Positions 1 to 64,000 of a stretch of DNA of 64,000 nt are shown here, one piece after another. The stretch is taken from positions 62,001 through 126,000 of the forward strand of contig NZ_JARHTQ010000018.1 in the NCBI RefSeq assembly GCF_029223525.1. The letters are read 5' to 3'. Position 1 is the first letter of the stretch, and each line of letters starts with the position of its first letter. The notes under the pieces were generated by a model that was not told the origin of the DNA, ran no database searches, and saw only the letters and a program-made list of their open reading frames with translations. The translations under genes and the position numbers were made by a program. This stretch comes from Streptantibioticus ferralitis. Lineage in GTDB: Bacteria > Actinomycetota > Actinomycetes > Streptomycetales > Streptomycetaceae.

Positions 1-2
1 AC

Positions 3-299
3 TTCATGCTCGCCGGCCTCCCCCAGATGCAGGGGCCCGAACTCACCGCCGCCGTCGGCCAGCCCCTCGTCCTCGATCTGACCGGGCCGGGCGCCACGAC
101 CGTCACCATCGTCCCCGCGACCGGGCCCGACGGGCAGCTGACCGTGGCACCCGGTGCGGACGCAACGACCCGGGTCCACAGCACGGCACTCGACTTCATC
201 GCGTGGGCCACCACCCGCAAACCCTGGCGCGACCACTGCCGCATCACGGGGGACGCATCCGCCGCGACGCCGTTCCTCGACTGCCTCAACATCATTTAG
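3..299 (+). CDS. C-terminal part of a mycothiol-dependent maleylpyruvate isomerase-family protein (partial)
   Basis: The frame is open from the window edge and ends in TAG, so the true start lies upstream; an internal ATG at position 6 is probably not the start. The visible residues resemble the C-terminal domain of the TIGR03083-type family, whose N-terminal DinB-like bundle uses mycothiol as a cofactor. The stretch HSTALDFIAWATTRKPW matches the conserved helix of this C-terminal domain, and the product ends soon after with a short hydrophobic tail, as is usual. Substrate unknown: most relatives are not true maleylpyruvate isomerases. It runs towards the next gene, which is on the opposite strand. 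Confidence 0.6.
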   Translation, partial: FMLAGLPQMQGPELTAAVGQPLVLDLTGPGATTVTIVPATGPDGQLTVAPGADATTRVHSTALDFIAWATTRKPWRDHCRITGDASAATPFLDCLNII

Positions 300-468
300 C
301 GGCAGGCTGCGTTATGGCCGAGTAGTCGGGTCGCCGGGAGGATCTCATTTCGGCCCTCACGCCCCCACCAGGCAACAGCCGAAGAGACCCAGACCGTCCT
401 CGCAGCCTGGGCCGCCGCCGAAACACAACCAACCAAAAACGCGAAACACGAGGGCTACTGCTGCCCCC

Positions 469-1881
469 TTAGTCCGGACTCCAGATCGCCGGGGTATGAC
501 GCTTCCGGAAGCGTTGCTCGAAACCGGCTATGAACACCGACGGCGCTGTCGACGAGGAGGACTGCTCCAGCACGCCGTCGTCGTCGACGTAGAAGATGGC
601 GCGACCGATCGCCATTTCACCGCGCGGAACGGGTACGAAGACCATCCAGCCGACGCTGAATCGGTCAGCTACCAGCTCGGACAACGGATAGCCGGAGGTG
701 TCCCAACCGTGGGCCTCGATGTACTGCCGCACCCGGAGGATGGCCTGCTCCTTGGGCAACTCCTGCGGTGGCATCGCGTTCGTCAGGCCGGCGAGCGAGA
801 ACTGGTACAGGGCACCGTCGATGTCGCGACGGCCGTCGTCACCAAAGACGTGCACCAGCGCGTCGCGGGTGACGACACCCTGCTGAGCGACTGAGACCAA
901 CATCTGCGCCGCGCGCTGCTGCTGCTCGGTCGGCCGGTCCGCGGCCAGTTTGGCCACGATGCCGGTCACGGTACTCGTGGTCCATACGCCGGGCACGGCC
1001 TGGGCACATTGCTCGGCAGGAGGCGACTCACCCCGGTACCAGCGGTCCCCTTCCCACCAGTAGCAGAACGACAGCAGGCCAGTACCGGCACGCGGGTTCA
1101 ACACCGGATCGGCGACCCAGTCCGGTGCACCCGCGAACAAGCGCGGCAGCTCTGCCCCGCCGTTGTACGCAGCATCCAGGGAGGATGCGCACCACCACCC
1201 GCCGGACAGCACCGCCCGATCACCGGGCAGTGCATACAGGGTGCAGCCACTGCGCCTTGAACTCTCGAACCAGCCGAGTGCCGGTCGGATCCTGGGACCT
1301 CTCTCCGATCCGACGGCGACGAATGCCGCCGCGATCGTTGCCCACCGTGCCCACATGAGCCGAAACGCCGGGAACTCGTTCTCGGTGAGCTCCGACCAGA
1401 CCTTGGCGGCACGGTCCGCGCGTGCCGCCTCAGCGGCCTGCCGGGGGCTGCGCTTCTGCCGATCGCGGTGGCTGACGTACGCGGCCAGCCAGACCGGGAG
1501 CCGGTCGCGGGGGTACTCGTCCAGGTCAGCCTGGTACGCCTCAGGCAGGAACAGTTGGTCGTCGGGAAACGGCTCATCACCGTAGTCGTAGTCGACCTCG
1601 ATCTCACCGGACTCGGTCATGGACAGCAGCATCCGCCACCACGGTCCATCGCTGAGCCACGCCGTTTGCTCACGGTGTTCCCGGACGAGCGCGACTACCG
1701 ACACCGACGGTTCGACCGGCGTGGACCCCTCATCGTTGAAGAAGGCAGCCCGCGCGAAGTTGGCCGAGACGGTCATCGCGAACACCGCCTCCATGTCGCG
1801 CCAACCAGATGGGCCTTCAGTCGCCAGGTGACGAGCGATGCGATGGGCCATCTCCCGCGCTTGCTCTGCTGATTCGCTCAT
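469..1881 (-). CDS. Uncharacterised protein, third gene of the trypsin-STAND unit; C-terminus resembles Imm35/YrhB-type domains
   Basis: A 470-residue protein starting at ATG 1881 (an in-frame ATG at 1932 would overlap the spacer and has a poorer context). I do not recognise the first 370 residues; they are rich in Trp and acidic residues and have no membrane segment or signal peptide. The last 80 residues, including VADRFSVGWMVFVPVPRG and YVDDDGVLEQSS, have the sheet-rich pattern of Imm35/YrhB-like domains found in immunity and other conflict proteins; this is inference from pattern only. The gene lies 57 bases downstream of the trypsin-STAND-WD40 gene on the same strand, so it is probably co-transcribed and may be an effector, target or protective partner. 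Confidence 0.6.
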   Translation of the reverse strand: MSESAEQAREMAHRIARHLATEGPSGWRDMEAVFAMTVSANFARAAFFNDEGSTPVEPSVSVVALVREHREQTAWLSDGPWWRMLLSMTESGEIEVDYDYGDEPFPDDQLFLPEAYQADLDEYPRDRLPVWLAAYVSHRDRQKRSPRQAAEAARADRAAKVWSELTENEFPAFRLMWARWATIAAAFVAVGSERGPRIRPALGWFESSRRSGCTLYALPGDRAVLSGGWWCASSLDAAYNGGAELPRLFAGAPDWVADPVLNPRAGTGLLSFCYWWEGDRWYRGESPPAEQCAQAVPGVWTTSTVTGIVAKLAADRPTEQQQRAAQMLVSVAQQGVVTRDALVHVFGDDGRRDIDGALYQFSLAGLTNAMPPQELPKEQAILRVRQYIEAHGWDTSGYPLSELVADRFSVGWMVFVPVPRGEMAIGRAIFYVDDDGVLEQSSSSTAPSVFIAGFEQRFRKRHTPAIWSPD

Positions 1882-1938
1882 GTATGTGCCCCGTCTGGAA
1901 TCGGTGGTGGGAGGGAGGAGCGGACATGGCAAACCAGG

Positions 1939-4900
1939 TCAGGCATCGGGCATGGGGTGCGGACCGGGCGGTGAACGTCGAGGGTGCCGGGTGAAGACCG
2001 CTATATCACGTCCCATTCCCACAACAAGGTGCCCTTCTTCGCCAAGGGCCACGGCATCGACCCTGTTCGCAATGATCTGCCCCGCTGCCTCCCCTGTGCG
2101 CAAATCCCATACCTGCACTGCCTCGCGGTCGCCGGTCGTTATGGCGACAGGCGTGCCATCAAGGTCCGCGCATGTCTCGATGCGCATACGGCTGGCGTGC
2201 CCGACGAGGGGGCGGCCGATTCGTCCGCCGGCGGTCAGGTTCCGGATGTGCGCCGTCCCGCGGCCATCGGAGGTGACCGCCACAGGCATCCCGTCAAGGA
2301 CGGTGCACGCCACCCGTGGCGAATCGGTCATGTAGTCGGAGTCGTTGCTGAGCAGGATGTTGGACGTCAGGTCCCACACACGCACTGCGGGAGGGCCACT
2401 GGTTACCACGAAGGGCGCGCCGTTGACGCTGGTACATGCAATCGCTCGATCTGTGTAGACGTGAGAGTCGACGGGGCTGATGAGGCGGACGATGAGCGTA
2501 CGCGAGATGAGATCCCATACCCAGGCCGTGGTGTCGTGGCCGATGGTGATGGCGACGGGGCGGCCTCTGAGGCTTGTGCAGGCCACCCCGTACACCGCAG
2601 AGGTGTGGCCGGTGATGGGTTGTCCGACAGGGGTTCCGGAGACCAGATCCCACAGCCGGACCGTCTTGTCGTCGCCGGTAGTGACGGCAATGGGTTTGCC
2701 ATCAAGACTGGTGCACGCTACCGCGAACACCGGGCCGGTATGTCCGAGGAGAGGCCGACCGATGGGCGCACCCGACGTAAGATCCCACAGCCGGACCGAC
2801 TCGTCCCGGCTAGTGGTAACGGCGACAGGGCGGCCTCTGAGACTCGTGCACGCCGCCGCGGTCACTTGGCCGGTATGTCCGGCGGGAGGTTCGTCGTCGG
2901 TGCTGGCGGCAGTCAGGTCCCACAGCCGGACGGTGCGGTCGCGGCCGGCGGTGACGGCGATGGGGTTCCCGTCAACGTTGGTGCACGCCACGGCGTGGAC
3001 CAGGTCCGTGTGTCCGAGGAGGGGCTGGCCGATGGCGGAGCCGGAAGCAAGGTCCCAGATCCGCACCGTCCCGTCGCTGTGGACGGTGACGGCTACGGGA
3101 GCGGCTCCGAGGGTTGCGCACGCCACGTCGACTACGAATTCGAGCGGTTCTGTCGAGTGATAGGTGAGCGGGCCGCCGATGGGTGCGCCGGAGGCAAGAT
3201 CCCACACCCGCACCGACTGGCGGTTGGCGGTGACGGCTACCCGACGGCCGTTGAGGTCGGTGCACGCCAGGGCCATGAGCCCGCTGTAGCGGCGGATGTC
3301 GTGGTGCGGGTCGATGGGGGCGCCGGAGGCCAGATCCCACACCCGCACCGGGCGTTCGGCACTACCGGCAGTGACGGCTACGGGTATACCACCGAGGGTG
3401 GTGCACGCCACCGCGCCTACTGGTCCGGCGTCAGCGAGGGGGCGGCCAATGGGGGTGCCGGAGGCGAGGTCCCATATCCACACCGTCGTGCCACGGAACG
3501 AGCCGCCGGTCACGGCGACGGGCGAGCCGTCGAGGTTTGTGCACGCCACCGCGCTCATCATGCCGTAGGGGTCCGTGGGGGCCTGGCCGAGCGGCGTTCC
3601 GGAGGTGAGGTCCCATACTCGAATTGTCCGGTCCGAGCCGATGGTGACGGCGATGGGCGAGCCGTCGAGGCTGCTGCAGGCCACCCCGTCCACCCGGCTG
3701 GTGAGTCCGCTGAGGGGCTGGCCGATGGGTACGCCGGAGGCGAGATCCCACAGCCGCACTGTCTTGTCGTCGCCAGCGGTCACGGCGACAGGTTTGCCTT
3801 GGAGAGTCGTGCACGCCACTGCGCACACATCATCGGTGTGCCCGGTGAGGGAATCCCGTAGTGCTGGGGAGAAGTCGCCTCTTGTGGCCCACTGGGGGAC
3901 CCAGTTGCCTTCCGGTATGCGGCGGGCAAGTTGCTGCTGTAAACAAGTAGTGCCTGCCCGTGTGGCGTCGAGGGCAAGGATCTGGCGGCGTTGAGCTGGT
4001 GTGGCGGTCGCGTGGAGGTTGACGGAGCTGCGATAGACCGCGGCGGTGCGTCGTGCGGAGCCGGCCGAAGGGGCGTACAGATGGCGGATCAGGTTGCGTG
4101 GCGTGGCATGCACGAGGTAATCGGCGTCAATGATCAGGCTGTCCAGCTGTCCTGCGGCGGCTGCGTGACTGGCCAGATGGTCACGCGTGTACGCATCGGC
4201 CTCAGCCCAGTTCCGCTCCGCGTCACGTCCACAAGGAACGGCATCCGTGAGAACGGCCGTGATGGCCGCCTCGGGCGCGTGATGCTCACGCTCGAGTGTC
4301 TCGCGCAGGTGCTGGTCAAGGGCATCGTGGAAGAGCCGGTACGTGTGCGGCCCCGAGCCCTCGTTGACCCGCTCGACGAGGTGTTGTGCCGCGCTGTTGA
4401 AGACCTTCCCCAGATCGCGGGTGGTGAATACCTTCTCCAGATCGCGGGCGGTGTCGTCGGCATCAGAGGCGAGTGCGTCGGCCATGCGCAGCCAGCTGGC
4501 GCCGCGAGGAAGGCCGTCTCCACGGGCGTACGCCAGGGCGGTGAGCAGGCGCTTGACAGTCGCGGTGTCGGGACGACAGGTGCGGAGGTATCTGTCCATC
4601 GCCTGGCCGACGGTCTCGGGTAGTTCGGCCTCCCAGTCGGGGTCGTCCGGCCCGGACTGCTGCCCTCTGGGGTCCATCAGCCAACCGGTGGTGAGCTGGG
4701 CGATCAGGAAGTTGTAGCGGGCCTTGCGGGCCACCTTCTCGCCGATGGCGCGCAGTTGGTCGGGCCCGTAGGCGCGGTACCGAGCCGAGTTCGCCTGTTC
4801 ACTGGCCAGGCGGCGTGCGACGTATTCGGCGACATCGGGGCGGTGCAGGTATCGGCTGTCTTCCAGATCGATACGAGGAGTGCTGCGGCCGAAGGCGGTC

Positions 4901-6192
4901 AGGATCTCTTGCCGGCTGGCACCGGCGGGTGTGGTGCGTACCCCGGCCAGTACGCGGACCCGGCCGGTGCTGGCCAGTTGGCTCAGCAGGTCCGCGACGT
5001 CCAGGGCCTCGTCCAGGCTGGCGGCCTCTTCCACCGCGTCCGCCAGCACCGTGAACCGCTTGCCACCCGGGAACTCGGGCACCGCGGCCACCAGTTCGTC
5101 GGAATCACTCGCGGTGACGTCGAGCGCACGGGCCAGCTGTGCCCTCATCTCGTCGCAGGTGCGCCCCTTCAAGTAGACCGCCGCGTCGAAGGCCCCGGTC
5201 GGCGGGCACGGGCCTGAAGTGGGTACGGTCCGGGACAGAAGTGGGTCGGACGCGACCAACGAGTGTGCCAGGAGTGCCGATTTGCCGCTGCCCGGACCGC
5301 CTGTCACGAGCAGCATCGAGTGCTCGGCGAGGGCCGGGTTGTCGCCCTCCAGCCAGTCACGGATGACGCGGCGGGCCTCGGTACGGCCGGTGAAGAACCA
5401 CTCCTTGGTGCGGGTGCCGGGCTCAGAACCGCGGGCCCGAGGGCGCCAGTGCGTTCGGTAGCTCGCCTCGAGGTCCAGCCGCCAGCGGCAGTTGTTCCGC
5501 ACCTCGGGCCAGAGCCCCCGCAGGTAAGACGTGGGGATCATGTGCCCGGTACGGTGATCGTCGCGTATCACGACGATGCCGACCACGGCCTCCCTGCTCT
5601 TGTCGAACACGGGCGCGCCGGAGAAGCCCACCTCGATTGCCCAGCCCGCCGTGCCTTCCGGGTCCAGCTGGACCCATGGCCCCTCCTCGCCGCTGGCACC
5701 TCGCACCACACCGTTTACCTGCCGCGCCGCCGGACTGCCATGAGGAAAGCCGTGCACGGAGAACTGGTGGCCGCTCGGCCCGGGAGGACACGCCAGCGGA
5801 GCTGGCGTGTAGGCGACGCTGGTTTTCTGTTCCGGCTCCGGTTCCAGATCCGGTATCAGATCCAGTTCCGACTCCAGCTCCAACAGTGCTGCGTCGCCAG
5901 AGCCGTCCGCCGCGACCGGCACCCAGCCCACCACCGTGGCCCGCATGCGGGTACCCGCGGATCCGATCTTGTCAGCGAACGGAAACTCGACCACGACTAT
6001 CTCGGCAGGCGCTGCCGGGCTCCGGCCGGGTTCGGGCTCTTCCCGGCCGAACTGCTTGTCCAGGACATGGGCGCAGGTCACCACATGCCGGGTCCCAACG
6101 AGCACGCCAGCCCCCGCCGCACCATCGCCATGCGCACGGGGAAACCGGACCAGCCACGACGGACGTTGCGCCAGCAGACTCGGGCTCGTCAT
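1939..6192 (-). CDS. Trypsin-like peptidase / STAND NTPase / WD40-repeat protein
   Basis: A 1417-residue multidomain protein. Residues about 15-235 are a trypsin-like serine peptidase with the triad visible as H42 (TCAHV), D100 (GDAALLEL) and S191 (GFSGAPVF). Residues about 265-770 are a STAND-type NTPase with P-loop GGPGSGKS at 298-305 and a Walker B-like VLADAVEEA around 385. From about 775 to the end there are 13-14 WD repeats of about 42-47 residues, each carrying a variant of VACT..G.PVAVT and ending in VRVWDL-like strands, enough for two seven-bladed propellers. Start ATG 6192 overlaps the upstream Trypco1 stop as ATGA, implying translational coupling. By analogy with STAND proteins, the WD40 region may sense a ligand, the NTPase oligomerises, and the peptidase is the effector; this is not proven here. 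Confidence 0.9.
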   Translation of the reverse strand: MTSPSLLAQRPSWLVRFPRAHGDGAAGAGVLVGTRHVVTCAHVLDKQFGREEPEPGRSPAAPAEIVVVEFPFADKIGSAGTRMRATVVGWVPVAADGSGDAALLELESELDLIPDLEPEPEQKTSVAYTPAPLACPPGPSGHQFSVHGFPHGSPAARQVNGVVRGASGEEGPWVQLDPEGTAGWAIEVGFSGAPVFDKSREAVVGIVVIRDDHRTGHMIPTSYLRGLWPEVRNNCRWRLDLEASYRTHWRPRARGSEPGTRTKEWFFTGRTEARRVIRDWLEGDNPALAEHSMLLVTGGPGSGKSALLAHSLVASDPLLSRTVPTSGPCPPTGAFDAAVYLKGRTCDEMRAQLARALDVTASDSDELVAAVPEFPGGKRFTVLADAVEEAASLDEALDVADLLSQLASTGRVRVLAGVRTTPAGASRQEILTAFGRSTPRIDLEDSRYLHRPDVAEYVARRLASEQANSARYRAYGPDQLRAIGEKVARKARYNFLIAQLTTGWLMDPRGQQSGPDDPDWEAELPETVGQAMDRYLRTCRPDTATVKRLLTALAYARGDGLPRGASWLRMADALASDADDTARDLEKVFTTRDLGKVFNSAAQHLVERVNEGSGPHTYRLFHDALDQHLRETLEREHHAPEAAITAVLTDAVPCGRDAERNWAEADAYTRDHLASHAAAAGQLDSLIIDADYLVHATPRNLIRHLYAPSAGSARRTAAVYRSSVNLHATATPAQRRQILALDATRAGTTCLQQQLARRIPEGNWVPQWATRGDFSPALRDSLTGHTDDVCAVACTTLQGKPVAVTAGDDKTVRLWDLASGVPIGQPLSGLTSRVDGVACSSLDGSPIAVTIGSDRTIRVWDLTSGTPLGQAPTDPYGMMSAVACTNLDGSPVAVTGGSFRGTTVWIWDLASGTPIGRPLADAGPVGAVACTTLGGIPVAVTAGSAERPVRVWDLASGAPIDPHHDIRRYSGLMALACTDLNGRRVAVTANRQSVRVWDLASGAPIGGPLTYHSTEPLEFVVDVACATLGAAPVAVTVHSDGTVRIWDLASGSAIGQPLLGHTDLVHAVACTNVDGNPIAVTAGRDRTVRLWDLTAASTDDEPPAGHTGQVTAAACTSLRGRPVAVTTSRDESVRLWDLTSGAPIGRPLLGHTGPVFAVACTSLDGKPIAVTTGDDKTVRLWDLVSGTPVGQPITGHTSAVYGVACTSLRGRPVAITIGHDTTAWVWDLISRTLIVRLISPVDSHVYTDRAIACTSVNGAPFVVTSGPPAVRVWDLTSNILLSNDSDYMTDSPRVACTVLDGMPVAVTSDGRGTAHIRNLTAGGRIGRPLVGHASRMRIETCADLDGTPVAITTGDREAVQVWDLRTGEAAGQIIANRVDAVALGEEGHLVVGMGRDIAVFTRHPRRSPPGPHPMPDA

Positions 6193-6548
6193 ACGCCCGT
6201 GTCCGAGCCCGGAGCCCCGGCGGCGTTCCGCCAAACCACCTTCACGTGCAGATGCGCATTCGTGCCCGCCGACACCAGCGTGGCGCCGAACTTCCCATCG
6301 ACCGCCACCTCGAAGGTCACCTCTACCTCCTCCGGTGGCGGGTCGATCGCGCGCAACTGAGCCAACGCGCCCTCGGCAGCGGACCGCACGCCCGCCAGAG
6401 CGCCCTGCCAGGTATCGGCCGCCGCCCGGGCGATCCGGTCACCGGCGCCGGCCCGGACCAGTCCCCTGTCGCCGTTGTCACGTGCCGCGTCAGGGACTTC
6501 GACGTAGACCCGCCCGTCCTGACCTGCCGCAAACTCCACTACCGTCAC
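6189..6548 (-). CDS. Trypsin-co-occurring domain 1 (Trypco1, CU044_2847 family) protein
   Basis: A 119-residue protein with start GTG 6548, preceded by GGAGG seven bases upstream. It begins with the family pattern TVVEFAAGQDGRVYVEV, has a central helix of the form ALAGVRSAAEGALAQL, and ends with strands VEVTFEVAVDGKFGAT and HLHVKVVWRN, the typical order for the CU044_2847/Trypco1 family. The family is known mainly by its neighbourhood with trypsin-like peptidase-STAND proteins in actinobacteria; its biochemical role is unknown, and a regulator or substrate of the peptidase is an inference. The stop overlaps the next start (ATGA), so both proteins are probably made in a coupled way. It is the first gene of the leftward unit. 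Confidence 0.85.
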   Translation of the reverse strand: MTVVEFAAGQDGRVYVEVPDAARDNGDRGLVRAGAGDRIARAAADTWQGALAGVRSAAEGALAQLRAIDPPPEEVEVTFEVAVDGKFGATLVSAGTNAHLHVKVVWRNAAGAPGSDTGV

Positions 6549-6633
6549 GCGCGTGCACCTCCGTGGCCAAGTCTTCCATCTGGCCACAGGGCAGGGGGAG
6601 TTATCGAGATACGGATCCTGGTGGCTGATTCGG

Positions 6634-6780
6634 TCAGGCCGTGAGGTCGAGGTTGAGCCTGGAGAGGCGGGTTGTCCGCGCCCGGTCGAGTGGGTGACCG
6701 TTCCACCAGGCGTCGCAGCGGATGAGGTCGAGGGCGACGGCGCAGTCGACGTGGTCGCGGCGCCGCACTGCACGACATCG
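6634..6780 (-). pseudogene. C-terminal scrap of a transposase
   Basis: The reverse frame ending at 6634 reads LDLIRCDAWWNGHPLDRARTTR followed by a short leucine-rich end, the pattern seen at the C-terminus of several actinobacterial DDE transposases. Nothing upstream in the same frame continues the protein. The exact IS family is uncertain. The rest of 6549-6903 shows no gene and presumably holds the promoter of the leftward Trypco1 unit. Confidence 0.4.
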
Positions 6781-6903
6781 CCAAGCGGCAGCTCTTCGCC
6801 CCTGTGCCGTTCGGAAAGTCATCGCTGCTGCTCGGAGGCGGTCTGGCGCGCCATCACGGTCTACTGGAAGCCTGTCCAAGTGATCGTCTCATTGGTGTAG
6901 CAG

Positions 6904-7495
6904 GTGGCTCGGAAGCTGCTCGCGGCCCCGGCGTTGCTGCTGCGGCGGGACGCGGCCAACGACGCGGAACTGCTTGTTCTGCGGCACGAGAACGCGGTGC
7001 TGCGGAGGCAGCTAACGAGTCAGTGCGGTACGAGCCGACGGTTCGCCTGTGGTTTGCGGCGCTGTCCTGCTGATCCCCCGGCGCCGATGGGCGCAGGTGC
7101 TTCCGGTGACGCCCGCGACGCTGCTCGCCTGGCACCGCCGGCTGATCGCCCGGAAGTGGGACTACAGCAAGCGCCGGACGAGGCCCGGAAGACCGCCGAC
7201 CGCGGGTGCGGTGAAGGCTCTGGTGCTGCGGCTGGCCAAAGAGAATCCTTGGTGGGGCTGCCGACGTATCCAAGGCGAACTGATTCGGCTCGGACACCCG
7301 GTCGGCACGACGACGGTCTGGGACATCCTCACCGCCGCGGGCATCGATCCAGCCCCACGCCGGGGAGGACCAACGCGGCGCGAGTTCCTGACCGCGCAGG
7401 CCGAGGGCCTCATCGCCTGCGACTTAGAACACATGAAGCACTACGGGCAGTCCTTCCGCAGCCGAAGCCTGCGGGAACTGCCGGTGACCTGGTAG
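6904..7495 (+). pseudogene. Decayed IS3-type (integrase-core) transposase
   Basis: Three reading frames must be joined to read the protein: 6904-7011 (LLRRDAANDAELLVLRHENA), about 7012-7073 (VRYEPTVRLWFAALS) and 7049-7495 (RRRWAQVLPVTPATLLAWHRR, then GHPVGTTTVWDILTAAGI). These match the N-terminal HTH half of IS3-like transposases. The catalytic DDE core is missing: after LIACDLEH the sequence changes to unrelated residues and stops at 7495. There are at least two frameshifts plus a 3' truncation, so it cannot transpose by itself. It sits just upstream of the metallophosphoesterase gene. Confidence 0.8.
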
Positions 7496-7644
7496 ACGGT
7501 GCTCCGCGAACCCCGGCGGAGACACTCGCAGAACCGCTACGGCTCTTCATCCGCTCTTCCCTCCGCGTTGACACCCGTGACGCTGCGGTCGCCGCGGGCC
7601 CGGCCGTAGCGTGCGCGTGTCTTCCCGACAATACGGAGCCACGC

Positions 7645-9543
7645 ATGTGCAACGCCGAACACCAGCCCGACGGCCCGCAACTGGGCACCATACGGCGCTC
7701 ATTCCTCCGCAACACCGGCCTGGTCAGTCTGGGTGCCGCCGTCGCGAGCATTGCCGGAGGGGCTACGGCATCCGCCGCGCCACTGCCCACCACCCGGACG
7801 CAGAGCGCGCAGTCCGCCGGGGCACGGCCTGACCCGACGAATCCGCGGTTCACCCTCGTCGTGATGCCGGACACCCAGTACATGTTCGACGGGGAGAGCA
7901 TCCACCCCGAGCCGATCAAGGCCTCGTTCCGGTACATCCTCGACCACACCCGGGACGAGAACATCGTCTTCATGTCGCACCTGGGCGATCTGACCCAGAA
8001 CGGCCAGCAGCCCGAGTTCGATGCCATCAGCGAGGCATTCACGCTGCTGGACAACGGCCCGATCGGCTACAGCGTGCTCGCCGGCAATCACGACATCAAC
8101 TCCTCCACCGGCGACCAGCGCGGTACAAGCCCCTACCTCGGCGCCTTCGGTCCCCAGCGGTTCCGTCACGCACCCACCTTCGGCGGCGCCAGCCCGGACG
8201 GCTACAACACCTACCACGTCTTCCAGGCCGCGGGCCGGGAGTGGCTGGTGCTCGCGCTGGACTGGAGGTTGTCCCCGGCCGGCTTCGCCTGGGCGCGCGA
8301 TGTCATCAAGCAGCACCCCAAGACGCCCGTCATCCTGACCACGCACGAGATCGTATATGCCGACAACCCCGGTGACCCGGCCCAGCTCTCGGACTACGGC
8401 AAGCAGCTGTGGGACGGTCTGATCGCTTCCAACGACCAGATCTTCCTCACTCTGAACGGCCACTTCTGGCCTCCCGCGCGCACCACCTTGAAGAACAACG
8501 CGGGCAACGAAGTCCACCTACACATCACCAACTACCAGAACCGCTACTACGGCGGCGCCGCGATGATCCGGCTCTACCACTTCGACCTGGCCCGCAACAC
8601 CATCGACGTGCAGACCTTCTCGCCGTGGATCCTGGACCGCTCCGAAGAGCGGCTCAACGAACTGGAGCGGCAGGAGATAGAGCTCACCAGCGACCAGGAC
8701 TACTTCTCGATACCCATCGACTTCACCCAGCGGTTCTCCGGGTTCGCACCAGTGCCGCCGCGTCCGGCCCGTCCCGCGCAGCAGATGCTCATCCCTGGCA
8801 CGGTGGCGTACTGGCGTTTCGACGGCACAGGCCGGCAGGGACCGCTACCCGACACGGTCCGTATCTCCGACCTGAGCGGCAACGGCAACGACCTCACCAA
8901 GGTGAGCGTGCCCGGCAGCCCGGCCAACGCCCTGAGCTGGTCCACCGAGTTCCATCCGGACCAGCCGGGGCACGGCAGCATCTTCTTCACCGGGCACCAG
9001 AACCCGCTGCAGGGCGCCTATCTGCAGACCGGTCCCAACGCACCGCTGAACAAGGCGATGTTCTCATCCGGCTACACCGTCGAGGCGTTCTTCAAGCTGC
9101 CCGCCGACTGGAACCCGGACAACGATGCCTGGGCCGCGCTGCTCAGTCGCTGGGGTATGAGTAGCGAATCCAAGAAGACCAGCGGCGACCCTCAGGAGCC
9201 CATCGCCACACTCAGCCTGTCGGGCGGCGCGGAACTGCAGTGGTGCATCTACCCTCTTAACCTCACCGGCTCGGTGACCAACTGGGGCCATTACCTGCCG
9301 CTCAACGCCTGGTGGCATGTCGCCGTGGTGAATGACGGTCACCACACCACCATGTACGTGGACGGGTGCCCTGTGGTTCGCAATCCCTCCACCGAGTCCA
9401 CCGGAATCACCACCCTGGGCCGACCGTGGATGCTCGGCGGTTACGAGTACGGGGGCACGATCAACCAGATCCTGCACGGCTACCTCGGCGATGTCCGCAT
9501 CGTCAACCGGGCACTCCCGACAAGCAAGTTCATGCGGTCCTGA
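7645..9543 (+). CDS. Tat-exported metallophosphoesterase with C-terminal LamG (jellyroll) domain
   Basis: A 632-residue secreted protein; start ATG 7645 with GGAG seven bases upstream. A twin-arginine motif RRSFLRN (R17, R18) and an alanine-rich hydrophobic stretch end near ATASAA at about 45. Residues about 68-330 carry the calcineurin-like phosphoesterase motifs DTQ (D76), GDLTQNG (D115), GNHD (148-150), TTHE and NGHFW, which bind two metals. Residues about 380-630 form a concanavalin-like LamG domain (TVAYWRFDG ... GYLGDVRIVNRAL) likely to bind glycan or protein outside the cell. The substrate is unknown; phosphodiester or phosphomonoester cleavage is expected. The open frame runs upstream into the transposase remnant, but that part is not the gene. 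Confidence 0.9.
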   Translation: MCNAEHQPDGPQLGTIRRSFLRNTGLVSLGAAVASIAGGATASAAPLPTTRTQSAQSAGARPDPTNPRFTLVVMPDTQYMFDGESIHPEPIKASFRYILDHTRDENIVFMSHLGDLTQNGQQPEFDAISEAFTLLDNGPIGYSVLAGNHDINSSTGDQRGTSPYLGAFGPQRFRHAPTFGGASPDGYNTYHVFQAAGREWLVLALDWRLSPAGFAWARDVIKQHPKTPVILTTHEIVYADNPGDPAQLSDYGKQLWDGLIASNDQIFLTLNGHFWPPARTTLKNNAGNEVHLHITNYQNRYYGGAAMIRLYHFDLARNTIDVQTFSPWILDRSEERLNELERQEIELTSDQDYFSIPIDFTQRFSGFAPVPPRPARPAQQMLIPGTVAYWRFDGTGRQGPLPDTVRISDLSGNGNDLTKVSVPGSPANALSWSTEFHPDQPGHGSIFFTGHQNPLQGAYLQTGPNAPLNKAMFSSGYTVEAFFKLPADWNPDNDAWAALLSRWGMSSESKKTSGDPQEPIATLSLSGGAELQWCIYPLNLTGSVTNWGHYLPLNAWWHVAVVNDGHHTTMYVDGCPVVRNPSTESTGITTLGRPWMLGGYEYGGTINQILHGYLGDVRIVNRALPTSKFMRS

Positions 9544-10011
9544 GCCATCGGGCGGCAAGCGCGGAGGCGGTTCACCGGACACCGGCCATCCGGACAGGAC
9601 GGCACACCGGGCCTCCGCGACTTGCCGGCCGAGGCGTCAGGCAGACAAGCCGAGTTCTGGAACCGCGCGCGGGTAGCCGGAAGCCCCGACTCATAACGCG
9701 GTGCTATGGAGAGGCGAGAGTTCCCGGCAACTGCGGTATCTCGCCATCATGGCCGAGAGGCATCGTACGAGCGGACCCGCTCGGCCCCGTCTGGACCGAA
9801 GGTACGCTCCGCGATCGCGCGAATGATCAGGGAAGCCCATCTTCGGTATCCGCGTGATCTCCCCCCGGGGGGCCTGCGCGAGCCACGCACCGCCCCCATC
9901 GCCTCGCAACGAGCGTGAACCCACGACAGGTTGCGTCGGCGCAACCACCGCCCTGCCTACAGCCATCTGCCGACGATTCGCGGCCCGGACACTCCCCCTC
10001 GGAGGCACGTG
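9544..10011. other. Intergenic region without a recognisable gene
   Basis: About 470 bases between the metallophosphoesterase and the first M6 metalloprotease. The short open frames lack family signatures and consistent codon bias. The TGTGA-type operator found in front of the neighbouring catabolic units is not seen here. GGAGG at 10001-10005 is the ribosome site of the following gene. Confidence 0.6.
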
Positions 10012-11244
10012 ATGCGGTTTCCCGTCGGAGCGAGACGCCCGCTCCCAGCGACGCTCCTGTTCGTACTGTCCGCCCTGCTCGCCTTGGTCCTGGTCCCCGA
10101 CAGCCCCGCCCACGCGTACAACACTGGCCGGTCGCCGTGTGCGCTGCAGGGAACGACAGGTTGGACCGACGAAGGCCAGCAGACCGACTACACCACCTTT
10201 CAGCAGCCGTTCGACCCGTCCGGGCCCTCGTCGTCGAAGACGATCCACGTGGGCATGCTGTACGTGGACTTCCCCGACGCGGCGGGCACCGGCAACCTCG
10301 CCGACTACTACAACCGGCTCTCGCCCGCTGCCAACTGGATGTGGAACGCCTCCCACGGCAGGACCTGGCTCGACATCCAGGCCCCGCTCAACCAGTGGCT
10401 GCGCATGCCGTCGAACGCCACCGCCTACGGCTGGCCCGGCACTCCCCCGTACGCACAGCAACAGCGGTACGTCCTGGACGCCGCCACGGCCGCCTCGAAG
10501 GCCGGGGTGGACCTGTCCCAGTACGACATGCTCTACATCGTCCCCACCACCAACGCGGCCACGATCAGCAACTCGCCCACCTACATCTGGGACCCGAGCA
10601 ACCCTGGCGTGGTCGTCGGCAACACGACGGTGAAATGGGCGGTCACGTTCGGCCAGGACATCTGGGGCGCTTGGGGCTACAAGATCGTCGACCATGAGAC
10701 TTCGCATACCTTCGGCCTGCCCGACCTGTACGCCTTCAGCGGCTCGCGGGACCAGTACGTCGGCGGCTGGGACATCATGGGCTACATCGGCGGTCCCGGC
10801 CCGCAGTACTTCGGCTGGGAGTCCTGGAAGTTCGGCTGGATCGACGACACTCAGGTCTCCTGTCTCTCCACGCAGGGCACGTCCTACCGCACCACACTCA
10901 ACGCCGTGGAGTACGGGCCGACTTCGGGCACCTACAAGCTCGTGGTGCTCAAGACCAGCGCCACCGCGGCCTACGTTGTCGAGTCCCGCAGGTCCGCCTA
11001 CAACGACCCCAGCCTCTGCTCCCAGGGCGTACTGATCTACAAGGTCGACACCTCCACCCAGACGAGCAACGGCCCGATCCAGGTCCTCAGCAACCCCAAC
11101 GCCCCAGCGCCGAAGGGAAGTTGCGAGGCACAGGACATGGACACCTGGCAGCCCGGCCAGAAGTTCACCGATCCCGCCACCAACGTCACGATCTCCGTCG
11201 TCAGCTCCGACCAGTACAACGACACCGTGGACACGTCCATGTGA
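10012..11244 (+). CDS. Secreted M6-family metalloprotease (first copy)
   Basis: A 410-residue secreted protein; ATG 10012 preceded by GGAGG six bases upstream (an in-frame ATG at 9931 has no such site). Sec signal peptide: basic start, hydrophobic stretch LLFVLSALLALVLV, cleavage near AHA at about 36. The zinc site is HETSHTFGLPD beginning at H228, an M6-type HExxHxxG motif with the downstream Asp. The region GGWDIMGYIGGPGPQ is the conserved met-turn neighbourhood. Family members are secreted endopeptidases (immune inhibitor A-like). It is a paralogue of the gene at 18165-19361: the two share GWTDEG..TDY, SPAANWM or APAANWM, and KWAVTFGQD. The position before a peptide transporter suggests a role in extracellular protein digestion. 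Confidence 0.9.
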   Translation: MRFPVGARRPLPATLLFVLSALLALVLVPDSPAHAYNTGRSPCALQGTTGWTDEGQQTDYTTFQQPFDPSGPSSSKTIHVGMLYVDFPDAAGTGNLADYYNRLSPAANWMWNASHGRTWLDIQAPLNQWLRMPSNATAYGWPGTPPYAQQQRYVLDAATAASKAGVDLSQYDMLYIVPTTNAATISNSPTYIWDPSNPGVVVGNTTVKWAVTFGQDIWGAWGYKIVDHETSHTFGLPDLYAFSGSRDQYVGGWDIMGYIGGPGPQYFGWESWKFGWIDDTQVSCLSTQGTSYRTTLNAVEYGPTSGTYKLVVLKTSATAAYVVESRRSAYNDPSLCSQGVLIYKVDTSTQTSNGPIQVLSNPNAPAPKGSCEAQDMDTWQPGQKFTDPATNVTISVVSSDQYNDTVDTSM

Positions 11245-11375
11245 GCGGAGCACCAGGGAGCACGGGTGTGGCTGACGCGTCCCACCATCGGCAACACCGC
11301 ACGCGGCATAACGCGACGTTATGGGGATGCGACAGCTTCCCGCGACGACCCGCCGCCGCCACCCTTGTCACACCC

Positions 11376-11389
11376 TGTGAAATGTCACA
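11376..11389. promoter_or_regulatory. Putative operator TGTGA-N4-TCACA before the peptide transporter operon
   Basis: A perfect five-base dyad TGTGA/TCACA with spacer AATG, 17 bases before the GTG start of the substrate-binding protein. The left half TGTGAAAT matches the TGTGAMAT half-sites at 20409, 20477, 22151 (reverse) and 25489. The FCD-type GntR regulator at 25537 is the best candidate ligand; this is inference from position and sequence. Confidence 0.6.
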
Positions 11390-11406
11390 TCGCAGAGGGA
11401 GTCACT

Positions 11407-13089
11407 GTGAAGGCAAGACGATCCGGGCTGGCCGCACTCGTCGCCCTGGGGCTCGTCGCCACGGCCGGTTGCGGGAGAGCCGACCGTGGCGCTGGCGGAC
11501 AGGGACAGGCCGCGAAGGGCGGCACGCTGCATGTGCTGTCCACCCTTGACCTGGAACACCTCGATCCGGCCCGTAACTACGTGACCTCGTCCGAGGATGT
11601 GGGCCGCCTCATCTACCGGACGCTGACGACCTACGCGGCGGCACCCGGCAAGGCCGGAGGCAGGATCGTGCCGGATCTGGCGACGGACACCGGCCGCCCG
11701 AGCGACGGAGCCCGGACCTGGACCTTCACCCTCAAGCCCGGGACGAAGTTCGAGGACGGACGGCCCATCACCAGCGACGACATCAAGTACGGGGTCGAGC
11801 GGACGTTCGCGGCCGAACTACCCGAAGGGCCGCCGTACGCCCGCATGTGGCTGGCGGGGGGCGAGAAGTACAAGGGACCGTACAAGGACAGGCGGGGGAT
11901 CGCCTCGATCGAGACTCCCGACGACAGGTCGATCGTCTTCAAGCTCAACCACCCGGTGGCCGACTTCGGTTCCGCGGTCTCGCTGCCGATGTTCGCCCCC
12001 GTACCGCCGGACAAGGACACCGGTGTCCGCTACGACAGCAGGCCCTGCTCGTCCGGACCGTACAAGATCGGGGAGTTCGAGCCCAAGAAGCGGCTCACGC
12101 TGGTGCGCAACACCTACTGGAATCCGGCCACCGACTCGGTGCGCAAGGGCCTTCCGGACAAGGTGGTCATCGATCTCAACCTCGATCCGGCCGTGGTCGA
12201 CCAGCGGCTCATCGCCGGTACCGGACCGGACGCCGACGCGGTCGCCTTCGAGCCGATCGGCCCCGCCTCCGTCGGGCCTGTGATGGCGAATCCCGCCGTG
12301 CGCAGGCGACTTGTGACCGGTGGCTCGATCAACACGCGCTACCTCGCCGTAAACACCGCCCACAAGCCGCTGGACGATGTGCGGGTCCGTCAGGCGATCG
12401 CCTACGCGCTCGACAAGGACGCGCTGCGCACCACGCGAGGCGGCCCGGTCGCCGGTGAGCTGGCCACCACGCTGCTGCCGCCCGCCCTCCCCGGCGCCAC
12501 CCCCGACGACCCCTTCCCGAGCCAGGACGGCAAGGGCGACCCGGCCAAGGCCAAGGCTCTCCTCGCCGAGGCGGGCCACGGTTCCGGACTCACCCTCACC
12601 CTCGACACCCCGGCCACCACTGCGGGCAAGGCGCAGGGCGAGGCGGTTCAGGCGTCGCTGGGCCGAGCCGGTATCACCGTGAAGATCAACGCGATCAGTA
12701 CGTCGGCGTTCTACAGCACGGTCGGGAACACAGGCCAGGAACACGAGCTGGTGATCGACGGCTGGACGCCCGACTGGCCCGGCGCCTCCACCTACCTGCC
12801 GACGGTCTTCGACGGGCGGCAGATCACCGCCGAAGGCAACAACAACCGCGCCCAGTACGACGCCGCCAAGGTCGATGCCCGGTTCGACGCGATCGCCAAG
12901 ATGAACGACCCGACGGCCGCCGCCACCGCCTACGGAGAGCTGGCCAAGGAGATCATGCAGGACACACCGGTGGTTCCGTTCCTGTGGGACAAGGCGGCGA
13001 TCCTGATCGGCTCTGATGTCGCCGGTGCCTACGGCCATGTCGCCTACGTCGGTCGGCTGGATCTGGTCTCCCTGGGGCTGCGCAAGTGA
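11407..13089 (+). CDS. Peptide ABC transporter substrate-binding lipoprotein (SBP family 5)
   Basis: A 560-residue extracytoplasmic solute receptor. Start GTG 11407 is chosen because it is followed directly by a lipoprotein signal (KARRSGLAALVALGLV) with lipobox ATAGC, Cys at residue 22, and preceded by GAGGGA; the longer open frame upstream reads through the operator. The body has family 5 hallmarks: EHLDPARNYVTSSEDVGRL near the start, KPGTKFEDGRPITSDDIKYG, and VRQAIAYALDKDALR. The family binds di- and oligopeptides or opines. First of six genes joined by 4-base overlaps (GTGA with the next gene), ending with a proline iminopeptidase, which points to proline-rich peptides as the likely cargo. 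Confidence 0.9.
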   Translation: MKARRSGLAALVALGLVATAGCGRADRGAGGQGQAAKGGTLHVLSTLDLEHLDPARNYVTSSEDVGRLIYRTLTTYAAAPGKAGGRIVPDLATDTGRPSDGARTWTFTLKPGTKFEDGRPITSDDIKYGVERTFAAELPEGPPYARMWLAGGEKYKGPYKDRRGIASIETPDDRSIVFKLNHPVADFGSAVSLPMFAPVPPDKDTGVRYDSRPCSSGPYKIGEFEPKKRLTLVRNTYWNPATDSVRKGLPDKVVIDLNLDPAVVDQRLIAGTGPDADAVAFEPIGPASVGPVMANPAVRRRLVTGGSINTRYLAVNTAHKPLDDVRVRQAIAYALDKDALRTTRGGPVAGELATTLLPPALPGATPDDPFPSQDGKGDPAKAKALLAEAGHGSGLTLTLDTPATTAGKAQGEAVQASLGRAGITVKINAISTSAFYSTVGNTGQEHELVIDGWTPDWPGASTYLPTVFDGRQITAEGNNNRAQYDAAKVDARFDAIAKMNDPTAAATAYGELAKEIMQDTPVVPFLWDKAAILIGSDVAGAYGHVAYVGRLDLVSLGLRK

Positions 13090-14027
13090 CCACGGCCCTT
13101 CCCACGTCGATACCGTCCGGTGTCAGGCGCCGCGCGGGACGGCGGGATGCTTCCCTGTTGCGGCGGCTGCTGGGGCAGCCGTCCTCGGCCCTCACGCTTG
13201 CGGTGGTCTGCCTCCTGGTGGTGGCCGCCATCGCGGCCCCGCTGATCACCTGGCTCGCCGGGACGTCGCCGACCACGTTCCACTCCGACGCGGTGGACCC
13301 GGCGCTCGGCGGACTGCCGCGCGGCGTGGCGGGCGGGATCAGCGCCAGGCACTGGTTGGGAGTCGAGCCGGGGAGCGGCCGGGATGTCCTGGCCCGGGTC
13401 GTCTACGGCGCCAGGATCTCCCTGCTGATCTCCGTGCTCGCCACTGGCCTTTCGGTGGTCCTGGGCACGGCGCTGGGGCTGGCCGCAGGGTTCTTCGGCG
13501 GCTGGGTCGACGCTGTGATCGGCCGGTTGATGGACCTGCTGATGTCCTTTCCCAGCCTGATCTTCATGATCGCGCTGATCTCCGCCGCGCCCGGTGTCGA
13601 CCGGCAGTTGCTCCTCGTCGTCGTGCTCGGGTTCTTCGGCTGGCCCTATGTCGGGCGGCTGGTGCGCGGGCAGGCGATGGTGCTGGCCCGTGGGGAGTTC
13701 GTGGCGGCGGCGCGGGTGCTGGGCGCCTCGCGGCGCGCGCTGCTGGTGCGGGAGGTGCTGCCGAATCTCACCGGACCGGTCCTCGTCGTGGCGACGATGT
13801 CGATACCCAACTACATCGCCACGGAGGCGGGGCTGTCGTTCCTCGGTATCGGGGTGCGCCCGCCGACTCCCTCGTGGGGCCAGATGATCGCCTCCGCCGT
13901 GCCGTGGTACGCCGCCGACCCGATGTACTTCCTGATCCCAGGTGCCTTCCTGTTCGTCACCGTGCTCGCCTTCAACGTGCTCGGTGACGCGGTACGGGAC
14001 GCGCTCGACCCCCGGAGCCGACGGTGA
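13086..14027 (+). CDS. Peptide ABC transporter permease, DppC-type
   Basis: A 313-residue inner-membrane permease with six predicted membrane segments; the N-terminal one (ALTLAVVCLLVVAAIAAPLI) lies at about 36-56. The EAA signature region RGEFVAAARVLGASRRALLV contacts the ATPases. The GEPL-like motif common to DppC proteins is represented by HWLGVEPGSGRDVLARV. The GTG start overlaps the stop of the binding protein gene (GTGA), so expression is coupled. It pairs with the DppB-type permease that follows. Order permease C before B is less common than B-C in classical dpp operons but seen in actinobacteria. Confidence 0.9.
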   Translation: MTTALPTSIPSGVRRRAGRRDASLLRRLLGQPSSALTLAVVCLLVVAAIAAPLITWLAGTSPTTFHSDAVDPALGGLPRGVAGGISARHWLGVEPGSGRDVLARVVYGARISLLISVLATGLSVVLGTALGLAAGFFGGWVDAVIGRLMDLLMSFPSLIFMIALISAAPGVDRQLLLVVVLGFFGWPYVGRLVRGQAMVLARGEFVAAARVLGASRRALLVREVLPNLTGPVLVVATMSIPNYIATEAGLSFLGIGVRPPTPSWGQMIASAVPWYAADPMYFLIPGAFLFVTVLAFNVLGDAVRDALDPRSRR

Positions 14028-15016
14028 TCCTCTACGCGCTGCGCAGGCTGGCCGCTGCGGCGGCGATCCTGCTGGTGATCTGCGCGGCGACCTTCGCGAT
14101 CTTCTATCTGATGCCCGCCGATCCGGCCCAGGGCGCGTGCGGCAAGGCGTGCAGCCCGGAGCGGATCGCGCAGATCCGGGCGACTTTGGGCCTGAACCAC
14201 TCCGTCGTGACGCAGTTCCGCGACTATCTCGTCGGCATCGTGGCCGGCCGCACCTACGGCACGGGAGCGCAGGTGGTCTCCTGCCCGTTCCCCTGCCTGG
14301 GGTTCAGCTTCCAGACGAACGAGCCGGTCTGGCGGATGCTCACCGACCGGCTGCCGGTCAGTGTCTCGATCGCGGTGGGAGCGGCGGTGTTGTGGTTGGC
14401 AGTCGGTGTCACCGCGGGTGTGGTCTCGGCGCTCTGCCGGGGCAGCCTGTGGGACCGGGCGGCGATGGTGGCGGCGCTCGGTGGCGTCTCGCTGCCGATC
14501 TACTTCACCGCGCTGGTCTTGCAGTACCTCCTCGTCGTCAAGGCCGGGCTGCTCCCCTATCCGCAGGCCGTCTCGCTCACCGCCGACCCGGTCGGCTGGG
14601 CGGAGTCGATGGTCATGCCGTGGATCGCGCTGGCGATGCTCTACGCCGGTGTCTACGCCCGGATCACCCGCGGCGAGATGCTGGAGAGCCTCGGCCAGAA
14701 CTACGTGCGTACCGCCCGCGCCAAGGGCCTGCCCGAGCCGACCGTGCTGCGCAGGCACGCGCTTCGCCCGGCGCTGATGCCCATCGTGACCATCTTCGGG
14801 ATGGACCTCGGAGCACTGCTCGGCGGTGCCCTGATCACCGAGTCGGTCTTCGGCCTGCCCGGCGTGGGCAAGCTGGCGGCCGACGCCATCAACAGCGCAG
14901 ACCAGCCGGTGATCCTCGGGGTGACCTTGTTCGCCGCCGGGTTCGTCGTACTCGCCAACGTCTCCGTGGACCTGGTCTACGCGGCTCTGGATCCGAGAGT
15001 GAGGGCCGTCGGATGA
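14024..15016 (+). CDS. Peptide ABC transporter permease, DppB-type
   Basis: A 330-residue permease with an N-terminal membrane segment (RRLAAAAAILLVICAATFAI), a periplasm-like loop holding three Cys-containing motifs (GACGKACS and CPFPC), and five further membrane segments. The EAA loop reads ESLGQNYVRTARAKGLPEP. The C-terminal part GGALITESVFGLPGVGKLAADAI is typical of DppB proteins. GTG start overlaps the previous stop by four bases. The cysteine pairs in the external loop are frequent in actinobacterial members and may form disulfides; this is inference. Confidence 0.9.
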   Translation: MILYALRRLAAAAAILLVICAATFAIFYLMPADPAQGACGKACSPERIAQIRATLGLNHSVVTQFRDYLVGIVAGRTYGTGAQVVSCPFPCLGFSFQTNEPVWRMLTDRLPVSVSIAVGAAVLWLAVGVTAGVVSALCRGSLWDRAAMVAALGGVSLPIYFTALVLQYLLVVKAGLLPYPQAVSLTADPVGWAESMVMPWIALAMLYAGVYARITRGEMLESLGQNYVRTARAKGLPEPTVLRRHALRPALMPIVTIFGMDLGALLGGALITESVFGLPGVGKLAADAINSADQPVILGVTLFAAGFVVLANVSVDLVYAALDPRVRAVG

Positions 15017-15861
15017 CCCTGCTGACCGTACGCGGCCTGAGCGTTGACTTCCTTTCCGGTGTACGCGCCGTGGACGGGCTAGACCTGGAGTTGGCCGCCG
15101 GGCGGGTGCTCGGCGTGGTCGGTGAGTCCGGGAGCGGGAAGTCCGTGACAAGTCTCGCCGTTATGGGGCTGCTGCCGCCGGATGCCCGGGTGACTGGTGA
15201 AGTCCGGTTTGACGGCCGGGAGTTGAATGGCGTCGGCCAGCGGACGCTGCGCGGGTTGCGCGGCAACCGGATCGCGATGATCTTCCAGGATCCGCTGTCG
15301 TGTCTCAACCCGTACTACCCGGTGGGCTTCCAGGTCGCCGAGGCATACCGGGCCCACCGCCGTGCCGGTCGCCGGGCAGCCCACCGCGTCGCCGTGCGGA
15401 TGCTGGAACGGGTGGGCATCCCCGAGCCCGAGCGGCGCGCCCGTGCCTATCCGCACGAGTTCTCCGGCGGGATGCGGCAGCGCGTGATGATCGCGATGGC
15501 GCTCTGCCTGGAACCCGACCTGTTGATCGCCGACGAGCCGACCACGGCGCTCGACGTGACCGTGCAGGCCCAGATCCTCGACCTGCTACGGGATCTGCGG
15601 GAGCGGTCCGGCACCGCGATCATGCTCATCACCCATGACATGGGGGTGGTAGCCGGACTCGCCGACGATGTCGTGGTGATGTACGGCGGCCGTGCCGTCG
15701 AGCGGGGCACGGTCCGCGACGTGTTCTACCGACCGCGTGAGACCTACACCAAGGGGCTGCTCGCCTGCGTGCCACGGGTTGACGGGCCGCTGCCGGTTCG
15801 GCTCCCCACTCTGCGGACACCGGTCACGGCTGCGGGCGAGGCATCGGAGGTGACGGTGTGA
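15013..15861 (+). CDS. Peptide ABC transporter ATP-binding protein, DppD-type
   Basis: A 282-residue ABC ATPase. Walker A GESGSGKS at 37-44, Q-loop IFQDP, signature EFSGGMRQR, Walker [13 protein letters not shown], and H-loop LITHDMGV are all intact. The C-terminal part is short for the oligopeptide family and lacks the cysteine-rich motif present in its partner. The ATG start overlaps the preceding stop (ATGA). It should form a heterodimer with the next gene product to drive import. Confidence 0.9.
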
Positions 15862-16844
15862 ACCCACCGGTGCTCGAAGCGAGCGATCTGGTCAAGCGCT
15901 TCCCCGTACGGCACGGACTGACCCGACGGCTGGTCGGGCACGTTACGGCGGTTGACGGTGTGTCACTGTGCGTGGAGCCAGGGCAGACGCTCGGCGTGGT
16001 CGGCGAGTCCGGCTGCGGCAAGTCAACCGTGGCGCGGCTGCTGACCCGGCTGGTCGAGCCCACCTCCGGCACCATCCGCGTAGCCGGAAGGGAACTGACC
16101 GCGCTGGACGAAGTGGCGCTGCGGCCGGTCCGCCGCGACCTGCAGATGGTCTTCCAGGATCCGTTCTCCTCACTCAACCCACGGCAGACCGTCCAGCAGA
16201 TCCTTGCCTCTCCCTACCTCTACCAAGGGCTGAAACCGAAGGAGCCGGTGGAGGAACTGCTGGAGCGGGTGGGCCTACGGCCGGAGCACGCCGCCCGCTA
16301 TCCGCACGAGTTCTCCGGCGGTCAGGCCCAACGCGTCGGTATCGCAAGGGCGCTGGCGCCTCGCCCGAAGCTGGTCGTGTGTGACGAACCCGTCTCCGCC
16401 CTCGACGTGTCGGTGCAGGCGCAGATCCTCAACCTGCTCAAGGACCTTCAGGAGGAGTACGGGCTGGCATACGTGTTCATCGCCCACGACCTCGGCGTCG
16501 TCCGCCAGATCAGCGCCCGCGTCGCCGTCATGTACCTGGGCGCCATCGTGGAGACGGCCGACCGCGACACATTGTTCTCCCACGCCGCGCACCCGTACAC
16601 CCACGCTCTGCTCTCGGCCGTACCGCTGCCCGATCCGGACGCCGAACGCTCCCGCGAGCGGATCACGCTCCGCGGCGACCTCCCCAGCCCGCTGCATCCG
16701 CCCAGCGGATGCCCCTTCCGCACCCGCTGCCCGAAGGCGGCCGATCGTTGCGCCGCCGAGCGGCCCGCGCTGCAGGCGATCGCCACGGGCCACGAGGTCG
16801 CCTGCCACTACCCCGAACCGCTGTCCGCAGAGAGGACTTCATGA
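15858..16844 (+). CDS. Peptide ABC transporter ATP-binding protein, DppF-type
   Basis: A 328-residue ABC ATPase. Walker A GESGCGKST begins at residue 49; signature EFSGGQAQRVGIARAL, Walker B LVVCDEPVSALD and H-loop FIAHDLGV follow. The C-terminal extension has the oligopeptide-family motif HPPSGCPFRTRCPKAADRC, known in some relatives to bind an iron-sulfur cluster. GTG start at 15858 overlaps the DppD stop (GTGA). Second nucleotide-binding subunit of the importer. Confidence 0.9.
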   Translation: MNPPVLEASDLVKRFPVRHGLTRRLVGHVTAVDGVSLCVEPGQTLGVVGESGCGKSTVARLLTRLVEPTSGTIRVAGRELTALDEVALRPVRRDLQMVFQDPFSSLNPRQTVQQILASPYLYQGLKPKEPVEELLERVGLRPEHAARYPHEFSGGQAQRVGIARALAPRPKLVVCDEPVSALDVSVQAQILNLLKDLQEEYGLAYVFIAHDLGVVRQISARVAVMYLGAIVETADRDTLFSHAAHPYTHALLSAVPLPDPDAERSRERITLRGDLPSPLHPPSGCPFRTRCPKAADRCAAERPALQAIATGHEVACHYPEPLSAERTS

Positions 16845-18127
16845 GCCTGCGCCACGCCTACCGCCTGCCCGGACTCGCGGTGGCCGACCGCATTTTCACC
16901 GTGCCGCTGGACCACGCCGACCCCGCCGGCGCGTCGGTCGAGGTGTTCGCACGCGAAGTCTCCGACCCGGTCCGGGCCGGAGAGCGGCTGCCCTGGCTAC
17001 TCTACCTCCAGGGCGGCCCCGGAGGCAAGTCACCACGACCACTCAACGCCACCACCGGCTGGCTGGCCCATGCCGTCAAGACCCACCGAGTGCTCCTGCT
17101 CGACCAGCGCGGCACCGGCCGCAGTACTCCGGTCACGGCCCGTTCGGCCGAACAGTACGCATCCGCCAGGGAGTTGGCCGACGATTTGGCGTTCTTTCGC
17201 GCCGACTCCATCGTCGCCGACGCTGAGCTGATACGACATCAGCTCTGTGGCGGCGAGCCCTGGGAAACCCTGGGCCAGAGCTACGGCGGCTTCGTCACCC
17301 TCACCTACCTCTCCCAGGCCCCCGAGGGACTGCGCGCCTGCTACATCACCGGCGGCCTGCCCGGCCTGGACGCCACCGCCGACCATGTCTACGCGGCCAC
17401 CTATCCGAAGGTCCAGGAGAAGGTGACCGCCTACTACCGCCGCTACTCCCACGACCGCGAACTGGTCCGGCACATCGCCGACCTGCTCGACCGCGAGCCG
17501 GTCCACCTGCCCGACGGCGACCGGCTCACCGTTCGGCGCCTGCGCACCCTCGGCCTGATGCTGGGCATGGGCGACGGCTTCGAGCGGCTGCACTGGCTGC
17601 TGGACGAGGCGATCGGCGTCGGCGGTCAGCTCTCGGCGACCTTCCTCCAGCAGGTGATGAACCTGACCGGCTTCACCGACAACCCGCTCTTCGCCGTCCT
17701 CCAGGAGTCGGTCTACGGACAGGGCGGCAGGCCGACGGGGTGGGCCGCCGCCCGTGCCATGGCCACCCACCCGGAGTTCGCCGAGGACGCCGATCCGCTG
17801 CTGTTCACCGGCGAGATGTTCTACCCCTGGATGTTCCAGGAGATCGCCGGGCTCAGGCCGTTCGCCGAAGCCGCCGACCTGCTGGCCCAACGGTCCGACT
17901 GGCCCGCGCTGTACTCCCCGTCGCGGCTGGCCGCCAACCAGGTGCCGGTGGCGGCGGCCGTCTACCACGACGACATGTACGTCCCCGCCGAACTCTCCCT
18001 GGACACCGCGCGCTCGGTCGGCTCACTGCGCGCCTGGGTCACCAACGAGTGGGAACACGACGGCGTCACCGCATCCGGCGACCGCGTCCTGGCCCGCCTG
18101 ATGGACATGGCCGCCGGACGGGCCTGA
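16841..18127 (+). CDS. Proline iminopeptidase-like alpha/beta hydrolase (peptidase S33)
   Basis: A 428-residue cytoplasmic serine hydrolase. Oxyanion motif GGPGG near residue 58, the family-specific LLDQRGTGRS, and nucleophile elbow GQSYGG with S147 place it in the prolyl aminopeptidase (S33) family, which removes N-terminal proline or hydroxyproline from peptides. The C-terminal YHDDMYVP and EWEHDG supply the likely acid and His of the triad. Its ATG overlaps the stop of the transporter ATPase (ATGA): it is the sixth gene of a coupled operon, so peptides taken up by the transporter are probably its substrates. This supports a proline- or hydroxyproline-rich diet such as collagen fragments. 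Confidence 0.9.
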   Translation: MSLRHAYRLPGLAVADRIFTVPLDHADPAGASVEVFAREVSDPVRAGERLPWLLYLQGGPGGKSPRPLNATTGWLAHAVKTHRVLLLDQRGTGRSTPVTARSAEQYASARELADDLAFFRADSIVADAELIRHQLCGGEPWETLGQSYGGFVTLTYLSQAPEGLRACYITGGLPGLDATADHVYAATYPKVQEKVTAYYRRYSHDRELVRHIADLLDREPVHLPDGDRLTVRRLRTLGLMLGMGDGFERLHWLLDEAIGVGGQLSATFLQQVMNLTGFTDNPLFAVLQESVYGQGGRPTGWAAARAMATHPEFAEDADPLLFTGEMFYPWMFQEIAGLRPFAEAADLLAQRSDWPALYSPSRLAANQVPVAAAVYHDDMYVPAELSLDTARSVGSLRAWVTNEWEHDGVTASGDRVLARLMDMAAGRA

Positions 18128-18164
18128 CGACCGCACACCACCCCGACGAGAAAGAGGCAAGAGC

Positions 18165-19361
18165 ATGTCCAGATCTCCCTTCAGCCGTCGTCCCGTCGCC
18201 GCTGGGGCCGCCGCGGCCCTGGTCCTCTCGCTCTTCGCGCTGGTCCCCACCGCGACCGCAGCGCCTCAGCGGCACACCAGCGCCGCCGGCGACTGCGCCC
18301 TGCCTGGCAGGACCGGTTGGACGGACGAGGGCCACAACACCGACTACACCCAGTTCCAGCGGCCCATCGGCGCCAAGCACGTCCTCATGCTGTTCGTCGA
18401 CTTCCCCGACGCCCAAGCCTCCGGCTCCACCACGCCCTACTACCGGCAACTCGCCCCAGCCGCGAACTGGATGAAGCGTGACTCCTACGGACGGGCCAGG
18501 CTGGACATCACCCCGCTACGCCGCTGGATACGGATGCCGCAGGCGTCCACCAGCTACGGCTTCCAACGCGGAATAAGCTTCCAGCAGCACGAGTTGTACG
18601 TACGGCAGGCCGTCGAAGCGGCCGAGCCGTACATAGACTTCTCCGGCTACGACATGCTGTACATCGTCCCGGCCAAGTCCGCGTCCGCGATCAGTTTCTC
18701 ACCGACGTACCTGTACGACCCGACCACCAACGGCATCGTGGCGAATGGCAAGCGCGTCAAGTGGGCGGTCACCTTCGGCCAGGACATGTGGCACTGGGGC
18801 TTCAAGGTCGCCGATCACGAGACCAGCCACACCTTCGGCCTGCCCGACCTCTACGCGTTCACCGGCACCGACTACCACCGTTTCGTGGGCGGTTGGGACC
18901 TGATGGGCAACATCGCCGGGGCCGCCCCGCAGCATTTCGGCTGGGAGCGCTGGAAGTTCGGGTGGATGGACGACAACCAGGTCGCCTGCCTGAACTCGTC
19001 CGGAAGCCGCACCATCCGCCTGACGGCGGTCGAAAGCCCCGGCGGAACGAAGATCGCGGTGATCCGCACCGGTGAGACCACCGCCTATGTCGCCGAGTCC
19101 CGCAGGGCCGTCGGCGCGGACGACAAGGCGTGTTCCACGGGCGTGCTCGTCTACAAGGTCGACTCGTCCACGCAGACCGGCGACGGTCCGATCCAGGTGG
19201 TGGACGGCAACTCCCACGCCACCCCGCCCAAGGGCTGCACGCCCCTGGACATGGCGGCCCTCCACCGCGGGCAGTCCTTCGACGACCCCGCGACGGGAGT
19301 GCGGATCAGCGTCGAAAGAAGCAACGCGCTCCAGGACGAGATCTCCATCACCAAGCGGTAG
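18165..19361 (+). CDS. Secreted M6-family metalloprotease (second copy)
   Basis: A 398-residue paralogue of the protease at 10012-11244. The Sec signal peptide (RRPVAAGAAAALVLSLFALV) ends near TATAA at about 33. Zinc-binding HETSHTFGLPD begins at H218, followed by GGWDLMGNIAG. AAGAGGCAAG precedes the ATG at 18165 and is probably a weak ribosome site; the gene begins 37 bases after the iminopeptidase and is likely part of the same transcript. The C-terminal domain has a conserved Cys pair region (VACLNSSG, KACSTGVLVYKVD). Its last 14 bases overlap the 3' end of the convergent lysR gene. Confidence 0.9.
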   Translation: MSRSPFSRRPVAAGAAAALVLSLFALVPTATAAPQRHTSAAGDCALPGRTGWTDEGHNTDYTQFQRPIGAKHVLMLFVDFPDAQASGSTTPYYRQLAPAANWMKRDSYGRARLDITPLRRWIRMPQASTSYGFQRGISFQQHELYVRQAVEAAEPYIDFSGYDMLYIVPAKSASAISFSPTYLYDPTTNGIVANGKRVKWAVTFGQDMWHWGFKVADHETSHTFGLPDLYAFTGTDYHRFVGGWDLMGNIAGAAPQHFGWERWKFGWMDDNQVACLNSSGSRTIRLTAVESPGGTKIAVIRTGETTAYVAESRRAVGADDKACSTGVLVYKVDSSTQTGDGPIQVVDGNSHATPPKGCTPLDMAALHRGQSFDDPATGVRISVERSNALQDEISITKR

Positions 19362-20349
19362 CCTCACCCGACATGAGCTGACCCGGATCGGACAACTGCG
19401 CCGAACGGGGATGGCGTTCGCGCCACCGGGCGTAGACCGGCGTGCGTGCGCAGGTGGCCAGATAGCCCTCGCCCACCCTGCGGACGATGTCGTCGCCGCG
19501 GGCGGCGAGTGGGCCGTCGCGGTGCCAGGCCAGCACGTGGCGGTACCACACCGGAGTACCGGCCAGCGGGCGGACCGCGATGCCAGGGACCTCGATGAAG
19601 GTGGCCTGGCAGAGGCTGACCGCCAGCCCCGCGCGCACGATCTCGATGAGCTGCCGCCCCTCGGCCTCGTACGGGGCGTGGGGCTGGCGGTCCATCAGCG
19701 CGAAGACGGTCGCCCAGTACTCCCGGGTGCGGTCGCTGTCGGGGTGCGGCATGGCCCAGTCATCCTCCAGGAGCTGGTTCAGGCTCACTTCCTCCTCGGC
19801 GGCCAGCGGGTGGGTGGCCGGGAGCAGGGCGAAGACGGGCTCGGTGACGAGTGGGCGCAGGACGACGCCACCGTGCGGCGGGAGTTCGTGGCCGGGGTTG
19901 TCCCCGACGACAGCCGCCTCCAGGCGTCCTGCGGCCAGGTCGTCAAGGAGCGGCGACGGGGAGTACTGGCACCGGGTCGACACCTCCGCCGCGGGGAGCA
20001 CGCCCCGCACCGCCAGGACGAGGTCGGCCAGCAGGGGGGCGCCCACCGAACCGAGGCGGATGCGGTCGGGGGCGCCTCGGGGGCGGGTGGCGCGTGCGGT
20101 GTCGGCCAGCAGGTCGTCAATGCCGGGCAAGATGGCGCGCGCCCGGGTGAGCACCAGTTCCCCGAACGGCGTGGGCACCACCCCGGCCTGCCCGCGCTCG
20201 AAGATCGTCCCGCCCAGCATGACCTCGATGCGCCGCAGCTGGGCACTGAGTCCCGGCTGGGTCATATGCAGCGACACCGCGGCGCGGGTGAGACTTCCGG
20301 CCTCCGCGATCGCGCAGACCACCCTCAGATGCCGTACCTCCAGGTCCAT
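19348..20349 (-). CDS. LysR-family transcriptional regulator
   Basis: A 333-residue regulator starting at ATG 20349. N-terminal winged HTH at about 1-60 (EVRHLRVVCAIAEAGSLTRA, then LHMTQPGLSAQLRRIE), followed by a periplasmic-binding-like effector domain. It is divergent from the oxidoreductase remnant at 20494; the 144-base gap holds a perfect palindrome at 20408-20423. Upstream in-frame codons reading through that palindrome are not credible as coding. It probably controls the divergent hydroxyproline genes or the peptide operon, though the shared TGTGA sites fit the GntR gene better. Confidence 0.88.
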   Translation of the reverse strand: MDLEVRHLRVVCAIAEAGSLTRAAVSLHMTQPGLSAQLRRIEVMLGGTIFERGQAGVVPTPFGELVLTRARAILPGIDDLLADTARATRPRGAPDRIRLGSVGAPLLADLVLAVRGVLPAAEVSTRCQYSPSPLLDDLAAGRLEAAVVGDNPGHELPPHGGVVLRPLVTEPVFALLPATHPLAAEEEVSLNQLLEDDWAMPHPDSDRTREYWATVFALMDRQPHAPYEAEGRQLIEIVRAGLAVSLCQATFIEVPGIAVRPLAGTPVWYRHVLAWHRDGPLAARGDDIVRRVGEGYLATCARTPVYARWRERHPRSAQLSDPGQLMSGEATAW

Positions 20350-20407
20350 GCCGCGGATGTTATGGACAGGTGGGAGGTTCCCAACAGAGCGGAACATCCG
20401 CAGTCTC

Positions 20408-20423
20408 GTGTGACATGTCACAC
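20408..20423. promoter_or_regulatory. Perfect 16-base palindromic operator GTGTGACATGTCACAC
   Basis: A perfect inverted repeat between lysR and the divergent oxidoreductase, 59 bases before the lysR start and about 70 before the oxidoreductase start. Its core TGTGA-N4-TCACA equals the site at 11376 and is the best match in the set of five. Candidate site for the GntR regulator of the cluster. Confidence 0.65.
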
Positions 20424-20476
20424 GCGGCGTTCTACCGACCCCGTGGTGACAGGCCCCTTGGAAACCCCTAGTGCAA

Positions 20477-20490
20477 TGTGAAATATTACT
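20477..20490 (+). promoter_or_regulatory. Second TGTGA-type half-operator abutting the oxidoreductase start
   Basis: TGTGAAATATTACT carries the intact half TGTGAAAT and a degenerate right half. It lies three bases before GTG 20494. There is no ribosome site before that start, so a leaderless transcript is possible, in which case the site would cover the promoter. It is nearly identical to the reverse complement of 22151-22164. Confidence 0.5.
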
Positions 20491-20493
20491 GAC

Positions 20494-21107
20494 GTGTCTA
20501 TGACAAGCTGCTCGGACGTCATCGTCGTCGGAGCTGGAATGGTCGGCGCCGCCTGCGCCTATTACGCCTCTCGTCGCGGCCTCTCCGTCACCGTGATCGA
20601 CCGCGGCCCCGTCGCTGGCGGGACCACGGGCGCGGGCGAAGGGAACTTGCTGGTCTCCGACAAGGAGCCGGGACCGGAGTTGGAACTGGCCCTGCTTTCC
20701 GCGCGGTTGTGGCGTGAGCTGGCCGAACCGCTCCCGCTGGAATTCGAGTTCGAGGCCAAGGGTGGTCTGGTCGTCGCCTTCGACGCGGCCGGACTGGACG
20801 CCCTGCGGGAGTTCGCGACTGGACAGGAGAAGGCAGGGGTAGTGGCGGAGGAGGTCCCGGCCGACCGCCTGGGCGATCTGGAGCCGCACCTCACCCCCGC
20901 CGTGGCGGGCGGCTTCCACTACCCGCAGGACGCCCAGGTCCAACCAGCGCTCGCCGCAGCCCACTTGCTCCGCGCCTCGGGCGCCCACGTCCGCCTCGGT
21001 GAGGAGGTCGCCGGGATCCTCACCGCCCCGAGCGGTGAGGTGACGGGCGTGCGGACCAGTTCCGGTGCCGTCCACGCCCCGCACGTGGTGAACGCGCCCG
21101 GTGCCGT
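20494..21107 (+). pseudogene. N-terminal 205 residues of a DadA-type FAD oxidoreductase (D-hydroxyproline dehydrogenase subunit), truncated
   Basis: Start GTG 20494 or ATG 20500. The product begins with the Rossmann motif VIVVGAGMVGAACAYYASRR and continues with family features DRGPVAGGTTGAGEGN and GGFHYPQDAQVQPALAAAHL, as in glycine/D-amino-acid oxidases of hydroxyproline clusters. At VVNAPG the match ends and the frame runs into nonsense, while the continuing frame becomes a different protein (next entry). The missing part is about 170 residues of this subunit. In intact relatives the enzyme oxidises cis-4-hydroxy-D-proline. With the FAD-binding C-terminal region absent, it should be inactive unless the junction is a sequencing or assembly error. 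Confidence 0.8.
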
Positions 21108-22106
21108 GCGGTCCTGCTCGCGACTGGTGCCTATGAGCGGCAACTGCCGTTTCCCGGCTGGACGGTGCCGGGGGTGGTGGCTGCCGGAGGTGCGCAGGCG
21201 ATGCTCAAGTCGGGGCTGGTGCTGCCCGGTCAGCGGGTCGTCGTCGCGGGGAGTGGGCCGCTGCTGCTCGCCGTCGCCTCCTCACTCGCCGCCGCCGGAG
21301 CCCGCGTCCCCGCCGTCGTCGAGGCATCCGGCTACCTCGGGTACGCGCGCCACCGAGTGCCACTGCACAGCCGCAGCGCGGTCACCGAAGTCCACGGCAC
21401 CGACCGGGTGCAGGCCGTGACCGTCTCCCGGGTCGGCAGGGACTGGAGGCCGGTGCCAGGAACGGGCCGCCGCATCGTATGCGACGCGCTGGCCGTGGGC
21501 CATGGGCTGGTCCCGCAGATCGAACTGGCCACCAGCCTCGGTTGCGCGACCCGGCGTACGCCGGACGCGACGCACGCCCTGGTCCTTGACAGCCTCCAGG
21601 AGACTTCCGTGCCCGGCGTGTGGGCGGCGGGTGAGACCGGCGGGGTCGGCGGAGCCCAACTTACGCAAGCAGAAGGCGAGTTGGCGGCCATCGCGGTGGC
21701 CTCCCGACTGCGCCGGAAGCTCGTTGACGGAGCGCGCGTTCAGCGGCTTCGCCGCCGCCGTGACCGGATGCGCGCCTTCGCCGATGCCATGGCCAACGCG
21801 CACGCACCCCGCCCGGGCTGGACCGACTGGCTCGGCGATGACACCGACGTATGCCGCTGTGAGGAGGTGACGGCACGACGCATCCGCGAGGCGGTCGCCG
21901 ATCTCGGCGCCGAGGACGTCCGTACCGTCAAGCTCCTCACCCGGGCCGGGATGGGCTGGTGCCAGGGTCGCATGTGCGGAACGGCCGTGGCCTGCCTGGC
22001 CGCCAGCGGCAGCGACGGAAACGTACCGCCCTCCCCCGAGCGCCGACCGCTCGCGGTACCCGTACCACTCGCCGTGCTCGGCTCACTGGCCGAGGCCGAC
22101 GATTAG
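21108..22106 (+). pseudogene. C-terminal two thirds of an HcnB-type NAD/FAD oxidoreductase subunit, truncated at its 5' end
   Basis: In the frame from 21108 the product starts abruptly at AVLLATGAYERQLPFPGW, which in intact HcnB/alpha-subunit dehydrogenases lies about 130 residues in. It then reads GGAQAMLKSGLVLPGQRVVVAGSG and so on to a C-terminal domain with CRCEE and GWCQGRMCG, cysteines that bind a 2Fe-2S cluster in this family. It has no start codon or ribosome site of its own; GTG 21165 is internal. The upstream frame belongs to the DadA-type remnant. The usual small 2Fe-2S subunit gene between the two is also missing, which indicates one deletion fusing both genes out of frame. Confidence 0.8.
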
Positions 22107-22108
22107 CT

Positions 22109-22144
22109 CCCGCACGGCCGCCATTCCGCCCTGCGGCGTGCGGG
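22109..22144 (+). terminator. Hairpin after the oxidoreductase remnant
   Basis: CCCGCACG and CGTGCGGG form a perfect 8-base stem with a 20-base loop, starting two bases after the stop codon. No T-run follows, as is common in streptomycetes. It separates this transcript from the next unit. Confidence 0.5.
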
Positions 22145-22150
22145 CCCTCC

Positions 22151-22164
22151 AGTAAAATGTCACA
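22151..22164 (-). promoter_or_regulatory. TGTGACAT half-site before the catabolic operon
   Basis: On the reverse strand the site reads TGTGACATTTTACT, one full half-site plus a degenerate half matching 20477-20490. It lies 22 bases before the ATG of the deaminase gene, where it could block the promoter. Confidence 0.5.
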
Positions 22165-22186
22165 CACCACAGAAGGGCCGACTGGC

Positions 22187-23095
22187 ATGACCACCACTTT
22201 CTGGAACGCCGAACGTCCCTGGCGCGGCGTCATGGTCGCCACCGCGCTTCCGCTGCGCAAGGACCTCTCCATCGACTACGGCGCTTACGCCGAGCACGTC
22301 CACTGGCTGATCGAGAACGGCTGCGATGGCGTCGTCCCCAACGGCTCCCTCGGCGAGTACCAGACCCTCACCGCCGAGGAACGCGCCCGAGTGGTGCGTA
22401 CCGCCGTCGAGGCGGCGGGTGACGGGGCCCGGGTGATGCCGGGTGTGTCCGCCTACGGCAGTGCGGAGGCCCGCCGGTGGGCAGAGCAGGCTGCGGAGGC
22501 GGGCTGCGGCTCCGTGCTGCTGCTGCCGCCCAACGCCTACCGTGCGGACGAGGCCGCCGTACGCGCCCATTACGCCGAGGTGGCCAGGGCGGGGCTGCCG
22601 GTCGTCGCGTACAACAACCCCATCGACACCAAGGTCGACCTCGCTCCGCCCCTGCTCGCCCAGCTCCACAGCGGCGGCAGCGTGGTAGCGGTCAAGGAGT
22701 TCACCGGTGATGTGCGCAGGGCCTACGAGATCGCCGAACTCGCCCCCGGACTGGATCTGTTGATCGGTGCGGACGACGTGCTCCTCGAACTCGCCATCGC
22801 CGGAGCCGTCGGCTGGATCGCCGGATACCCCAACGCCTTTCCCGCCACCTGCTCCGAACTCTACCGACGCGCTGTCGCAGGGGACCTGGAGACGGCACTG
22901 CCCCTGTACCGGTCGCTCCATCCGCTGCTGCGCTGGGATTCCAAGACCGAGTTCGTGCAGGCCATCAAGGCATCCATGGACATCGTCGGCCGTCATGGCG
23001 GCCCCACCCGCCCGCCGCGCTCACCGCTCACCGGTCAGACCGAGGCCGCGGTGCTCGCCGCCACCGAGAAGGCCGTCGCCGAGGGCCGCCACTGA
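22187..23095 (+). CDS. Dihydrodipicolinate synthase-family protein, probable 1-pyrroline-4-hydroxy-2-carboxylate deaminase
   Basis: A 302-residue TIM-barrel enzyme starting at ATG 22187 with GAAGGG upstream. Schiff-base lysine K170 lies in VVAVKEFTGD, and the substrate region reads NGSLGEYQTLT. In place of aspartate semialdehyde synthesis, DHDPS-family members in hydroxyproline clusters deaminate Pyr4H2C to alpha-ketoglutarate semialdehyde. The assignment rests on the neighbours: proline racemase-family epimerase 17 bases downstream and an aldehyde dehydrogenase after that. First gene of the 22187-25493 operon. Confidence 0.82.
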   Translation: MTTTFWNAERPWRGVMVATALPLRKDLSIDYGAYAEHVHWLIENGCDGVVPNGSLGEYQTLTAEERARVVRTAVEAAGDGARVMPGVSAYGSAEARRWAEQAAEAGCGSVLLLPPNAYRADEAAVRAHYAEVARAGLPVVAYNNPIDTKVDLAPPLLAQLHSGGSVVAVKEFTGDVRRAYEIAELAPGLDLLIGADDVLLELAIAGAVGWIAGYPNAFPATCSELYRRAVAGDLETALPLYRSLHPLLRWDSKTEFVQAIKASMDIVGRHGGPTRPPRSPLTGQTEAAVLAATEKAVAEGRH

Positions 23096-23112
23096 CCGCA
23101 GAAGGGACTCCC

Positions 23113-24117
23113 GTGCGCACCCGTCATGTCTTCCATGCCATCGACTCGCACACCGAGGGCATGCCAACTCGCGTCATCACCGGGGGCGTCGGGGTGATAC
23201 CCGGCGCCACGATGGCCGATCGCAGACTCCACTTCGTCAAGCACCTGGACCACATCCGTACGCTGCTGATGTACGAGCCACGTGGCCACGCCTCCATGAG
23301 CGGCGCGATACTCCAACCCCCGACCAGCCCGGACGCTGACTACGGGGTGCTGTTCATCGAGGTCTCCGGTGTGCTGCCGATGTGCGGGCACGGCACCATC
23401 GGGGTCGCCACCGTCCTGGTGGAGACCGGCATGGTCGAGGCCAACGAGCCGGTCACCACGGTCCGGTTGGAGACTCCGGCGGGCCTGGTCCGGGTCGACG
23501 TACGCGTCGAGAACGGTGCGGCCAAGGCCGTCACGTTCACCAACGTGCCCGCGTTCTGCCTCGGCCTGGACCGCGAGGTCGAGGTGCCGGGGTACGGGAC
23601 GGTGCGCTACGACCTGGCCTTCGGCGGCAACTTCTACGCCTTCGTCGAACTCGACGCGCTGCGGCTGCCGTTCGACCGCTCCCGCAAGGACGAACTGCTC
23701 ACCGCGGGTCTGGCCGTCATGGACGCCATCAACGCCTCGCCGTGCCGCCCGGTGCACCCGGAACGGCCGGAGATCAGCGGTCTCAAACATGTCTACCTCG
23801 TCGCGCCCGGCTCGGACGCACACCGGTCCCGGCATGCCATGGCGATCCACCCGGGCTGGTTCGACCGTTCGCCCTGCGGCACCGGCACGTCGGCCCGGAT
23901 GGCTCAGCTGCACGCACGCGGCGAACTCCCCCTCCACCGCGACTTCGTCAATGAGTCCTTCATCGGCACCGAGTTCACCGGTCGGCTCGTCGAGGAGACC
24001 CGGGTCGGTGGCCTGCCTGCCGTCGTCCCCACCATCACCGGACGGGCCTGGATCACCGGCACCGCCCAGTACTTCCTCGACCCGGACGACCCCTTCCCCG
24101 GAGGCTTCCTCCTGTGA
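23113..24117 (+). CDS. 4-hydroxyproline 2-epimerase (proline racemase family)
   Basis: A 334-residue cytoplasmic epimerase; GTG 23113 with GAAGGGA upstream. Both catalytic cysteines of the proline racemase family are present: C91 in MCGHGT and C255 in SPCGTGTSA. Having both cysteines (rather than one changed to Ser or Thr) indicates racemase/epimerase activity and not the dehydratase branch. The early SHTEGMPTRV motif is conserved. The enzyme would convert trans-4-hydroxy-L-proline to cis-4-hydroxy-D-proline. The stop overlaps the aldehyde dehydrogenase start (GTGA). Confidence 0.88.
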   Translation: MRTRHVFHAIDSHTEGMPTRVITGGVGVIPGATMADRRLHFVKHLDHIRTLLMYEPRGHASMSGAILQPPTSPDADYGVLFIEVSGVLPMCGHGTIGVATVLVETGMVEANEPVTTVRLETPAGLVRVDVRVENGAAKAVTFTNVPAFCLGLDREVEVPGYGTVRYDLAFGGNFYAFVELDALRLPFDRSRKDELLTAGLAVMDAINASPCRPVHPERPEISGLKHVYLVAPGSDAHRSRHAMAIHPGWFDRSPCGTGTSARMAQLHARGELPLHRDFVNESFIGTEFTGRLVEETRVGGLPAVVPTITGRAWITGTAQYFLDPDDPFPGGFLL

Positions 24118-25493
24118 CCACGTCCCCAGCCGTCATCTCACGCAATCCGGCAGATCCGTCCGACGTCCTGCTGCGGGTCCTGGCACCCGGCGCCGCCGCG
24201 GTCGCCGGTGCCGTCGCCGAGGCCCGTGCCGCCCAACCGGGATGGCTGGGCGATGGCGCGGGCGCCCGCTCGGCGGCCCTGGCCGCCGTCGCCGACGCCG
24301 TCGAGGCCGCGGCGGGCGAGCTGGCCGCACTCGCCGTGCGCGAAGTGGGCAAGCCGCTTACCGAAGCCCGGGCCGAGGTGGCACGTACCGCCGCCATCTG
24401 GCGGTACTACGCCCAGGCCCCGTACGAGCCGACCGGCGCTGTCCACGAAGCCTTCGGCGGCCCCGGGCTGCTGCTCACCCGCCGCCGCCCGCACGGCGTC
24501 GCGGGCCTGATCACCCCCTGGAACTTCCCCTTCGCCATCCCGAGTTGGAAGGCGGCCCCGGCGCTGGCGGTCGGCAACACGGTCGCCGTCAAACCCGCGC
24601 CCGAAGCCACGACATGCGCACTGCGCCTCGCCGAGATCGTCCAACAGGCGCTTCCGCGTGGGGTGTTCACCGTGATTCCCGGCGGCGCCGTCGAAGGCGG
24701 CGCCGTGATCACGTCCTCGGATGCCGTCTCCTTCACCGGCTCCACCACGGTCGGCGACGAGGTGGTGCGTACCGCGACCACCCGGGGCATCCCGGTCCAG
24801 GCAGAGATGGGCGGGCTCAACGCGGCGATTGTCCTCCCCGACGCGGACATCGAACGGGCCGCCGCCCACATCGCCGCCGCGATCGCCGGATACGCGGGAC
24901 AGAAGTGCACGGCAACTAGCAAGGTCATCCCGGTCGGCGCCGCCCTCGACCCGCTGCGCGAGGCCCTCGCCGAAGCGCTGCGGGCACTCCCGGTGGGCGA
25001 CCCGGCCGACCCGGCCACCGTCTGCGGACCGCTCATCAGCGAGCAGGCCCGGGACCGCGTCGGCCAGGCATGTCAGGGCCTGACGGTACTGGCTGGCGGC
25101 AACGCCCCCGGCCGGCCCGGCTGGTACGCGGCTCCGACCCTGGTCGAGAAGGTGCCGCCAGACCACCGCCTGCTACAGGAGGAGGTCTTCGGGCCCGTCG
25201 CCGCGCTGCTGCCCGCGGACGACCTGGCCCACGCGGTACGGATCGCCAACCGCGTCCCGTACGGGCTGGTCACCTCGGTCCACACCGCCAGCCTGGACGC
25301 GGCTCTGCGCGGGCTCGACCATCTCGACACCGGCATGGTCCGGGTCAACGCCCCGTCCACCGGCGTCGACTTCCATCTGCCGTTCGGCGGCACCAAGGCG
25401 TCCAGCCATGGACCACGCGAACAGGGCCGAGCCGCCCTGGAGTTCTACACCTGCACCCGGACGTACACACTGACCCCCGCCACAGCAATGTGA
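24114..25493 (+). CDS. Aldehyde dehydrogenase, probable alpha-ketoglutarate semialdehyde dehydrogenase
   Basis: A 459-residue NAD(P)-dependent dehydrogenase. Catalytic C265 in GQKCTA and general base E231 in QAEMGG are present, with cofactor motif PWNFPFAIPSWK and FTGSTTVGDEV. The GTG start overlaps the epimerase stop. In the hydroxyproline route it would oxidise alpha-ketoglutarate semialdehyde to 2-oxoglutarate, feeding the TCA cycle. It is somewhat shorter than the usual 480-500 residues, mostly at the N-terminus. Its stop codon lies inside the palindrome GCAATGTGACATTGC, so the gntR operator overlaps the end of the gene. Confidence 0.85.
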   Translation: MTTSPAVISRNPADPSDVLLRVLAPGAAAVAGAVAEARAAQPGWLGDGAGARSAALAAVADAVEAAAGELAALAVREVGKPLTEARAEVARTAAIWRYYAQAPYEPTGAVHEAFGGPGLLLTRRRPHGVAGLITPWNFPFAIPSWKAAPALAVGNTVAVKPAPEATTCALRLAEIVQQALPRGVFTVIPGGAVEGGAVITSSDAVSFTGSTTVGDEVVRTATTRGIPVQAEMGGLNAAIVLPDADIERAAAHIAAAIAGYAGQKCTATSKVIPVGAALDPLREALAEALRALPVGDPADPATVCGPLISEQARDRVGQACQGLTVLAGGNAPGRPGWYAAPTLVEKVPPDHRLLQEEVFGPVAALLPADDLAHAVRIANRVPYGLVTSVHTASLDAALRGLDHLDTGMVRVNAPSTGVDFHLPFGGTKASSHGPREQGRAALEFYTCTRTYTLTPATAM

Positions 25494-25502
25494 CATTGCG
25501 CG
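25485..25502. promoter_or_regulatory. Palindromic site before gntR (autoregulation candidate)
   Basis: GCAATGT-G-ACATTGC is a perfect 7-base inverted repeat around one central base (25485-25499) and includes the half-site TGTGACAT at 25489. It overlaps the stop of the aldehyde dehydrogenase and ends 34-37 bases before the gntR start. Confidence 0.55.
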
Positions 25503-25536
25503 TTGGAGCCTTACTCGGAAACGGAGGGGCGTCGCC

Positions 25537-26247
25537 ATGGGGCACCTGAAAGCGCGCAATCTCATCACCGCCCACGAGCGGTTGCGCGACCAGGTCGCCC
25601 ACGCCTTGCGCGCCGCGCTGATCTCCGGTGAGCTCCGCCCCGGCGAGTTGTACTCGGCGCCGGGGCTCGCTGAGGACTTCGGCGCCTCCGCGACACCAGT
25701 ACGCGAGGCGATGCTCGGCCTGGCCCGCGAGGGGCTGGGCGAGCCGGTCCGCAACAAGGGGTTCCGGATGACCGAGCGCGACCTCGACCAGTACACCGAG
25801 ATCCGTACCCTGATCGAGGTTCCCACCGTCGGCCGGATCACCCGCACCGCATCCGCCGGGAAGTTGGAGGCGCTTCGCCCCGTAGCCGATGAGATCGTGC
25901 GCGCCGCACGCCGCCACGACCTCATCGGCTATCTGGAAGCCGACCGCCAGTTCCACCTCAGCCTGTCGGCGCTCTCCGGCAACGAACGTCTCGTAGAGAC
26001 CGTCGGTGATCTACGCAAGCGCTCACGACTGTACGGGTTGACGACCCTCGACGAGGGCAGCCAGCTGCTTTCGTCAGCCGAAGAACACCTGGAGCTACTG
26101 GAGTTGATGCTCGCTGGAGACGCTAAGCAGGCCGAGAAGTGCATGACCCGCCACCTCGGCCACGTCCGCTCCCTGTGGGCCGAAGGCAAAGGCAACGAGA
26201 ACCAGCCCCAGCGCCGCCCGAAGAGAAGGCCGGGCACGTCCCGCTGA
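25537..26247 (+). CDS. GntR-family (FadR/FCD-type) transcriptional regulator
   Basis: A 236-residue regulator starting at ATG 25537. N-terminal winged HTH (SAPGLAEDFGASATPVREAM at about 41-60), then an all-helical FCD ligand domain with probable metal-binding His residues (DRQFHLSLS, EEHLELLELM, MTRHLGHVRS). FCD regulators often control amino or organic acid catabolism and bind short palindromes. It follows the catabolic operon by 43 bases with its own operator-like palindrome. It is the likely regulator of the TGTGAMAT sites in front of the transporter and catabolic operons, with a hydroxyproline-pathway intermediate as probable effector; that link is inference. Confidence 0.88.
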   Translation: MGHLKARNLITAHERLRDQVAHALRAALISGELRPGELYSAPGLAEDFGASATPVREAMLGLAREGLGEPVRNKGFRMTERDLDQYTEIRTLIEVPTVGRITRTASAGKLEALRPVADEIVRAARRHDLIGYLEADRQFHLSLSALSGNERLVETVGDLRKRSRLYGLTTLDEGSQLLSSAEEHLELLELMLAGDAKQAEKCMTRHLGHVRSLWAEGKGNENQPQRRPKRRPGTSR

Positions 26248-26340
26248 GCACAAAGGCCACCCGCACCCTGCTGAAGGGATACGGCGACGCGCCGCTTCGG
26301 CTGTCGCTCTGCCAGGGCCCATCACCTTGGCTGAACTCGT

Positions 26341-26375
26341 AGTTCGAGCCGAGCGCAATGTGCCCGGCTCGAACT
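26341..26375. terminator. Bidirectional hairpin between gntR and the convergent secreted-protein gene
   Basis: AGTTCGAGCCG and CGGCTCGAACT pair perfectly over 11 bases around a 13-base loop. The site lies between two convergent genes, as expected for a shared terminator. Confidence 0.7.
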
Positions 26376-26395
26376 GGTCGTGGATCTGGCGGAAC

Positions 26396-26962
26396 TCAGC
26401 CCACGGTGATCGCGTTCCAGGTCAGTTCACGCTGGTAGCCGTGGCGCCAGCCGCGGGTGTGGACCGGGTCGGTGCGGGGGGAGTCCCCGTTCGGGGACTT
26501 GGCGTCGACGTTCTGTCCGCTGTCCCAGAAGGACTGCAGCGCGGAGGCCCCCCAGTCTTCCTGGCCTCCCCATGACCACAACTCGCCGTTCGCGCCCAGA
26601 GGTGAGGTCCCGGGTGCCTCCATCACCACAGCTCCCTCGTTACCGCCGGTGTAGGCCATCACCTGCCCCTTGGCCAGGTTGAACAGCGTGAACTGGGAGG
26701 GGGTCCCGAACTCCATCCAGGAGCAGTAGGGGTTGCTGGTGTTGATCGGCTCAAGCCAGACCGATTCGTCGTTGGGGCTGGCGCACAGCGCGTAGCCGTG
26801 GAACGTGCCGCTCTCGATCATGACGGACCCGGGCGCGGCGTGCGAGGCGGCCAAGGCCGAAGTCGCTGGCGTCGCGGCTAGGAGGACTGCGGCGATGCCA
26901 GCCGTGGCGAGGCTGCCCTGGAGACGGCGCCGACCGCGAGCTGCCCACTTGGATCGTGTCAT
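26396..26962 (-). CDS. Secreted protein of unknown function, possible beta-trefoil fold
   Basis: A 188-residue exported protein: RRRLQGSLATAGIAAVLLAA then ATSALAA cleavage near residue 38. The mature part has short repeated strands with aromatic turns (GYALCASPN, FTLFNLAKGQVMAYTG, GELWSWGGQEDW) and two Cys that could form a disulfide (LCASP and PYCSW). This pattern suggests a ricin-like or lectin-like trefoil, but I cannot name a family. It converges with gntR and shares a terminator with it, so it is separately expressed. Confidence 0.7.
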   Translation of the reverse strand: MTRSKWAARGRRRLQGSLATAGIAAVLLAATPATSALAASHAAPGSVMIESGTFHGYALCASPNDESVWLEPINTSNPYCSWMEFGTPSQFTLFNLAKGQVMAYTGGNEGAVVMEAPGTSPLGANGELWSWGGQEDWGASALQSFWDSGQNVDAKSPNGDSPRTDPVHTRGWRHGYQRELTWNAITVG

Positions 26963-26999
26963 GCGAAGACACTCCTTCCGGCCTTCAATGGTCGAGGAA

Positions 27000-28042
27000 T
27001 GACAGGCTCATGCCAACATGCATGTCATTCGCTCGCTGGATGCGCGAGGAGCGTAGCCGTTTGTGAAGGTCGCGTGTAGAGGATGTGACAGCTTAGTGGT
27101 GGACCTGTGGCGAGATCCGGCCATCTCACCAGACACCCCGTTGAGGCTGCGGGGCCTCGTCCGCCTCTCGTTGAGCGCAGGCCCGCGACTGGCGTTCCCG
27201 CCGGACAGGCTGACCAACTAGCGCCGGGAGTCACATCGCCCACAACACCCGAACGGAGCGTTCTACCGTCCCTGCGCCGCCACACCAGCAGGCCAGTACC
27301 TGATCGCGTCCTGCCGAGCCGACCGGTTCCGCGGCGCGACAGACCCCCGCAAGCCCTCCAGGAAGAAGACGTGCGCGATCTCCCGCGCCTCGGCTTCGGA
27401 CGCCTGCAACAGCCACCGCCGCCGAGCGTCGTCGCACCACGCGGCTTCCCGGCCAACTGCACATAGCTAACGAGTAGGAGTCCATCGTTGGGGCACGGGA
27501 CTTGCCGCCGGGATGCGGAGGCTGGCGTGCGCGCTGTGCCGTCAGGCATCAAGCGGGCGAAGGCGGCTGATGCGGAATCAGACATACCGGGCGAGATGAT
27601 CGGGCCAACGGCCGTAGGCGCAGGCCGGTTGTCAGGCCCCTGCCATAGCGTCACCCGCAGCTGCCGCCCCACCCCGAGCAGGGGGCCCGGAGGGGGATCG
27701 CGGCAGCGACGGGAGAAACACATCGTGAGAGGAACGATCAAGCGCGCCGCCGCAGGCTCGGAACTCGCGCGACTCGGGATGACTCCACAACGCGGAGGTG
27801 ATCGCGTGATCTTCCAGCACAACGGGCGCACCTGGCGCATCTTGTGGGCCGCGGCGCTTACCGTCCCACAACCGCGTCACCCCACGCTGCGCTGCTGCAG
27901 TTCAAGAGGTGGGACGTCCCGAGGAATCACCACCTGACCGAACACGTCTCGTCCTCAGACCAGCCGCCATGCACCGTGTACAGCGCAAGCCAGGGCTCAG
28001 CGATAAGCCGCGCAGCCCCACCTCAACGGAAGGAACCGGGAC
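27000..28042. other. Long region with no supported gene
   Basis: About 1 kb with only unlikely open frames. Two short stretches have protein-like composition: a reverse stretch around 27270-27465 reading AREIAHVFFLEGLRGSV, and a forward stretch from GTG 27725 reading GGDRVIFQHNGRTWRI. Neither has a recognisable family or a convincing ribosome site, so both may be remnants. AACGGAAGGA just before 28043 is the ribosome site of the next gene. Confidence 0.5.
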
Positions 28043-28375
28043 ATGAACCTCCGCAAGCGTATCACCGCGATCGCAGCCACCACAACCCTCGCAGGGCTGG
28101 CAACCCTGGGCCTAACAGTGCCCGCCCACGCGGATGCCGCCCACCAGACCATGGCCGCAGCCGGCGGAACCGCACCCGCCTGCATCCACCGTCGGGACCA
28201 CGGCTTCTTGGGCTACGTGCGGATCAGCAACTGGTACGGCAAGACCATGCGTGTGCGGGTCATCATCGACCGCGGACCTAGCAGCCCCTGCAGGACACTG
28301 GCGAACGGGCAGGCCTTCTCCTGGGATTATGACCCATCCCTCTTCCAGTCCTACCACAAGACCGTAGTCTGCTGA
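28043..28375 (+). CDS. Small secreted Cys-containing protein, alpha-amylase-inhibitor-like spacing
   Basis: A 110-residue protein with a clear Sec signal (MNLRKRITAIAATTTLAGLA, cleavage near AHA at about 30). The mature domain of about 70 residues contains CIHRR..., YVRISNWYGKTMRVRVII, SSPCRTLANGQAF and a final KTVVC. The layout of beta strands and cysteines recalls the streptomycete tendamistat-like inhibitors, but one of the four usual cysteines is replaced by Tyr (NWYGKT where relatives have a Cys-Gly pair), leaving three. GGAAGGA lies about ten bases before the ATG. Function is inferred only by pattern. Confidence 0.7.
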   Translation: MNLRKRITAIAATTTLAGLATLGLTVPAHADAAHQTMAAAGGTAPACIHRRDHGFLGYVRISNWYGKTMRVRVIIDRGPSSPCRTLANGQAFSWDYDPSLFQSYHKTVVC

Positions 28376-28550
28376 CCAACCCCTCTGGTGCGCGACCGAG
28401 CTGACCCGTAGCGGTGGCCGCATGGCGATGACGCGGGAACCCCACGGCCCTGGCCTTCCTACCCTGAAACGCCAGGGTCACGGTGAGGGCTGCGCACCCC
28501 CACTCTGTGCATGACGGATGGGGAACGGGCACACCTCTCCTGGACGTTGA

Positions 28551-28881
28551 GTGGGCATGGTCATGATGGCGAGCCTGTTATTCATGATGGTGTTGGTGCT
28601 CGTGCCCTTCATGCTGGCCTCAGCCCGACAGGTCGTGCTGCGCTCCGGCCGTCCGACGTGGCTCTACCGGCGATTGGCTGCGCGCAAGCCCCGAGGTGGG
28701 GTCGGCCTGGGCGCCACCGCTGCCGAGGGAACTGCACGCGTTCTTCAACGCAAATAAGCGTGTACAAATCGAGCAGCGGCGTGCGGAGTTGATACTGCGG
28801 GACGACGAGCAAGATGGCGCCCCGCCGCGCATGGGCATCGACCTGGACGCTGGCACTGCGGTGGTTCGGCGGAAGCGCTGA
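28551..28881 (+). pseudogene. DUF6191-family small membrane protein with a frameshift
   Basis: The N-terminal half (from GTG 28551 or ATG 28557) gives a membrane segment MMASLLFMMVLVLVPFML and a basic stretch. From about 28700 the family match moves to another frame: ELHAFFNANKRVQIEQRR, then LRDDEQDGAPPR and DLDAGTAVV, the conserved end of DUF6191 proteins. A single base change near 28690-28710 would restore one protein of about 108 residues. It may be a true pseudogene or a sequencing error. Function of the family is unknown. Confidence 0.65.
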
Positions 28882-28958
28882 GCAACCGGCCAGCCGAGCT
28901 CGACGAGCAGCCCCGCCAGGCGCTCCCCGCCGCCGGGGGGGAGGGGGAAGATCCGTCC

Positions 28959-29708
28959 TCACCGGTCCTGGTCGGCGGGGGCATTGCCAAGGCGAACGCT
29001 GAGCTGGGCGCCCAATTCCTGGAAACCCAGAGCTACGGCCACGCGCTGCGACGGATACGGCCGTGCTCTCCACTGAGGCAGCAATCCGATATCAAGGGCA
29101 TGGGCCACTGCTGCGGACGCCACGGTCCGGGCCAGGTGCCGTCGCCGGTAGTGCGGAGCAACCAGCACGCTCAGATGGGCCACTGACCGCGGCCAGGACC
29201 GATACCCGGCCGCGGCCACCACCTCGTCGCCCCGGCGCAGCATGAACGAGGGAGAGGAGATGTCCGCCAGACCGCTCTCGCCGGCCTCCTTCTCCCCTGC
29301 CAGAGCCAGCAGCGCGGCCAGGCCGCCAGTACCGTGACCGACCGGCAACTGCTGGACGGCGGTACCTTCATGCGCAGGAAGAAAGCCGTCCCGGCCGACA
29401 TAGAAGAGCGAAGCCGGCCCGAGGGCATCGAGTACCGGCAGCACCGCGCGCAGACGAGCGACATCGACGAGCTCTTCGAGGGACAACTTCCGCGCGGCGT
29501 CGTACACCATCCCGGCGTCCCTCACGCTCGGCGCAGTGACGATGACAGCGTCACCGATCTGCACGACCCCGGTCCACGACGGCGGACACAACCGAGACCC
29601 GGGCGCGACCACCACATTCACATCTCCCGACGGACGGAAGTCGACCGGTGTGCCCGCCAGCTCCACCCACAGTTCCCGGGCGCGAATGAGCAAGAGATCG
29701 TCAGCCAT
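28959..29708 (-). CDS. GNAT-family N-acetyltransferase
   Basis: A 249-residue protein starting at ATG 29708 (MADDLLLIRARELW); the longer frame upstream is basic and unlike coding sequence. The C-terminal half carries the GNAT core: SVAHLSVLVAPHYRRRHLAR is motif A with the acetyl-CoA loop, followed by AHALDIGLLPQWRARP and VAVALGFQELGAQLSV. The N-terminal 120 residues resemble the extra domain of two-domain actinobacterial GNAT proteins. The substrate is unknown. Confidence 0.8.
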   Translation of the reverse strand: MADDLLLIRARELWVELAGTPVDFRPSGDVNVVVAPGSRLCPPSWTGVVQIGDAVIVTAPSVRDAGMVYDAARKLSLEELVDVARLRAVLPVLDALGPASLFYVGRDGFLPAHEGTAVQQLPVGHGTGGLAALLALAGEKEAGESGLADISSPSFMLRRGDEVVAAAGYRSWPRSVAHLSVLVAPHYRRRHLARTVASAAVAHALDIGLLPQWRARPYPSQRVAVALGFQELGAQLSVRLGNAPADQDR

Positions 29709-30296
29709 GGCCGCATCCTGTCGGCCCCGCAGCCGGAGCGCGACCGGATTCCTCACGGACAGACAGCCAGTACCAGCCAGAGCGTGAACTCAACGAACCA
29801 GCGGTGAAGCACGGGACACGAACTCTTCAATGACCTGCTTCGCCTGGGCATCCCGTGTGTTCCAGCCAGTCTGGTCTTGGGCGTTCGACGCTGCGGCTGC
29901 CGATAAATCATCCGTGCTGGTCAAGTGACGTGTCCGTAGTTCTGCTTCCGGTTAGCTCATCTAATCGACTACAGGAGGGCGTCGGCGAGGCTGATGGACA
30001 GGGGCCGTGGTGGGTTAAGTGGGGGAGCGACATTTGGCGCTTGACGAGTGATCTCAATGGCTGGATCTGTTGGTGGTTGGCCGCAGGTTCGAGCCCCCGG
30101 CGGGACTACACGCAGAAGGGTGCAGGGCTGACCAGCGGCTTCCCGCCGGACGGCGCAATGTCGAGGGGCGGTTCCACCCCACGACGCGGGACGGGGTCCT
30201 GTGATGGCGGCTGCGAGAAGGTCGCCGACTACTGTTCGTGACGCTGGTCTCGCCTTCGAGCAGGCGACTCGAGTAAGTCAGGGGCGATGTGACCGC
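29709..30296. other. Intergenic stretch without a supported gene
   Basis: About 590 bases. No frame has family signatures. It includes a tRNA T-loop-like GGTTCGAGCCCC at about 30088 that lacks a pairing stem (see rejected items). Confidence 0.5.
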
Positions 30297-31415
30297 TTAC
30301 AACTGGTCAGTCTCCGTCGGCAGGCCGAGCAACACGCGGCCGGTCAGCCTGTACATCGCCGGGTTGACCTGGAAGTGCGCCGTCGCCGTGTGGGCATCCC
30401 GGAATCGGCGCTGCAGCGGGGCATCCTCATAGATCGCCGAGCTACCACTGAGGTCGTACACGACGCGGACAACCGTCGCAGCGGTACGCACGGCGTACGT
30501 ACATGCCAGCCGCAGCGAGGTCCGCAGCTCCACCGAAACGGGCGTTTCCTCCTTCGCCGCCTGCCAAGCGTCGTCGATGGCCTGGTAGAAGAGGCAGCGT
30601 GCCGCGCGTAGCGATGCCTCGGCCTCAGCGAACGCGCTCTGCGTCGCCGACCGTTCCGCGGTGCTCCGGCTGGAGCCGGATGGTTTGCGAACCGTTGCCA
30701 GCTCGACGAATTCCGTCATGGCACCACGTGCGTTGCCCAGCGAGGCGGCGGCGATCGATGAGGCGAAGAAGCCGAACAACGGGAACCGCTGGAGCGTTCG
30801 TGACCCGGCCGGTGGCCCGTCGACCACAGACAACAGACGCTCATCCGGCACGAACACATCGTTGGCGACCGCGTCGGTACTGCCGGTCCCGCGCAGGCCA
30901 GAAGTGTGCCAGGTGTCGAGGATCTCCAACTCTGCGGTCTGAATCGCGGCGGTGCGCACCCGGCCGTCCTGCATGAAACCGAGGAAGATCCAGTCGGAGT
31001 GCCGGATGCCGCTGCAGAACGACCAGCGGCCGGTGATCCGAACGCCGCCTTTGACGGCGACTCCCTTGGCGTGCGGCGCCCACACGCCGGCAGCAACGGA
31101 GGTCGGGTCGCTGAACACCTCCTGCCCTCCTTTCTCCGGCAGGTACGCCCCAAGCAAGCTGCTGGTGGCGGCGATCGACACGCACCAACCGGCAGACGCG
31201 TCGCCCTCGGCGATCGTTTCGGCGGCCTGCAGGATCTCGGCGGTCGTCGGCTCGGTGCCACCAAGGTCGATCGTCAGCCCGATCCGCAGCAGGTCAGTGG
31301 CCTTCAGCTCGGCGACCAGTTGGGGTGCGAGTTGCCGCCCGCGCTCCGTCTCGTCGGCCAGCGCACGCGCGACCGCGGCGACCTCCCGTGCACCCGACAG
31401 CATGTGCCCTCCCAT
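30297..31415 (-). CDS. Flavin-dependent monooxygenase of the acyl-CoA dehydrogenase fold (HsaA-like)
   Basis: A 372-residue protein with the three-domain acyl-CoA dehydrogenase layout: helical N-terminus (VARALADETERGRQLAPQLV), central beta domain (GRWSFCSGIRHSDWIFLGF) and C-terminal helical bundle (AEASLRAARCLFYQAI). The residues RWSFCSG and LRGTGSTD are typical of the two-component monooxygenase branch, which uses reduced flavin and oxygen to hydroxylate aromatic or polyketide substrates. No flavin reductase gene is seen in the vicinity. Start ATG 31415; ATG 31403 is possible. Divergent from the methyltransferase gene across an AT-rich 308-base gap. Confidence 0.82.
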   Translation of the reverse strand: MGGHMLSGAREVAAVARALADETERGRQLAPQLVAELKATDLLRIGLTIDLGGTEPTTAEILQAAETIAEGDASAGWCVSIAATSSLLGAYLPEKGGQEVFSDPTSVAAGVWAPHAKGVAVKGGVRITGRWSFCSGIRHSDWIFLGFMQDGRVRTAAIQTAELEILDTWHTSGLRGTGSTDAVANDVFVPDERLLSVVDGPPAGSRTLQRFPLFGFFASSIAAASLGNARGAMTEFVELATVRKPSGSSRSTAERSATQSAFAEAEASLRAARCLFYQAIDDAWQAAKEETPVSVELRTSLRLACTYAVRTAATVVRVVYDLSGSSAIYEDAPLQRRFRDAHTATAHFQVNPAMYRLTGRVLLGLPTETDQL

Positions 31416-31723
31416 TGGTTCAATTCCATTACAGGCCCATTCTTACTCCATAGGCGGACGTCGCAGGCAAGTTGCTGCTGTATAAATAGGCAAGTTTTTG
31501 GTGTACGAACATGCAAATGGTTGCCGCACAACCGAGTTTGCCGATTTCCGCATGCCGTCCACTTGACGATACCCGCCTCCGGCAGTAGCGTTCACCGCCA
31601 CTTGCTTATATCAGGTAAAGTTGCTCTATTGGTACTAGTCTTTGCTGTAGCGCTGTTGCGCTGGCGCCGTGTTCCGTCACCGTGGAGATCAGCCGCTGTG
31701 GACGGTCATATGAAGGAGTGTCC

Positions 31724-32533
31724 GTGCCTTACGTCTTGCAAACCGGAGCGGCGGGTGCTGAGCGCCTGGCGCTGGTTGAGAAGGTCTACGGCGACCACAC
31801 CAGAAGGATATTGGGACGGCTCGGCGTACAAGAAGGCGCGAAGATCGCCGATTTGGGGTGCGGCACCGGTTCGACGACGAAGTGGTTCTCGTCGCAGATC
31901 GGGTCGGCCGGCGAGGTTGTCGCGGTCGACGAATCGGGCGAGCAACTGGCCCTGCTCGCCTCGGATATCGATCGCGATGGCATCGGTAATGTCAGCACGG
32001 TGCAGGCTGACGCTATGAACACAGGTATTGATCGTGGCCGTTTCGACATCGTCCATTGCCGATTCCTCATCAGCCACGTGACCGAGCCGGTGGCACTGGT
32101 TCGCGAGATGGCCGCCCTGGCCAGGCCGGGCGGCCTGGTCATCGCCTTCGAGGTGGACATCGGCGGGTTGTTCAGCATTCCCAGCACCGAGTGCTACGAA
32201 CGACTGAGGGCACTCTCGCGCAACGGTGGACAGGCCATTGGCCGGGACTACGAGATCGGCGCCAAACTCGCTACGGTCTTCAGTTCAGCGGGGCTGCCGG
32301 AGCCCGACATGGAGTTTATTCACCCGGTCTATCTCCGCGGCGAGGAGAAGCGTTTCTGGGAGTACACGGCACGCGAGTCAATGTTGCCCGTGCGGGCAGG
32401 ATTGACAACCGAGTCGAATTTCGACGCACTGATGCGGGAGCTGGAAGCGGTCGCGGGCAATGAGATGTGCGCCGTCGCGCAGCCGCGCCTGGTCGCCTGC
32501 TGGGCGCGGAAGGGCACGAACGAGTCAGCCTGA
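31724..32533 (+). CDS. SAM-dependent class I methyltransferase
   Basis: A 269-residue enzyme. Start GTG 31724 is chosen because AAGGAG lies five bases upstream; an ATG at 31682 has none. SAM-binding motif DLGCGTGS is at 43-50, followed by VVAVDESGEQL (acidic loop) and FDIVHCRFLISHV. The N-terminal residues PYVLQTGAAGAERLALVEKV are typical of small-molecule or polyketide O-methyltransferases of the Methyltransf_25/31 group. The substrate is unknown. It is divergent from the flavin monooxygenase, which may act on the same molecule. Confidence 0.85.
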   Translation: MPYVLQTGAAGAERLALVEKVYGDHTRRILGRLGVQEGAKIADLGCGTGSTTKWFSSQIGSAGEVVAVDESGEQLALLASDIDRDGIGNVSTVQADAMNTGIDRGRFDIVHCRFLISHVTEPVALVREMAALARPGGLVIAFEVDIGGLFSIPSTECYERLRALSRNGGQAIGRDYEIGAKLATVFSSAGLPEPDMEFIHPVYLRGEEKRFWEYTARESMLPVRAGLTTESNFDALMRELEAVAGNEMCAVAQPRLVACWARKGTNESA

Positions 32534-32569
32534 ACTCGGGAGATGGTCATTACGGCTCTGGGGTGAGGA

Positions 32570-32700
32570 TGATGCGGTCGAAGAGCCATAGCGCCAGCAG
32601 TGCGGGCAGGATCGTGTCCGGGTGTACCAGCAGCAGGACGTGCCGCAGCTTTGGTCGCGGCGAGGTAGGCCAGGCGCAGCAGCACGGCAGGTCATGATGC
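32570..32700 (-). pseudogene. N-terminal scrap of an IS3-like transposase
   Basis: The reverse frame reads LLRLAYLAATKAAA, the start of a common actinobacterial integrase-type transposase (compare the remnant at 58135). The following residues are out of frame or unrelated. No other part of the element is nearby. Confidence 0.35.
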
Positions 32701-32726
32701 CGCCGATGCCCTGAGCACGTGAAGGC

Positions 32727-32908
32727 TTGGACGCGATCAAGGTCCCGACCTCGGCGGACGATTTATCGGCACCCGCAGTGCCGCGTACGCTGCCGGCCAG
32801 GCCGGGGCCGTCGCACACGTCGCCGCGCACGAACTCGGTGCGGCGGCCTACGCGATCAAGGCCGCACGTGCTGCCGCGCCGGAAGGCGAGGGCGAGGCCG
32901 CAGGGTGA
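32727..32908 (+). pseudogene. C-terminal fragment resembling Imm5-type putative immunity proteins
   Basis: The frame ending in TGA at 32906-32908 reads AAGQAGAVAHVAAHELGAAAYAIKAARAA. The HVAAHELGAAAYAIKA pattern is characteristic of the end of Imm5-like putative immunity proteins in streptomycetes. Only about 55 residues remain and there is no credible start. Low to moderate confidence. Confidence 0.4.
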
Positions 32909-32999
32909 CTGGACGAGTCATTCCGAATGATTCGGCGGCCATAGGCGATCAGCGATCGTGTGACGGACTGGCTGGTCCTGTTGTCGTGTCGGCGCCGTC

Positions 33000-33569
33000 C
33001 TACGGGTGGTAGAGCTCTTGGGCGCGAGCGGAGTCCATGGGCCCGTCCTGGTCCAGGTGTAGGAAGTGGTCCAGCTGCCATGCCTGCGTACTACTGGCCT
33101 GGCGGTTGGTGGTGGTCACCCAGGGCGGGTAAACGCGGAAGGCTCGCTTCCCACCGGAACCGTTGACTGATACGACACCGTGCCGGCGAAGCGCGTCCAT
33201 GGGAAAGACGAACTGGCCGAAGTGGTGATGGTCACGGCTGCTGATGACGAAGAGGTCGACGGGGTCCGCGGCGTCGAAGGGCTGGATGGGCCCACCCGGC
33301 GACCTCTTCCATACGGTGACAAACTGGCCGACCTTGGTGGGGGTCGTCTTGGCCGCGCGGAACCGGATGGAGAGACCGTCAAGGGTGAATTCGTGGGCGG
33401 CGTACTCGGCACTCTCGGATTCGGGAACTGGCTGCGAGCAGGTGAATCCGCAAGGGTCGTAGACGAGCTCTTTCGCCGCCACAAGATCACTGTGGGCCGG
33501 GGTGGTGTCCGCCCACGGTGCGGGTCCGATGGAGTGCGGAGCGGATGAGTACTCGCGGTTCGCCGTCAT
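33000..33569 (-). CDS. mepB: MepB family protein
   Basis: A 189-residue protein. It carries the near-invariant MepB features: FRAAKTTPTKVGQFVTVWKR, DPVDLFVISSRDHHHFGQFV, and GSGGKRAFRVYPPWVTT, then QAWQLDHFLHL. In staphylococci mepB lies with the mepA multidrug efflux pump; its own activity is unknown. Here it stands alone between remnants, so a link to drug efflux cannot be inferred. Start ATG 33569 has no strong ribosome site. Confidence 0.85.
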   Translation of the reverse strand: MTANREYSSAPHSIGPAPWADTTPAHSDLVAAKELVYDPCGFTCSQPVPESESAEYAAHEFTLDGLSIRFRAAKTTPTKVGQFVTVWKRSPGGPIQPFDAADPVDLFVISSRDHHHFGQFVFPMDALRRHGVVSVNGSGGKRAFRVYPPWVTTTNRQASSTQAWQLDHFLHLDQDGPMDSARAQELYHP

Positions 33570-33661
33570 CCGTCCACCCTGTCACAGGGGCTTGTACGGA
33601 CGCCGACTCGGCGAATGCCGGCGGTGTGTCCGGGAACGCAGACAGGGCGTCCAAGATCGTT

Positions 33662-33870
33662 CTTTGACAAGCGACCTGGACACCCTGCTCACCGCACTGC
33701 ACGTGAAGATCGACGACGAGATCGGAGACACCCGATGACTGGGCCGCCCACCACGGTTGACGGACTCTGAGCTCGTCTGTCTCGCCGTCGCCCAGGCGAT
33801 GCTGGGCTTCGCCTCGGAGTCCAGGTGGCTGCGGTTCGTCCACTCCCGCCTGGGCGCGATGTTTCCGTGC
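33662..33870 (+). pseudogene. N-terminal fragment of an IS982-family transposase
   Basis: From TTG 33662 the product reads LTSDLDTLLTALHVKIDDEIGDTR and meets a stop at 33736. A one-base shift continues the match: LGRPPRLTDSELVCLAVAQA, MLGFASESRWLRFVHSRLG, AMFP. This is the start of IS982-type DDE transposases. The rest, including the catalytic core, is missing. Confidence 0.75.
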
Positions 33871-33927
33871 CACGCACGTGCTCCGCGCAGGGGAGCCCTG
33901 AGCGCGGTGCTTGTCGCTGTCGGCTCG

Positions 33928-35472
33928 TCAGACGGCCGGCTTCTGGACGGCGGTCGGCTTGGTGGCGAGCAGTGCCGTGATCTCATCGGCGAGGTGCGGG
34001 CCGAGCTCGCCCCAGCCGTCCTTGTAGCCGTAGACACCGGCCAGGGTGCGGGCCTCGTAGTCGCCGTTCATGATCTCGATGTCGTTGGCCGTGATGAGTG
34101 CCGGGTGGCCGACGCCGACGGCCGCCGAAACCTTGATCAGCTCCCTGCGCAGGGTGCGCAGGTAGACAGCGGCCCGGGTGGCCTTCGAGGTCGGGTCGAG
34201 GCCGCGGGCCAGCCACGGGTTCTGGGTGGCGATGCCGGTGGGACACCTGTCGGTGTGGCACTTCTGCGACTGGATGCAGCCGATGGACAGCATCGCCTCA
34301 CGGGCCACGTTGATCATGTCGGCACCCAGAGCGAAGGCAACCGCGGCGTTCTCGGGCAGGCCGAGCTTGCCGGAGCCGATGAAGGTCAGGTCGTCGGTCA
34401 GCCCCAGCTCGGCGAAGGTGCCGTAGACCCGGGAGAAGCCCATCCGGAACGGCAGCGCCACCGAGTCGGCGAAGATCCGCGGCGCCGCCCCGGTGCCGCC
34501 CTCACCGCCGTCGATGGTCACGAAGTCGACACCACGGTCACCACGCGCCATCAGCGTGGCCAGCTCCTGCCAGAAGCCCGTCTCTCCGACCGCGCTCTTG
34601 ACCCCGACCGGCAGACCGGTCTCGGTGGCGAGCAACTCGACGAAGTCGAGCATCGAGTCGACGTCGCTGAACGCGGTGTGCCGCGACGGGGAGGCGCAGT
34701 CCTTGCCGACCGGGATGCCGCGGATCCCGGCGATCTCCGGGGTCACCTTCGCGCCCGGCAGCATCCCGCCCAGCCCTGGCTTGGCGCCCTGGGAGAGCTT
34801 GATCTCTATCGCCCTGACCGGGGCGCTGGAGACCACGTCCTTGAGCTTGTCGAGGTTGAAGCTGCCGTCCTCGTTGCGGCAGCCGAAGTACGCCGTCCCG
34901 ATCTGAAGGACGAGGTCGCCGCCGTTGCGGTGGTACGGCGAGAGACCGCCCTCGCCCGTGTTGTGCATCGTGCCCGCCAGCGCCGCCCCCTTGTTGAGCG
35001 CCGTGATGGCCGCCCCCGAGAGCGATCCGAAGCTCATCGCCGAGATGTTCACCACGCTCGCCGGTCGGAACGCCCTGGCGCGCCCGCGCGGCCCGCCCAG
35101 CACCTTGGCCGAGGGCAGTGGCGCCTGCGGGTCGTGCGCGTCGGGCAGAGTGCCGGCGAACGTGCGCTGCTTCAGGTAGGCGTGCCCCTGCACGTGCTCG
35201 ACGTCGACTTCGGTTCCGAACCCGAAGTAGTTGTTCTCCTCCTTCGCCGACGCATAGATCCAGGTGCGCTGGTCACGACTGAACGGGCGCTCCTCCTCGT
35301 TGGACGTCACGATGTACTGCCGCAGCTCCGGCCCGATCGTCTCCAACAGGTACCGGGCGTGCCCGATAACCGGGAAGTTTCGGAGCAGTGCGTGCCTCTT
35401 CTGGATGAGGTCGCGGGCAGCCAGAAGCGCCACTGCTGTTGCGGCGGCCGCGCCGATCCTCCGGGCGTGCAT
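33928..35472 (-). CDS. FMN-binding glutamate synthase family protein (GltB2-like)
   Basis: A 514-residue protein starting at ATG 35472 (MHARRIGAAAATAVALLAARD), which gives a short N-terminal membrane anchor. The body is the FMN-binding TIM barrel of glutamate synthase: NISAMSFGSLSGAAITALNK, GGEGGTGAAPRI and GADMINVAREAMLSIGC. A 3Fe-4S cluster site CIQSQKCHTDRC lies at about 395-410. There is no glutaminase domain, so it is not a complete GOGAT; members use an unknown donor. The open frame upstream of 35472 is not coding-like. Flanked by an IS982 remnant and a hydrolase remnant. Confidence 0.88.
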   Translation of the reverse strand: MHARRIGAAAATAVALLAARDLIQKRHALLRNFPVIGHARYLLETIGPELRQYIVTSNEEERPFSRDQRTWIYASAKEENNYFGFGTEVDVEHVQGHAYLKQRTFAGTLPDAHDPQAPLPSAKVLGGPRGRARAFRPASVVNISAMSFGSLSGAAITALNKGAALAGTMHNTGEGGLSPYHRNGGDLVLQIGTAYFGCRNEDGSFNLDKLKDVVSSAPVRAIEIKLSQGAKPGLGGMLPGAKVTPEIAGIRGIPVGKDCASPSRHTAFSDVDSMLDFVELLATETGLPVGVKSAVGETGFWQELATLMARGDRGVDFVTIDGGEGGTGAAPRIFADSVALPFRMGFSRVYGTFAELGLTDDLTFIGSGKLGLPENAAVAFALGADMINVAREAMLSIGCIQSQKCHTDRCPTGIATQNPWLARGLDPTSKATRAAVYLRTLRRELIKVSAAVGVGHPALITANDIEIMNGDYEARTLAGVYGYKDGWGELGPHLADEITALLATKPTAVQKPAV

Positions 35473-35778
35473 GAACGTTCCTCCTCGATGCACGACTCCA
35501 TCGCCATGCGGTGGAGTCGTTGTGTCGTGTTGGGCGTTGGACGGCGGGCACGGCCAAGCTGGCATCAGCGTCCGTCGAAGAATGCGAAATGATATTAAGA
35601 GGCCGCGCGGACAGGCATATGGCCAGGGGGCAGTCACCAGCACCAGATGCACGCCCTGGGCGGATACCCGCGCGTGCCCTGACCTTGACGCCATCGGCAG
35701 TGCCCCGTTCACCGGTCTACGTCGCCGTCCGTGGTGCGCGCACCGCGGCGCGGGACGTGAGCGCCGCGGTCCGTCGCT
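35473..35778. other. Intergenic region, promoter of the leftward glutamate synthase-like gene
   Basis: About 300 bases between two leftward units. No gene is recognised. A few AT-rich patches (around 35585-35600) could belong to the promoter; I see no clear operator. Confidence 0.4.
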
Positions 35779-36087
35779 TCATGGGATGAACTTCACCTCT
35801 GGGAAGGCTGGGGACGGGCTGTCGAGCAAATGTCCTCGTCAGTGCCGCAGGTGCAGGTCGAAGAACGCGAGTGGGTACGCCTGCCAGATGCGTACCGCAT
35901 GGGCCGGGTCGAGGGTGCCGATCCAGCCCCGAAGGTCCTCGTCGCTCATCCCGACCGCCTTTGCCAGTTGCGGAATCAGCACCTGGTTGTCACCGCACGA
36001 CTGGTGGACCGCGCCGTCGGCCTGGATGTTGAGCCGCCATCCCCGCAGGTGCGACCAGAACTCGGCGGCATCGGGAGCCTGCGCCCC
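35779..36087 (-). pseudogene. C-terminal remnant of a secreted alpha/beta hydrolase (PAF-acetylhydrolase-like)
   Basis: The reverse frame reads AEFWSHLRGWRLNIQADGA, then IPQLAKAVGMSDEDLRGWIG and AYPLAFFDLHLRH, followed by a premature TGA at 35839. After that stop the natural end LLDSPSPAFPEVKFIP continues to 35779. The catalytic N-terminal two thirds is absent: upstream sequence turns into a repetitive Gly/Val stretch. A deletion plus a nonsense change make this a pseudogene. Confidence 0.65.
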
Positions 36088-36235
36088 ACGGACATGCCCA
36101 CCAGCTTCCCCACCGGCCTCCCGACGAACTTTCCCACCAGTGGCCTGCCGCTCCCAAGTCCGCATCCCACCGGTGTGCCCAGCATGCCCGAGGTTCCGCA
36201 GCCCGGAGGTACCCCATGACAACGGCAAGCCGCTC

Positions 36236-36434
36236 GGACCGCTTCCCCCGGTGGGGCGGCGCCGACCATGGCGGCGCTGGCGGTTCCGGTGAAGATTCCG
36301 GCGGACAGTCCGGACAGGAGCCGGCTGACCAGCAGCCATCCGAGACCCTGGCTGAGGAGGAAGACGGCCGTGTACAGGGCGGAGAGCAGCAGACCGGCCC
36401 GCAGCATCCGGACGCGTCCCAGCTGGTCGGACCA
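36236..36434 (-). pseudogene. Fragment of an MFS transporter
   Basis: Sixty-six residues of reverse frame match the N-terminal MFS signature: SDQLGRVRMLRAGLLLSALY and LVSRLLSGLSAGIFTGTASA. Nothing of the remaining membrane segments is found on either side. Confidence 0.65.
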
Positions 36435-37235
36435 TTTGTGTAAGTCCTTGGCGTTCACTCGGCGAACGCGCTCGATTCCCCGGCCCGTACCCGGGTTCGC
36501 ATATGAGTGCTCACCTCGATGAGCTGTCCGGCACCCCACACCGACTTCCCGTGACCTGCGCCGCACTCGGCCTCGATACGCCGTCCAGCCCGACGGGCCC
36601 CACGGCGAACCACAGCTCCCCCCATGCCGACTGGGCCGCGATCTGGACGCCGAAACATTCCTTCTGTCCGGCCGACCTGGCGGATGACGGCTCGCATGCT
36701 CTCATCTGCGCGCAATGCCGAGTGCACCTGCCTCGGCCCCTTGGCCGCCGCCACGGATCGCGCACGCAACATTTTCCACGCGCGATCACCGGACCCGCAT
36801 CTACCGCACTTCCGGATGCCCGTCCGAGTGCCGCCGGACGACCCGGTCATGGCCGTGACCCATCCGTGCCCGTAGACGCGGACAACCACGGTCAACAGCG
36901 GTACGACCGACGGTGCGGCGCCAGCGACTTGGGATTATCCAGCGCCGCCTGGCTCCTTGAGAGCAAGCTCGCCATCGACAGTCGGGACGACGTCAGCCTG
37001 CGGCTGCTGGGCGAGATGGCCCTCGCCGCGTGGCGGTGCGTGGCGAGGAACTCGATTCGTGGCGGCCATGGCGCCCACCGAGGACGCGATGCCCTCACCT
37101 GTCTCCTATACAAGGTCGGGGAAGCATTCGACGCCATCCCCGCCAGCCTCTCACTCACGGCAGTTTGAGCCGCGACATGGACAACGGACAGCGACAAACC
37201 CTGTCCATAACCGGCAGCAACCGCCCCCAGACAGC
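36435..37235. other. Region without a supported gene
   Basis: About 800 bases between gene fragments. A forward frame around 36930-37168 (ESKLAIDSRDDVSLRLLGEM) has protein-like composition but no start, no family and no neighbours. Probably decayed sequence. Confidence 0.45.
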
Positions 37236-37340
37236 GCCGAACCGCCCGCTCCGGCAATGATCGGCGACCTTCAGGCCCACTGGATCCGACGGCATCCCAT
37301 CCTGGGCGGTCTCATCAACGAGTACCACCACGCTGCCTGA
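37236..37340 (+). pseudogene. C-terminal end of an integrase-type transposase
   Basis: The frame ends with IRRHPILGGLINEYHHAA and a stop, the usual end of IS3-like transposases carried by actinobacteria (compare the end VLGGVIS of the remnant near 58780). Only about 30 residues are recognisable. Confidence 0.5.
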
Positions 37341-37369
37341 CCGAATTGCATCGCCGCAGGTCACTGCGG

Positions 37370-37535
37370 CGAATCGTATGTTCGGGCGGCACAGGGTGCG
37401 TAGGGGTGCGCTGCAGGACAGCGAACTGGCAGCGAGCATCAAGATCTCGATGTCCTTCGCCGCACCTGACCGGGCCAACAACGCAAGCCAGCGCAAGATC
37501 TGGCACCCGAGCCGGTAGAGCAGACGTATCGCCAC
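37370..37535 (-). pseudogene. N-terminal end of a second integrase-type transposase
   Basis: From ATG 37535 the reverse product reads LLYRLGCQILRWLALLARSG then AAKDIEILML, typical of the start of IS3-like transposases. A frameshift follows, after which ARCQFAVLQRTPTH continues the match in another frame. It faces the preceding fragment, so two different copies are represented. Confidence 0.5.
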
Positions 37536-37689
37536 GCCCTCAGATCATGCTCCAGGTCAGCCGACAACCGCTTGCCCTGTGACTACCTCGTAACGCCGAA
37601 CTTACAGGTCAGAGTGGGTGACACCAGTTTCCGGCACCCACAGGGGAAGTCGCCGTTGGCGATGACCGTGCGTAGCGCCTGGCCGCTTC

Positions 37690-39693
37690 CTATCGCGGGC
37701 CGCCGTGCAGTTCCCGATGCCACAGGGCCTCGCACAGCAGGTCCAGGCCCTGGCGCAGGTGACGCCGGTAGGTGCCGTACGGAAGGCTGAGGCGGCGGGC
37801 GGCGGCCTCCTGGGTGGGCGCACCGGAGAAGTAACTCGCTGTCAGGGCCTCGCGGGCTCGTACCCCTCGCGGGTCATGGGCGAGGTCGTCGACGGCCTGG
37901 CGCAGCAGGGCGCGCAGTTCCTCGGCGGGGTCGGCGAAATCGGCCGCGAGACGGGCACGCATCAGGGCGCAGGCGGCGAAGGTGCCCGGGTCGCGCCAGT
38001 GCGACAGGGCCTCGCGCACGGCCTGGTCGAACGCGGTGCGCGAGACGCCGGACGGCCCGGACTGGGCAGGCACATCGGTGGCTGATATGAAGTGGCGAAG
38101 CCAGGTCTCGACGGGCACCAGGCGCCAGTCGACGCTGAACAGCCCGTACGTGTGCTCGCCGACCCGCGGTCGCGCACCGGTGTCAGCGAGGCTGCCCTTG
38201 ACGCGCGCGGACCACGCATCGGCGTCTCGCCAGACGGCGAAGCCATATGCGCGACCGCGGGCACGGGCGGATTCCGCCTGGGCGCGGGAACTGCTCAGGT
38301 CGATGACGCGCGAGGGGACCTGGTACCGCTCGGGGTAGACCGAGAAGCGGCTTATGCCGATGTGCTCGCCCGGGCTCACCGGCGCGGTGGCGTCGGTGTG
38401 CTCCCAGGCCGCTGCCACGACGGGATCGGTGGCCAGATCCTGGGGGTCGGGCGGGGCCAGCAGAGCGAGTCGGGCCGTGAACGCCACGATCCGGCCCGTG
38501 TTCACCAGACGGTAGACGCTGAAAGCCTGCGGCTGGCGCTGTGCCCAGTAGCGGACCAGATCCGCGGAGGCCGGGCCCTCGGTCTCCTCGGCCATGCGCA
38601 GTACGACGTCGAGGTCGTCCGGGTGCAGAGGACGGTCGTGTACCTCGTCCTCACGGGACCATGTCCGCAGACGCGCCACGATCTCCCCCTCTCGGAAGAG
38701 GTAGAAGAGTTCGTCGGTGACGGTCCAGACCCGCTCCTCGGGTGCCTCGCGCAGCAGGCGCAGGTACTCCTCCGTCAGTCGCCGGCGCATCGTCACAAAA
38801 GTGTTGGGGGCTCGCCAGCGCAGGTCTGCGGCCAGAGTCTCGCGTGCGGCGTCGTGTGGATGGAGCCCCCGGTAAGTGGACTCCATGAAGGGCAGGTCCC
38901 TCAGCCAGGCGAAGAGCAGGTGGGCGTCCTCCTCGGGCAGCACCGCAGCAAGCAGTTCCTCGGAGGTCGAATACGCCTGGGCGGCCACCTCCAGGGCGCG
39001 GCGGTGAGCCGCCGACGGCACCTCTCCGATCAGCCCCACCAACAGGATTCGCAGGACATCGGCCGAAGGCGCCCAGATCTCCTCCCTGCTCCAGCCCGTC
39101 GAACCCGCTGCCGCCGCCAGGGACAGGGCCAGCGGGTTGCCTCCGGCGAAGCGGAGCACCAAGTCCCGCAGTTCGGGCCCGATCCGGGCCGCGGCCAGCA
39201 GGCTCCGGGCCTGCTCCTCGGAGAACGGCTCCAGTTCGGTCACGTGCAGGAGGCCGGCCCAGGCGGGGTCGGCGGTCCACTGCGGCTGCGGCGCGAGTCG
39301 ACCTCCCAGGACGATCAGGGCACCGTCCGCGGCGCGAGGCAGGAAGTGGTGCCACAGCCAGCTTTCGAGCCACTGGCAGTGCTCGAAGGAGTCCACGAAC
39401 AAGACCGTGCCGGGAACGTCCAGGAAGGCACTGGCCGCCCGCTCGAAGTCGGCCGGGTCCCGGCTGACGAAACGGCCGTCGAGTTCGACGAGCAGCCGGC
39501 CCGCCGCACGAGCATGGTCCGCCAGACGCCGCAGCAGCGTCGACTTCCCGATACCGCCCGGCCCGAACAGGTAGAATGCGAACGGCGCTTGCGGATCGTC
39601 GGCCAAAGCCTCCGCGAAGCGTGCGAGTTCCTCGTCTCGGCCGATGAAGGCCTGTACTCGCGCAGCGCTCAGTCTCTCTCCGACGGACGCCAC
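37690..39693 (-). CDS. ATP-binding regulator: N-terminal AAA/STAND ATPase, C-terminal HTH
   Basis: A 667-residue protein. Start GTG 39693 is supported by GGGGAG six bases upstream; the open frame further up is not coding-like. P-loop GPGGIGKST is at 44-52 and a Walker B-like VLFVDSFEHCQW at about D101. The middle shows winged-helix-like segments and a domain of unknown type. The last 55 residues (REALTASYFSGAPTQEAAAR, then RLSLPYGTYRRHLRQGLDLL) look like a sigma region 4 or LuxR-type HTH. It may be an ATP-dependent transcription activator or a STAND sensor. It could control the adjacent leftward SnoaL/P450 genes, from which it is separated by about 350 bases. Confidence 0.75.
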   Translation of the reverse strand: MASVGERLSAARVQAFIGRDEELARFAEALADDPQAPFAFYLFGPGGIGKSTLLRRLADHARAAGRLLVELDGRFVSRDPADFERAASAFLDVPGTVLFVDSFEHCQWLESWLWHHFLPRAADGALIVLGGRLAPQPQWTADPAWAGLLHVTELEPFSEEQARSLLAAARIGPELRDLVLRFAGGNPLALSLAAAAGSTGWSREEIWAPSADVLRILLVGLIGEVPSAAHRRALEVAAQAYSTSEELLAAVLPEEDAHLLFAWLRDLPFMESTYRGLHPHDAARETLAADLRWRAPNTFVTMRRRLTEEYLRLLREAPEERVWTVTDELFYLFREGEIVARLRTWSREDEVHDRPLHPDDLDVVLRMAEETEGPASADLVRYWAQRQPQAFSVYRLVNTGRIVAFTARLALLAPPDPQDLATDPVVAAAWEHTDATAPVSPGEHIGISRFSVYPERYQVPSRVIDLSSSRAQAESARARGRAYGFAVWRDADAWSARVKGSLADTGARPRVGEHTYGLFSVDWRLVPVETWLRHFISATDVPAQSGPSGVSRTAFDQAVREALSHWRDPGTFAACALMRARLAADFADPAEELRALLRQAVDDLAHDPRGVRAREALTASYFSGAPTQEAAARRLSLPYGTYRRHLRQGLDLLCEALWHRELHGGPR

Positions 39694-40044
39694 AGCGGCT
39701 CCCCTCTCCGTGTCCCAGCACCGGACAGCGATGCCCGGCGGTCCCCTCCAAGCCTCGCGGTGACAGGCACCGGCACGAGGCACGTGCGGCGGCGGTCCGG
39801 TCCGCCTGCGCCGCCCTGCTCCGACCGGTCGAAACGGCGCACGCATTCGCCGCAGTGGTGTCGTATCCAGTATTTCGGTAGAGATCCTAACCATGGCGCC
39901 AGAGGTGTCGATGGGTGTCGAGGCCGCCGAAGGTTCGTGGACGGCGTGCCGTCGTACCCGTCGGCGGTTTCCAAGGCCCTGGAGGTTCGGACGGGCCGCA
40001 TGGGAGACCTGCACAAGCAGCGCTCTCCGAAGGTCCCGTCCGTG

Positions 40045-40440
40045 TCACTTGACGAGTCCCAGGTTCCTGTCGTCGGCGTGGCCGGCGACCAGGAGGGTGG
40101 TTTCTTCGACGCGCTGGAATCGCCCGTCGGGGGCGAACTGGGCGAAGAGGTACACCTCGGTGCGGGAGGCGCGGCCGTTGTGCTGGGTGAGGGTGACGGT
40201 GTGGCGGTCGGCGTAGCGCGGACCGTCGCGCAGTTCGTCATGGACCTCGATGTGCCCGCTGCGGACCAGGGAGCGAAGGCGAGCCATGTGCTGGGCGAAC
40301 GAGTTCCGATCGCTCCACACGCCGTCAGTGCGCTGGCGGTAGTCGGGGGTGAAGTGTCGATCGAGGGCTTCGGTGAGGTCGAGGCCCGGGTTGAACAGCA
40401 GGTCGTTGATGGCTCGGGTGATGTCGGTCGGAGTCATCAC
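40045..40440 (-). CDS. SnoaL-like / NTF2-fold protein
   Basis: A 131-residue alpha+beta barrel protein. It reads LDLTEALDRHFTPDYRQRTD, with SFAQHMARLRSLV and a final sheet RASRTEVYLFAQFAPDGR and FQRVEETTLLV, the layout of SnoaL-like polyketide cyclase or hydratase relatives. Catalytic residues are not clear. It starts at ATG 40440 or 40437, 111 bases after the P450 gene stop, on the same strand, so the two are likely co-transcribed. Confidence 0.75.
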   Translation of the reverse strand: MMTPTDITRAINDLLFNPGLDLTEALDRHFTPDYRQRTDGVWSDRNSFAQHMARLRSLVRSGHIEVHDELRDGPRYADRHTVTLTQHNGRASRTEVYLFAQFAPDGRFQRVEETTLLVAGHADDRNLGLVK

Positions 40441-40551
40441 TGCGTTCTCCCGGAGGGTGTGGTGGTTGTGGTATAGGAAGGCCCTGGCTCTTGGAGCCGG
40501 GGAGGATGCGACGCCGGCCTACCCGGTAGAAGCCTGGGCGGGGGGTGGGCT

Positions 40552-41787
40552 TCAGCCATGGCAGGTGACGCCTTCGCGGACGGGGGTGAAGTCCAGCGAC
40601 AGGGACACGGGACCGCGGGTGTACAGGCCGGTCTCCCGGTAACGGAAGCCAGGGCTGTAGCGGACCTGGTCGAGCAGGGGAAGCAGCAACGCGGCCACGG
40701 TCTCTATCTCGGCGCGGGCGAAGGCTGCACCGACGCACTGATGAAGTCCGGTGCCGAAGGCCAAGTGCTGGGCGCCGGCGGTGAAGGAGCGAGCGGTGCC
40801 CAGATCCGGGCGGTGGATGTCGAAGGTATCCGGGGCGGTGAAGGCGTCGGGGTCACGGTTCGCCGCGCCGATCATGCAGAAGACGGTGGCGCCCGCCGGG
40901 ACGACGGTGCCGCCGAACACGGCGTCCTTCTCCGCTTGGCGGGGGATGAGCTGGACGGGCGGGCTGTAACGCAGTGTCTCGGCGATCGCGGCGGGCAGCA
41001 GGGTCGGGTCCTGGCGGACCTGTGCCATCTGCGCGGGGTGGTCGATCAGGTGCTTGAAGAGGAGGGCGAGGGTCTTGTCGGCGGGCTCGACGGCGGCGAC
41101 CAGAACGTTGATGATCAGCGCGGTGACGTCGCGGTTGCTCATGGCGATGCCGTCGAACTCGGCCGTGCACAGCTTCGATATCAGGTCCTCCCCGGGTTGG
41201 CGGCGCCGCTGTTCGATGACAGGGACGAGGTAAGCCTCCAACTGCTCGGCGCAGTCCATGCAGTGCTGACGGCGTTCGGGAGTGAGGACGATGCTGGTGA
41301 CGAACTCGCTGACCCCGCTGAGCCAGGCGGTGACCTGCTGCCAGTCCCTGTTGTCCAAGCCGAGGACGTCGAGCGTCACGTAGACGGCGAAGGGCTTGCC
41401 GAAGTCGTTGACGAGGTCCATCCGTCCCCGGGGAAGGAAGGGCGCGACGAGCTCGGCGGCGTTGGAGTGGATGGCGCGTATCTGATCCTGCAGGGCCTGC
41501 CCGGTGAAACCCCGGACGACGATCTTTCGCTTGGCGGTGTGCTCGGTCCCGGTCATCTGGGCGAGGACCGGCCCGCGCATTACCGGCTCGGCGCGCACCT
41601 GCAGCGTCTGGGTGGTGAACGCCTCATGGTCGGTCAGCACCCGCTTCACGTCCTGATGGCGGGAGAGGAAGTAGCTGTCGATGGCCGGCTCGTAGTGCAC
41701 CGGCGACTGGTCTCTCAGCCGGGCGAAGTACCGGCAGGGAGCGGCGGCGAAGTCCTCGGACAGGATGCTGAAGCGGGGATCGACCAT
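40552..41787 (-). CDS. Cytochrome P450, CypX/CYP134-like
   Basis: A 411-residue P450. Heme-binding FGTGLHQCVGAAFAR gives C351. The I-helix region reads VAAVEPADKTLALLF in place of the usual AGxxT, and the stretches LRYSPPVQLIPRQ, FCMIGAANRDPDAF and YRETGLYTRGPVSL match the CypX group (pulcherriminic acid synthase), which oxidises cyclodipeptides. No cyclodipeptide synthase is found in the window, so the substrate may come from elsewhere in the genome, or the enzyme may have drifted. It lies 15 bases after a frameshifted Cys-rich gene and 111 before the SnoaL-like gene. Redox partners are not adjacent. Confidence 0.88.
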   Translation of the reverse strand: MVDPRFSILSEDFAAAPCRYFARLRDQSPVHYEPAIDSYFLSRHQDVKRVLTDHEAFTTQTLQVRAEPVMRGPVLAQMTGTEHTAKRKIVVRGFTGQALQDQIRAIHSNAAELVAPFLPRGRMDLVNDFGKPFAVYVTLDVLGLDNRDWQQVTAWLSGVSEFVTSIVLTPERRQHCMDCAEQLEAYLVPVIEQRRRQPGEDLISKLCTAEFDGIAMSNRDVTALIINVLVAAVEPADKTLALLFKHLIDHPAQMAQVRQDPTLLPAAIAETLRYSPPVQLIPRQAEKDAVFGGTVVPAGATVFCMIGAANRDPDAFTAPDTFDIHRPDLGTARSFTAGAQHLAFGTGLHQCVGAAFARAEIETVAALLLPLLDQVRYSPGFRYRETGLYTRGPVSLSLDFTPVREGVTCHG

Positions 41788-41802
41788 GAGCTGGCGGACC
41801 TC

Positions 41803-42209
41803 TCAAGGGGAACGGGCACAGAGGGAACGCTGGGGCGGCAGGGCTTCGGTGACAGTGAGCATCTTGAGCAGCTCTGATCGGGACTGGCCGTGTGAGAGAA
41901 CCCGGCCGATGAAGGTCTGCTCGCCGAGTTCTCAGGCTGGCGGTAAGCCACGAGCGATTCGCCGACACCCAGGGCCAGGGTCGGTAGGAAGAAGGAGAGT
42001 TCGGCCGACATGCGGGAAGCGATGCGCTCCGCCTGCTGGTGCGTGACAGGGGCGGTGGTCCGCGGCCCCGTGCACCGTGCGCAGACGACCGGGCACCGCT
42101 TTCCGCGCCGTGGCCGGGCAGGCAGCTCGCACTCTGGGCAACGTTGTCGGTTCCCACGTCGGGACGGTCGATAGGGTCCGTCAGGGTGGCTCGACGCCGA
42201 CCCACCCAT
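41803..42209 (-). pseudogene. Small Cys-rich protein gene with a frameshift, upstream of the P450
   Basis: From ATG 42209 the product has a zinc-ribbon-like CPECELPARPRRGKRCPVVC, ARC, then HQQAERIASRMSAELSFFL and GVGESLVAYRQPE. Near 41930 the open frame loses its character; a frame change continues coherently as GEQTFIGRVLSHGQSRSELL, KMLTVTEALPPQRSL, to a stop at 41803. The joined product would be about 135 residues. I do not know the family. Because it precedes the P450 by only 15 bases, they were probably one operon. Either a pseudogene or a sequencing error near 41930. Confidence 0.55.
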
Positions 42210-42497
42210 TGAAATTGTCGTGTGGACTATAACCTGCCGCCGAGCGGGCTGGACCTGGCGGTGGAGGACGCTCAGGCTGTCGTGGACACGGAGTTGCGAC
42301 GCCAGATCAAGCAGGGCGGACCCGGCAGACGGGAAAGCCGATCGGGGGCGACAGTGTCCGCGCCCAGTGATCATGGTCAGTGTGGGGGCGGCTGTGAGCT
42401 GGTTGACTGCTTCCGGATGGGTGTGGGGCAGCGGCCCCGCAACTCCTGGAACTACTCGACGTCGATCCAACCCGACCACGCTGGCTGGACACTCGCT

Positions 42498-42842
42498 TTC
42501 CTGTAGCGGCGTGCGGCGTCCGTAACGCACCGTCAGCCCCTGGACCTGCTCGGCGAAAGTGACCCGCTCGCAGCCGGTGTTGTCGCAGAACAGTCGCCGG
42601 ATCATCAGCTGGATGCAGGCCCGGCGTCCACCGACCGCCGCATCGTCGAGACGGCGCACGTACCCGCTGTGCCGCCGGCTCGACGGCGCACCGCAGTCCG
42701 GACACGGCACCGCCACGGTCGAGGATGTCCTGGCCTCGATCCGCAGCAAGTCCCTCTCAGACACCATGGATTGCACCCGCACCCCGCCGAGGTGCGGCAA
42801 CATCACCGTCAACAGCCCCTCACACAGGGCGAGCATCACCAT
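42498..42842 (-). pseudogene. N-terminal fragment of an ISL3-family transposase
   Basis: About 115 residues begin LCEGLLTVMLPHLGGVRV and carry the zinc-finger segment CPDCGAPSSRRHSGYVRRL and CDNTGCERVTFAEQVQGLT, the signature of ISL3 N-termini. After YGRRTPLQ the match ends; the DDE catalytic domain is absent. Confidence 0.8.
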
Positions 42843-43031
42843 CCAAGCGACGGAGCGTCACGGAAGCACGGTGGCACGGACCGGTTTCACGGAAATCTTG
42901 GAAGAGCCCTTGATCTCCCCGCTGGCGGACATCAGAGGTCCCCGCTGGTGGACGGGTGTGGACAGTGCTGGACAGTCCCTGGCCCTGTCGGGCCTGGAAA
43001 GTGGACACCGTCCGACACGAGTCTGTGTGCC

Positions 43032-43262
43032 ATGAACGTTGCACACCCGCAGACGGACCCGGCAGCACGCCGGTCCCCCCGGACAGGAGTGGTCTTGGCG
43101 GCACTGGCCGTGGCCCAGTTCACCGTCATGCTCGCCGCCTCGATCGTCAACGTGGCGCTCCGGCAGATCCTCGCCGGGATCGGCCCGTCGGAGGGCGTGA
43201 CCACCCGGGTGGTCAACGCCGACGCCCTCGCGTTGCTCAGTAGCGACAGTTTCTGTCTCTGA
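43032..43262 (+). pseudogene. Truncated MFS transporter copy
   Basis: From ATG 43032 the product reads GVVLAALAVAQFTVMLAASI, VNVALRQILAGIGPS, which parallels the first membrane segment of the intact transporter beginning at 43383. After VVNADALALLSS the frame stops at 43262. It appears to be an old partial homologue just upstream of the functional gene. Confidence 0.65.
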
Positions 43263-43382
43263 CAGAAGCGAGCGCCAGAAACGGCGATCGGCTTCCGCCC
43301 GTAGTTCGTGGGTGCCCGCCTCGGTCTCCAGTCGAGCGGAAACCACGCCTGATCCGGTATCAGAAGAAAGGAGCCAGGTGTC

Positions 43383-44912
43383 ATGGACGCCCTGCGTACC
43401 CCACCCACCTCGCCCACCGCCCAGAACCCCTCGCCCGCCCCGGGCCGCACGCCCTACCCGCGACGCTGGGCCGCGCTGGCCGTGCTCGCGGTCGCCCAGT
43501 TCATGGTCGTGCTCGACTCCTCGATCGTGAACATCGCCCTGCCGGACATCGGCATCGGACTGCACATGACGGCGTCCTCGCTGTCCTGGGTGGTCACCGC
43601 CTACGTACTCACCTTCGGCGGACTGCTTATGCTCGGCGGCCGGATCGCCGACCTCCGCGGTCGGCGCGGGACCTTCCTGACCGGACTGATCGGATTCGCC
43701 GCCGCATCGGCGGTCGCCGCCTTCGCGCCCACAGCAGGCACCCTGATCGCCGCCCGCGCCGTCCAGGGATCAGCGGCGGCGCTGATGTCACCGTCCGCCC
43801 TCTCCCTGGTCACCACCCTGTTCACCGGCAGCGAGCGAGCCAAGGCGCTCGGGGTGTGGGGCGCGGTCGCCGGCAGCGGCGGTGCAGCGGGCGTGCTCCT
43901 GGGCGGCGTGCTCACCGGCACCTTCGGCTGGCCCGCGATCTTCTTCGTCAACCTCCCCGTCGCGGTGGCGGTGGCCGCAGGTGCCCTGCGCTACGTGCCC
44001 CGCAGCAGCGGGACCCGAGGCCGCATCGACCTTCCCGGGGCAACCGCCCTCACCACGGGACTCGCCGCGATCGTCTACGGCCTCTCACAGAGCCACGACA
44101 AGGGGTTCACCTCACCCCTCGTCCTGACCGCCCTCGGCCTCGGCGCGGCCCTGCTGGCGGCCTTCATCGCGACAGAGCGGGCGGTCCCCCAGCCCCTGGT
44201 GCCGCTGCGGATCTTCCGCCTGCGCACCGTCACCTCCGCCAACGCCGTCATGGCAGCGATCGGCGCGGCCACCGTGGGCCTGTTCTTCTTCCTGTCCCTC
44301 TACATACAGCAGATCCTCCACTACACGCCCCTCAAGGCCGGGCTCAGCCAGCTCCCCCTCGCCCTGACAATCACCACGGCCGCCTGGCTGGCGCCACGGC
44401 TCGCAGCCCGCACCAGCATCAAGACCCTCCTGGTCACTGGGCCACTGCTGCTCACCGCCGGCCTCGGCTGGCTCTCCACCGCCTCCGTGCACGGCACTTA
44501 CACCGGCGTCATCCTCGGGCCCGCGCTGTTGGTCGGAGCAGGCCTGGGCCTGTCCTTCGTCAGCGTCAACGTCACCGCCGCCGCCAAGGTCGCTCCGAGC
44601 GACGCCGGCCTGGCCGGAGGCCTGATCAACACCACCCAGCAGGTCGGCGGAGCCCTCGGACTCGCCCTGCTGACCGCCGTCGCCACCAGCCGCACCGGAA
44701 CCAACCCCAGCCTCGCCTCGGTCGACAGCGGCTTCCAGGCAGCCTTCCTCACCGCAGCGGCCATCGCCGCTGCCGCCGCCCTCATCGCCGCCCTCATCGC
44801 CCCCCCGCACCGGCCGGCCCACGACAGCGCCGGCGACCAGCAAGGCCCCCTGAATACCCCGCCCCCCGAACCCCGACTCTCAGTGCCCAAGCCCGAATGG
44901 ACATCACCATGA
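43383..44912 (+). CDS. MFS drug-resistance transporter, DHA2 family (14 membrane segments)
   Basis: A 509-residue integral membrane protein. The first segment ALAVLAVAQFMVVLDSSIVN holds the DHA2 motif (LDxxIVN), and RIADLRGRRGTFLTGL is MFS motif A; motif C-like GSGGAAGVLLGGVLTG is present. About fourteen hydrophobic segments follow, as expected of DHA2 proton antiporters. It is the first gene of a four-gene unit; its last four bases overlap the SRPBCC start (ATGA). It may export the product or the toxic substrate of the oxygenase. GAAAGGAGC lies nine bases before the start. Confidence 0.9.
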   Translation: MDALRTPPTSPTAQNPSPAPGRTPYPRRWAALAVLAVAQFMVVLDSSIVNIALPDIGIGLHMTASSLSWVVTAYVLTFGGLLMLGGRIADLRGRRGTFLTGLIGFAAASAVAAFAPTAGTLIAARAVQGSAAALMSPSALSLVTTLFTGSERAKALGVWGAVAGSGGAAGVLLGGVLTGTFGWPAIFFVNLPVAVAVAAGALRYVPRSSGTRGRIDLPGATALTTGLAAIVYGLSQSHDKGFTSPLVLTALGLGAALLAAFIATERAVPQPLVPLRIFRLRTVTSANAVMAAIGAATVGLFFFLSLYIQQILHYTPLKAGLSQLPLALTITTAAWLAPRLAARTSIKTLLVTGPLLLTAGLGWLSTASVHGTYTGVILGPALLVGAGLGLSFVSVNVTAAAKVAPSDAGLAGGLINTTQQVGGALGLALLTAVATSRTGTNPSLASVDSGFQAAFLTAAAIAAAAALIAALIAPPHRPAHDSAGDQQGPLNTPPPEPRLSVPKPEWTSP

Positions 44913-45382
44913 ACACCAACACCCCGCAGCCCCAGCAGGCCCCGATCACCGCCGTCGACGAGAACGCCCCCGTCATCGTGCGGGTCTCCACCACCGTCAA
45001 CGCTCCCCTCGCCACCGTCTGGGACCTACACACCGACATCGCGGGATGGGCCCGGTGGAACGCGAACGTCGAAAGGATCGAGTTCGCCGGCCCACTCACC
45101 CCCGGAGCGAGCTTCCACTGGCTCACCCACGGCCTCGAGATCACCTCCACCCTCTTCCAGGTCGTACACGGCGAGCGCATCGTCTGGGGCGGCCCCGCGA
45201 ACGGCATCGACGGCATCCACGTATGGGCCTTCGAGGAGCACGACGGCGCGGTGACCGTCCACACCGAGGAGTCCTGGAGCGGTGCTGTGGTCGAGGCCCA
45301 GCCCGACCAACTGCAGCAGGCCCTGGAGCAGTCCCTGACCGACTGGCTGCGCCGGCTCAAGACCGAGGCCGAGAACCGCTAG
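44909..45382 (+). CDS. SRPBCC (START/polyketide cyclase-like) family protein
   Basis: A 157-residue protein. Start ATG 44909 is chosen because it forms an ATGA overlap with the transporter stop. The fold is indicated by VRVSTTVNAPLATVWDLHTD, IAGWARWNANVERIEF and a final long helix QPDQLQQALEQSLTDWLRRL. SRPBCC proteins hold hydrophobic ligands in a deep pocket. Between an exporter and a carotenoid oxygenase it might bind an apocarotenoid or similar compound; this is inference. Confidence 0.85.
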   Translation: MNTNTPQPQQAPITAVDENAPVIVRVSTTVNAPLATVWDLHTDIAGWARWNANVERIEFAGPLTPGASFHWLTHGLEITSTLFQVVHGERIVWGGPANGIDGIHVWAFEEHDGAVTVHTEESWSGAVVEAQPDQLQQALEQSLTDWLRRLKTEAENR

Positions 45383-45451
45383 CACAGCCGCCACCGCAGT
45401 CCCACGCCCTACCCAACTGCCGACCACACCAGACGCATCGAGGTTCCTGCC

Positions 45452-46807
45452 ATGACCAGCAAGCCGTACCTGACCGGCCACTTCACCCCCGTCGCCGAGG
45501 AGACCACCGCCACCGGCCTCACCATCGAGGGCTCGCTGCCCCCCGAGCTGACCGGCCGACTGCTCCGCAACGGCCACAACCCCAAGCCCGGCATCACCCC
45601 GACCCACTGGTTCAAGGGCAGCGGCATGGTCCACGGCATCCGCCTGCGCGAGGGCCGCGCCGAGTGGTACCGCAACCGCTGGGTGCGCACCCCCGCCCTG
45701 GACGGCGCCCCCTACATGACCGAGCACGGACCCGAACTGACCGCCAGCGCCGCCGGGACCCACGTCATCGAACACGCCGGACGCCTGCTGGCCCTGTGTG
45801 AGGCCAACCTCCCCTTCGAGCTCACCCCGGAGCTGGACACCGTCGGCGCCTACGACTTCGGCGGCAAGCTCCGCAACGCGATGACCGCCCACCCCAAGGA
45901 GGACCCGGTGACCGGGGAGCTCCACTTCTTCGGCTCCTCGCCGCTGCCGCCGTTCCTGACGTACTACGTCGCCGACGCCAAGGGCGAGATCGTCCACAGC
46001 GCCGAGGTCCCAGGGGCGACCGCCTCGCTCAAGCACGACTTCGCTCTCACCCGCCGCCACGTCGTCTTCATCGAGGGCAACGTCACCTTCGACCCGACCG
46101 AACACTCCGGCATCCCCTACGGCTGGAGCGACGGGCAGCCCGCCCGCATCGGTGTCATGCCACGCGGAAACGACGGCGCCCGGCACATCCGTTGGTTCTC
46201 CATCGAACCGGGCAACGTGCTGCACGTCGCCAACGCCTACGAGGACGGCCAGGGCCGCGTCGTCCTGGAAGGCCCCACTGTGGACCGCGAGGGTTTCCAG
46301 CTCTCCTGGAACTGGTGGGTCGGCGCGCCCGGGCGCGGTACCGAGCCCGTCTCCCGCTCCTACACCCGCCGTTGGGTGGTCGACATGGCCGACGGTACCG
46401 TCGACGAGCAGATCATCGACGACCTCGCGGTGGAGTTCCCCACCCTCAACGAGGAGTACCTGGGCGCCGAGCACCGCTACCAGTACGCCATCTCCTTCCC
46501 CGACGAGAAGGGCTTCGGCGGCTACGGTGTCGCCAAGTACGACCGCACCACCGGCGCCCGCCGCATCCACCAGGTCGGCGACGCCCGCATGCCCAGCGAA
46601 GCCGTCTTCGTCCCCGCCGCCGGAGCCACCCGCGAGGACGACGGCTACCTGCTCACCGTCGTCTCCGACATCAAGCAGGACGCCTCCCGCCTCCTGGTCC
46701 TGGACGCCTCCGGCCTCGACCAGATCGCCGCCGTCCACCTGCCCCACCGGGTGAGCGCCGGACTCCACGGCTCCTGGATCCCCGACACCGCTCCGCAGCT
46801 GAGTTGA
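45452..46807 (+). CDS. Carotenoid oxygenase family protein
   Basis: A 451-residue non-heme iron dioxygenase of the carotenoid/stilbene cleavage family. The four iron-binding histidines can be placed at H147 (MTAHPKED), H195 (SLKHDFALT), H258 (NVLHVANAYED) and H439 (AGLHGSW). The N-terminal LRNGHNPKPG and WFKGSGMVHGI are also family features. It would cleave a C=C bond of a carotenoid, apocarotenoid or stilbenoid. It starts 69 bases after the SRPBCC gene. No carotenoid biosynthesis gene is in the window, so the substrate is unknown. Confidence 0.92.
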   Translation: MTSKPYLTGHFTPVAEETTATGLTIEGSLPPELTGRLLRNGHNPKPGITPTHWFKGSGMVHGIRLREGRAEWYRNRWVRTPALDGAPYMTEHGPELTASAAGTHVIEHAGRLLALCEANLPFELTPELDTVGAYDFGGKLRNAMTAHPKEDPVTGELHFFGSSPLPPFLTYYVADAKGEIVHSAEVPGATASLKHDFALTRRHVVFIEGNVTFDPTEHSGIPYGWSDGQPARIGVMPRGNDGARHIRWFSIEPGNVLHVANAYEDGQGRVVLEGPTVDREGFQLSWNWWVGAPGRGTEPVSRSYTRRWVVDMADGTVDEQIIDDLAVEFPTLNEEYLGAEHRYQYAISFPDEKGFGGYGVAKYDRTTGARRIHQVGDARMPSEAVFVPAAGATREDDGYLLTVVSDIKQDASRLLVLDASGLDQIAAVHLPHRVSAGLHGSWIPDTAPQLS

Positions 46808-46881
46808 CCTCAGACCTCCGGATTCCACCCTCCAACCCGGATCCCGGCCCCGCATCACGATTGATAACGAAAGGCACTGTC

Positions 46882-47382
46882 ATGAACCTCCGCAAGCCCC
46901 GCATTCTGATCACCCTGTCCGCCGCCGCTGTCGGCGTCACCCTCCTGGGCGGTACCGCCTTCGCCGACAAGGCTCCCGACCGCGACATCCCGAGCCAGGT
47001 CACGGCCTGGGCCGCGGCCTGGAACGGCACCGACCCCCACCAGCTCGGCAACCTCTTCACCAGCGACGGCACCTACACCGACGAAGCCGTCGTCCTCACC
47101 TCCCACGGCCGCCAGGAGATCAGCGGATGGAAGGCACGCACCGACATGCTCATCGACAACGTCCACGACACCGTGACCGGCGCCTACCGAAGCGGTGACC
47201 ACATCACCATCGAGTCGGTGTACGCCGGGCACATCAAGGGCGCACCCAAGCCCTTCGCGGTGCCCATGGCCACCATCCTCGTCCTCGACGGGAAGCAGAT
47301 CGCCAGCGATAAGGACTACTACAACCTCAACGCGGTTCTCACCCAGTCCGGCCTGCCCACTGACTGGACCCCCGGCAAGTAA
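46882..47382 (+). CDS. Secreted NTF2-like / SnoaL-like protein
   Basis: A 166-residue exported protein with signal peptide RILITLSAAAVGVTLLGGTA and cleavage near AFA at about 29. The mature part is NTF2-like: VTAWAAAWNGTDPHQLGNLF, TSDGTYTDEAVV and FAVPMATILVLDGKQI. GAAAGGCAC precedes the ATG at 46882. It is the last gene of the 43383-47382 unit and is followed by a strong hairpin. Being secreted, it would act outside the cell, unlike its operon partners; the ligand is unknown. Confidence 0.82.
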   Translation: MNLRKPRILITLSAAAVGVTLLGGTAFADKAPDRDIPSQVTAWAAAWNGTDPHQLGNLFTSDGTYTDEAVVLTSHGRQEISGWKARTDMLIDNVHDTVTGAYRSGDHITIESVYAGHIKGAPKPFAVPMATILVLDGKQIASDKDYYNLNAVLTQSGLPTDWTPGK

Positions 47383-47444
47383 CCCTCACAGTCCTGAGCG
47401 AGCCCGCCGACCCAGAGCAAGGCCTGGCCAACACCGAGTGCAGA

Positions 47445-47490
47445 CGCCGGAGGTCCCGGTACCCACCAGCGGGTACCGGGATCTCCGGCG
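47445..47490. terminator. Strong hairpin terminating the carotenoid oxygenase operon
   Basis: Two 20-base arms pair at 19 of 20 positions (CGCCGGAG at the base, CCCGGTACCC at the tip) around the loop ACCAGC. It starts 63 bases after the last stop. No T-run follows. Confidence 0.75.
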
Positions 47491-48013
47491 GTGGTGGAAG
47501 CCGACGCGAGCCCGCGCGGCAGGTGACAACATCTCGACCCGTCAGTGGCAACCATCGCGCTCAACTCGGAGAGAAGGCCCAGGTCATGGTGGAGTCCCGG
47601 TGACATCTACCTCGACCAGGCCGACAAGACCGGCGGCCTCCTCTGGCCCGTCCCCGACGAGCTGCCCGCCGCCTGATCAGGGCACCACTCGGAGCGACGT
47701 GGCCTTGGGCGCAAAAGCGTCCAGGCCGCGTCGGGGCGGAGTGCTCCGACGCATGCCCGGCTTCGGCACTCGATCTGATTGACCATCGGGCGCCTCCACT
47801 TTCGTCCTTTCCGTTGATCGCCGTGTGGGCCCCGGGCGGGTAGATGTGGCGTCATCAGGCTGCGCGGGCCGGGACAGCAGAGAAGGGACGCTCGACGCAC
47901 GGTGGCCGAGGTGCTGACTGGCGGGGTGGACCGGTTCGGCCGTGCGTACACGCTCGGTCCGGGGTCGGCGGACCGCAGTCCGTCCAGCACCGTTGACGGC
48001 GCCTGTCGCGTCG
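47491..48013. other. Region without an intact gene between convergent units
   Basis: About 520 bases. A short forward stretch near 47595-47676 reads DIYLDQADKTGGLLWPVP and ends in a stop, which looks like the tail of a lost gene. Nothing else is recognisable. Confidence 0.45.
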
Positions 48014-48664
48014 TCAACGGCCCGCGAGGGCTTCCGTTTCGGCGGCGTAGAGCTGGGCGGGGTCGAATCCCATGCCGGTGAAGTGGCCGGCGAGTTCGAG
48101 GGAGAGCACGCCGTGGAGGCGGGTCCAGAAGGTGAGGGCACGGCGGAGCGCTGACGGCGGGGCCGGGTGCTGTCCGGCCCAGGCCCGGCGCTCGGCCAGG
48201 TGCGGGTCGAGCGGGGACGGCGCCGTGGCGGGCGGTTGCTCGGCGGTGCAGGCGTCGAGGAGGACGGTCATGATCTCGGAGGTGATTCGCGTGGTGTCTT
48301 CGGGCGCTTGGTATCCGGGCACGGGGGTGCCGTAGACGAGGAAGTACCGCTGGGGGTCGGCCAGAGCCCACTGGCGCAGGGCGTGCGCCAGGTCGCCGAG
48401 GTCGGCGCCGGCCTCGGCGCGGGCGCGGAAGGTGTCGGCCAGGCTGCGGTAGGCGTCTTTGACGAGTTCGGTGATCAGCTCGTCGCGGTTGGCGAAGTAC
48501 CGGTAGAGGGCCGGTCCGCTCATGCCCATCTGCTTGGCGATGGCGTTGAGGGACAGGGCGTAGGCCCCGGCGGCAGCGAGCTGTGTCCAGGCGTGTTGCT
48601 TGATTTCCTCCCGCACCTGGGCGCGGTACCGCTCCCTCGGAGTCCTCGTGTCCGCCTCGATCAC
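48014..48664 (-). CDS. TetR/AcrR-family transcriptional repressor
   Basis: A 216-residue regulator starting at ATG 48664. The HTH at about 37-65 reads LSLNAIAKQMGMSGPALYRY then FANRDELI, and the C-terminal TetR_C-type domain includes RYFLVYGTPVPGYQAP and TRLHGVLSLELAGHF. It is divergent from the MDR oxidoreductase gene; the 136-base gap holds a 19-base imperfect palindrome. It is likely to repress that gene and itself. Confidence 0.9.
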   Translation of the reverse strand: MIEADTRTPRERYRAQVREEIKQHAWTQLAAAGAYALSLNAIAKQMGMSGPALYRYFANRDELITELVKDAYRSLADTFRARAEAGADLGDLAHALRQWALADPQRYFLVYGTPVPGYQAPEDTTRITSEIMTVLLDACTAEQPPATAPSPLDPHLAERRAWAGQHPAPPSALRRALTFWTRLHGVLSLELAGHFTGMGFDPAQLYAAETEALAGR

Positions 48665-48704
48665 GACCTGTCCCCCACTCTCTCGAATGCAGCACCCCCG
48701 TTCA

Positions 48705-48723
48705 GTTAGAGGCTATCACTAAC
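48705..48723. promoter_or_regulatory. Putative TetR operator, GTTAGnG-N5-CnCTAAC
   Basis: A 19-base dyad with arms GTTAGAG and CACTAAC, placed 40 bases before the tetR start and 77 before the oxidoreductase start. Position and size fit a TetR dimer site controlling both genes. Confidence 0.6.
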
Positions 48724-48800
48724 GCTCTTGACTCTCACCCATCGTGGGAGTTATAACTTCTAGCGAACGCGAATCCATCTATCAAGAAGAGGGGGCGGTC

Positions 48801-49832
48801 ATGGGTAGCGCACACCTCGTCCAGGTCGTTCTGCCGGGCATCGTGGCTCCGGAAGGCCTGAAGATCCGCCAAGCAGCCGTACCGGACGCCGGCCGGGGAC
48901 AGATCGTGATCGCCATGGAGGCGACCGGCGTCTCGTTCGCCGAGCAGCAGATGCGCCGCGGGCGGTACTACGACCAGCCGCCGTTCCCGTTCGTGCCCGG
49001 CTACGACCTCGTGGGTCGGGTGCTGACGACCGGCCAGGGTGTCGACCCGGGCCTGGCCGGGCGGCGGGTGGCCGCGCTGGTGAAGGTCGGCGGGTGGGCC
49101 AGCCATGTGGCGGTCGACGCCGAGGACGCGGTCCAGGTCCCGGACGGCATCACGGCGGCGGAGGCCGAGACCGTAGTGGTCAACGGCATCACCGCCTGGC
49201 AGATGCTGCACCGCAAGGCCCGGGTGCGCGCCGGGCAGACCGTCCTGGTGCACGGCGCCAGCGGCGGCGTGGGCTCCGTCCTGGTCCAACTCGCCCGTGC
49301 GGCGGGCGTGAACGTGATCGGCACGGCCTCCGCCCGGCACCACGACGCCCTGCGGGACCTGGGCGTCGTCCCGGTCGACTACCGCGCTGGCGACGTGCCC
49401 GCCCGGGTCCGGGAGCTGGCGCCCAGCGGGGTGGACGCCGTCTTCGACCACGTCGGCGGCCGAAGTGTCACCGACTCCTGGCACCTGCTCGCCCCCGGCG
49501 GCACCCTCGTCGCCTACGGCAGCGCCTCCACCCGCGACGACACCGGCTCCAAACAGTGGCCCGTGCTGAAGATCCTCGCCCGCACCTGGCTCTGGAACAC
49601 CCTGCCCAACGGCCGCCGCGCCCACTTCTACAACATCTGGGCCGGCCGGGCCCTGAGCAAGGACCGCTTCCGCGCCCGGCTGCGGGCCGACCTCACCGAG
49701 GTCTTCGCCGCCGTCCGCCGCGGCGACGTCACCGCCCGCATCGCCGCCCAACTGCCGCTCACCAGGGCTGCCGAGGCACTGCGCCTCGCAGAGTCCGGCA
49801 CCGTCACCGGCAAGGTCGTCCTGACCCCCTGA
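48801..49832 (+). CDS. Medium-chain (MDR) quinone oxidoreductase-like dehydrogenase
   Basis: A 343-residue NADPH-dependent oxidoreductase; ATG 48801 with AGAGGGGGC upstream is preferred over ATG 48744, which lies close to the promoter region. The N-terminal GroES-like domain (GVSFAEQQMRRGRYYDQPPF) lacks structural zinc cysteines, and the nucleotide fold carries VLVHGASGGVGSVLVQLA at about 148-165. These point to the zinc-independent quinone oxidoreductase branch. It may detoxify quinones or enones. Divergent from the TetR gene and probably regulated by it. Confidence 0.88.
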   Translation: MGSAHLVQVVLPGIVAPEGLKIRQAAVPDAGRGQIVIAMEATGVSFAEQQMRRGRYYDQPPFPFVPGYDLVGRVLTTGQGVDPGLAGRRVAALVKVGGWASHVAVDAEDAVQVPDGITAAEAETVVVNGITAWQMLHRKARVRAGQTVLVHGASGGVGSVLVQLARAAGVNVIGTASARHHDALRDLGVVPVDYRAGDVPARVRELAPSGVDAVFDHVGGRSVTDSWHLLAPGGTLVAYGSASTRDDTGSKQWPVLKILARTWLWNTLPNGRRAHFYNIWAGRALSKDRFRARLRADLTEVFAAVRRGDVTARIAAQLPLTRAAEALRLAESGTVTGKVVLTP

Positions 49833-49984
49833 CCCGCTGACCCCCTGACGCGCACCGCCCCTGGATGTCGCCGCCCGCCGGCCGTCGGACGAATCCGACC
49901 AGCCCCCCGACCTCAGCCGGCAACCCGCTGTGAGCATCGCCCGGGGCCGAACACGACGAACGCGGCGCCGAAGAGCCGGACAAC

Positions 49985-50650
49985 CGAAGGCGCGGTGAGC
50001 AGGGCCGCGCGCATCCCAGTGCAGCCGTCCTGCGCGCGCTCACGCGGACGCTGCGCCTGTCCGGCACCGAGTACGAACTGGCATGCCGCCCGGCAGGCCA
50101 CGCCGCCGAACGAGGCGGACTGATGCCGCAGCACATCGGCCCGAGCGTGCAGCGCCTGCTCGACCGTCTCGCGGACACCCCGATCGCCGTCTTCGACGCG
50201 GCCTGGACGCTGCTAGAGCACAACGATCTGTGGACCGCGCTGCACGGCGACATGCGCGGCCGCGGCGGCCGGTCGGCGAACCCGGTGTGGAGGTCCTTCC
50301 ACGACGCCCCTGGACGGGTGCGACACCTGTTTCCAGACGATCACAAGAAATCCCTCGTCGCCGACCTGCGCGACGTAGCGACGCGCTACCCAGCCGACCG
50401 CGAGCTGGCGGACATGACCGCGAACTGCACACATCGAGCCCCGAATTCGCCCGCCTGTGGAATAACTCCACCGTCGCGTACCACGGGAACGAACGTAAGA
50501 CCGTCGACCATCCCGAAGTCGGCGAACTCGAACTCAACTGCGACGTGTTATCGGTACACGGCACAGACCCGCGCATCATCGTCTTCACAGCGGCACCCGG
50601 CAGCGAAGCAGCCGACAAGTCACGACTGCTGACGGTCCTCGGTATCGAGG
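49985..50650 (+). pseudogene. MmyB-like XRE-family regulator, frameshifted and lacking its HTH
   Basis: The ligand-binding half is clear: VLRALTRTLRLSGTEYELAC, then IGPSVQRLLDRLADTPIAVF, DAAWTLLEHNDLW, RYPADRELADM in one frame. Near 50430 the match changes frame and continues as SSPEFARLWNNSTVAYHGNE, KTVDHPEVGELELNCDVLSV, to LLTVLGIEDMP. The N-terminal XRE helix-turn-helix normally preceding this domain is missing or scrambled before 49985. It is therefore unlikely to bind DNA. It lies just upstream of the polyketide synthase and could be a lost regulator. Confidence 0.75.
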
Positions 50651-51013
50651 ACATGCCCGCGCCACGATTGCCCGGATCCCAACAGAAGCCCACTCCAACG
50701 CCGCGGCGCAGTGCCGAACCGGCGTCATGGCGTATTCGTGACCGGCGAATTGCTGATAGGGACACCGTCTCAATGGCCGACCCCGCCCGGTCAAGGATCG
50801 GCTGGCATGCCCGCGCGCCGCCGGCGGGGCGGGCGCTTCTTGGGGGCAGCGGCCACCACATATGACCAGGCGGACGGCTGGTGGTCGCTCATCGTCACCT
50901 GTTTGGGCTGCTTCTTTCAGCCTGGGAACTCTGGTCACTTCCGTCCCAATCGCCGTGGGCACAGCGGGTAGGCTGGCGCGCTGTCGCGGTCTGAGCCGTT
51001 AGGAGGAGTTTCG
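50651..51013. other. Upstream region of the polyketide synthase gene
   Basis: No gene is supported. AGGAGG at 51001-51006 is a strong ribosome site for GTG 51014. The promoter is probably within the last 150 bases; I see no clear operator. Confidence 0.5.
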
Positions 51014-54000
51014 GTGGCTTCCTCAACACAACCTCTTGACACTGCCGACGATCGAGGGACGAACCGCGGCTGGGCCGAGCCGATCGCGATCGTCGGAATC
51101 GGCTGCCGCTTCCCCGGCGGGATCACGGATCCCCGGAGCTTCTGGGAGCTGGTCGTCTCCGGAGTGGACGCTATCACCGACATTCCGGCTGACCGGTGGA
51201 ATGCCGATGGCTTTTTCGACGCCGATTCCGCTACTCCGGGCCGGATGTTCATCCGGCAGGGAGGGTTTCTCCGTTCGGCTCTGGAGGAGTTCGACGCGGG
51301 TTTCTTCGGGATGCCGCCGCGTGAGGCCGCCGCATTGGATCCGCAGCAGAGGCTGCTGCTGGAAGTGACCTGGGAAGCCTTCGAGGACGCCGGAATTCCG
51401 CCGAGTTCGACCGCCGCCACCGATGTGGGCGCATTCGTCGGAGGGTTCACTTTCGACGCCGCGGGTCTGGCGATGGCCGACCAGAACCGGCATCTGCTCA
51501 GCGTGGCCACCCCGACCGGGGTGAGCATGACCATGCTCGCGGCGCGGCTGTCGTACACGTTCGACTGGCAGGGGCCGTGCTTCACGCTCGACACCGCGTG
51601 TTCCTCGTCGCTGGTCGCGCTCCACCAGGCATGCTCCGCGCTGGACCGTGGCGAGTGCGAACTGGCGGTGGCCGGCGGCGTGAACATGATGTTCCTTCCG
51701 GTCACCACGATGGCGATGGCGAAGGGACAGTTCCTGTCCCCGGACGCCCGCTGTAAGTCGTTCGACCACCGTGCGAACGGATATGTACGCAGCGAAGGTG
51801 CGGGAATGGTCGTGCTCAAGCCGCTTTCCGCGGCTCAGCGCGGCGGCGACCGGATCCACGCGGTGGTCCGCGGAACGGCGGTGAACCATGACGGCCGTAC
51901 TCCCGGCGTGCCGGTGCCCAGCATCGAGGCCCAACGTGCCTTGATCCGGCGGGTGTTCCGGGCGACCGGTGTCGAGCCGGGTTCGGTGGGCTACTACGAG
52001 GCCCACGGCACGGGCACCGCCGTGGGGGATCCGATCGAGGCGGCGGCGATCGGTGACGCACTCGACGGCTCCGACCGCACCCACTGGATGGGTTCGGTGA
52101 AGTCGAACTTCGGCCACACCGAGGCGGCGGCCGGGGTGGCGGGAGTGATCAAGGCGAGCCTGTGCCTGGAACACGGGCTCATCCCGCCGAACGTGCACCT
52201 CGAAAAGCCCAACCCCGATATCCCGTTCGACCGGCTACCGTTGCGCGTGCCCACCGAGTCGGTCCCCTTTCCGAAGTACGACGGGCCGCGGCGGGCGGGG
52301 GTCAACTCGTTCGGCGTCGGTGGTACGAACGCACACGCCATTCTCGAGGAGGCACCGGGCGTCAGGTCCGTCGGAACCGGCGGGACCGGTGGGAAGGACG
52401 GCGGCGAGCCGCTGTTGCTCCCGCTGTCGGCGCGGAGCCAAGGGGCGCTGCGCGCGCTCGCCGACGCCTACGCGACCCTGCTCGAACAGCCGGAGGCGCC
52501 GGCGTTACGGCGCGTCGCCGGTGCCGCCGCAAGACGGCGCGACCACCATTCCCTGCGGGCCTTCGTCGTCGCCGCCGACCCCGAGGAAGCGGCCGGGAAA
52601 CTGCGGCAGCTCGGAGTCGCCCCGCAGCGGACGGAACGGCGGGCGGTCGCGTTCGTCTACACGGGAATGGGCCCGCAGTGGTGGGGAATGGGCCGGGAAC
52701 TGCTGCTGGAAGAGCCACGCTTCGCCGAGGTCGTCGCCGCGTGTGACGCGACCCTCGAGAGGTTCGGCGTTTCGGTCCGCGAGGAACTGCTCCGCGACGA
52801 GGCCGAATCCCGATTGACCAGGACCCTCTATGCGCAGGTCGCCAATTTCGTGGTGCAGGCCGGGCTGACGGCGCTGTGGCGCGACTGGGGAATCGAGCCT
52901 GCCGCGATCGTGGGCCACAGCGTGGGCGAGGTGGCTGCAGCACATGCGGCCGGTGTGTACACGCTGGAGGACGCGCTGACAGTGAGCTTCCACCGGGCGA
53001 GTCTGCAATCGACGCTCGCCGGTCGCGGCAGCATGATCGCGGTCGGCCTGCCCGCCGACGAGCTCTCCCCCTACCTGGCCGAAGGCGTATCGGTGGCCGC
53101 GATCAACAGCATGACGGCGACCACGCTGGCCGGTGGTCATGAGGCCGTCGACGCCGTGGCCGAACGGCTGAAGGCGGCGGGCGCAGCCGTCACGCCGCTG
53201 CGGGTCGAAGTGGCCTACCACAGCCCGCAGATGGACGAGATCCGCGAAGCACTGCCGGCGGCCCTGGCCGGCATCCGGCCGGGCCGGGCCCAGGTGCCGC
53301 TGTACTCGACGGTGACCGGCGACCGGGTCGACGGCTCCGAGCTCGACGGCGAGTACTGGTGGGGGAACGTCCGGCAACCGGTGCGTTTCGCCGACGCCTT
53401 CCGGCGCCTACTCGGCCAGGGGCCCGGGGCGGTGCTGGAGGTCGGGCCGCATCCGGTGCTTGCTGCGGCGGTGGACGAGGCCCTGACCGACCGCGGCACC
53501 GATGCGGTACGGCTGGCCTCACTGCGCCGGGACCGCCCGCAGCGTCAGCAACTGCTGGAAACGCTCGGTTCCCTCTACACGGCCGGTGCCACGCCGAACT
53601 GGGAGCGGGTGCACCCCGGCCCGCCGGACCACATCGACCTCCCGCTCTACCCGTGGCAGCGGGACCGCCACTGGAGCGAGTCGCCGGCCTCCCGGCAGGC
53701 GCGCCTGAACCTCGGCGGCCTGTCCCTCGGCGGCCGGACCGTCGCCTCGGCCACGCCGATCCAGAACGTCGAACTGGGCACGGCCGAGTTCCCGTACCTC
53801 GAAGACCACCGGATCGGCGACGATGTGATCTTCCCGGGCGCCGGGTACGTCGAGGCCGCGCTCGCCATGTTTCCCGACGACGAGCCATGCTTCCTTGAGG
53901 ACATCGTCTTCCACCGGCCGCTCGTGCTCTCGCCGTCCTCGGTGACCACCCTGCGCGTCGGTTACGATCCGACGCGCCGACAGGTGAGCCTGCACAGCCG

Positions 54001-57000
54001 CGCCCAAGCGGACGACCCCGACTGGGCGCTGCACACCGAGCTGCGCCGGTCGTACCTCGCCGGGCCGGCGCTGCCGCCGCCGCGCACCGACACCCTCGCC
54101 GAGCACACCTGTTCGTTGCCGATGCTCGACCACGACGAGGTGTACGCACGCCTCGCCGCCGGCGACCTGAACTACGGACCGGCGTTCCGCGCTGTCGACC
54201 GGCTGTGGCTCCGGGAGCAGACCGGAGAGGTCTTCGCCGAGATCGACCTCGACACCGTGGACCCGGCGGGCCACCGCCTGCACCCGGTGTTCCTGGACGC
54301 CGGTCTCCAGGCCGTGTTCGCCGGGGCTCTCGTGCTCGGCGGTCCCGCCGCGGCCGGCACCTACGTACCGGCCCGTATCGCCGAACTCCGGTACTACCGC
54401 GCACCAGGCCAGCGGCTGTGGGTCCACGGCCGCGACCGGCACAGCACGGTCCCGGGACGGTTCGAATGCGACCTCACCCTCGTCACCGACCACGGCGAGG
54501 TCGTCGCGGAGGTGGTCGGCCTGCGCGCCCAGCGCCTGGCCGACGACGGCGCCGTGACCACCGCACCCGGTCAGCGCCTCTACTACGAGCACGCCTGGCG
54601 GCCGGAACCGCTCGACCGCACCGGCGACGCCGAGGGCACCTGGATTCTCGTCGGCTCCTCGGCCACCGCAGCCGGGCTGGAACGACGGCTCACCGCGTCG
54701 GGCGGCACCGTCATGCGCACCGACCCGGCCGAGGAGGACTGGCCGGAACGCGTCAAGGGCTGCCGCGGCGTGGTCTACGTCGCGGACCACCGGACGGCCG
54801 ACGCGCCCGTGTGCGCACCGGTCGCCGAGCCGCTCCGGCTGGTGCAGGCGATGCCGGTCGCCGAGGTGCCGCTGTTCATCGTCACCGCCGGTACGCAGAG
54901 CGTCTCCCCCGAGGACCAGACCACCGACCCGTTCGCCGCCGCGCTGTGGGGGTTCGGCCGGGTCGTCAACGCCGAACGGCCGGAACTGCGCTGCCGCCTC
55001 ATCGACATCGACGCGGGCGCCGAGGACGCACTGCTGGACGAGCTCCTCCACGACGGGCTCGACGAGGTGGCGCTGCGCGGCGACACGCGCCACATCCGAC
55101 GGCTGGAACCCGCCGGGGACCTGTCCCCGCTACACCAGGTGAACACCCGTACCGACATCACGCCGGTCCGCCTCGGCGTGCTCCGCACCACCGCCGACAA
55201 CCTCCGGTTCGCCGCGTCTCTCCGGCGAGAGCCCGGCCCCACCGAGGTCGAGATCGAAGTCGCCTACGTCGGCGTCAACTTCAAGGACGTGCTGAAGGTG
55301 ACCGGGCTGCTCGCGCCACAGGCGATGGAGGGCAGCCACTCGCGGGAGACGCTCGGCCTGGAGTGCTCGGGCACCGTCGTCCGGGTCGGCGAGGACGTGA
55401 CCGACCTGGTACCCGGCGACGAGGTGTTCGCGCACAGCCGGGCACTATTCGCATCGCATGTGACGCTCGACGCGGTTCGGGTGGTGCGCAAGCCCGCCAG
55501 GCTGTCCCCGGCACAGGCCGCCTCGCTGCTCCCGGTGGTCACGGCGTACCTTTCGCTGATACGAATGGCCAGGGTACGCGCGGGCGACCGGGTCCTGGTC
55601 CACTCGGCCGCCGGGGGCGTCGGGCTGGCCGCGGTCCGCATCGCCGCCCGGCTCGGCGCCGAGGTGTTCGCCACCGCCGGCAGTCGAACACGGCGGGAGT
55701 TCCTGCGCGACCAGGGCCTGGCCCACGTGGCCGACTCCCGGTCCACGGCGTTCGCCGACGACGTGCTCCGCTGGACCGGTGGCGAAGGCGTCGACGTCAT
55801 CGTCAACTCGCTGCCCGGGGAGATGATCCACCACAACCTCCGGGTGCTCCGCACCTTCGGCCACTTCGTCGAATTGGGCAAACCCGGCACCGACACCGGT
55901 CCCGCACAGCGGGCGATGACGCACCACTCGTTCGACTACGACCAGATGATGGCACTGCGGCCGGAGGACGTCCGTACGTCCATGCGGGAGGTGGCCGCCC
56001 TCTTCGAGAAGGGCGTCATCGCCCCGCTGCCGGTCACCGAGCTGCCCGCCGACCAGGTCGACAAGGCGATGCTGGCGATGGGCGGGCCCGACCACCTCGG
56101 CAAGATCGTAGTTCGCCTGTCCGGTGAACCGGTCACCGTTCCCGCCTCCTCACTCACCGGATCGCCGGTCCGGCCCGACGCCACCTATGTGCTCATAGGC
56201 GGCCTGGGCGGCCTGGGGCGTACGGTCGCCCGCTGGCTCGCCGAGCGGGGAGCCGGTCATCTCGTACTGGTCGGACGCAGCGGTGTCGCGACGGCCGAGG
56301 CCGAGCGGGCGCTGGCCGAGCTGACCGGCCAGGGCGTCGAGGTCCGGGTCGAGAAGGCCGACGTGGCCGACCGGAACCAGGTGGCCGCCCTGCTCGCGCG
56401 GATCCGCACCACGATGCCGCCGATCCGGGGCATCGTCCACGCCGCGGCCGACTTCGACGACGCCGTGCTCTCGGACACCGACGCGGCGCGCCTGGTGGCC
56501 GCCACCCGGCCGAAGGCGGACGGCGCCTGGAACCTGCATCTGGAGACCCGACCGGACACCCTCGACTTCTTCCTGCTCTTCTCCTCGGTGGGGGCACAGC
56601 TGGGCTCCGTCGCACTGGGCGCCTATGCGACCGCGAACGAGTTCCTGAACGCCCTCGCCCGCTACCGGAGCGCCCGGGGCCTGCCCGCCACCAGCATCGG
56701 CTGGGGCATGATCGACGACGTGGGCGTGGCGGTCAGCGGCAACGGTGAGGTCGGCTCCTTCCTTCGCCGCAACGGGCACGTCGGCTTGTCACCCGCGCGG
56801 TTCGTGACCGAGCTGGAGACGGTACTGCGGACCCGTCCGGTCGAGGCCTCGGTGGCCGACATCGACTGGCCGCACTGGGCCCGGGCCAACCCGCAGCTCG
56901 CCTCGCTGCCGCGGGTCCGCTCGGTGGTGCCGGCCGGTGCGGCAGGCAGCGGCGACGGGTCAGGCGCGCCGCGCCTGGGGAGCCTCAGCCCGCAGGAACG

Positions 57001-58021
57001 TGCCACGCTGCTGCCCTCCCTGCTCGCGCCCATCCTGCAACAGACCACCGGCCTCACCGACCATCAGCTCGGCAACGACCAGCCGGTCGACATCGACTCG
57101 CTGACCGCCGTCGGGCTGCGCGTGCTGCTGCACAAACAACTCGGCGTGTCGGTACCCGCGGTCAAGCTGCAACGCAATCTCACCATGGCCGGGCTGGCCA
57201 GGCTGCTCGCGGACGAACTCGACCGGGCACCGGCCGACACCTTCCAGGACCTCGCCGTCCACGAGTTCGAGTCGGCTGACGGCCTGACCGTCTACGGCCA
57301 TCTCAGCCTGCCGCCGGGGCCCGGGCCGCATCCGGCCGTCGTAGTGTGCACCGCGGGTCCGGGCGGGGCCTTGAACGCGGACGGCGACCCCGTACAGGTC
57401 AGCGAACACCCGCCGCTGCGGGCCGCGGGCTTCGCGGTCTTCACCGTCGACCACCGCGGCGCCCCAGGGCACGGCCCCGACTTCGACGCCCGGGCGGAGA
57501 TGGGCGGCCGCGACATCGACGACGTTCTCGCCGCCGCCGACTACCTCGCAGGACTCCCCGAGATCGACGTCGCCCGCGTGAGTCTGCTGGGCACCAGTCG
57601 CGGCGGATACACCGCTCTCGCCGCGCTCGGGCGCGCACCGGACCGCTGGCACCGGGCGGTTCTGCTCATGGGCCTTTACGATTCGGCGCTGCTCGTGGCG
57701 GCCGAGCGGGCACAGCCGGGCTCGCTCGTACCCTCCCGTCTCAGCCTCGGACCGGATCAACTGGCGTCCTACTTCGCAGCTCCGGAACGCCGGCCGCTGG
57801 CCTCGCTCGGCGATGTCACCTCCCCCATGCTCATCGTGCATGGTGAGGCTGACCGGCTCATCCCGGTTGAGCACGCCCGCGATCTGGCCGTCGAGGCGGA
57901 GCGACTGGGCCGGTCCGCGAGGCTGGTCACCGTGCCCGGCCTCGCGCACGACAGCAGGCACGATGGCAAGGAGTGGGACGCGCTCTGGCCCCGGATCGCC
58001 GACTTCCTCGCCGAGGACTGA
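51014..58021 (+). CDS. Type I polyketide synthase, one fully reducing module (KS-AT-DH-ER-KR-ACP) with C-terminal alpha/beta hydrolase
   Basis: A 2335-residue protein; GTG 51014 with AGGAGG seven bases upstream. KS (about 20-445): C196 in DTACSSS, H331 in EAHGTGT, H368 in NFGHTEA. AT (about 540-850): S636 in GHSVGE; its specificity motif is VAYH at 733-736, neither HAFH (malonyl) nor YASH (methylmalonyl). DH (about 910-1190): H932 (DHRIGDDVIFPG) and D1095 (HPVFLDAG). A structural pseudo-KR precedes ER (about 1390-1705; HSAAGGVG from 1530). KR (about 1720-1960): GGLGGLG from 1728, S1858, Y1871. ACP serine S2029 in DIDSL. Residues 2080-2335 form an S9-like hydrolase with S2195 (GTSRGG), D2280 and H2312. 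With no further modules it probably works iteratively, making a saturated chain released by the hydrolase. Confidence 0.93.
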   Translation: MASSTQPLDTADDRGTNRGWAEPIAIVGIGCRFPGGITDPRSFWELVVSGVDAITDIPADRWNADGFFDADSATPGRMFIRQGGFLRSALEEFDAGFFGMPPREAAALDPQQRLLLEVTWEAFEDAGIPPSSTAATDVGAFVGGFTFDAAGLAMADQNRHLLSVATPTGVSMTMLAARLSYTFDWQGPCFTLDTACSSSLVALHQACSALDRGECELAVAGGVNMMFLPVTTMAMAKGQFLSPDARCKSFDHRANGYVRSEGAGMVVLKPLSAAQRGGDRIHAVVRGTAVNHDGRTPGVPVPSIEAQRALIRRVFRATGVEPGSVGYYEAHGTGTAVGDPIEAAAIGDALDGSDRTHWMGSVKSNFGHTEAAAGVAGVIKASLCLEHGLIPPNVHLEKPNPDIPFDRLPLRVPTESVPFPKYDGPRRAGVNSFGVGGTNAHAILEEAPGVRSVGTGGTGGKDGGEPLLLPLSARSQGALRALADAYATLLEQPEAPALRRVAGAAARRRDHHSLRAFVVAADPEEAAGKLRQLGVAPQRTERRAVAFVYTGMGPQWWGMGRELLLEEPRFAEVVAACDATLERFGVSVREELLRDEAESRLTRTLYAQVANFVVQAGLTALWRDWGIEPAAIVGHSVGEVAAAHAAGVYTLEDALTVSFHRASLQSTLAGRGSMIAVGLPADELSPYLAEGVSVAAINSMTATTLAGGHEAVDAVAERLKAAGAAVTPLRVEVAYHSPQMDEIREALPAALAGIRPGRAQVPLYSTVTGDRVDGSELDGEYWWGNVRQPVRFADAFRRLLGQGPGAVLEVGPHPVLAAAVDEALTDRGTDAVRLASLRRDRPQRQQLLETLGSLYTAGATPNWERVHPGPPDHIDLPLYPWQRDRHWSESPASRQARLNLGGLSLGGRTVASATPIQNVELGTAEFPYLEDHRIGDDVIFPGAGYVEAALAMFPDDEPCFLEDIVFHRPLVLSPSSVTTLRVGYDPTRRQVSLHSRAQADDPDWALHTELRRSYLAGPALPPPRTDTLAEHTCSLPMLDHDEVYARLAAGDLNYGPAFRAVDRLWLREQTGEVFAEIDLDTVDPAGHRLHPVFLDAGLQAVFAGALVLGGPAAAGTYVPARIAELRYYRAPGQRLWVHGRDRHSTVPGRFECDLTLVTDHGEVVAEVVGLRAQRLADDGAVTTAPGQRLYYEHAWRPEPLDRTGDAEGTWILVGSSATAAGLERRLTASGGTVMRTDPAEEDWPERVKGCRGVVYVADHRTADAPVCAPVAEPLRLVQAMPVAEVPLFIVTAGTQSVSPEDQTTDPFAAALWGFGRVVNAERPELRCRLIDIDAGAEDALLDELLHDGLDEVALRGDTRHIRRLEPAGDLSPLHQVNTRTDITPVRLGVLRTTADNLRFAASLRREPGPTEVEIEVAYVGVNFKDVLKVTGLLAPQAMEGSHSRETLGLECSGTVVRVGEDVTDLVPGDEVFAHSRALFASHVTLDAVRVVRKPARLSPAQAASLLPVVTAYLSLIRMARVRAGDRVLVHSAAGGVGLAAVRIAARLGAEVFATAGSRTRREFLRDQGLAHVADSRSTAFADDVLRWTGGEGVDVIVNSLPGEMIHHNLRVLRTFGHFVELGKPGTDTGPAQRAMTHHSFDYDQMMALRPEDVRTSMREVAALFEKGVIAPLPVTELPADQVDKAMLAMGGPDHLGKIVVRLSGEPVTVPASSLTGSPVRPDATYVLIGGLGGLGRTVARWLAERGAGHLVLVGRSGVATAEAERALAELTGQGVEVRVEKADVADRNQVAALLARIRTTMPPIRGIVHAAADFDDAVLSDTDAARLVAATRPKADGAWNLHLETRPDTLDFFLLFSSVGAQLGSVALGAYATANEFLNALARYRSARGLPATSIGWGMIDDVGVAVSGNGEVGSFLRRNGHVGLSPARFVTELETVLRTRPVEASVADIDWPHWARANPQLASLPRVRSVVPAGAAGSGDGSGAPRLGSLSPQERATLLPSLLAPILQQTTGLTDHQLGNDQPVDIDSLTAVGLRVLLHKQLGVSVPAVKLQRNLTMAGLARLLADELDRAPADTFQDLAVHEFESADGLTVYGHLSLPPGPGPHPAVVVCTAGPGGALNADGDPVQVSEHPPLRAAGFAVFTVDHRGAPGHGPDFDARAEMGGRDIDDVLAAADYLAGLPEIDVARVSLLGTSRGGYTALAALGRAPDRWHRAVLLMGLYDSALLVAAERAQPGSLVPSRLSLGPDQLASYFAAPERRPLASLGDVTSPMLIVHGEADRLIPVEHARDLAVEAERLGRSARLVTVPGLAHDSRHDGKEWDALWPRIADFLAED

Positions 58022-58134
58022 CGAACGCCGAAGGCCTCCGTCCCGTCGCGAGGAGTGCGGGTGCCGGTACTGCGCCTGCCGAGAACGTCATCCATACAGC
58101 TCAGGGGCTTGTTCGGTGCTGCGGCAGGATGAGC

Positions 58135-58800
58135 ACTCGTGTTGCTTCGTCTCGCCTGTCTGACCGTCAGCAACGCGTCGCCGCGCTGCGGCCGCTACCG
58201 ATGAGCGACCGCGACAAGGACGCGGAGATCCTCGCCCTGCACCACCGGATCACGGTCCTTGAGCGGCAACTCGGTGCGGACCGGGTCAAGTTCGCCTCAG
58301 AAGACCGGTGTGGGTGCCGGACGCGGCAAGAGCCGCCGAACTGCTGGTGCTGCAACCGGGTCCTGGGCAGTACAGCAGGCGAGAAACCTCGCCGTCGAGT
58401 TGGGGGTACGGGCCGACTCCCTACGCTTCCTGCTCCGCGACCGGGACGCGAGTTACAGCGAGTCCTTCGATGCGGTCTTCGAGGCTGAGGACGTGGAGGT
58501 CGTCGAGGCGCCTCCCCGTGCTCCGCGGGCGAACGCCCACTGCGAACGGGTCATCGGAACCCTGCGGCGCAAGGTCCTCGACCACCTGTTGACATGGAAC
58601 GAGACCCACGCCGGCAGATCCTCGATGCCTACGCCCGGCACTACAACCGCCATCGCCCGCACCAAGCTCGGGGACAACTCCCTCCCCTCGCCCGAGAGCA
58701 CCCAGCGCCCATGACCGCCCCGGCCGCCCACCGACTCCTGCGCACCCGGGTGCTCGGCGGCGTGATCAGCGACCAGCAGCAACAATTTTCCGAACGGCAC
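58135..58800 (+). pseudogene. Decayed IS3-like transposase between the PKS and the P450
   Basis: Pieces in several frames reconstruct the element: a start around 58138 (LLRLACLTVSNA if one base is restored), PMSDRDKDAEILALHHRITV and LERQLGADR in one frame, QQARNLAVELGVRADSLRFL and APPRAPRANAHCERVIGTLR in another, then ILDAYARHYNRHRPHQARGQ and RVLGGVIS in a third. About half the catalytic core is deleted. It cannot be active. It separates the PKS from the P450. Confidence 0.8.
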
Positions 58801-58864
58801 ACGTGTGGCGCGGGTAAGTTGACGATGTTGCCGATGTTCGATCAGGAAGGGACTAAGAAAGTCG

Positions 58865-60043
58865 ATGGCCCCCACACTTCCCCGTACCGATCTCGACCTG
58901 TTCAGCGACGATGTCCTCGCCGATCCCTATCCTGTCTATGCGGATCTGAGGGCCCAAGCGAGCGCGATCTTCCTTGAGCGACACGGCGCGTGGGCGATAC
59001 CCCGCTATGACGGTGTCCGCGAGGCGCTGTCGAACTGGCGGGTCTTCTCCTCCGCGCGAGGGGTCGCTCTCAATGACGCGATGAACTCGGCCCAGCAGGG
59101 CACGGTGCTGGCCTCCGACCCACCTGAGCACCGCGCCCTCCGCTCCGTGCTCTCCGAGCAGCTCGCACCCCGTGGGCTGCAGCGGCTGCGGGGCGATCTG
59201 GAACGCTCGGCCACCCAACTCGTCGATGCCTTGGTCGAGAGAGACTCGTTCGACGCCGTCACCGATCTGGCCCAGGTGTTCCCGCTCGCTGTCGTCGCCG
59301 ACCTCGTCGGGATTCCGGACTCGGTGCGGAACCGTTTGCTCTCCTGGGCCGACGCGAGCTTCACCGCCTTCGGCCCGCTGAACGATCGGACTCGGAAGAG
59401 CTGGGAGGCGCGCAAGGAGATGTTCCGCTGGTGCCGTTCCGTGCGCGCGAGCGAACTCGCTCCCGGCAGCATGGGACGCGCGATCTTCGAGGCCGCTGAC
59501 GCGGGAATCATTGACCACGCATCGTGCGCTCCCCTGCTCTCGGCCTACACCACCGCAGGTATCGACACCACCGTTCATGCGCTCTCCCATGCCGTCCTCA
59601 TGTTCGCCGAGAACCCTGATCAGTGGGACCTCGTCCGCGACGGCGATGTCGATGTCCTCGATGCCTTCGACGAGGTCCTGCGACACGATTCGCCGGTGCA
59701 GGCCTTTACCCGCGTGACCACGACGAGCGTCGACTTTGAGGACGTTACGGTCCCGGCCGGCGAACGTGTGGTGCTGTTGTTCGGGTCCGGCAACCGCGAC
59801 GAGCGCCACTACACCGATCCGGACCGCTTCGACGTGACCCGCAAGCCCAGCGACCATCTGTCCTTCGGCCGAGGAGTTCACTCGTGCGCCGGACAGGGGC
59901 TGGCTCGAATGGAGGCGTCCGCGGTCCTCTCGGCCCTCGCGCGACGGGTGCGACGGTGGCATGTCGGCGCTCCGGTCCGACACGTCAACAACGTGCTGCG
60001 GGGGTTGGCGAGCCTTCCGGTCGAACAGGTCGAACTCGCCTGA
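58865..60043 (+). CDS. Cytochrome P450
   Basis: A 392-residue P450 with all key motifs: I-helix AYTTAGIDTT, ExxR in FDEVLRHDSPV (preceded by EVL.R), and heme loop FGRGVHSCAGQGLAR with C341. The first part (DLFSDDVLADPYPVYADLRA) and HAPW-like region are as in CYP199/CYP203-type soluble bacterial P450s that oxidise small aromatic acids, but this is only a broad resemblance. ATG 58865 has GGAAGGGA about a dozen bases upstream. It lies downstream of the polyketide synthase across a transposase remnant, so it may tailor the polyketide. No ferredoxin gene is adjacent. Confidence 0.9.
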   Translation: MAPTLPRTDLDLFSDDVLADPYPVYADLRAQASAIFLERHGAWAIPRYDGVREALSNWRVFSSARGVALNDAMNSAQQGTVLASDPPEHRALRSVLSEQLAPRGLQRLRGDLERSATQLVDALVERDSFDAVTDLAQVFPLAVVADLVGIPDSVRNRLLSWADASFTAFGPLNDRTRKSWEARKEMFRWCRSVRASELAPGSMGRAIFEAADAGIIDHASCAPLLSAYTTAGIDTTVHALSHAVLMFAENPDQWDLVRDGDVDVLDAFDEVLRHDSPVQAFTRVTTTSVDFEDVTVPAGERVVLLFGSGNRDERHYTDPDRFDVTRKPSDHLSFGRGVHSCAGQGLARMEASAVLSALARRVRRWHVGAPVRHVNNVLRGLASLPVEQVELA

Positions 60044-60052
60044 CCTACGACT

Positions 60053-60440
60053 CGGTGATCAGGTTGAAGACGGTCGCAGGCGCCCACGAGCCGGCTCAAG
60101 GAGATCTGCGACGACGAACCGATGGACGGTGTGTCGGCGAATGGTTGCGGTGGTGGCCTTGGCCTGGAACGCGGAGGCCAACGCGCCCGCGGCGCGTAGC
60201 AGGTTGTAGCTGATCGCCCAGCAGGTCAGCCAGGCCGCATTGGCGTTGAAGTGGCCGGAGGGCAGGTGGGCCGGCGGCCTGCCCTCACCGTCGGCGATGA
60301 CCTGTTCGATGATCGCGTGGTGGCGGTGGGCCCGCTCGGCCTGGAGCATCTCGAAGGGGCTGTCGGTGAAGACATACGAAGGCTTGAGCGTCCGGGCAGA
60401 CTCCTCCACGAGTACCAACATGCGGCCTGACCCCGGTGGA
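60053..60440 (-). pseudogene. Remnant of an IS1380-family transposase
   Basis: The reverse frame reads VFTDSPFEMLQAERAHRHHA, IIEQVIADGEGRPPAHLPSG, HFNANAAWLTCWAISYNLLR, AAGALASAFQAKATTATIRR, a close match to the C-terminal third of IS1380 transposases. The DDE residues further upstream are missing, and the natural C-terminus is altered. It is convergent with the P450. Confidence 0.8.
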
Positions 60441-61151
60441 TGAGGTTCTCGGCAAGGGCACCGTTCGGCTTTGACGCTTCGGCAGCCGCCACGCCACGCA
60501 GACCTTCGCCACGACCACCATCGTGCTGTAGGAGCCGAGGAGTGTTGGCTCACTCATTGCCCGTGCGGGCACCCCCCTGCACCTGGCCACGCCCGAGACG
60601 GAGCTGGACGCGGAGCTTTTCACGGCCGTGACCGAGGAACTGGGCGACGTCGTCCTCGGCCCGCCCGGCATGCCCCCTGCCGACCTGACCCACCCGGGGC
60701 AGTAGCCGGCCGAAAGACCTCCGAGGCCGCCCCGGTGTGCTCTCATTGGGCTCCCCGGGGCGGCCTCGGCCTTCGCCAAACCCGACCAACGCTGCTGACG
60801 AAACGTCAAGATCAAGCATTGGCACGAACCACGGACTCGGTCCTGCGCGGCCCGCTCGCCGCCTCGGACCCGGCCCCCCGAAGTGACCCGAAACCGCCTG
60901 GAGCCTTCCGTGGCCGCCGGCCCCCAGAGCCCCCCGTGCCCCCGGAGCCTTCCGTGGCCCCCGGACCCTCCGGGCGCGGGATCACGCGAGGCCGGTTGCC
61001 AGGAGCCCAGCCGGCTTGGCCGGGGTGGAATGGACAGCGCATCGAAAGATGCTATTGATTTATGCCCATGTCGCCTGATGCCAGCTTTCACGCATCCTCC
61101 GCCAACGCGGATCGCCCCCGTTCCGCTTCTCTCCAGACCCGCGAGGTCCCC
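60441..61151. other. Region without a supported gene, containing a terminator
   Basis: A forward stretch ending at 60705 reads LHLATPETELDAELFTAVTE then ELGDVVLGPPGMPPADL and stops; it is probably the tail of a lost gene. A strong hairpin follows. The remainder (60800-61060) is Pro/Gly-coding GC-rich sequence with a 16-base direct repeat at 60900 and 60944. Confidence 0.5.
60721..60769 (+). terminator. Perfect 15-base stem hairpin
   Basis: CCGAGGCCGCCCCGG pairs exactly with CCGGGGCGGCCTCGG around a 19-base loop. It follows the lost gene tail ending at 60705 and probably was its terminator. Confidence 0.75.
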
Positions 61152-62183
61152 ATGCACACCCCAGCGTCCACTCCCACGGCCGAGCCGCAGGGCAGCACAG
61201 CCATACGCAGGCCCCAGGTGGCTCCCCCGGCGAGACCGCCGGTCCGGTCCTGGCTGCAGCCGGTTGTGATCGCACTGGTCGTGGTCGCCGCGTTCATCAG
61301 CTGCTACGTGGGTTTGGCGCGCGCGGCGAAGCCTCACCAGATTCCGGTCGGCGTCGTCGGCAGCGAGCTGTCTACCCAGATCCAGCAGGCCCTCGGCGAC
61401 AGCATCGACGTCCGCTCCGAGCCCGGCGGGACCGCAGCCGACCAGGCGCTCAGGCACCGGGACGTCGTCGCGGTCCTGACGCCACAGGGGACCGGCAGGG
61501 TGTCGCTCGAGGTCGCCGGCGCCAACGGGCTGTCGACGACCACCGCTGTGGAGAATCTCGTCTCCGCCTACGCCCACGGCGCCGGCGAGACCGTGACCGT
61601 GCACGACGGCGTGCCGCTCGCCCGCTACGACAGCCGGGGCCTGGCGGGTTTCTACGTCGCCTTCGGGGTCACGCTCTCCGGCTTCGTCCTGGCACAGAAC
61701 ATCCTGGGGCTGTCCAGGCTCCTGCACCTGCGCCACCGCTTCACGGTCATGGCCGGTTTCGCGGTCGTGGCCGGCAGCATCGCCGCGGCCCTCGCCGGGC
61801 CGGTACTGGGAGCGGTGCCGGCTCCCTTCATCCCCTTGACGGTGGCCCTGGCCCTGCTCACCGCTGCTGCCGCCTTCACCACCAAGCTCCTCGGCACCCT
61901 CTTCAGCTCGGTGGGGATTCCCATGGCCACCCTGCTGCTGCTCACCGTCGGAAACTCGACGAGCGGCGCCTCCGTCGGAGCCGACCTGCTTCCCAGCGTC
62001 GCCCGGTCCGTCTCGGGCATCCTGCCGCCGGGGGCCGCGGTTCGCGCGATCACCGATCTGAGCTACTTCAACGGCGCCCACTCCGTCGTCCCGCTGCTCA
62101 CGCTCGCCGCTTGGGCCGTCGGCCCGGCGCTGTTGGTGTGGGCGCGCTCCGCCTTGGCCACGTCCAGAAGCCGACGAGGGTAG
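61152..62183 (+). CDS. Membrane protein of the ABC-2 permease / YhgE-Pip type
   Basis: A 343-residue membrane protein. Start ATG 61152 (MHTPASTPTAEPQG) is preferred because the frame before it is not coding-like. A Pro-rich cytoplasmic tail leads to a first membrane segment (VVIALVVVAAFISCYVGLA at about 38-56), an external domain of about 120 residues (IPVGVVGS, HRDVVAVLTP, VSAYAHG), and then about five further membrane segments. This is the layout of YhgE/Pip-like and ABC-2 permease-related proteins. No ATPase gene is adjacent, so transport by an ABC mechanism cannot be claimed. Confidence 0.75.
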   Translation: MHTPASTPTAEPQGSTAIRRPQVAPPARPPVRSWLQPVVIALVVVAAFISCYVGLARAAKPHQIPVGVVGSELSTQIQQALGDSIDVRSEPGGTAADQALRHRDVVAVLTPQGTGRVSLEVAGANGLSTTTAVENLVSAYAHGAGETVTVHDGVPLARYDSRGLAGFYVAFGVTLSGFVLAQNILGLSRLLHLRHRFTVMAGFAVVAGSIAAALAGPVLGAVPAPFIPLTVALALLTAAAAFTTKLLGTLFSSVGIPMATLLLLTVGNSTSGASVGADLLPSVARSVSGILPPGAAVRAITDLSYFNGAHSVVPLLTLAAWAVGPALLVWARSALATSRSRRG

Positions 62184-62300
62184 CCAGGCGGCAGCCAGGG
62201 CGCACCTCCTTCGCGGCAAGGATCATCGAGGCACCGATGACGGCGCCTCGATGGTGTCGCGATTGCAGCGACGGAAATAATATACGAAGCAGCGTTACAT

Positions 62301-62432
62301 ATGTCACAGCTGCGAGGTATCAGCGTGATCTGGTCAGCCCTCGACCGCTACGGCGTGGACCCGGCCCCCGGCGGACTGGCGTTCGTCCAGGAGCTCATCG
62401 ACACGATCGCCGCGGCACTGACCGACTTCAGT
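62301..62432 (+). pseudogene. N-terminal fragment of a CGNR zinc-finger regulator
   Basis: From ATG 62301 the product reads YGVDPAPGGLAFVQELIDTI, the start of CGNR-type regulators (N-terminal ABATE domain). After IAAALTD it switches to an unrelated protein (next entry). The CGNR zinc finger is missing. The junction suggests a deletion that fused two genes in frame. Confidence 0.45.
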
Positions 62433-62782
62433 TCCGCACGGGCCCAGGCTTGGCCCACGATCGACGCGGAACACTTCGAGATCCACGCACTCGGGGACAC
62501 CTGGGCCGAGGTGACCGAGGGAACGGCCAGCGCATGGGAGCGCGCACGCTACGAATGGGATCCGACCGGGGACGAGGTCACCATCACCACGCTCGACTCG
62601 AAAGCCTTCGGACCCGGCGGCGGATGGGTGTTCAAGATGACCCCCACGGCGACGGCTCCCGCATCGACATCCAACCGGACAGGCACCCCAGCACTTTCAA
62701 CGGCAAGGTCCTGGCCTCGGTGCTCCCGTTCGCCGGGTCGGTGGTCCGCAGGTCCTTCAAGGGCCCTCTGAACGGCAAGTGA
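62433..62782 (+). pseudogene. SRPBCC-family remnant, 5' truncated and frameshifted
   Basis: Continuing in frame with the CGNR fragment, the product reads VTEGTASAWERARYEWDPTG, VTITTLDSKAFGPGGGWVFK, typical of SRPBCC proteins. At about 62638 a frame change is needed to continue: GDGSRIDIQPDRHPSTFNGK, VLASVLPFAGSVVRRSFKGP. Both ends show damage, so it is a pseudogene. Confidence 0.6.
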
Positions 62783-62841
62783 CCCTCTCCCGACTGAGGG
62801 TCGTCCACGGGAGTGAGCTTTTCACCAGGAGGCACAACAGC

Positions 62842-63561
62842 ATGAGTTCCCTTCTCAACGAGGCCATCGAAGCCCATGGCGGCATGGACCGCTGGCGCCG
62901 GTTCAGCACCGGGCGCGCCACCATCGTCAGCGGGGGCGACATGTTCGCCATCAAAGGGATGCCACAGGACCCGACGCCCCGCGAGATGACGGTCTCTCTG
63001 CACGAGGAGCACGCCTCGGTCGCCCCGTTCGGTGCTCCCGACCAGCGGACCGACTTCACCCCGGGCCGCGTCGCCGTCGAGAAGACCGACGGGGCCGTCG
63101 TCGCGGAGCGCTTCGAGCCGCGCAGGTCCTTCGACGGCCACGTCCTGGAGACGCCCTGGGACCCCCTGGACCGGGCGTACTTCAACGGGTACGCCCTGTG
63201 GACGTACCTCACCACGCCCTTCCTGCTGGCCATGCCCGGGGTCGAGGTCGAGGAGATCCAGCCCTGGGTGGAATCCGGTGAGGAATGGCGCGGACTGCGC
63301 GCGACCTTTCCTGCCATGATCGCCAGTCACAGCACCCGCCAGGACTTCTACTTCGGCCCGGACCGGCTGCTGCGCCGCCACGACTACCACGTGGACATCG
63401 CCGGCGGCTTCGCCGCCGCGCAGTACGTCTACGACATCGTCGAGGCCGACGGCATCCGACTGCCGACCCGTCGCCGGGCCTACCGCCGCGACGAGGATCT
63501 GCGGGCGATCACGAGCCAGGTCATGGTGTCCATCGACCTCAGCGACTTCCACTTCGCCTGA
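62842..63561 (+). CDS. Uncharacterised conserved protein of 239 residues
   Basis: ATG 62842 with AGGAGG nine bases upstream. I know similar proteins only as hypothetical actinobacterial proteins. Features: start LLNEAIEAHGGMDRWRRF, a repeated sheet pattern (VSLHEEHASVAPFG, TPGRVAVEKTDG), a conserved aromatic stretch YFNGYALWTYLTTPFLLAMP, and DFYFGPDRLLRRHDYHVD. The sheet-rich layout beginning with AHGG-DRW is like LolA/LppX-fold proteins, but no signal peptide is present. It is followed by a compact hairpin. Possibly a cytoplasmic ligand-binding protein. Confidence 0.75.
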   Translation: MSSLLNEAIEAHGGMDRWRRFSTGRATIVSGGDMFAIKGMPQDPTPREMTVSLHEEHASVAPFGAPDQRTDFTPGRVAVEKTDGAVVAERFEPRRSFDGHVLETPWDPLDRAYFNGYALWTYLTTPFLLAMPGVEVEEIQPWVESGEEWRGLRATFPAMIASHSTRQDFYFGPDRLLRRHDYHVDIAGGFAAAQYVYDIVEADGIRLPTRRRAYRRDEDLRAITSQVMVSIDLSDFHFA

Positions 63562-63562
63562 G

Positions 63563-63585
63563 GCCGCCGGCAGACGGCCGGCGGC
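63563..63585 (+). terminator. Short hairpin after the 239-residue protein gene
   Basis: GCCGCCGG and CCGGCGGC form a perfect 8-base stem with a 7-base loop, starting immediately after the stop codon. Confidence 0.6.
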
Positions 63586-63631
63586 AACGCAATTCGCCCA
63601 TCGGAAACCCCTACGGGACTTGGAGGAAAAC

Positions 63632-63790
63632 ATGCCCGTCGCAAAGGCACGCGCAAACTGGAAGGGCGACATCCCCAGCGGATCCGGCGCTTTCACCGCC
63701 GGAGACAGCATCAGCGGAGGCGTCACCTACAAGTCCCGCTTCGAGGCGCCGTTCGCTGGGCCCAGCCGGGATGACGGGTACGGACTTTGA
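63632..63790 (+). pseudogene. 5' fragment of an OsmC-family peroxidase gene
   Basis: ATG 63632 with GGAGG five bases upstream. The first 37 residues (PVAKARANWKGDIPSGSGAF, TAGDSISGGVTYKSRFE) match OsmC N-termini. After about 63743 the sequence diverges and stops at 63790, long before the two catalytic cysteines of the family. The break coincides with the end of an opposite-strand coding-like stretch, which suggests an insertion or rearrangement. Confidence 0.65.
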
Positions 63791-63899
63791 GTCCGCCGGC
63801 CTTCGACGTCGTGAGCTCGTAGGCCTCGTTGAGCTCGTGGACATCGGCGCCGCGCTTCTCCGCGAGGTAGATGGCTTCATCGATGTCGAGTGGCAGCGT
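63750..63899 (-). other. Unidentified coding-like fragment on the reverse strand
   Basis: The reverse frame reads LPLDIDEAIYLAEKRGADVH, ELNEAYELTTSKAGGLKVR, with good codon bias, and then loses its character where the OsmC fragment begins. I do not recognise the family, and no start is visible before 63899. It may be the end of a gene brought in by the event that cut osmC. Confidence 0.35.
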
Positions 63900-64000
63900 T
63901 TATACACCGGTTCCGACGGCGGTTGATGATCAGCCCAACTCGGATTGTTGATGAGAAGTGGTGGCACTGCCGGTTGCTTCCCGGCATCTACGCCACCACG

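Follow-up and report, generated by a model that had tools for sequence, protein, structure and literature searches.

Does a bacterium whose hydroxyproline operon has lost its dehydrogenase also lose the pathway, or can the missing step be supplied from elsewhere in the genome? The question is raised by a 64,000 nucleotide stretch of Streptantibioticus ferralitis DNA (contig NZ_JARHTQ010000018.1, positions 62,001 to 126,000 of the forward strand, hereafter the window), in which the start of one dehydrogenase subunit gene runs into the interior of another. The window operon matches the HypR-controlled hydroxyproline operon of Streptomyces coelicolor, which serves a route that passes from an epimerase to a D-hydroxyproline dehydrogenase, a deaminase and an alpha-ketoglutarate semialdehyde dehydrogenase (PMC6608401). 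On the evidence set out below, the window probably holds a degraded three-subunit (alpha-beta-gamma) D-hydroxyproline dehydrogenase of the LhpBEF/SCO6289-6291 type, lying in an otherwise conserved operon and redundant to a second cluster on contig C33 of the same genome.

Two deletions in the dehydrogenase genes

The locus begins with a remnant of the dadA-type gene for the dehydrogenase beta subunit (20494-21103, + strand), of which the first ~203 codons are left. This 204-residue remnant is 82% identical to residues 1-204 of the intact protein in G001, which together with G002 formed the pair of genomes of the same genus used for comparison. It matches PF01266 (E 9.5e-41) over positions 1-203 of 353, and as the in-frame DAO profile stops there the window contains no full DadA-type beta subunit. 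The second part is a remnant of the hcnB-type alpha subunit gene (21105-22106, + strand), which is 83% identical to residues 115-478 in G001 and matches PF07992 from profile position 102 as well as PF04324. The FAD-binding N-terminus of the alpha subunit and 24 internal residues are gone, and the C-terminal BFD [2Fe-2S] domain (Fer2_BFD) is kept. The two remnants are joined in different reading frames that are both still open; the dadA frame continues past the junction into ~100 residues of unrelated sequence, and within the hcnB frame GTG/ATG codons occur from 21165 on. The small 2Fe-2S gamma subunit gave no tblastn match in the window. With this subunit gone, the second half of the beta subunit lost and the alpha subunit deprived of its FAD-binding N-terminus, no functional enzyme is expected from the remnants.

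In both G001 and G002 the operon is found with its gene order unchanged and with dadA, the small 2Fe-2S gene and hcnB intact. BLAST and alignment to these genomes place the junction of the first deletion at 21103-21105 (+ strand), close to the ~21,107 first proposed. The missing DNA runs from dadA codon ~203 through the whole 2Fe-2S gene to hcnB codon ~145-146, a loss of ~1,260 bp with G001 as reference or ~1,335 bp with G002, the latter figure being larger because the G002 spacer is longer. The join reads GTGCC in the window, and GTACC occurs in G001 at either end of the sequence lost here. A further deletion, absent from the original prediction, lies 250 bp past the first (junction 21347-21353, + strand, from alignment to the relatives) and removes 72 bp (24 codons) in frame from the hcnB remnant; both of its edges encode Arg-His in G001. 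The 24 residues are present in 81/81 homologous loci that cover the place. Junction homology is ~5 bp at the first deletion and ~7 bp at the second, and the remaining ~4.8 kb of the operon aligns to G001 and G002 without large gaps. Among 80 loci of the genome collection, all those on a sufficiently long contig have dadA, the 2Fe-2S gene and hcnB adjacent to one another, and none of the 80 has the fused form seen in the window.

The original prediction, made from the window alone, described a DadA N-terminus fused out of frame to the interior of HcnB, and both the Pfam profiles and the alignments to relatives bear this out. Its statement that the rest of DadA, the 2Fe-2S subunit and the HcnB N-terminus are gone agrees with the comparison to G001 and G002. 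It put the missing stretch at about 1.5 kb, more than either comparison gives.

The rest of the operon and its regulatory sites

As had been predicted, the flanking pathway genes are whole. Downstream of the remnants, all on the + strand, lie a DHDPS-family gene (22187-23095, TIGR00674-like) for a predicted pyrroline-4-hydroxy-2-carboxylate deaminase, which is intact in all three genomes of the genus, a 4-hydroxyproline 2-epimerase gene of the proline racemase family (23113-24117), an aldehyde dehydrogenase gene (24114-25493) for a predicted alpha-ketoglutarate semialdehyde dehydrogenase, and a hypR-type GntR/FCD regulator gene (25537-26247, PF00392 and PF07729) that is 87% identical in G001/G002. 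The deaminase, epimerase and GntR/FCD regulator follow each other in the order of HypR operons, an arrangement conserved in G001/G002. The genome has no other close copy of the semialdehyde dehydrogenase; the best match elsewhere in it reaches 40% identity. On the other side a divergent LysR-type regulator gene (19380-20349, - strand) adjoins the operon.

A HypR-like operator, TGCAATGTGAA, is found just 5' of the dead dadA start (20472-20482, + strand) and departs at one position from the published HypR site family (PMC6608401); this 11-bp motif is in the expected place before dadA, and its count across the window is not above chance. The near-palindromic HypR-like operator in front of hypR, GCAATGTGACATTGC (25485-25499, + strand), is an exact match and stands well above chance, with 0.08 matches expected at up to 2 mismatches. 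The word ATGTCAC before the deaminase gene is kept in all three genomes of the genus, such motifs occurring at chance frequency over the window, and it gives a weak hint that the downstream genes might be expressed without the dead ones. The interval that separates the LysR gene from the dead dadA holds a perfect palindrome, TGTGACATGTCACA (20408-20423), which is not there in G001/G002 and is a possible operator.

Another HypR-like near-palindrome, GAAATGTCACATCGC, occurs further upstream (11379-11393), directly before an oligopeptide ABC transporter operon (11407-16844) whose first gene encodes an SBP_bac_5 protein. Near the transporter are an alpha/beta hydrolase gene (16841-18127) and two similar secreted-peptidase-like genes (10006-11244 and 18165-19361). 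Together with the near-palindrome, these genes suggest an island for the uptake of collagen peptides and the use of hydroxyproline.

Substitutions in the broken and intact genes

Changes were polarised with up to seven outgroups, and the lineage of the window was compared with G001/G002. Replacement changes number 31 in the broken genes and 30 in the intact genes of the window lineage, and 35 and 92 respectively in G001/G002 together, a nonsynonymous excess in the window's broken genes (Fisher p = 0.003). For synonymous changes the same comparison shows no difference (p = 0.23). The N:S contrast falls short of significance, whether broken and intact genes are compared within the window lineage (31:30 vs 30:40, p = 0.38) or the broken genes are compared between window and relatives (p = 0.32). 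We therefore did not use the dN/dS ratio to prove decay, as only the replacement count was significant; an unpolarised count of changes looked stronger than the polarised one. As the N:S contrast alone is not significant, decay is either recent or weakly shown, and the counts lend modest support to relaxed selection after what would be a fairly recent loss.

A second cluster in the same genome

A search of the genome for another D-hydroxyproline dehydrogenase, as had been proposed, found a second complete cluster at C33:257120-262054. It consists of genes for an XRE-family regulator, dadA, a 2Fe-2S protein, hcnB, a deaminase and an epimerase. The three subunit genes are full-length frames (402 aa for dadA, 106 aa for the 2Fe-2S protein and 493 aa for hcnB) with matches to DAO, Fer2_4, Pyr_redox_2 and Fer2_BFD, the last slightly under its cut-off, and they are accompanied by DHDPS-family and Pro_racemase genes, the epimerase being 72% identical to that of the window. 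The regulator has a cupin-like tail, a domain read from the sequence. Between the C33 type and the window type the DadA proteins are about 52% and the HcnB proteins about 44% identical. The C33-type set was not found in G001/G002, which carry only the window-type set, and the 19 kb around the C33 cluster contain no aldehyde dehydrogenase like that of the window. The C33 cluster can plausibly supply the dehydrogenase in trans, with a predicted activity on cis-4-hydroxy-D-proline, and a full route could then be made up of the C33 dehydrogenase, either set of deaminase and epimerase, and the window aldehyde dehydrogenase. The same contig encodes a second HypR-like regulator (G000:C33:374506-375198, G000 being the genome of the window), 72% identical to that of the window and ~113 kb from the C33 cluster.

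Genuine loss or artefact

The original prediction left open whether the fusion was a real deletion or an assembly collapse between similar sequences, and the three genes could indeed be intact in the organism if the draft assembly, which is in 110 contigs, had dropped ~1.26 kb and 72 bp. Repeat collapse requires a repeat of read or k-mer length, and the two separate deletions have homology far too short for this. When the missing stretch of G001 was searched against the window's own genome only chance-like matches of 26-35 bp were found, so no stray contig holds the missing DNA. The alignment of the rest of the operon to the relatives without large gaps and the excess of replacement changes in the broken genes also speak against an assembly or sequencing artefact, which we regard as unlikely. 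Collapse was accordingly rejected as the main reading, and a genuine deletion is favoured as far likelier, given that the missing DNA does not occur in the rest of the assembly, that only a few bp of homology occur at the junctions and that the lesions are two and separate. Recombination involving the C33 copy was also considered and rejected, as the two are too diverged, with matches limited to 192 bp at 72% and a further 41 bp at 86%.

If the deletions are real, the fused locus could in principle encode a new working protein, either a truncated flavoprotein or a chimeric enzyme, a reading for which the open frames and the internal GTG/ATG codons in hcnB speak. A chimera is hardly credible, since the parts are in different frames and the dadA frame enters unrelated sequence, the alpha fragment has lost the FAD-binding N-terminus and 24 residues that are kept universally, and no relative shows the form; neither frames nor domains permit one. 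In its deletion alternative, the original prediction also had the pathway left one step short. The operon's own dehydrogenase is destroyed, but all three subunits, a deaminase and an epimerase are present on C33, and the epimerase, deaminase and semialdehyde dehydrogenase of the window remain well conserved, so that a strain unable to use hydroxyproline is very unlikely. The reading that we retain is a degraded operon segment whose predicted function is probably duplicated elsewhere.

Distribution across the family

Taking a DadA identity of 70% or more to the C33 type as the mark of the second cluster type, with type boundaries that are our own, 9/395 sampled genomes of the family carry it: the genome of the window (the C33 cluster) and G009, G294, G108, G254, G067, G169, G293 and G383, classed together as the type with an XRE-cupin regulator. 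A search with an intact window-type DadA found a full-length window-type dadA in 0/9 of these, a small and related sample whose members are phylogenetically non-independent. Two dehydrogenase sets are rare in any case (3/304 genomes with a match at E <= 1e-90). Remnants of the window-type dadA persist in two of the nine, the 204-residue remnant of the window and one of 51 residues in G009, which belongs to another genus. G067, G293 and G169, where the second cluster type is present and a window-type dadA is lacking, keep HypR-like regulators (62-65% identical).

The G009 fusion joins codons 1-49 of dadA to the C-terminal portion of a semialdehyde dehydrogenase gene that carries a frameshift; beside it are an intact hypR and the divergent LysR-type gene that also adjoins the operon in the window (L155, G009:C37, 351-2703). 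That contig also holds the second-type cluster of G009, at a distance of ~30 kb and with an aldehyde dehydrogenase gene after it. The G009 deletion of the window-type operon is larger than that of the window, and as the break points differ the two look like separate events.

How the operon may have decayed

The findings can be ordered into a sequence of events, although both this order and the idea that redundancy permitted the loss are only probable. The arrival or retention of the second cluster would have made the native dehydrogenase redundant. A deletion of ~1.26 kb between very short direct repeats would have fused dadA out of frame to hcnB, and another between very short direct repeats would have removed the in-frame 72 bp from hcnB. 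Loss of the dehydrogenase was probably tolerated, with the C33 cluster supplying the enzyme in trans. The locus would then represent a cluster replacement caught midway, in which the redundant dehydrogenase decays and the deaminase, epimerase, semialdehyde dehydrogenase and hypR are conserved; the remaining genes may still have a role in the pathway, most of all the one for the semialdehyde dehydrogenase, an enzyme missing from the second cluster.

We propose more tentatively, at somewhat less than even chances, that the XRE-regulated cluster repeatedly displaces the native HypR-regulated one across the Streptomyces family, the native operon being dismantled piecemeal with duplicated genes going first and unduplicated ones kept. 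Displacement of this kind would fit the semialdehyde dehydrogenase being kept in the window and lost in G009, whose new cluster precedes an aldehyde dehydrogenase gene. Pseudogenisation of a redundant operon segment is an ordinary and known type of event, and the recurring pattern of displacement is mildly interesting. Such midway snapshots are useful in that they reveal the dispensable steps and the sequence in which an operon's genes are lost. The locus also warns against judging a catabolic pathway to be broken from one locus, and offers a simple test of whether enzymes from two differently regulated clusters cooperate.

Comparison with known systems

A limited literature search found no pseudogenised hydroxyproline operons in Streptomyces. 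The nearest known system is SCO6289-SCO6294 of Streptomyces coelicolor (PMC6608401), which has the same gene content and order as the window operon, namely the beta, gamma and alpha subunits, the DHDPS-family deaminase, the epimerase and then the GntR/FCD regulator, and which has ATGTCAC-type sites similar to the candidate sites of the window. The window differs in that its three dehydrogenase genes are destroyed by the two deletions and in having the aldehyde dehydrogenase gene between epimerase and regulator. LhpBEF of Pseudomonas aeruginosa, as cited in PMC6608401, likewise comprises a DadA-type flavoprotein, a small 2Fe-2S protein and a larger flavoprotein with a BFD-like [2Fe-2S] domain, whereas the window copy is a pseudogene; the S. 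coelicolor subunits are only distantly related to LhpBEF, at 34-41% identity (PMC6608401). The XRE-cupin type on C33 has the same set of enzymes as the window type minus the semialdehyde dehydrogenase, and is distinguished by its different regulator and, in the genome of the window, by having no adjoining aldehyde dehydrogenase gene.

Follow-up and report, generated by a model that had tools for sequence, protein, structure and literature searches.

Enzymes of the RPE65/CCD family (PF03055) can reside in genomes that are unable to make carotenoids, Mycobacterium tuberculosis being the known case; PMC5133782 describes the genome that encodes its MtCCO (Rv0654) as lacking carotenogenic genes. 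Among related stilbene cleavers, the active-site Lys-134 of LSD4 binds the 4-hydroxyl of stilbenoids (PMC8191317). The locus described here, which lies within a 64,000-nucleotide stretch of DNA (the window), pairs a carotenoid-cleavage-dioxygenase-family oxygenase (CCD) with an exporter and a binding protein, which some species make as a single fusion. It also has a candidate operator, which would offer a route to the inducer, and hence to the substrate class, without guesswork. We propose with moderate confidence that it is a mobile, inducible bind-cleave-export cassette answering an alkene from outside. Open-licence papers, some of them available in part, contained no published description of such a cassette that we could find, a weak form of absence; a paper on limocrocin (PMC11727611) was considered as a lead and set aside, the available text giving carotenoid oxygenases a single passing mention.

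Table 1. Features of the cassette and its surroundings (positions in the window; L numbers denote individual loci from relatives).
Feature	Position	Strand	Basis or remark
Cassette regulator, AAA_16 ATPase, helix-turn-helix-like C-terminus (by eye)	37690..39693	-	PF13191 E 2.8e-9
Small SnoaL/NTF2-like protein without signal sequence (nS)	40045..40440	-	PF12680 E 5.7e-7
CypX-like cytochrome P450	40552..41787	-	TIGR04538 521 bits, cut-off 500
ISL3-type transposase remnant	42203..42842	-	PF14690 zinc ribbon E 8.7e-7
Iterated element GGACGG-N4-GGACAG-N4-GGACAG, probable cassette control site	42950..42975	+	Upstream of first cassette gene in relatives
Relict of canonical cassette MFS, first 67 codons	43032..43232	+	Identity with canonical cassette MFS reaches 74.6% (67 aa compared)
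TTCTGTCTCTGACAGAA, perfect palindrome with 7-nt arms, possible second operator	43250..43266	+	Upstream of present MFS, from sequence
MFS exporter, DHA2-like	43383..44912	+	MFS_1 E 4.5e-51
SRPBCC (START/Bet v 1-like) protein	44909..45382	+	PF10604 Polyketide_cyc2 E 2.4e-12
CCD	45452..46807	+	RPE65 PF03055 E 8.3e-111
Predicted secreted SnoaL/NTF2-like protein, occasional accessory	46882..47382	+	PF12680 SnoaL_2 E 9.7e-8
Strong hairpin 3' of last gene	47445..47490	+	Arms 47445-47464 / 47471-47490
TetR-family regulator, possible neighbour module	48014..48664	-	Copies near CCD in L145, L050
Zinc-type alcohol dehydrogenase / quinone reductase, possible neighbour module	48744..49832	+	Copies by CCD in L145, L116

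A sequence-only reading of the locus had described four co-directional genes (MFS, SRPBCC, CCD and a secreted SnoaL-like protein) closed by a hairpin, and a re-check of the open reading frames confirmed all four. The last 4 nt of MFS (ATGA, 44909-44912) are also the first of SRPBCC, CCD is separated from SRPBCC by 69 nt and from the secreted-protein gene by 74 nt, and the hairpin arms pair at 19 of 20 positions (95% complementary; computed fold -46.9 kcal/mol). No T-run lies 3' of these arms and the hairpin is absent from the terminator scan output. Export of the last gene product is a prediction only, from an N-terminal signal sequence judged by eye; its residues 35-165 match PDB 4h3u (E 4.1e-58).

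The idea that these four genes belong together is supported for three of them. In 80 loci from relatives (L038-L117, the best 80 of 141 found, so that counts lean to close relatives), MFS lies directly upstream of CCD in 65 and SRPBCC lies between the two in 47, matches below 40% of query length being left uncounted; neither is indispensable, since they are missing from these places in 15 and 33 loci, respectively. The secreted SnoaL-like protein occurs anywhere nearby in 6 of the 80 and is an occasional member, the four-gene operon therefore being a local combination, and its exact order recurs in 0 of 120 loci. Genes were called by a frame-composition script, loci cut by contig ends include L089, L094 and L115, and gene counts were taken from L038-L117, with L118-L134 coming partly from the same genomes. 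MFS, SRPBCC and CCD thus constitute a widespread cassette, with linkage seen in Streptomyces, Kitasatospora, Streptacidiphilus, Planobispora, Microbispora, Actinomadura and Actinocorallia. Identical gene types stand in a different order around a CCD of 61% identity, and one copy of the cassette is carried on an 853-kb Kitasatospora plasmid.

The CCD itself scores 371.8 bits against PF03055 (gathering score 27). The four iron-binding histidines reported from the sequence alone are indeed present (H147, H195, H258 and H439) and, together with three glutamates (E117, E328 and E383), are invariant across the 120 aligned CCDs, that of the window among them (one of 121 rows was dropped for length). 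An AlphaFold2 model (pLDDT 90.8) has plant CCD1 and VP14 as its nearest solved folds. Against NF052295, the closest model with a name, which describes an 8'-apo-carotenoid 13,14-cleaving dioxygenase, the enzyme scores 349.4 bits, under the equivalog cut-off of 675. A catabolic unit, in which CCD would sustain growth by splitting stilbenes from lignin, phenylpropenes such as isoeugenol or apocarotenoids from plants, and MFS would be an importer, has precedent in CCD relatives with such activities (PMC8191317 and PMC6700365), and the dehydrogenase adjoins CCD in two loci: a 75% copy directly upstream in L145 and a 61% copy downstream in L116. The TetR gene beside it has a 61% copy two genes upstream of CCD in L145 and a 69% copy 4 kb upstream in L050. 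Against a catabolic role, the lignostilbene dioxygenase model NF053778 gives 187.1 bits with a cut-off of 800, the MFS resembles drug exporters, and the commonest gene clusters, which were identified, include no aromatic-catabolism gene. The position of the lysine of the stilbene cleaver CAO1 (Lys164, presumably equivalent to Lys-134 of LSD4) is Cys116 in the window CCD, and this column holds Cys in 99, Val in 8, Ser in 7, Gln in 6 and Lys in 0 of the 120 aligned CCDs; Tyr88 occupies the CAO1 Tyr133 position. With the lysine of known stilbene cleavers replaced in this way, the prior odds for a stilbenoid test are lowered, and the alignment weakly disfavours stilbenoids as substrate. We consider the catabolic role decidedly unlikely.

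Membership of PF03055, and the carotenoid-cleaving plant enzymes among the nearest solved structures, could instead point to a CCD that trims the host's own carotenoids (isorenieratene, for example) amid unrelated neighbours. Phytoene desaturase (CrtI) does score over cut-off in 14 of 57 cassette genomes, these being defined by a CCD at E <= 1e-200 with neighbours unchecked, but the other 43, own genome included, have none, and the figure for other genomes is 174 of 337 (among which G176, with a partial CCD at E 2.7e-126, was counted). The search scored three first-look candidates per genome, and in the own genome the CrtI match was placed under the cut-off from its E-value. What the own genome does contain is a tandem pair of SQS_PSY (squalene-type synthase) genes followed by an FAD amine-oxidase-like gene, an arrangement that we take to be of the hopanoid squalene type, and the host appears to lack carotenoid synthesis. 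The inverse relation to CrtI diminishes within genera, where the MH odds ratio is 0.44 (p 0.0495; 4/28 versus 7/42 in genus g14), with CrtI states and genus strata assigned by hand and the totals for genus g10 obtained by subtraction. It is safe to say that the cassette is not positively associated with CrtI; an anti-association is weak. Most carriers checked appear incapable of carotenoid synthesis, as does the window host; the target is therefore unlikely to be a carotenoid of the cell's own making, and an endogenous carotenoid is disfavoured as substrate. Since the partner genes are also conserved next to CCD, we regard trimming of the host's own carotenoids as highly improbable. The sequence-only reading had also suggested synthesis or disposal of an apocarotenoid-like signal or toxin; synthesis from the cell's own carotenoids loses ground here, and disposal of a compound from outside fits better.

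The MFS falls half a bit under the cut-off of the DHA2/EmrB model TIGR00711 (229.7 versus 230.2 bits) and scores 228.9 bits against the Lmr(A) model; among the matches listed (25 of 42) no NCBIfam cut-off is reached, and the DHA2 label is therefore borderline. On sequence comparison the present MFS is a replacement of the original cassette exporter, whose relict lies just upstream: it shows a median identity of 47% to the other MFS proteins compared and 86% to that of L108. A 74-nt direct repeat between the relict region and 43477-43550 arises from the paralogy of relict and present MFS. The exporter has thus been replaced at this locus, yet an MFS has been retained at the same place. The SRPBCC protein scores 47.8 bits against PF10604 (cut-off 27.4), and its AlphaFold2 model (pLDDT 91.6) and Foldseek matches give it a helix-grip fold. 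In 7 of the 52 loci that have both (window aside), MFS and SRPBCC are fused into one protein, a state that requires three changes on the CCD tree, a quick tree with 40 of its 100 inner branches open. Many PYR/PYL chains appear among the Foldseek matches of SRPBCC from rank 3 (TMq 0.6-0.74, 10-22% identity), ranks 1 and 2 being bacterial proteins; an ABA-receptor-like function was rejected, the resemblance being one of fold only.

The unit is larger than four genes: the CypX-like P450, a second SnoaL-like protein (nS) and the AAA_16 regulator, all on the minus strand (37690-41787), are recurrent partners. The regulator has homologues in 40 loci (best 85.7% identity); aligning it with a relative placed its start at GTG 39693, within a reading frame that extends to 40014. 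A P450 more than 70% identical is found in 19 of the 80 CCD loci, all 19 of which have the regulator; L124, outside the 80, has the P450 and no regulator match. Matches to nS occur in 12 loci (best 86.8%), and by gene count a small SnoaL-like protein is present in 16 of the 80. Tailoring-type partners and an exporter, both typical of biosynthesis, and a type I PKS 1.2 kb past the neighbouring dehydrogenase would suit a small biosynthetic cassette, in which CCD turns a cell-made precursor into a carbonyl product, apocarotenoid-like or of another kind, SRPBCC and SnoaL-like proteins bind or cyclise it, and MFS secretes a signal or antibiotic. We think this doubtful: the gene clusters present in more than 15 of 121 sequences are CCD, MFS, SRPBCC, P450, two regulators and a frame antisense to SRPBCC, with no scaffold-making gene among them, and carotenoid synthesis was not seen in the own genome. 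A link to the PKS was likewise rejected, as it is not among the shared neighbours. The P450 passes the threshold of TIGR04538 (CDPS-associated P450), and its best PDB match is CypX (3nc3, 511 bits). The CypX likeness had suggested a cyclodipeptide (pulcherriminic acid) pathway as the core, which we rejected: the own-genome CDPS is on a different contig, 16 of 24 genomes with the P450 have a CDPS match and 8 have none, and in all 7 genomes compared (those of the 16 with known cassette coordinates) the CDPS lies away from the cassette. The sequence-only reading covered neither the minus-strand partner genes nor the 42950-42975 repeat, and the MFS relict escaped it as well.

The iterated element is the sole match in the window for both the two-fold and the three-fold GGACAG pattern, and one of three two-fold matches in the own genome. 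Across 1.94 Mb, 96 of 97 repeat sites have a cassette gene as the nearest recognised gene downstream, within 560 nt, counted over all 120 loci (L038-L157) with overlapping pairs counted twice and the motif derived from these same loci. The repeat stands at the cassette head in 43 of 45 loci with the regulator, 1 of 34 with tet4 only, and 12 of 41 in which neither was seen, and we infer from this co-occurrence that the regulator may act on it. A wider regulon was rejected: of 38 two-fold matches in 15 genomes, 13 are cassette sites, and the 25 found away from cassettes are no commoner than the 25 of a reversed control, and in 12 loci around repeat matches the sole cassette-type part close by is an MFS in L185. 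The palindrome ahead of the present MFS was rejected as a cassette operator too: TGTC-N(2-4)-GACA occurs at four places in the window, and a search of the sequence just ahead of MFS in relatives did not find it.

The bind-cleave-export cassette that we propose might work as follows. The regulator would detect a hydrophobic alkene that has come in from the surroundings (an apocarotenoid of plant or microbial origin, a polyene or similar) and turn on a promoter at about 42950-43030. In the cytosol, SRPBCC would bind this compound, or the product of its cleavage, and hand it over to the exporter, CCD would split a C=C bond to give two carbonyl products, and MFS would expel product or substrate. 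The CypX-like P450, the SnoaL-like proteins and the TetR/dehydrogenase pair may be optional tailoring or binding parts. More tentatively, we suggest that actinobacteria have here a chemical-response system not described before. Its START-like carrier and DHA2-type exporter would work as a single unit, fused in some species, that either feeds an alkene-cleaving CCD or clears it. The system would have a dedicated regulator, an operator of iterated GGACAG and, as its targets, apocarotenoid- or polyene-like compounds from plants or other microbes rather than from the host.

Several parts have described counterparts from which they depart. The window CCD has the four histidines, three glutamates and fold of the RPE65/CCD family, beside whose member Rv0654 it is set by description, but falls under the NF052295 equivalog cut-off and sits in a cassette with an exporter and SRPBCC. 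With the lignostilbene-alpha,beta-dioxygenases (LSD, NOV1 and CAO1) it has in common the fold and the tyrosine at the CAO1 Tyr133 site; it differs in the Lys164 to Cys116 exchange and in scoring far below the LSD model cut-off. PDB 4h3u, SnoaL-like and entered as a hypothetical protein, resembles the predicted secreted product at the sequence level. The P450 matches CypX (CYP134A1), of Bacillus subtilis pulcherriminic acid synthesis, over 395 residues, and differs in its setting, no cyclodipeptide synthase being seen linked to it. Finally, the MFS scores close to the models for DHA2 drug exporters of the EmrB/LmrA type, from which it is set apart by having SRPBCC as its operon partner here and as a fusion partner in other loci.

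The MFS, SRPBCC and carotenoid-cleavage-type oxygenase (CCD) genes of the window belong to a cassette that is conserved and mobile and has a candidate operator of its own. The sequence-only reading had joined these genes with one for a secreted SnoaL-like protein (E 4.1e-58 to PDB 4h3u); all four lie where it placed them, and each family assignment is backed by Pfam.

Features of the cassette and its neighbourhood in the window
Feature	Position	Strand	Remarks
P450, small SnoaL-like protein, AAA_16 regulator	37690-41787	-	
GGACAG repeat (candidate operator)	42950-42975	+	
Relict of canonical MFS	43032-43232		codons 1-67, behind the operator
MFS	43383-44912	+	Pfam
SRPBCC	44909-45382	+	Pfam; overlaps MFS by 4 nt
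CCD	45452-46807	+	Pfam
Secreted SnoaL-like protein	46882-47382	+	Pfam
Hairpin, 20-nt arms	47445-47490	+	downstream of secreted SnoaL-like gene
Single-module type I PKS	51014-58021	+	KS, AT, DH, ER, KR; C-terminal prolyl-oligopeptidase-like hydrolase domain
Second P450	58865-60043		after the PKS

Among the best 80 of 141 CCD loci (71-90% identity, read by tblastn, with matches below 40% of query length, such as SRPBCC fragments in L069 and L080, ignored in gene counts), an MFS gene lies immediately 5' of the CCD on the same strand in 65 and is missing from that place in 15. SRPBCC occupies the slot preceding the CCD in 47 of these loci and the secreted SnoaL-like protein does so in two (it is found anywhere in six), while 21 run from MFS to CCD with neither between. 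The window's exact four-gene order recurs in none of 120 loci (L038-L157), the nearest being L055, where a peptidase-like gene is interposed. Among the carriers are Planobispora, Microbispora, Actinomadura and Actinocorallia. Their CCDs group in a single clade that takes in one Streptomyces sequence and is nested within a larger and mostly Streptomyces and Kitasatospora clade, as would be expected of horizontal transfer. One copy sits on an 853-kb linear Kitasatospora plasmid, and a Streptomyces plasmid with a 61%-identical CCD has the order MFS-CCD-SRPBCC, with a 4-nt overlap between MFS and CCD.

For most cassette MFS proteins, the median identity to others of the compared set lies at 67-78%. 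The MFS of the window is 44-52% identical to cassette MFS proteins aligning over 300 aa, and 86% identical to the MFS of L108 (Kitasatospora sp. MAA19). DNA similarity between the two loci starts at 43359, just 5' of the new MFS start, and extends into the CCD (84%), and the CCD tree places the two enzymes in separate clades (SH-aLRT 91 and 97). Together with the relict of the canonical gene, this shows that an exporter was exchanged in the window and its place kept.

The candidate operator, GGACAG-N4-GGACAG-N4-GGACAG, is a conserved stretch 5' of the canonical MFS start in the alignment. Its two-copy form occurs 97 times (overlaps counted) in the 1.94 Mb of the 120 loci, and at all sites except one in L122 the nearest recognised downstream gene, on the same strand and within 560 nt, belongs to the cassette (MFS, the TetR-family gene tet4, or CCD where MFS is lost), a position that is partly by construction since the motif was found in these same loci. 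The window's own genome holds three matches, including the window site, against one for the reversed control. Of 38 matches across 15 genomes, 13 lie at cassettes and the other 25 away from them, as many as the control gives (25); the repeat thus marks the cassette, and no wider regulon is apparent in these genomes. The repeat is present in 43 of 45 loci with the AAA_16 regulator, 1 of 34 with tet4 only and 12 of 41 others, and from this co-occurrence we infer that the regulator binds it. The tet4 loci carry a different element before tet4, in which TTGAC is conserved in an alignment of 38 and followed by GTGTGAGTGGTTGAGT in 7 of the 10 rows shown. In L067, L068, L071 and L072, tet4 stands between the MFS and a GGACAG repeat with a leader like the canonical MFS start, as if inserted. 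Two near-palindromes of type GTGAGTGGTTAGCCACTCA, possibly TetR (tet4) operators, lie upstream of the replacement-type MFS in L108; none is in the window's upstream stretch compared with it. In L185 (G167 C10:49823), GGACAG-N4-GGACAG precedes another MFS gene by about 140 nt; its product is 48% identical to the window's MFS, and the CCD cassette of that genome is about 30 kb away.

The regulator, P450 and small SnoaL-like genes are movable parts. In relatives they precede MFS-CCD, and all genes often share one strand; in L046 and L128 the regulator and P450 are inverted, as in the window, and in L066 they are both downstream and inverted. Within the best 80 of 141 loci, the regulator (>60% identity) is found in 36, tet4 in 33 and both in 4, the P450 (>70% identity) in 19, always with the regulator, and the small SnoaL-like protein in 16. 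The P450 also occurs without a regulator match in L124, which is not one of the 80. The CCD tree requires 10 changes in P450 presence and 12 in regulator type. The P450 is CypX-like (511 bits to 3nc3; TIGR04538, 521 bits); no cyclodipeptide synthase linked to it was seen, and such a synthase is absent from 8 of 24 genomes bearing this P450. The window's own genome encodes one on another contig, between two other P450-like genes (L158, C22:286289-286948).

MFS and SRPBCC both precede the CCD in 52 loci besides the window, and in 7 of these they form a single open frame: L057 (672 aa), L077 (619 aa), L082, L087, L093, L100 and L137 (659 aa). Five of the seven fall within one clade, and the fusion state requires three changes on the CCD tree. 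These fusions are the strongest hint that SRPBCC serves the exporter; several retain an internal Met where a separate SRPBCC would start, so that this protein might still be produced from them. The SRPBCC model (pLDDT 91.6) has bacterial proteins as its top two structure matches (TMq 0.79 and 0.74); plant abscisic acid receptors are frequent from rank 3 down. Abscisic acid is an apocarotenoid. The resemblance of the predicted fold to these receptors is tempting, yet this fold is widespread and the PDB contains many such receptors.

We put at about even the chance that the cassette serves to clear or process an externally derived alkene, the main rival being that it synthesises a secreted product. 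The host genome (99% complete) has two tandem SQS_PSY genes followed by an FAD amine-oxidase-like gene, which we take to be a squalene/hopanoid arrangement. Its best match to the carotenoid enzyme CrtI (phytoene desaturase) has an E-value of 6.3e-41, well short of the cut-off; CrtI E-values across the family fall into two groups. Of 57 genomes with a close CCD, 14 contain CrtI, compared with 174 of the 337 remaining genomes (odds ratio 0.30, p 1.6e-4). The association shrinks on stratification by the three largest genera (odds ratio 0.44, p 0.0495), with next to no difference within one genus (g14); there is thus no positive link between cassette and CrtI, and descent may account for part of the negative one. 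M. tuberculosis Rv0654 offers a precedent, being a CCD encoded by a genome that lacks carotenogenic genes (PMC5133782).

All 120 aligned CCDs share the same four His and three Glu. The window enzyme's AlphaFold2 model (pLDDT 90.8) has plant CCD1 and VP14 as its top structure matches, followed by LsdA, CAO1 and ACO, and the predicted fold cannot separate carotenoid from stilbenoid substrates. A second CCD paralogue (46%) in the same genome (contig C88; L002, L155) adjoins genes read by eye as encoding a small membrane protein and a PadR-like regulator, an arrangement common to several genomes (e.g. L147, L149, L150, L153, L156). In LSD4, a Tyr/Lys pair holds the 4-hydroxyl group of the substrate (PMC8191317). 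CAO1 Tyr133 corresponds to Tyr88 of the window CCD, a position that is Tyr in 103 of the 120, whereas CAO1 Lys164 corresponds to Cys116, where 99 have Cys and none Lys; the missing Lys lowers the odds that 4-hydroxystilbenes are substrates.
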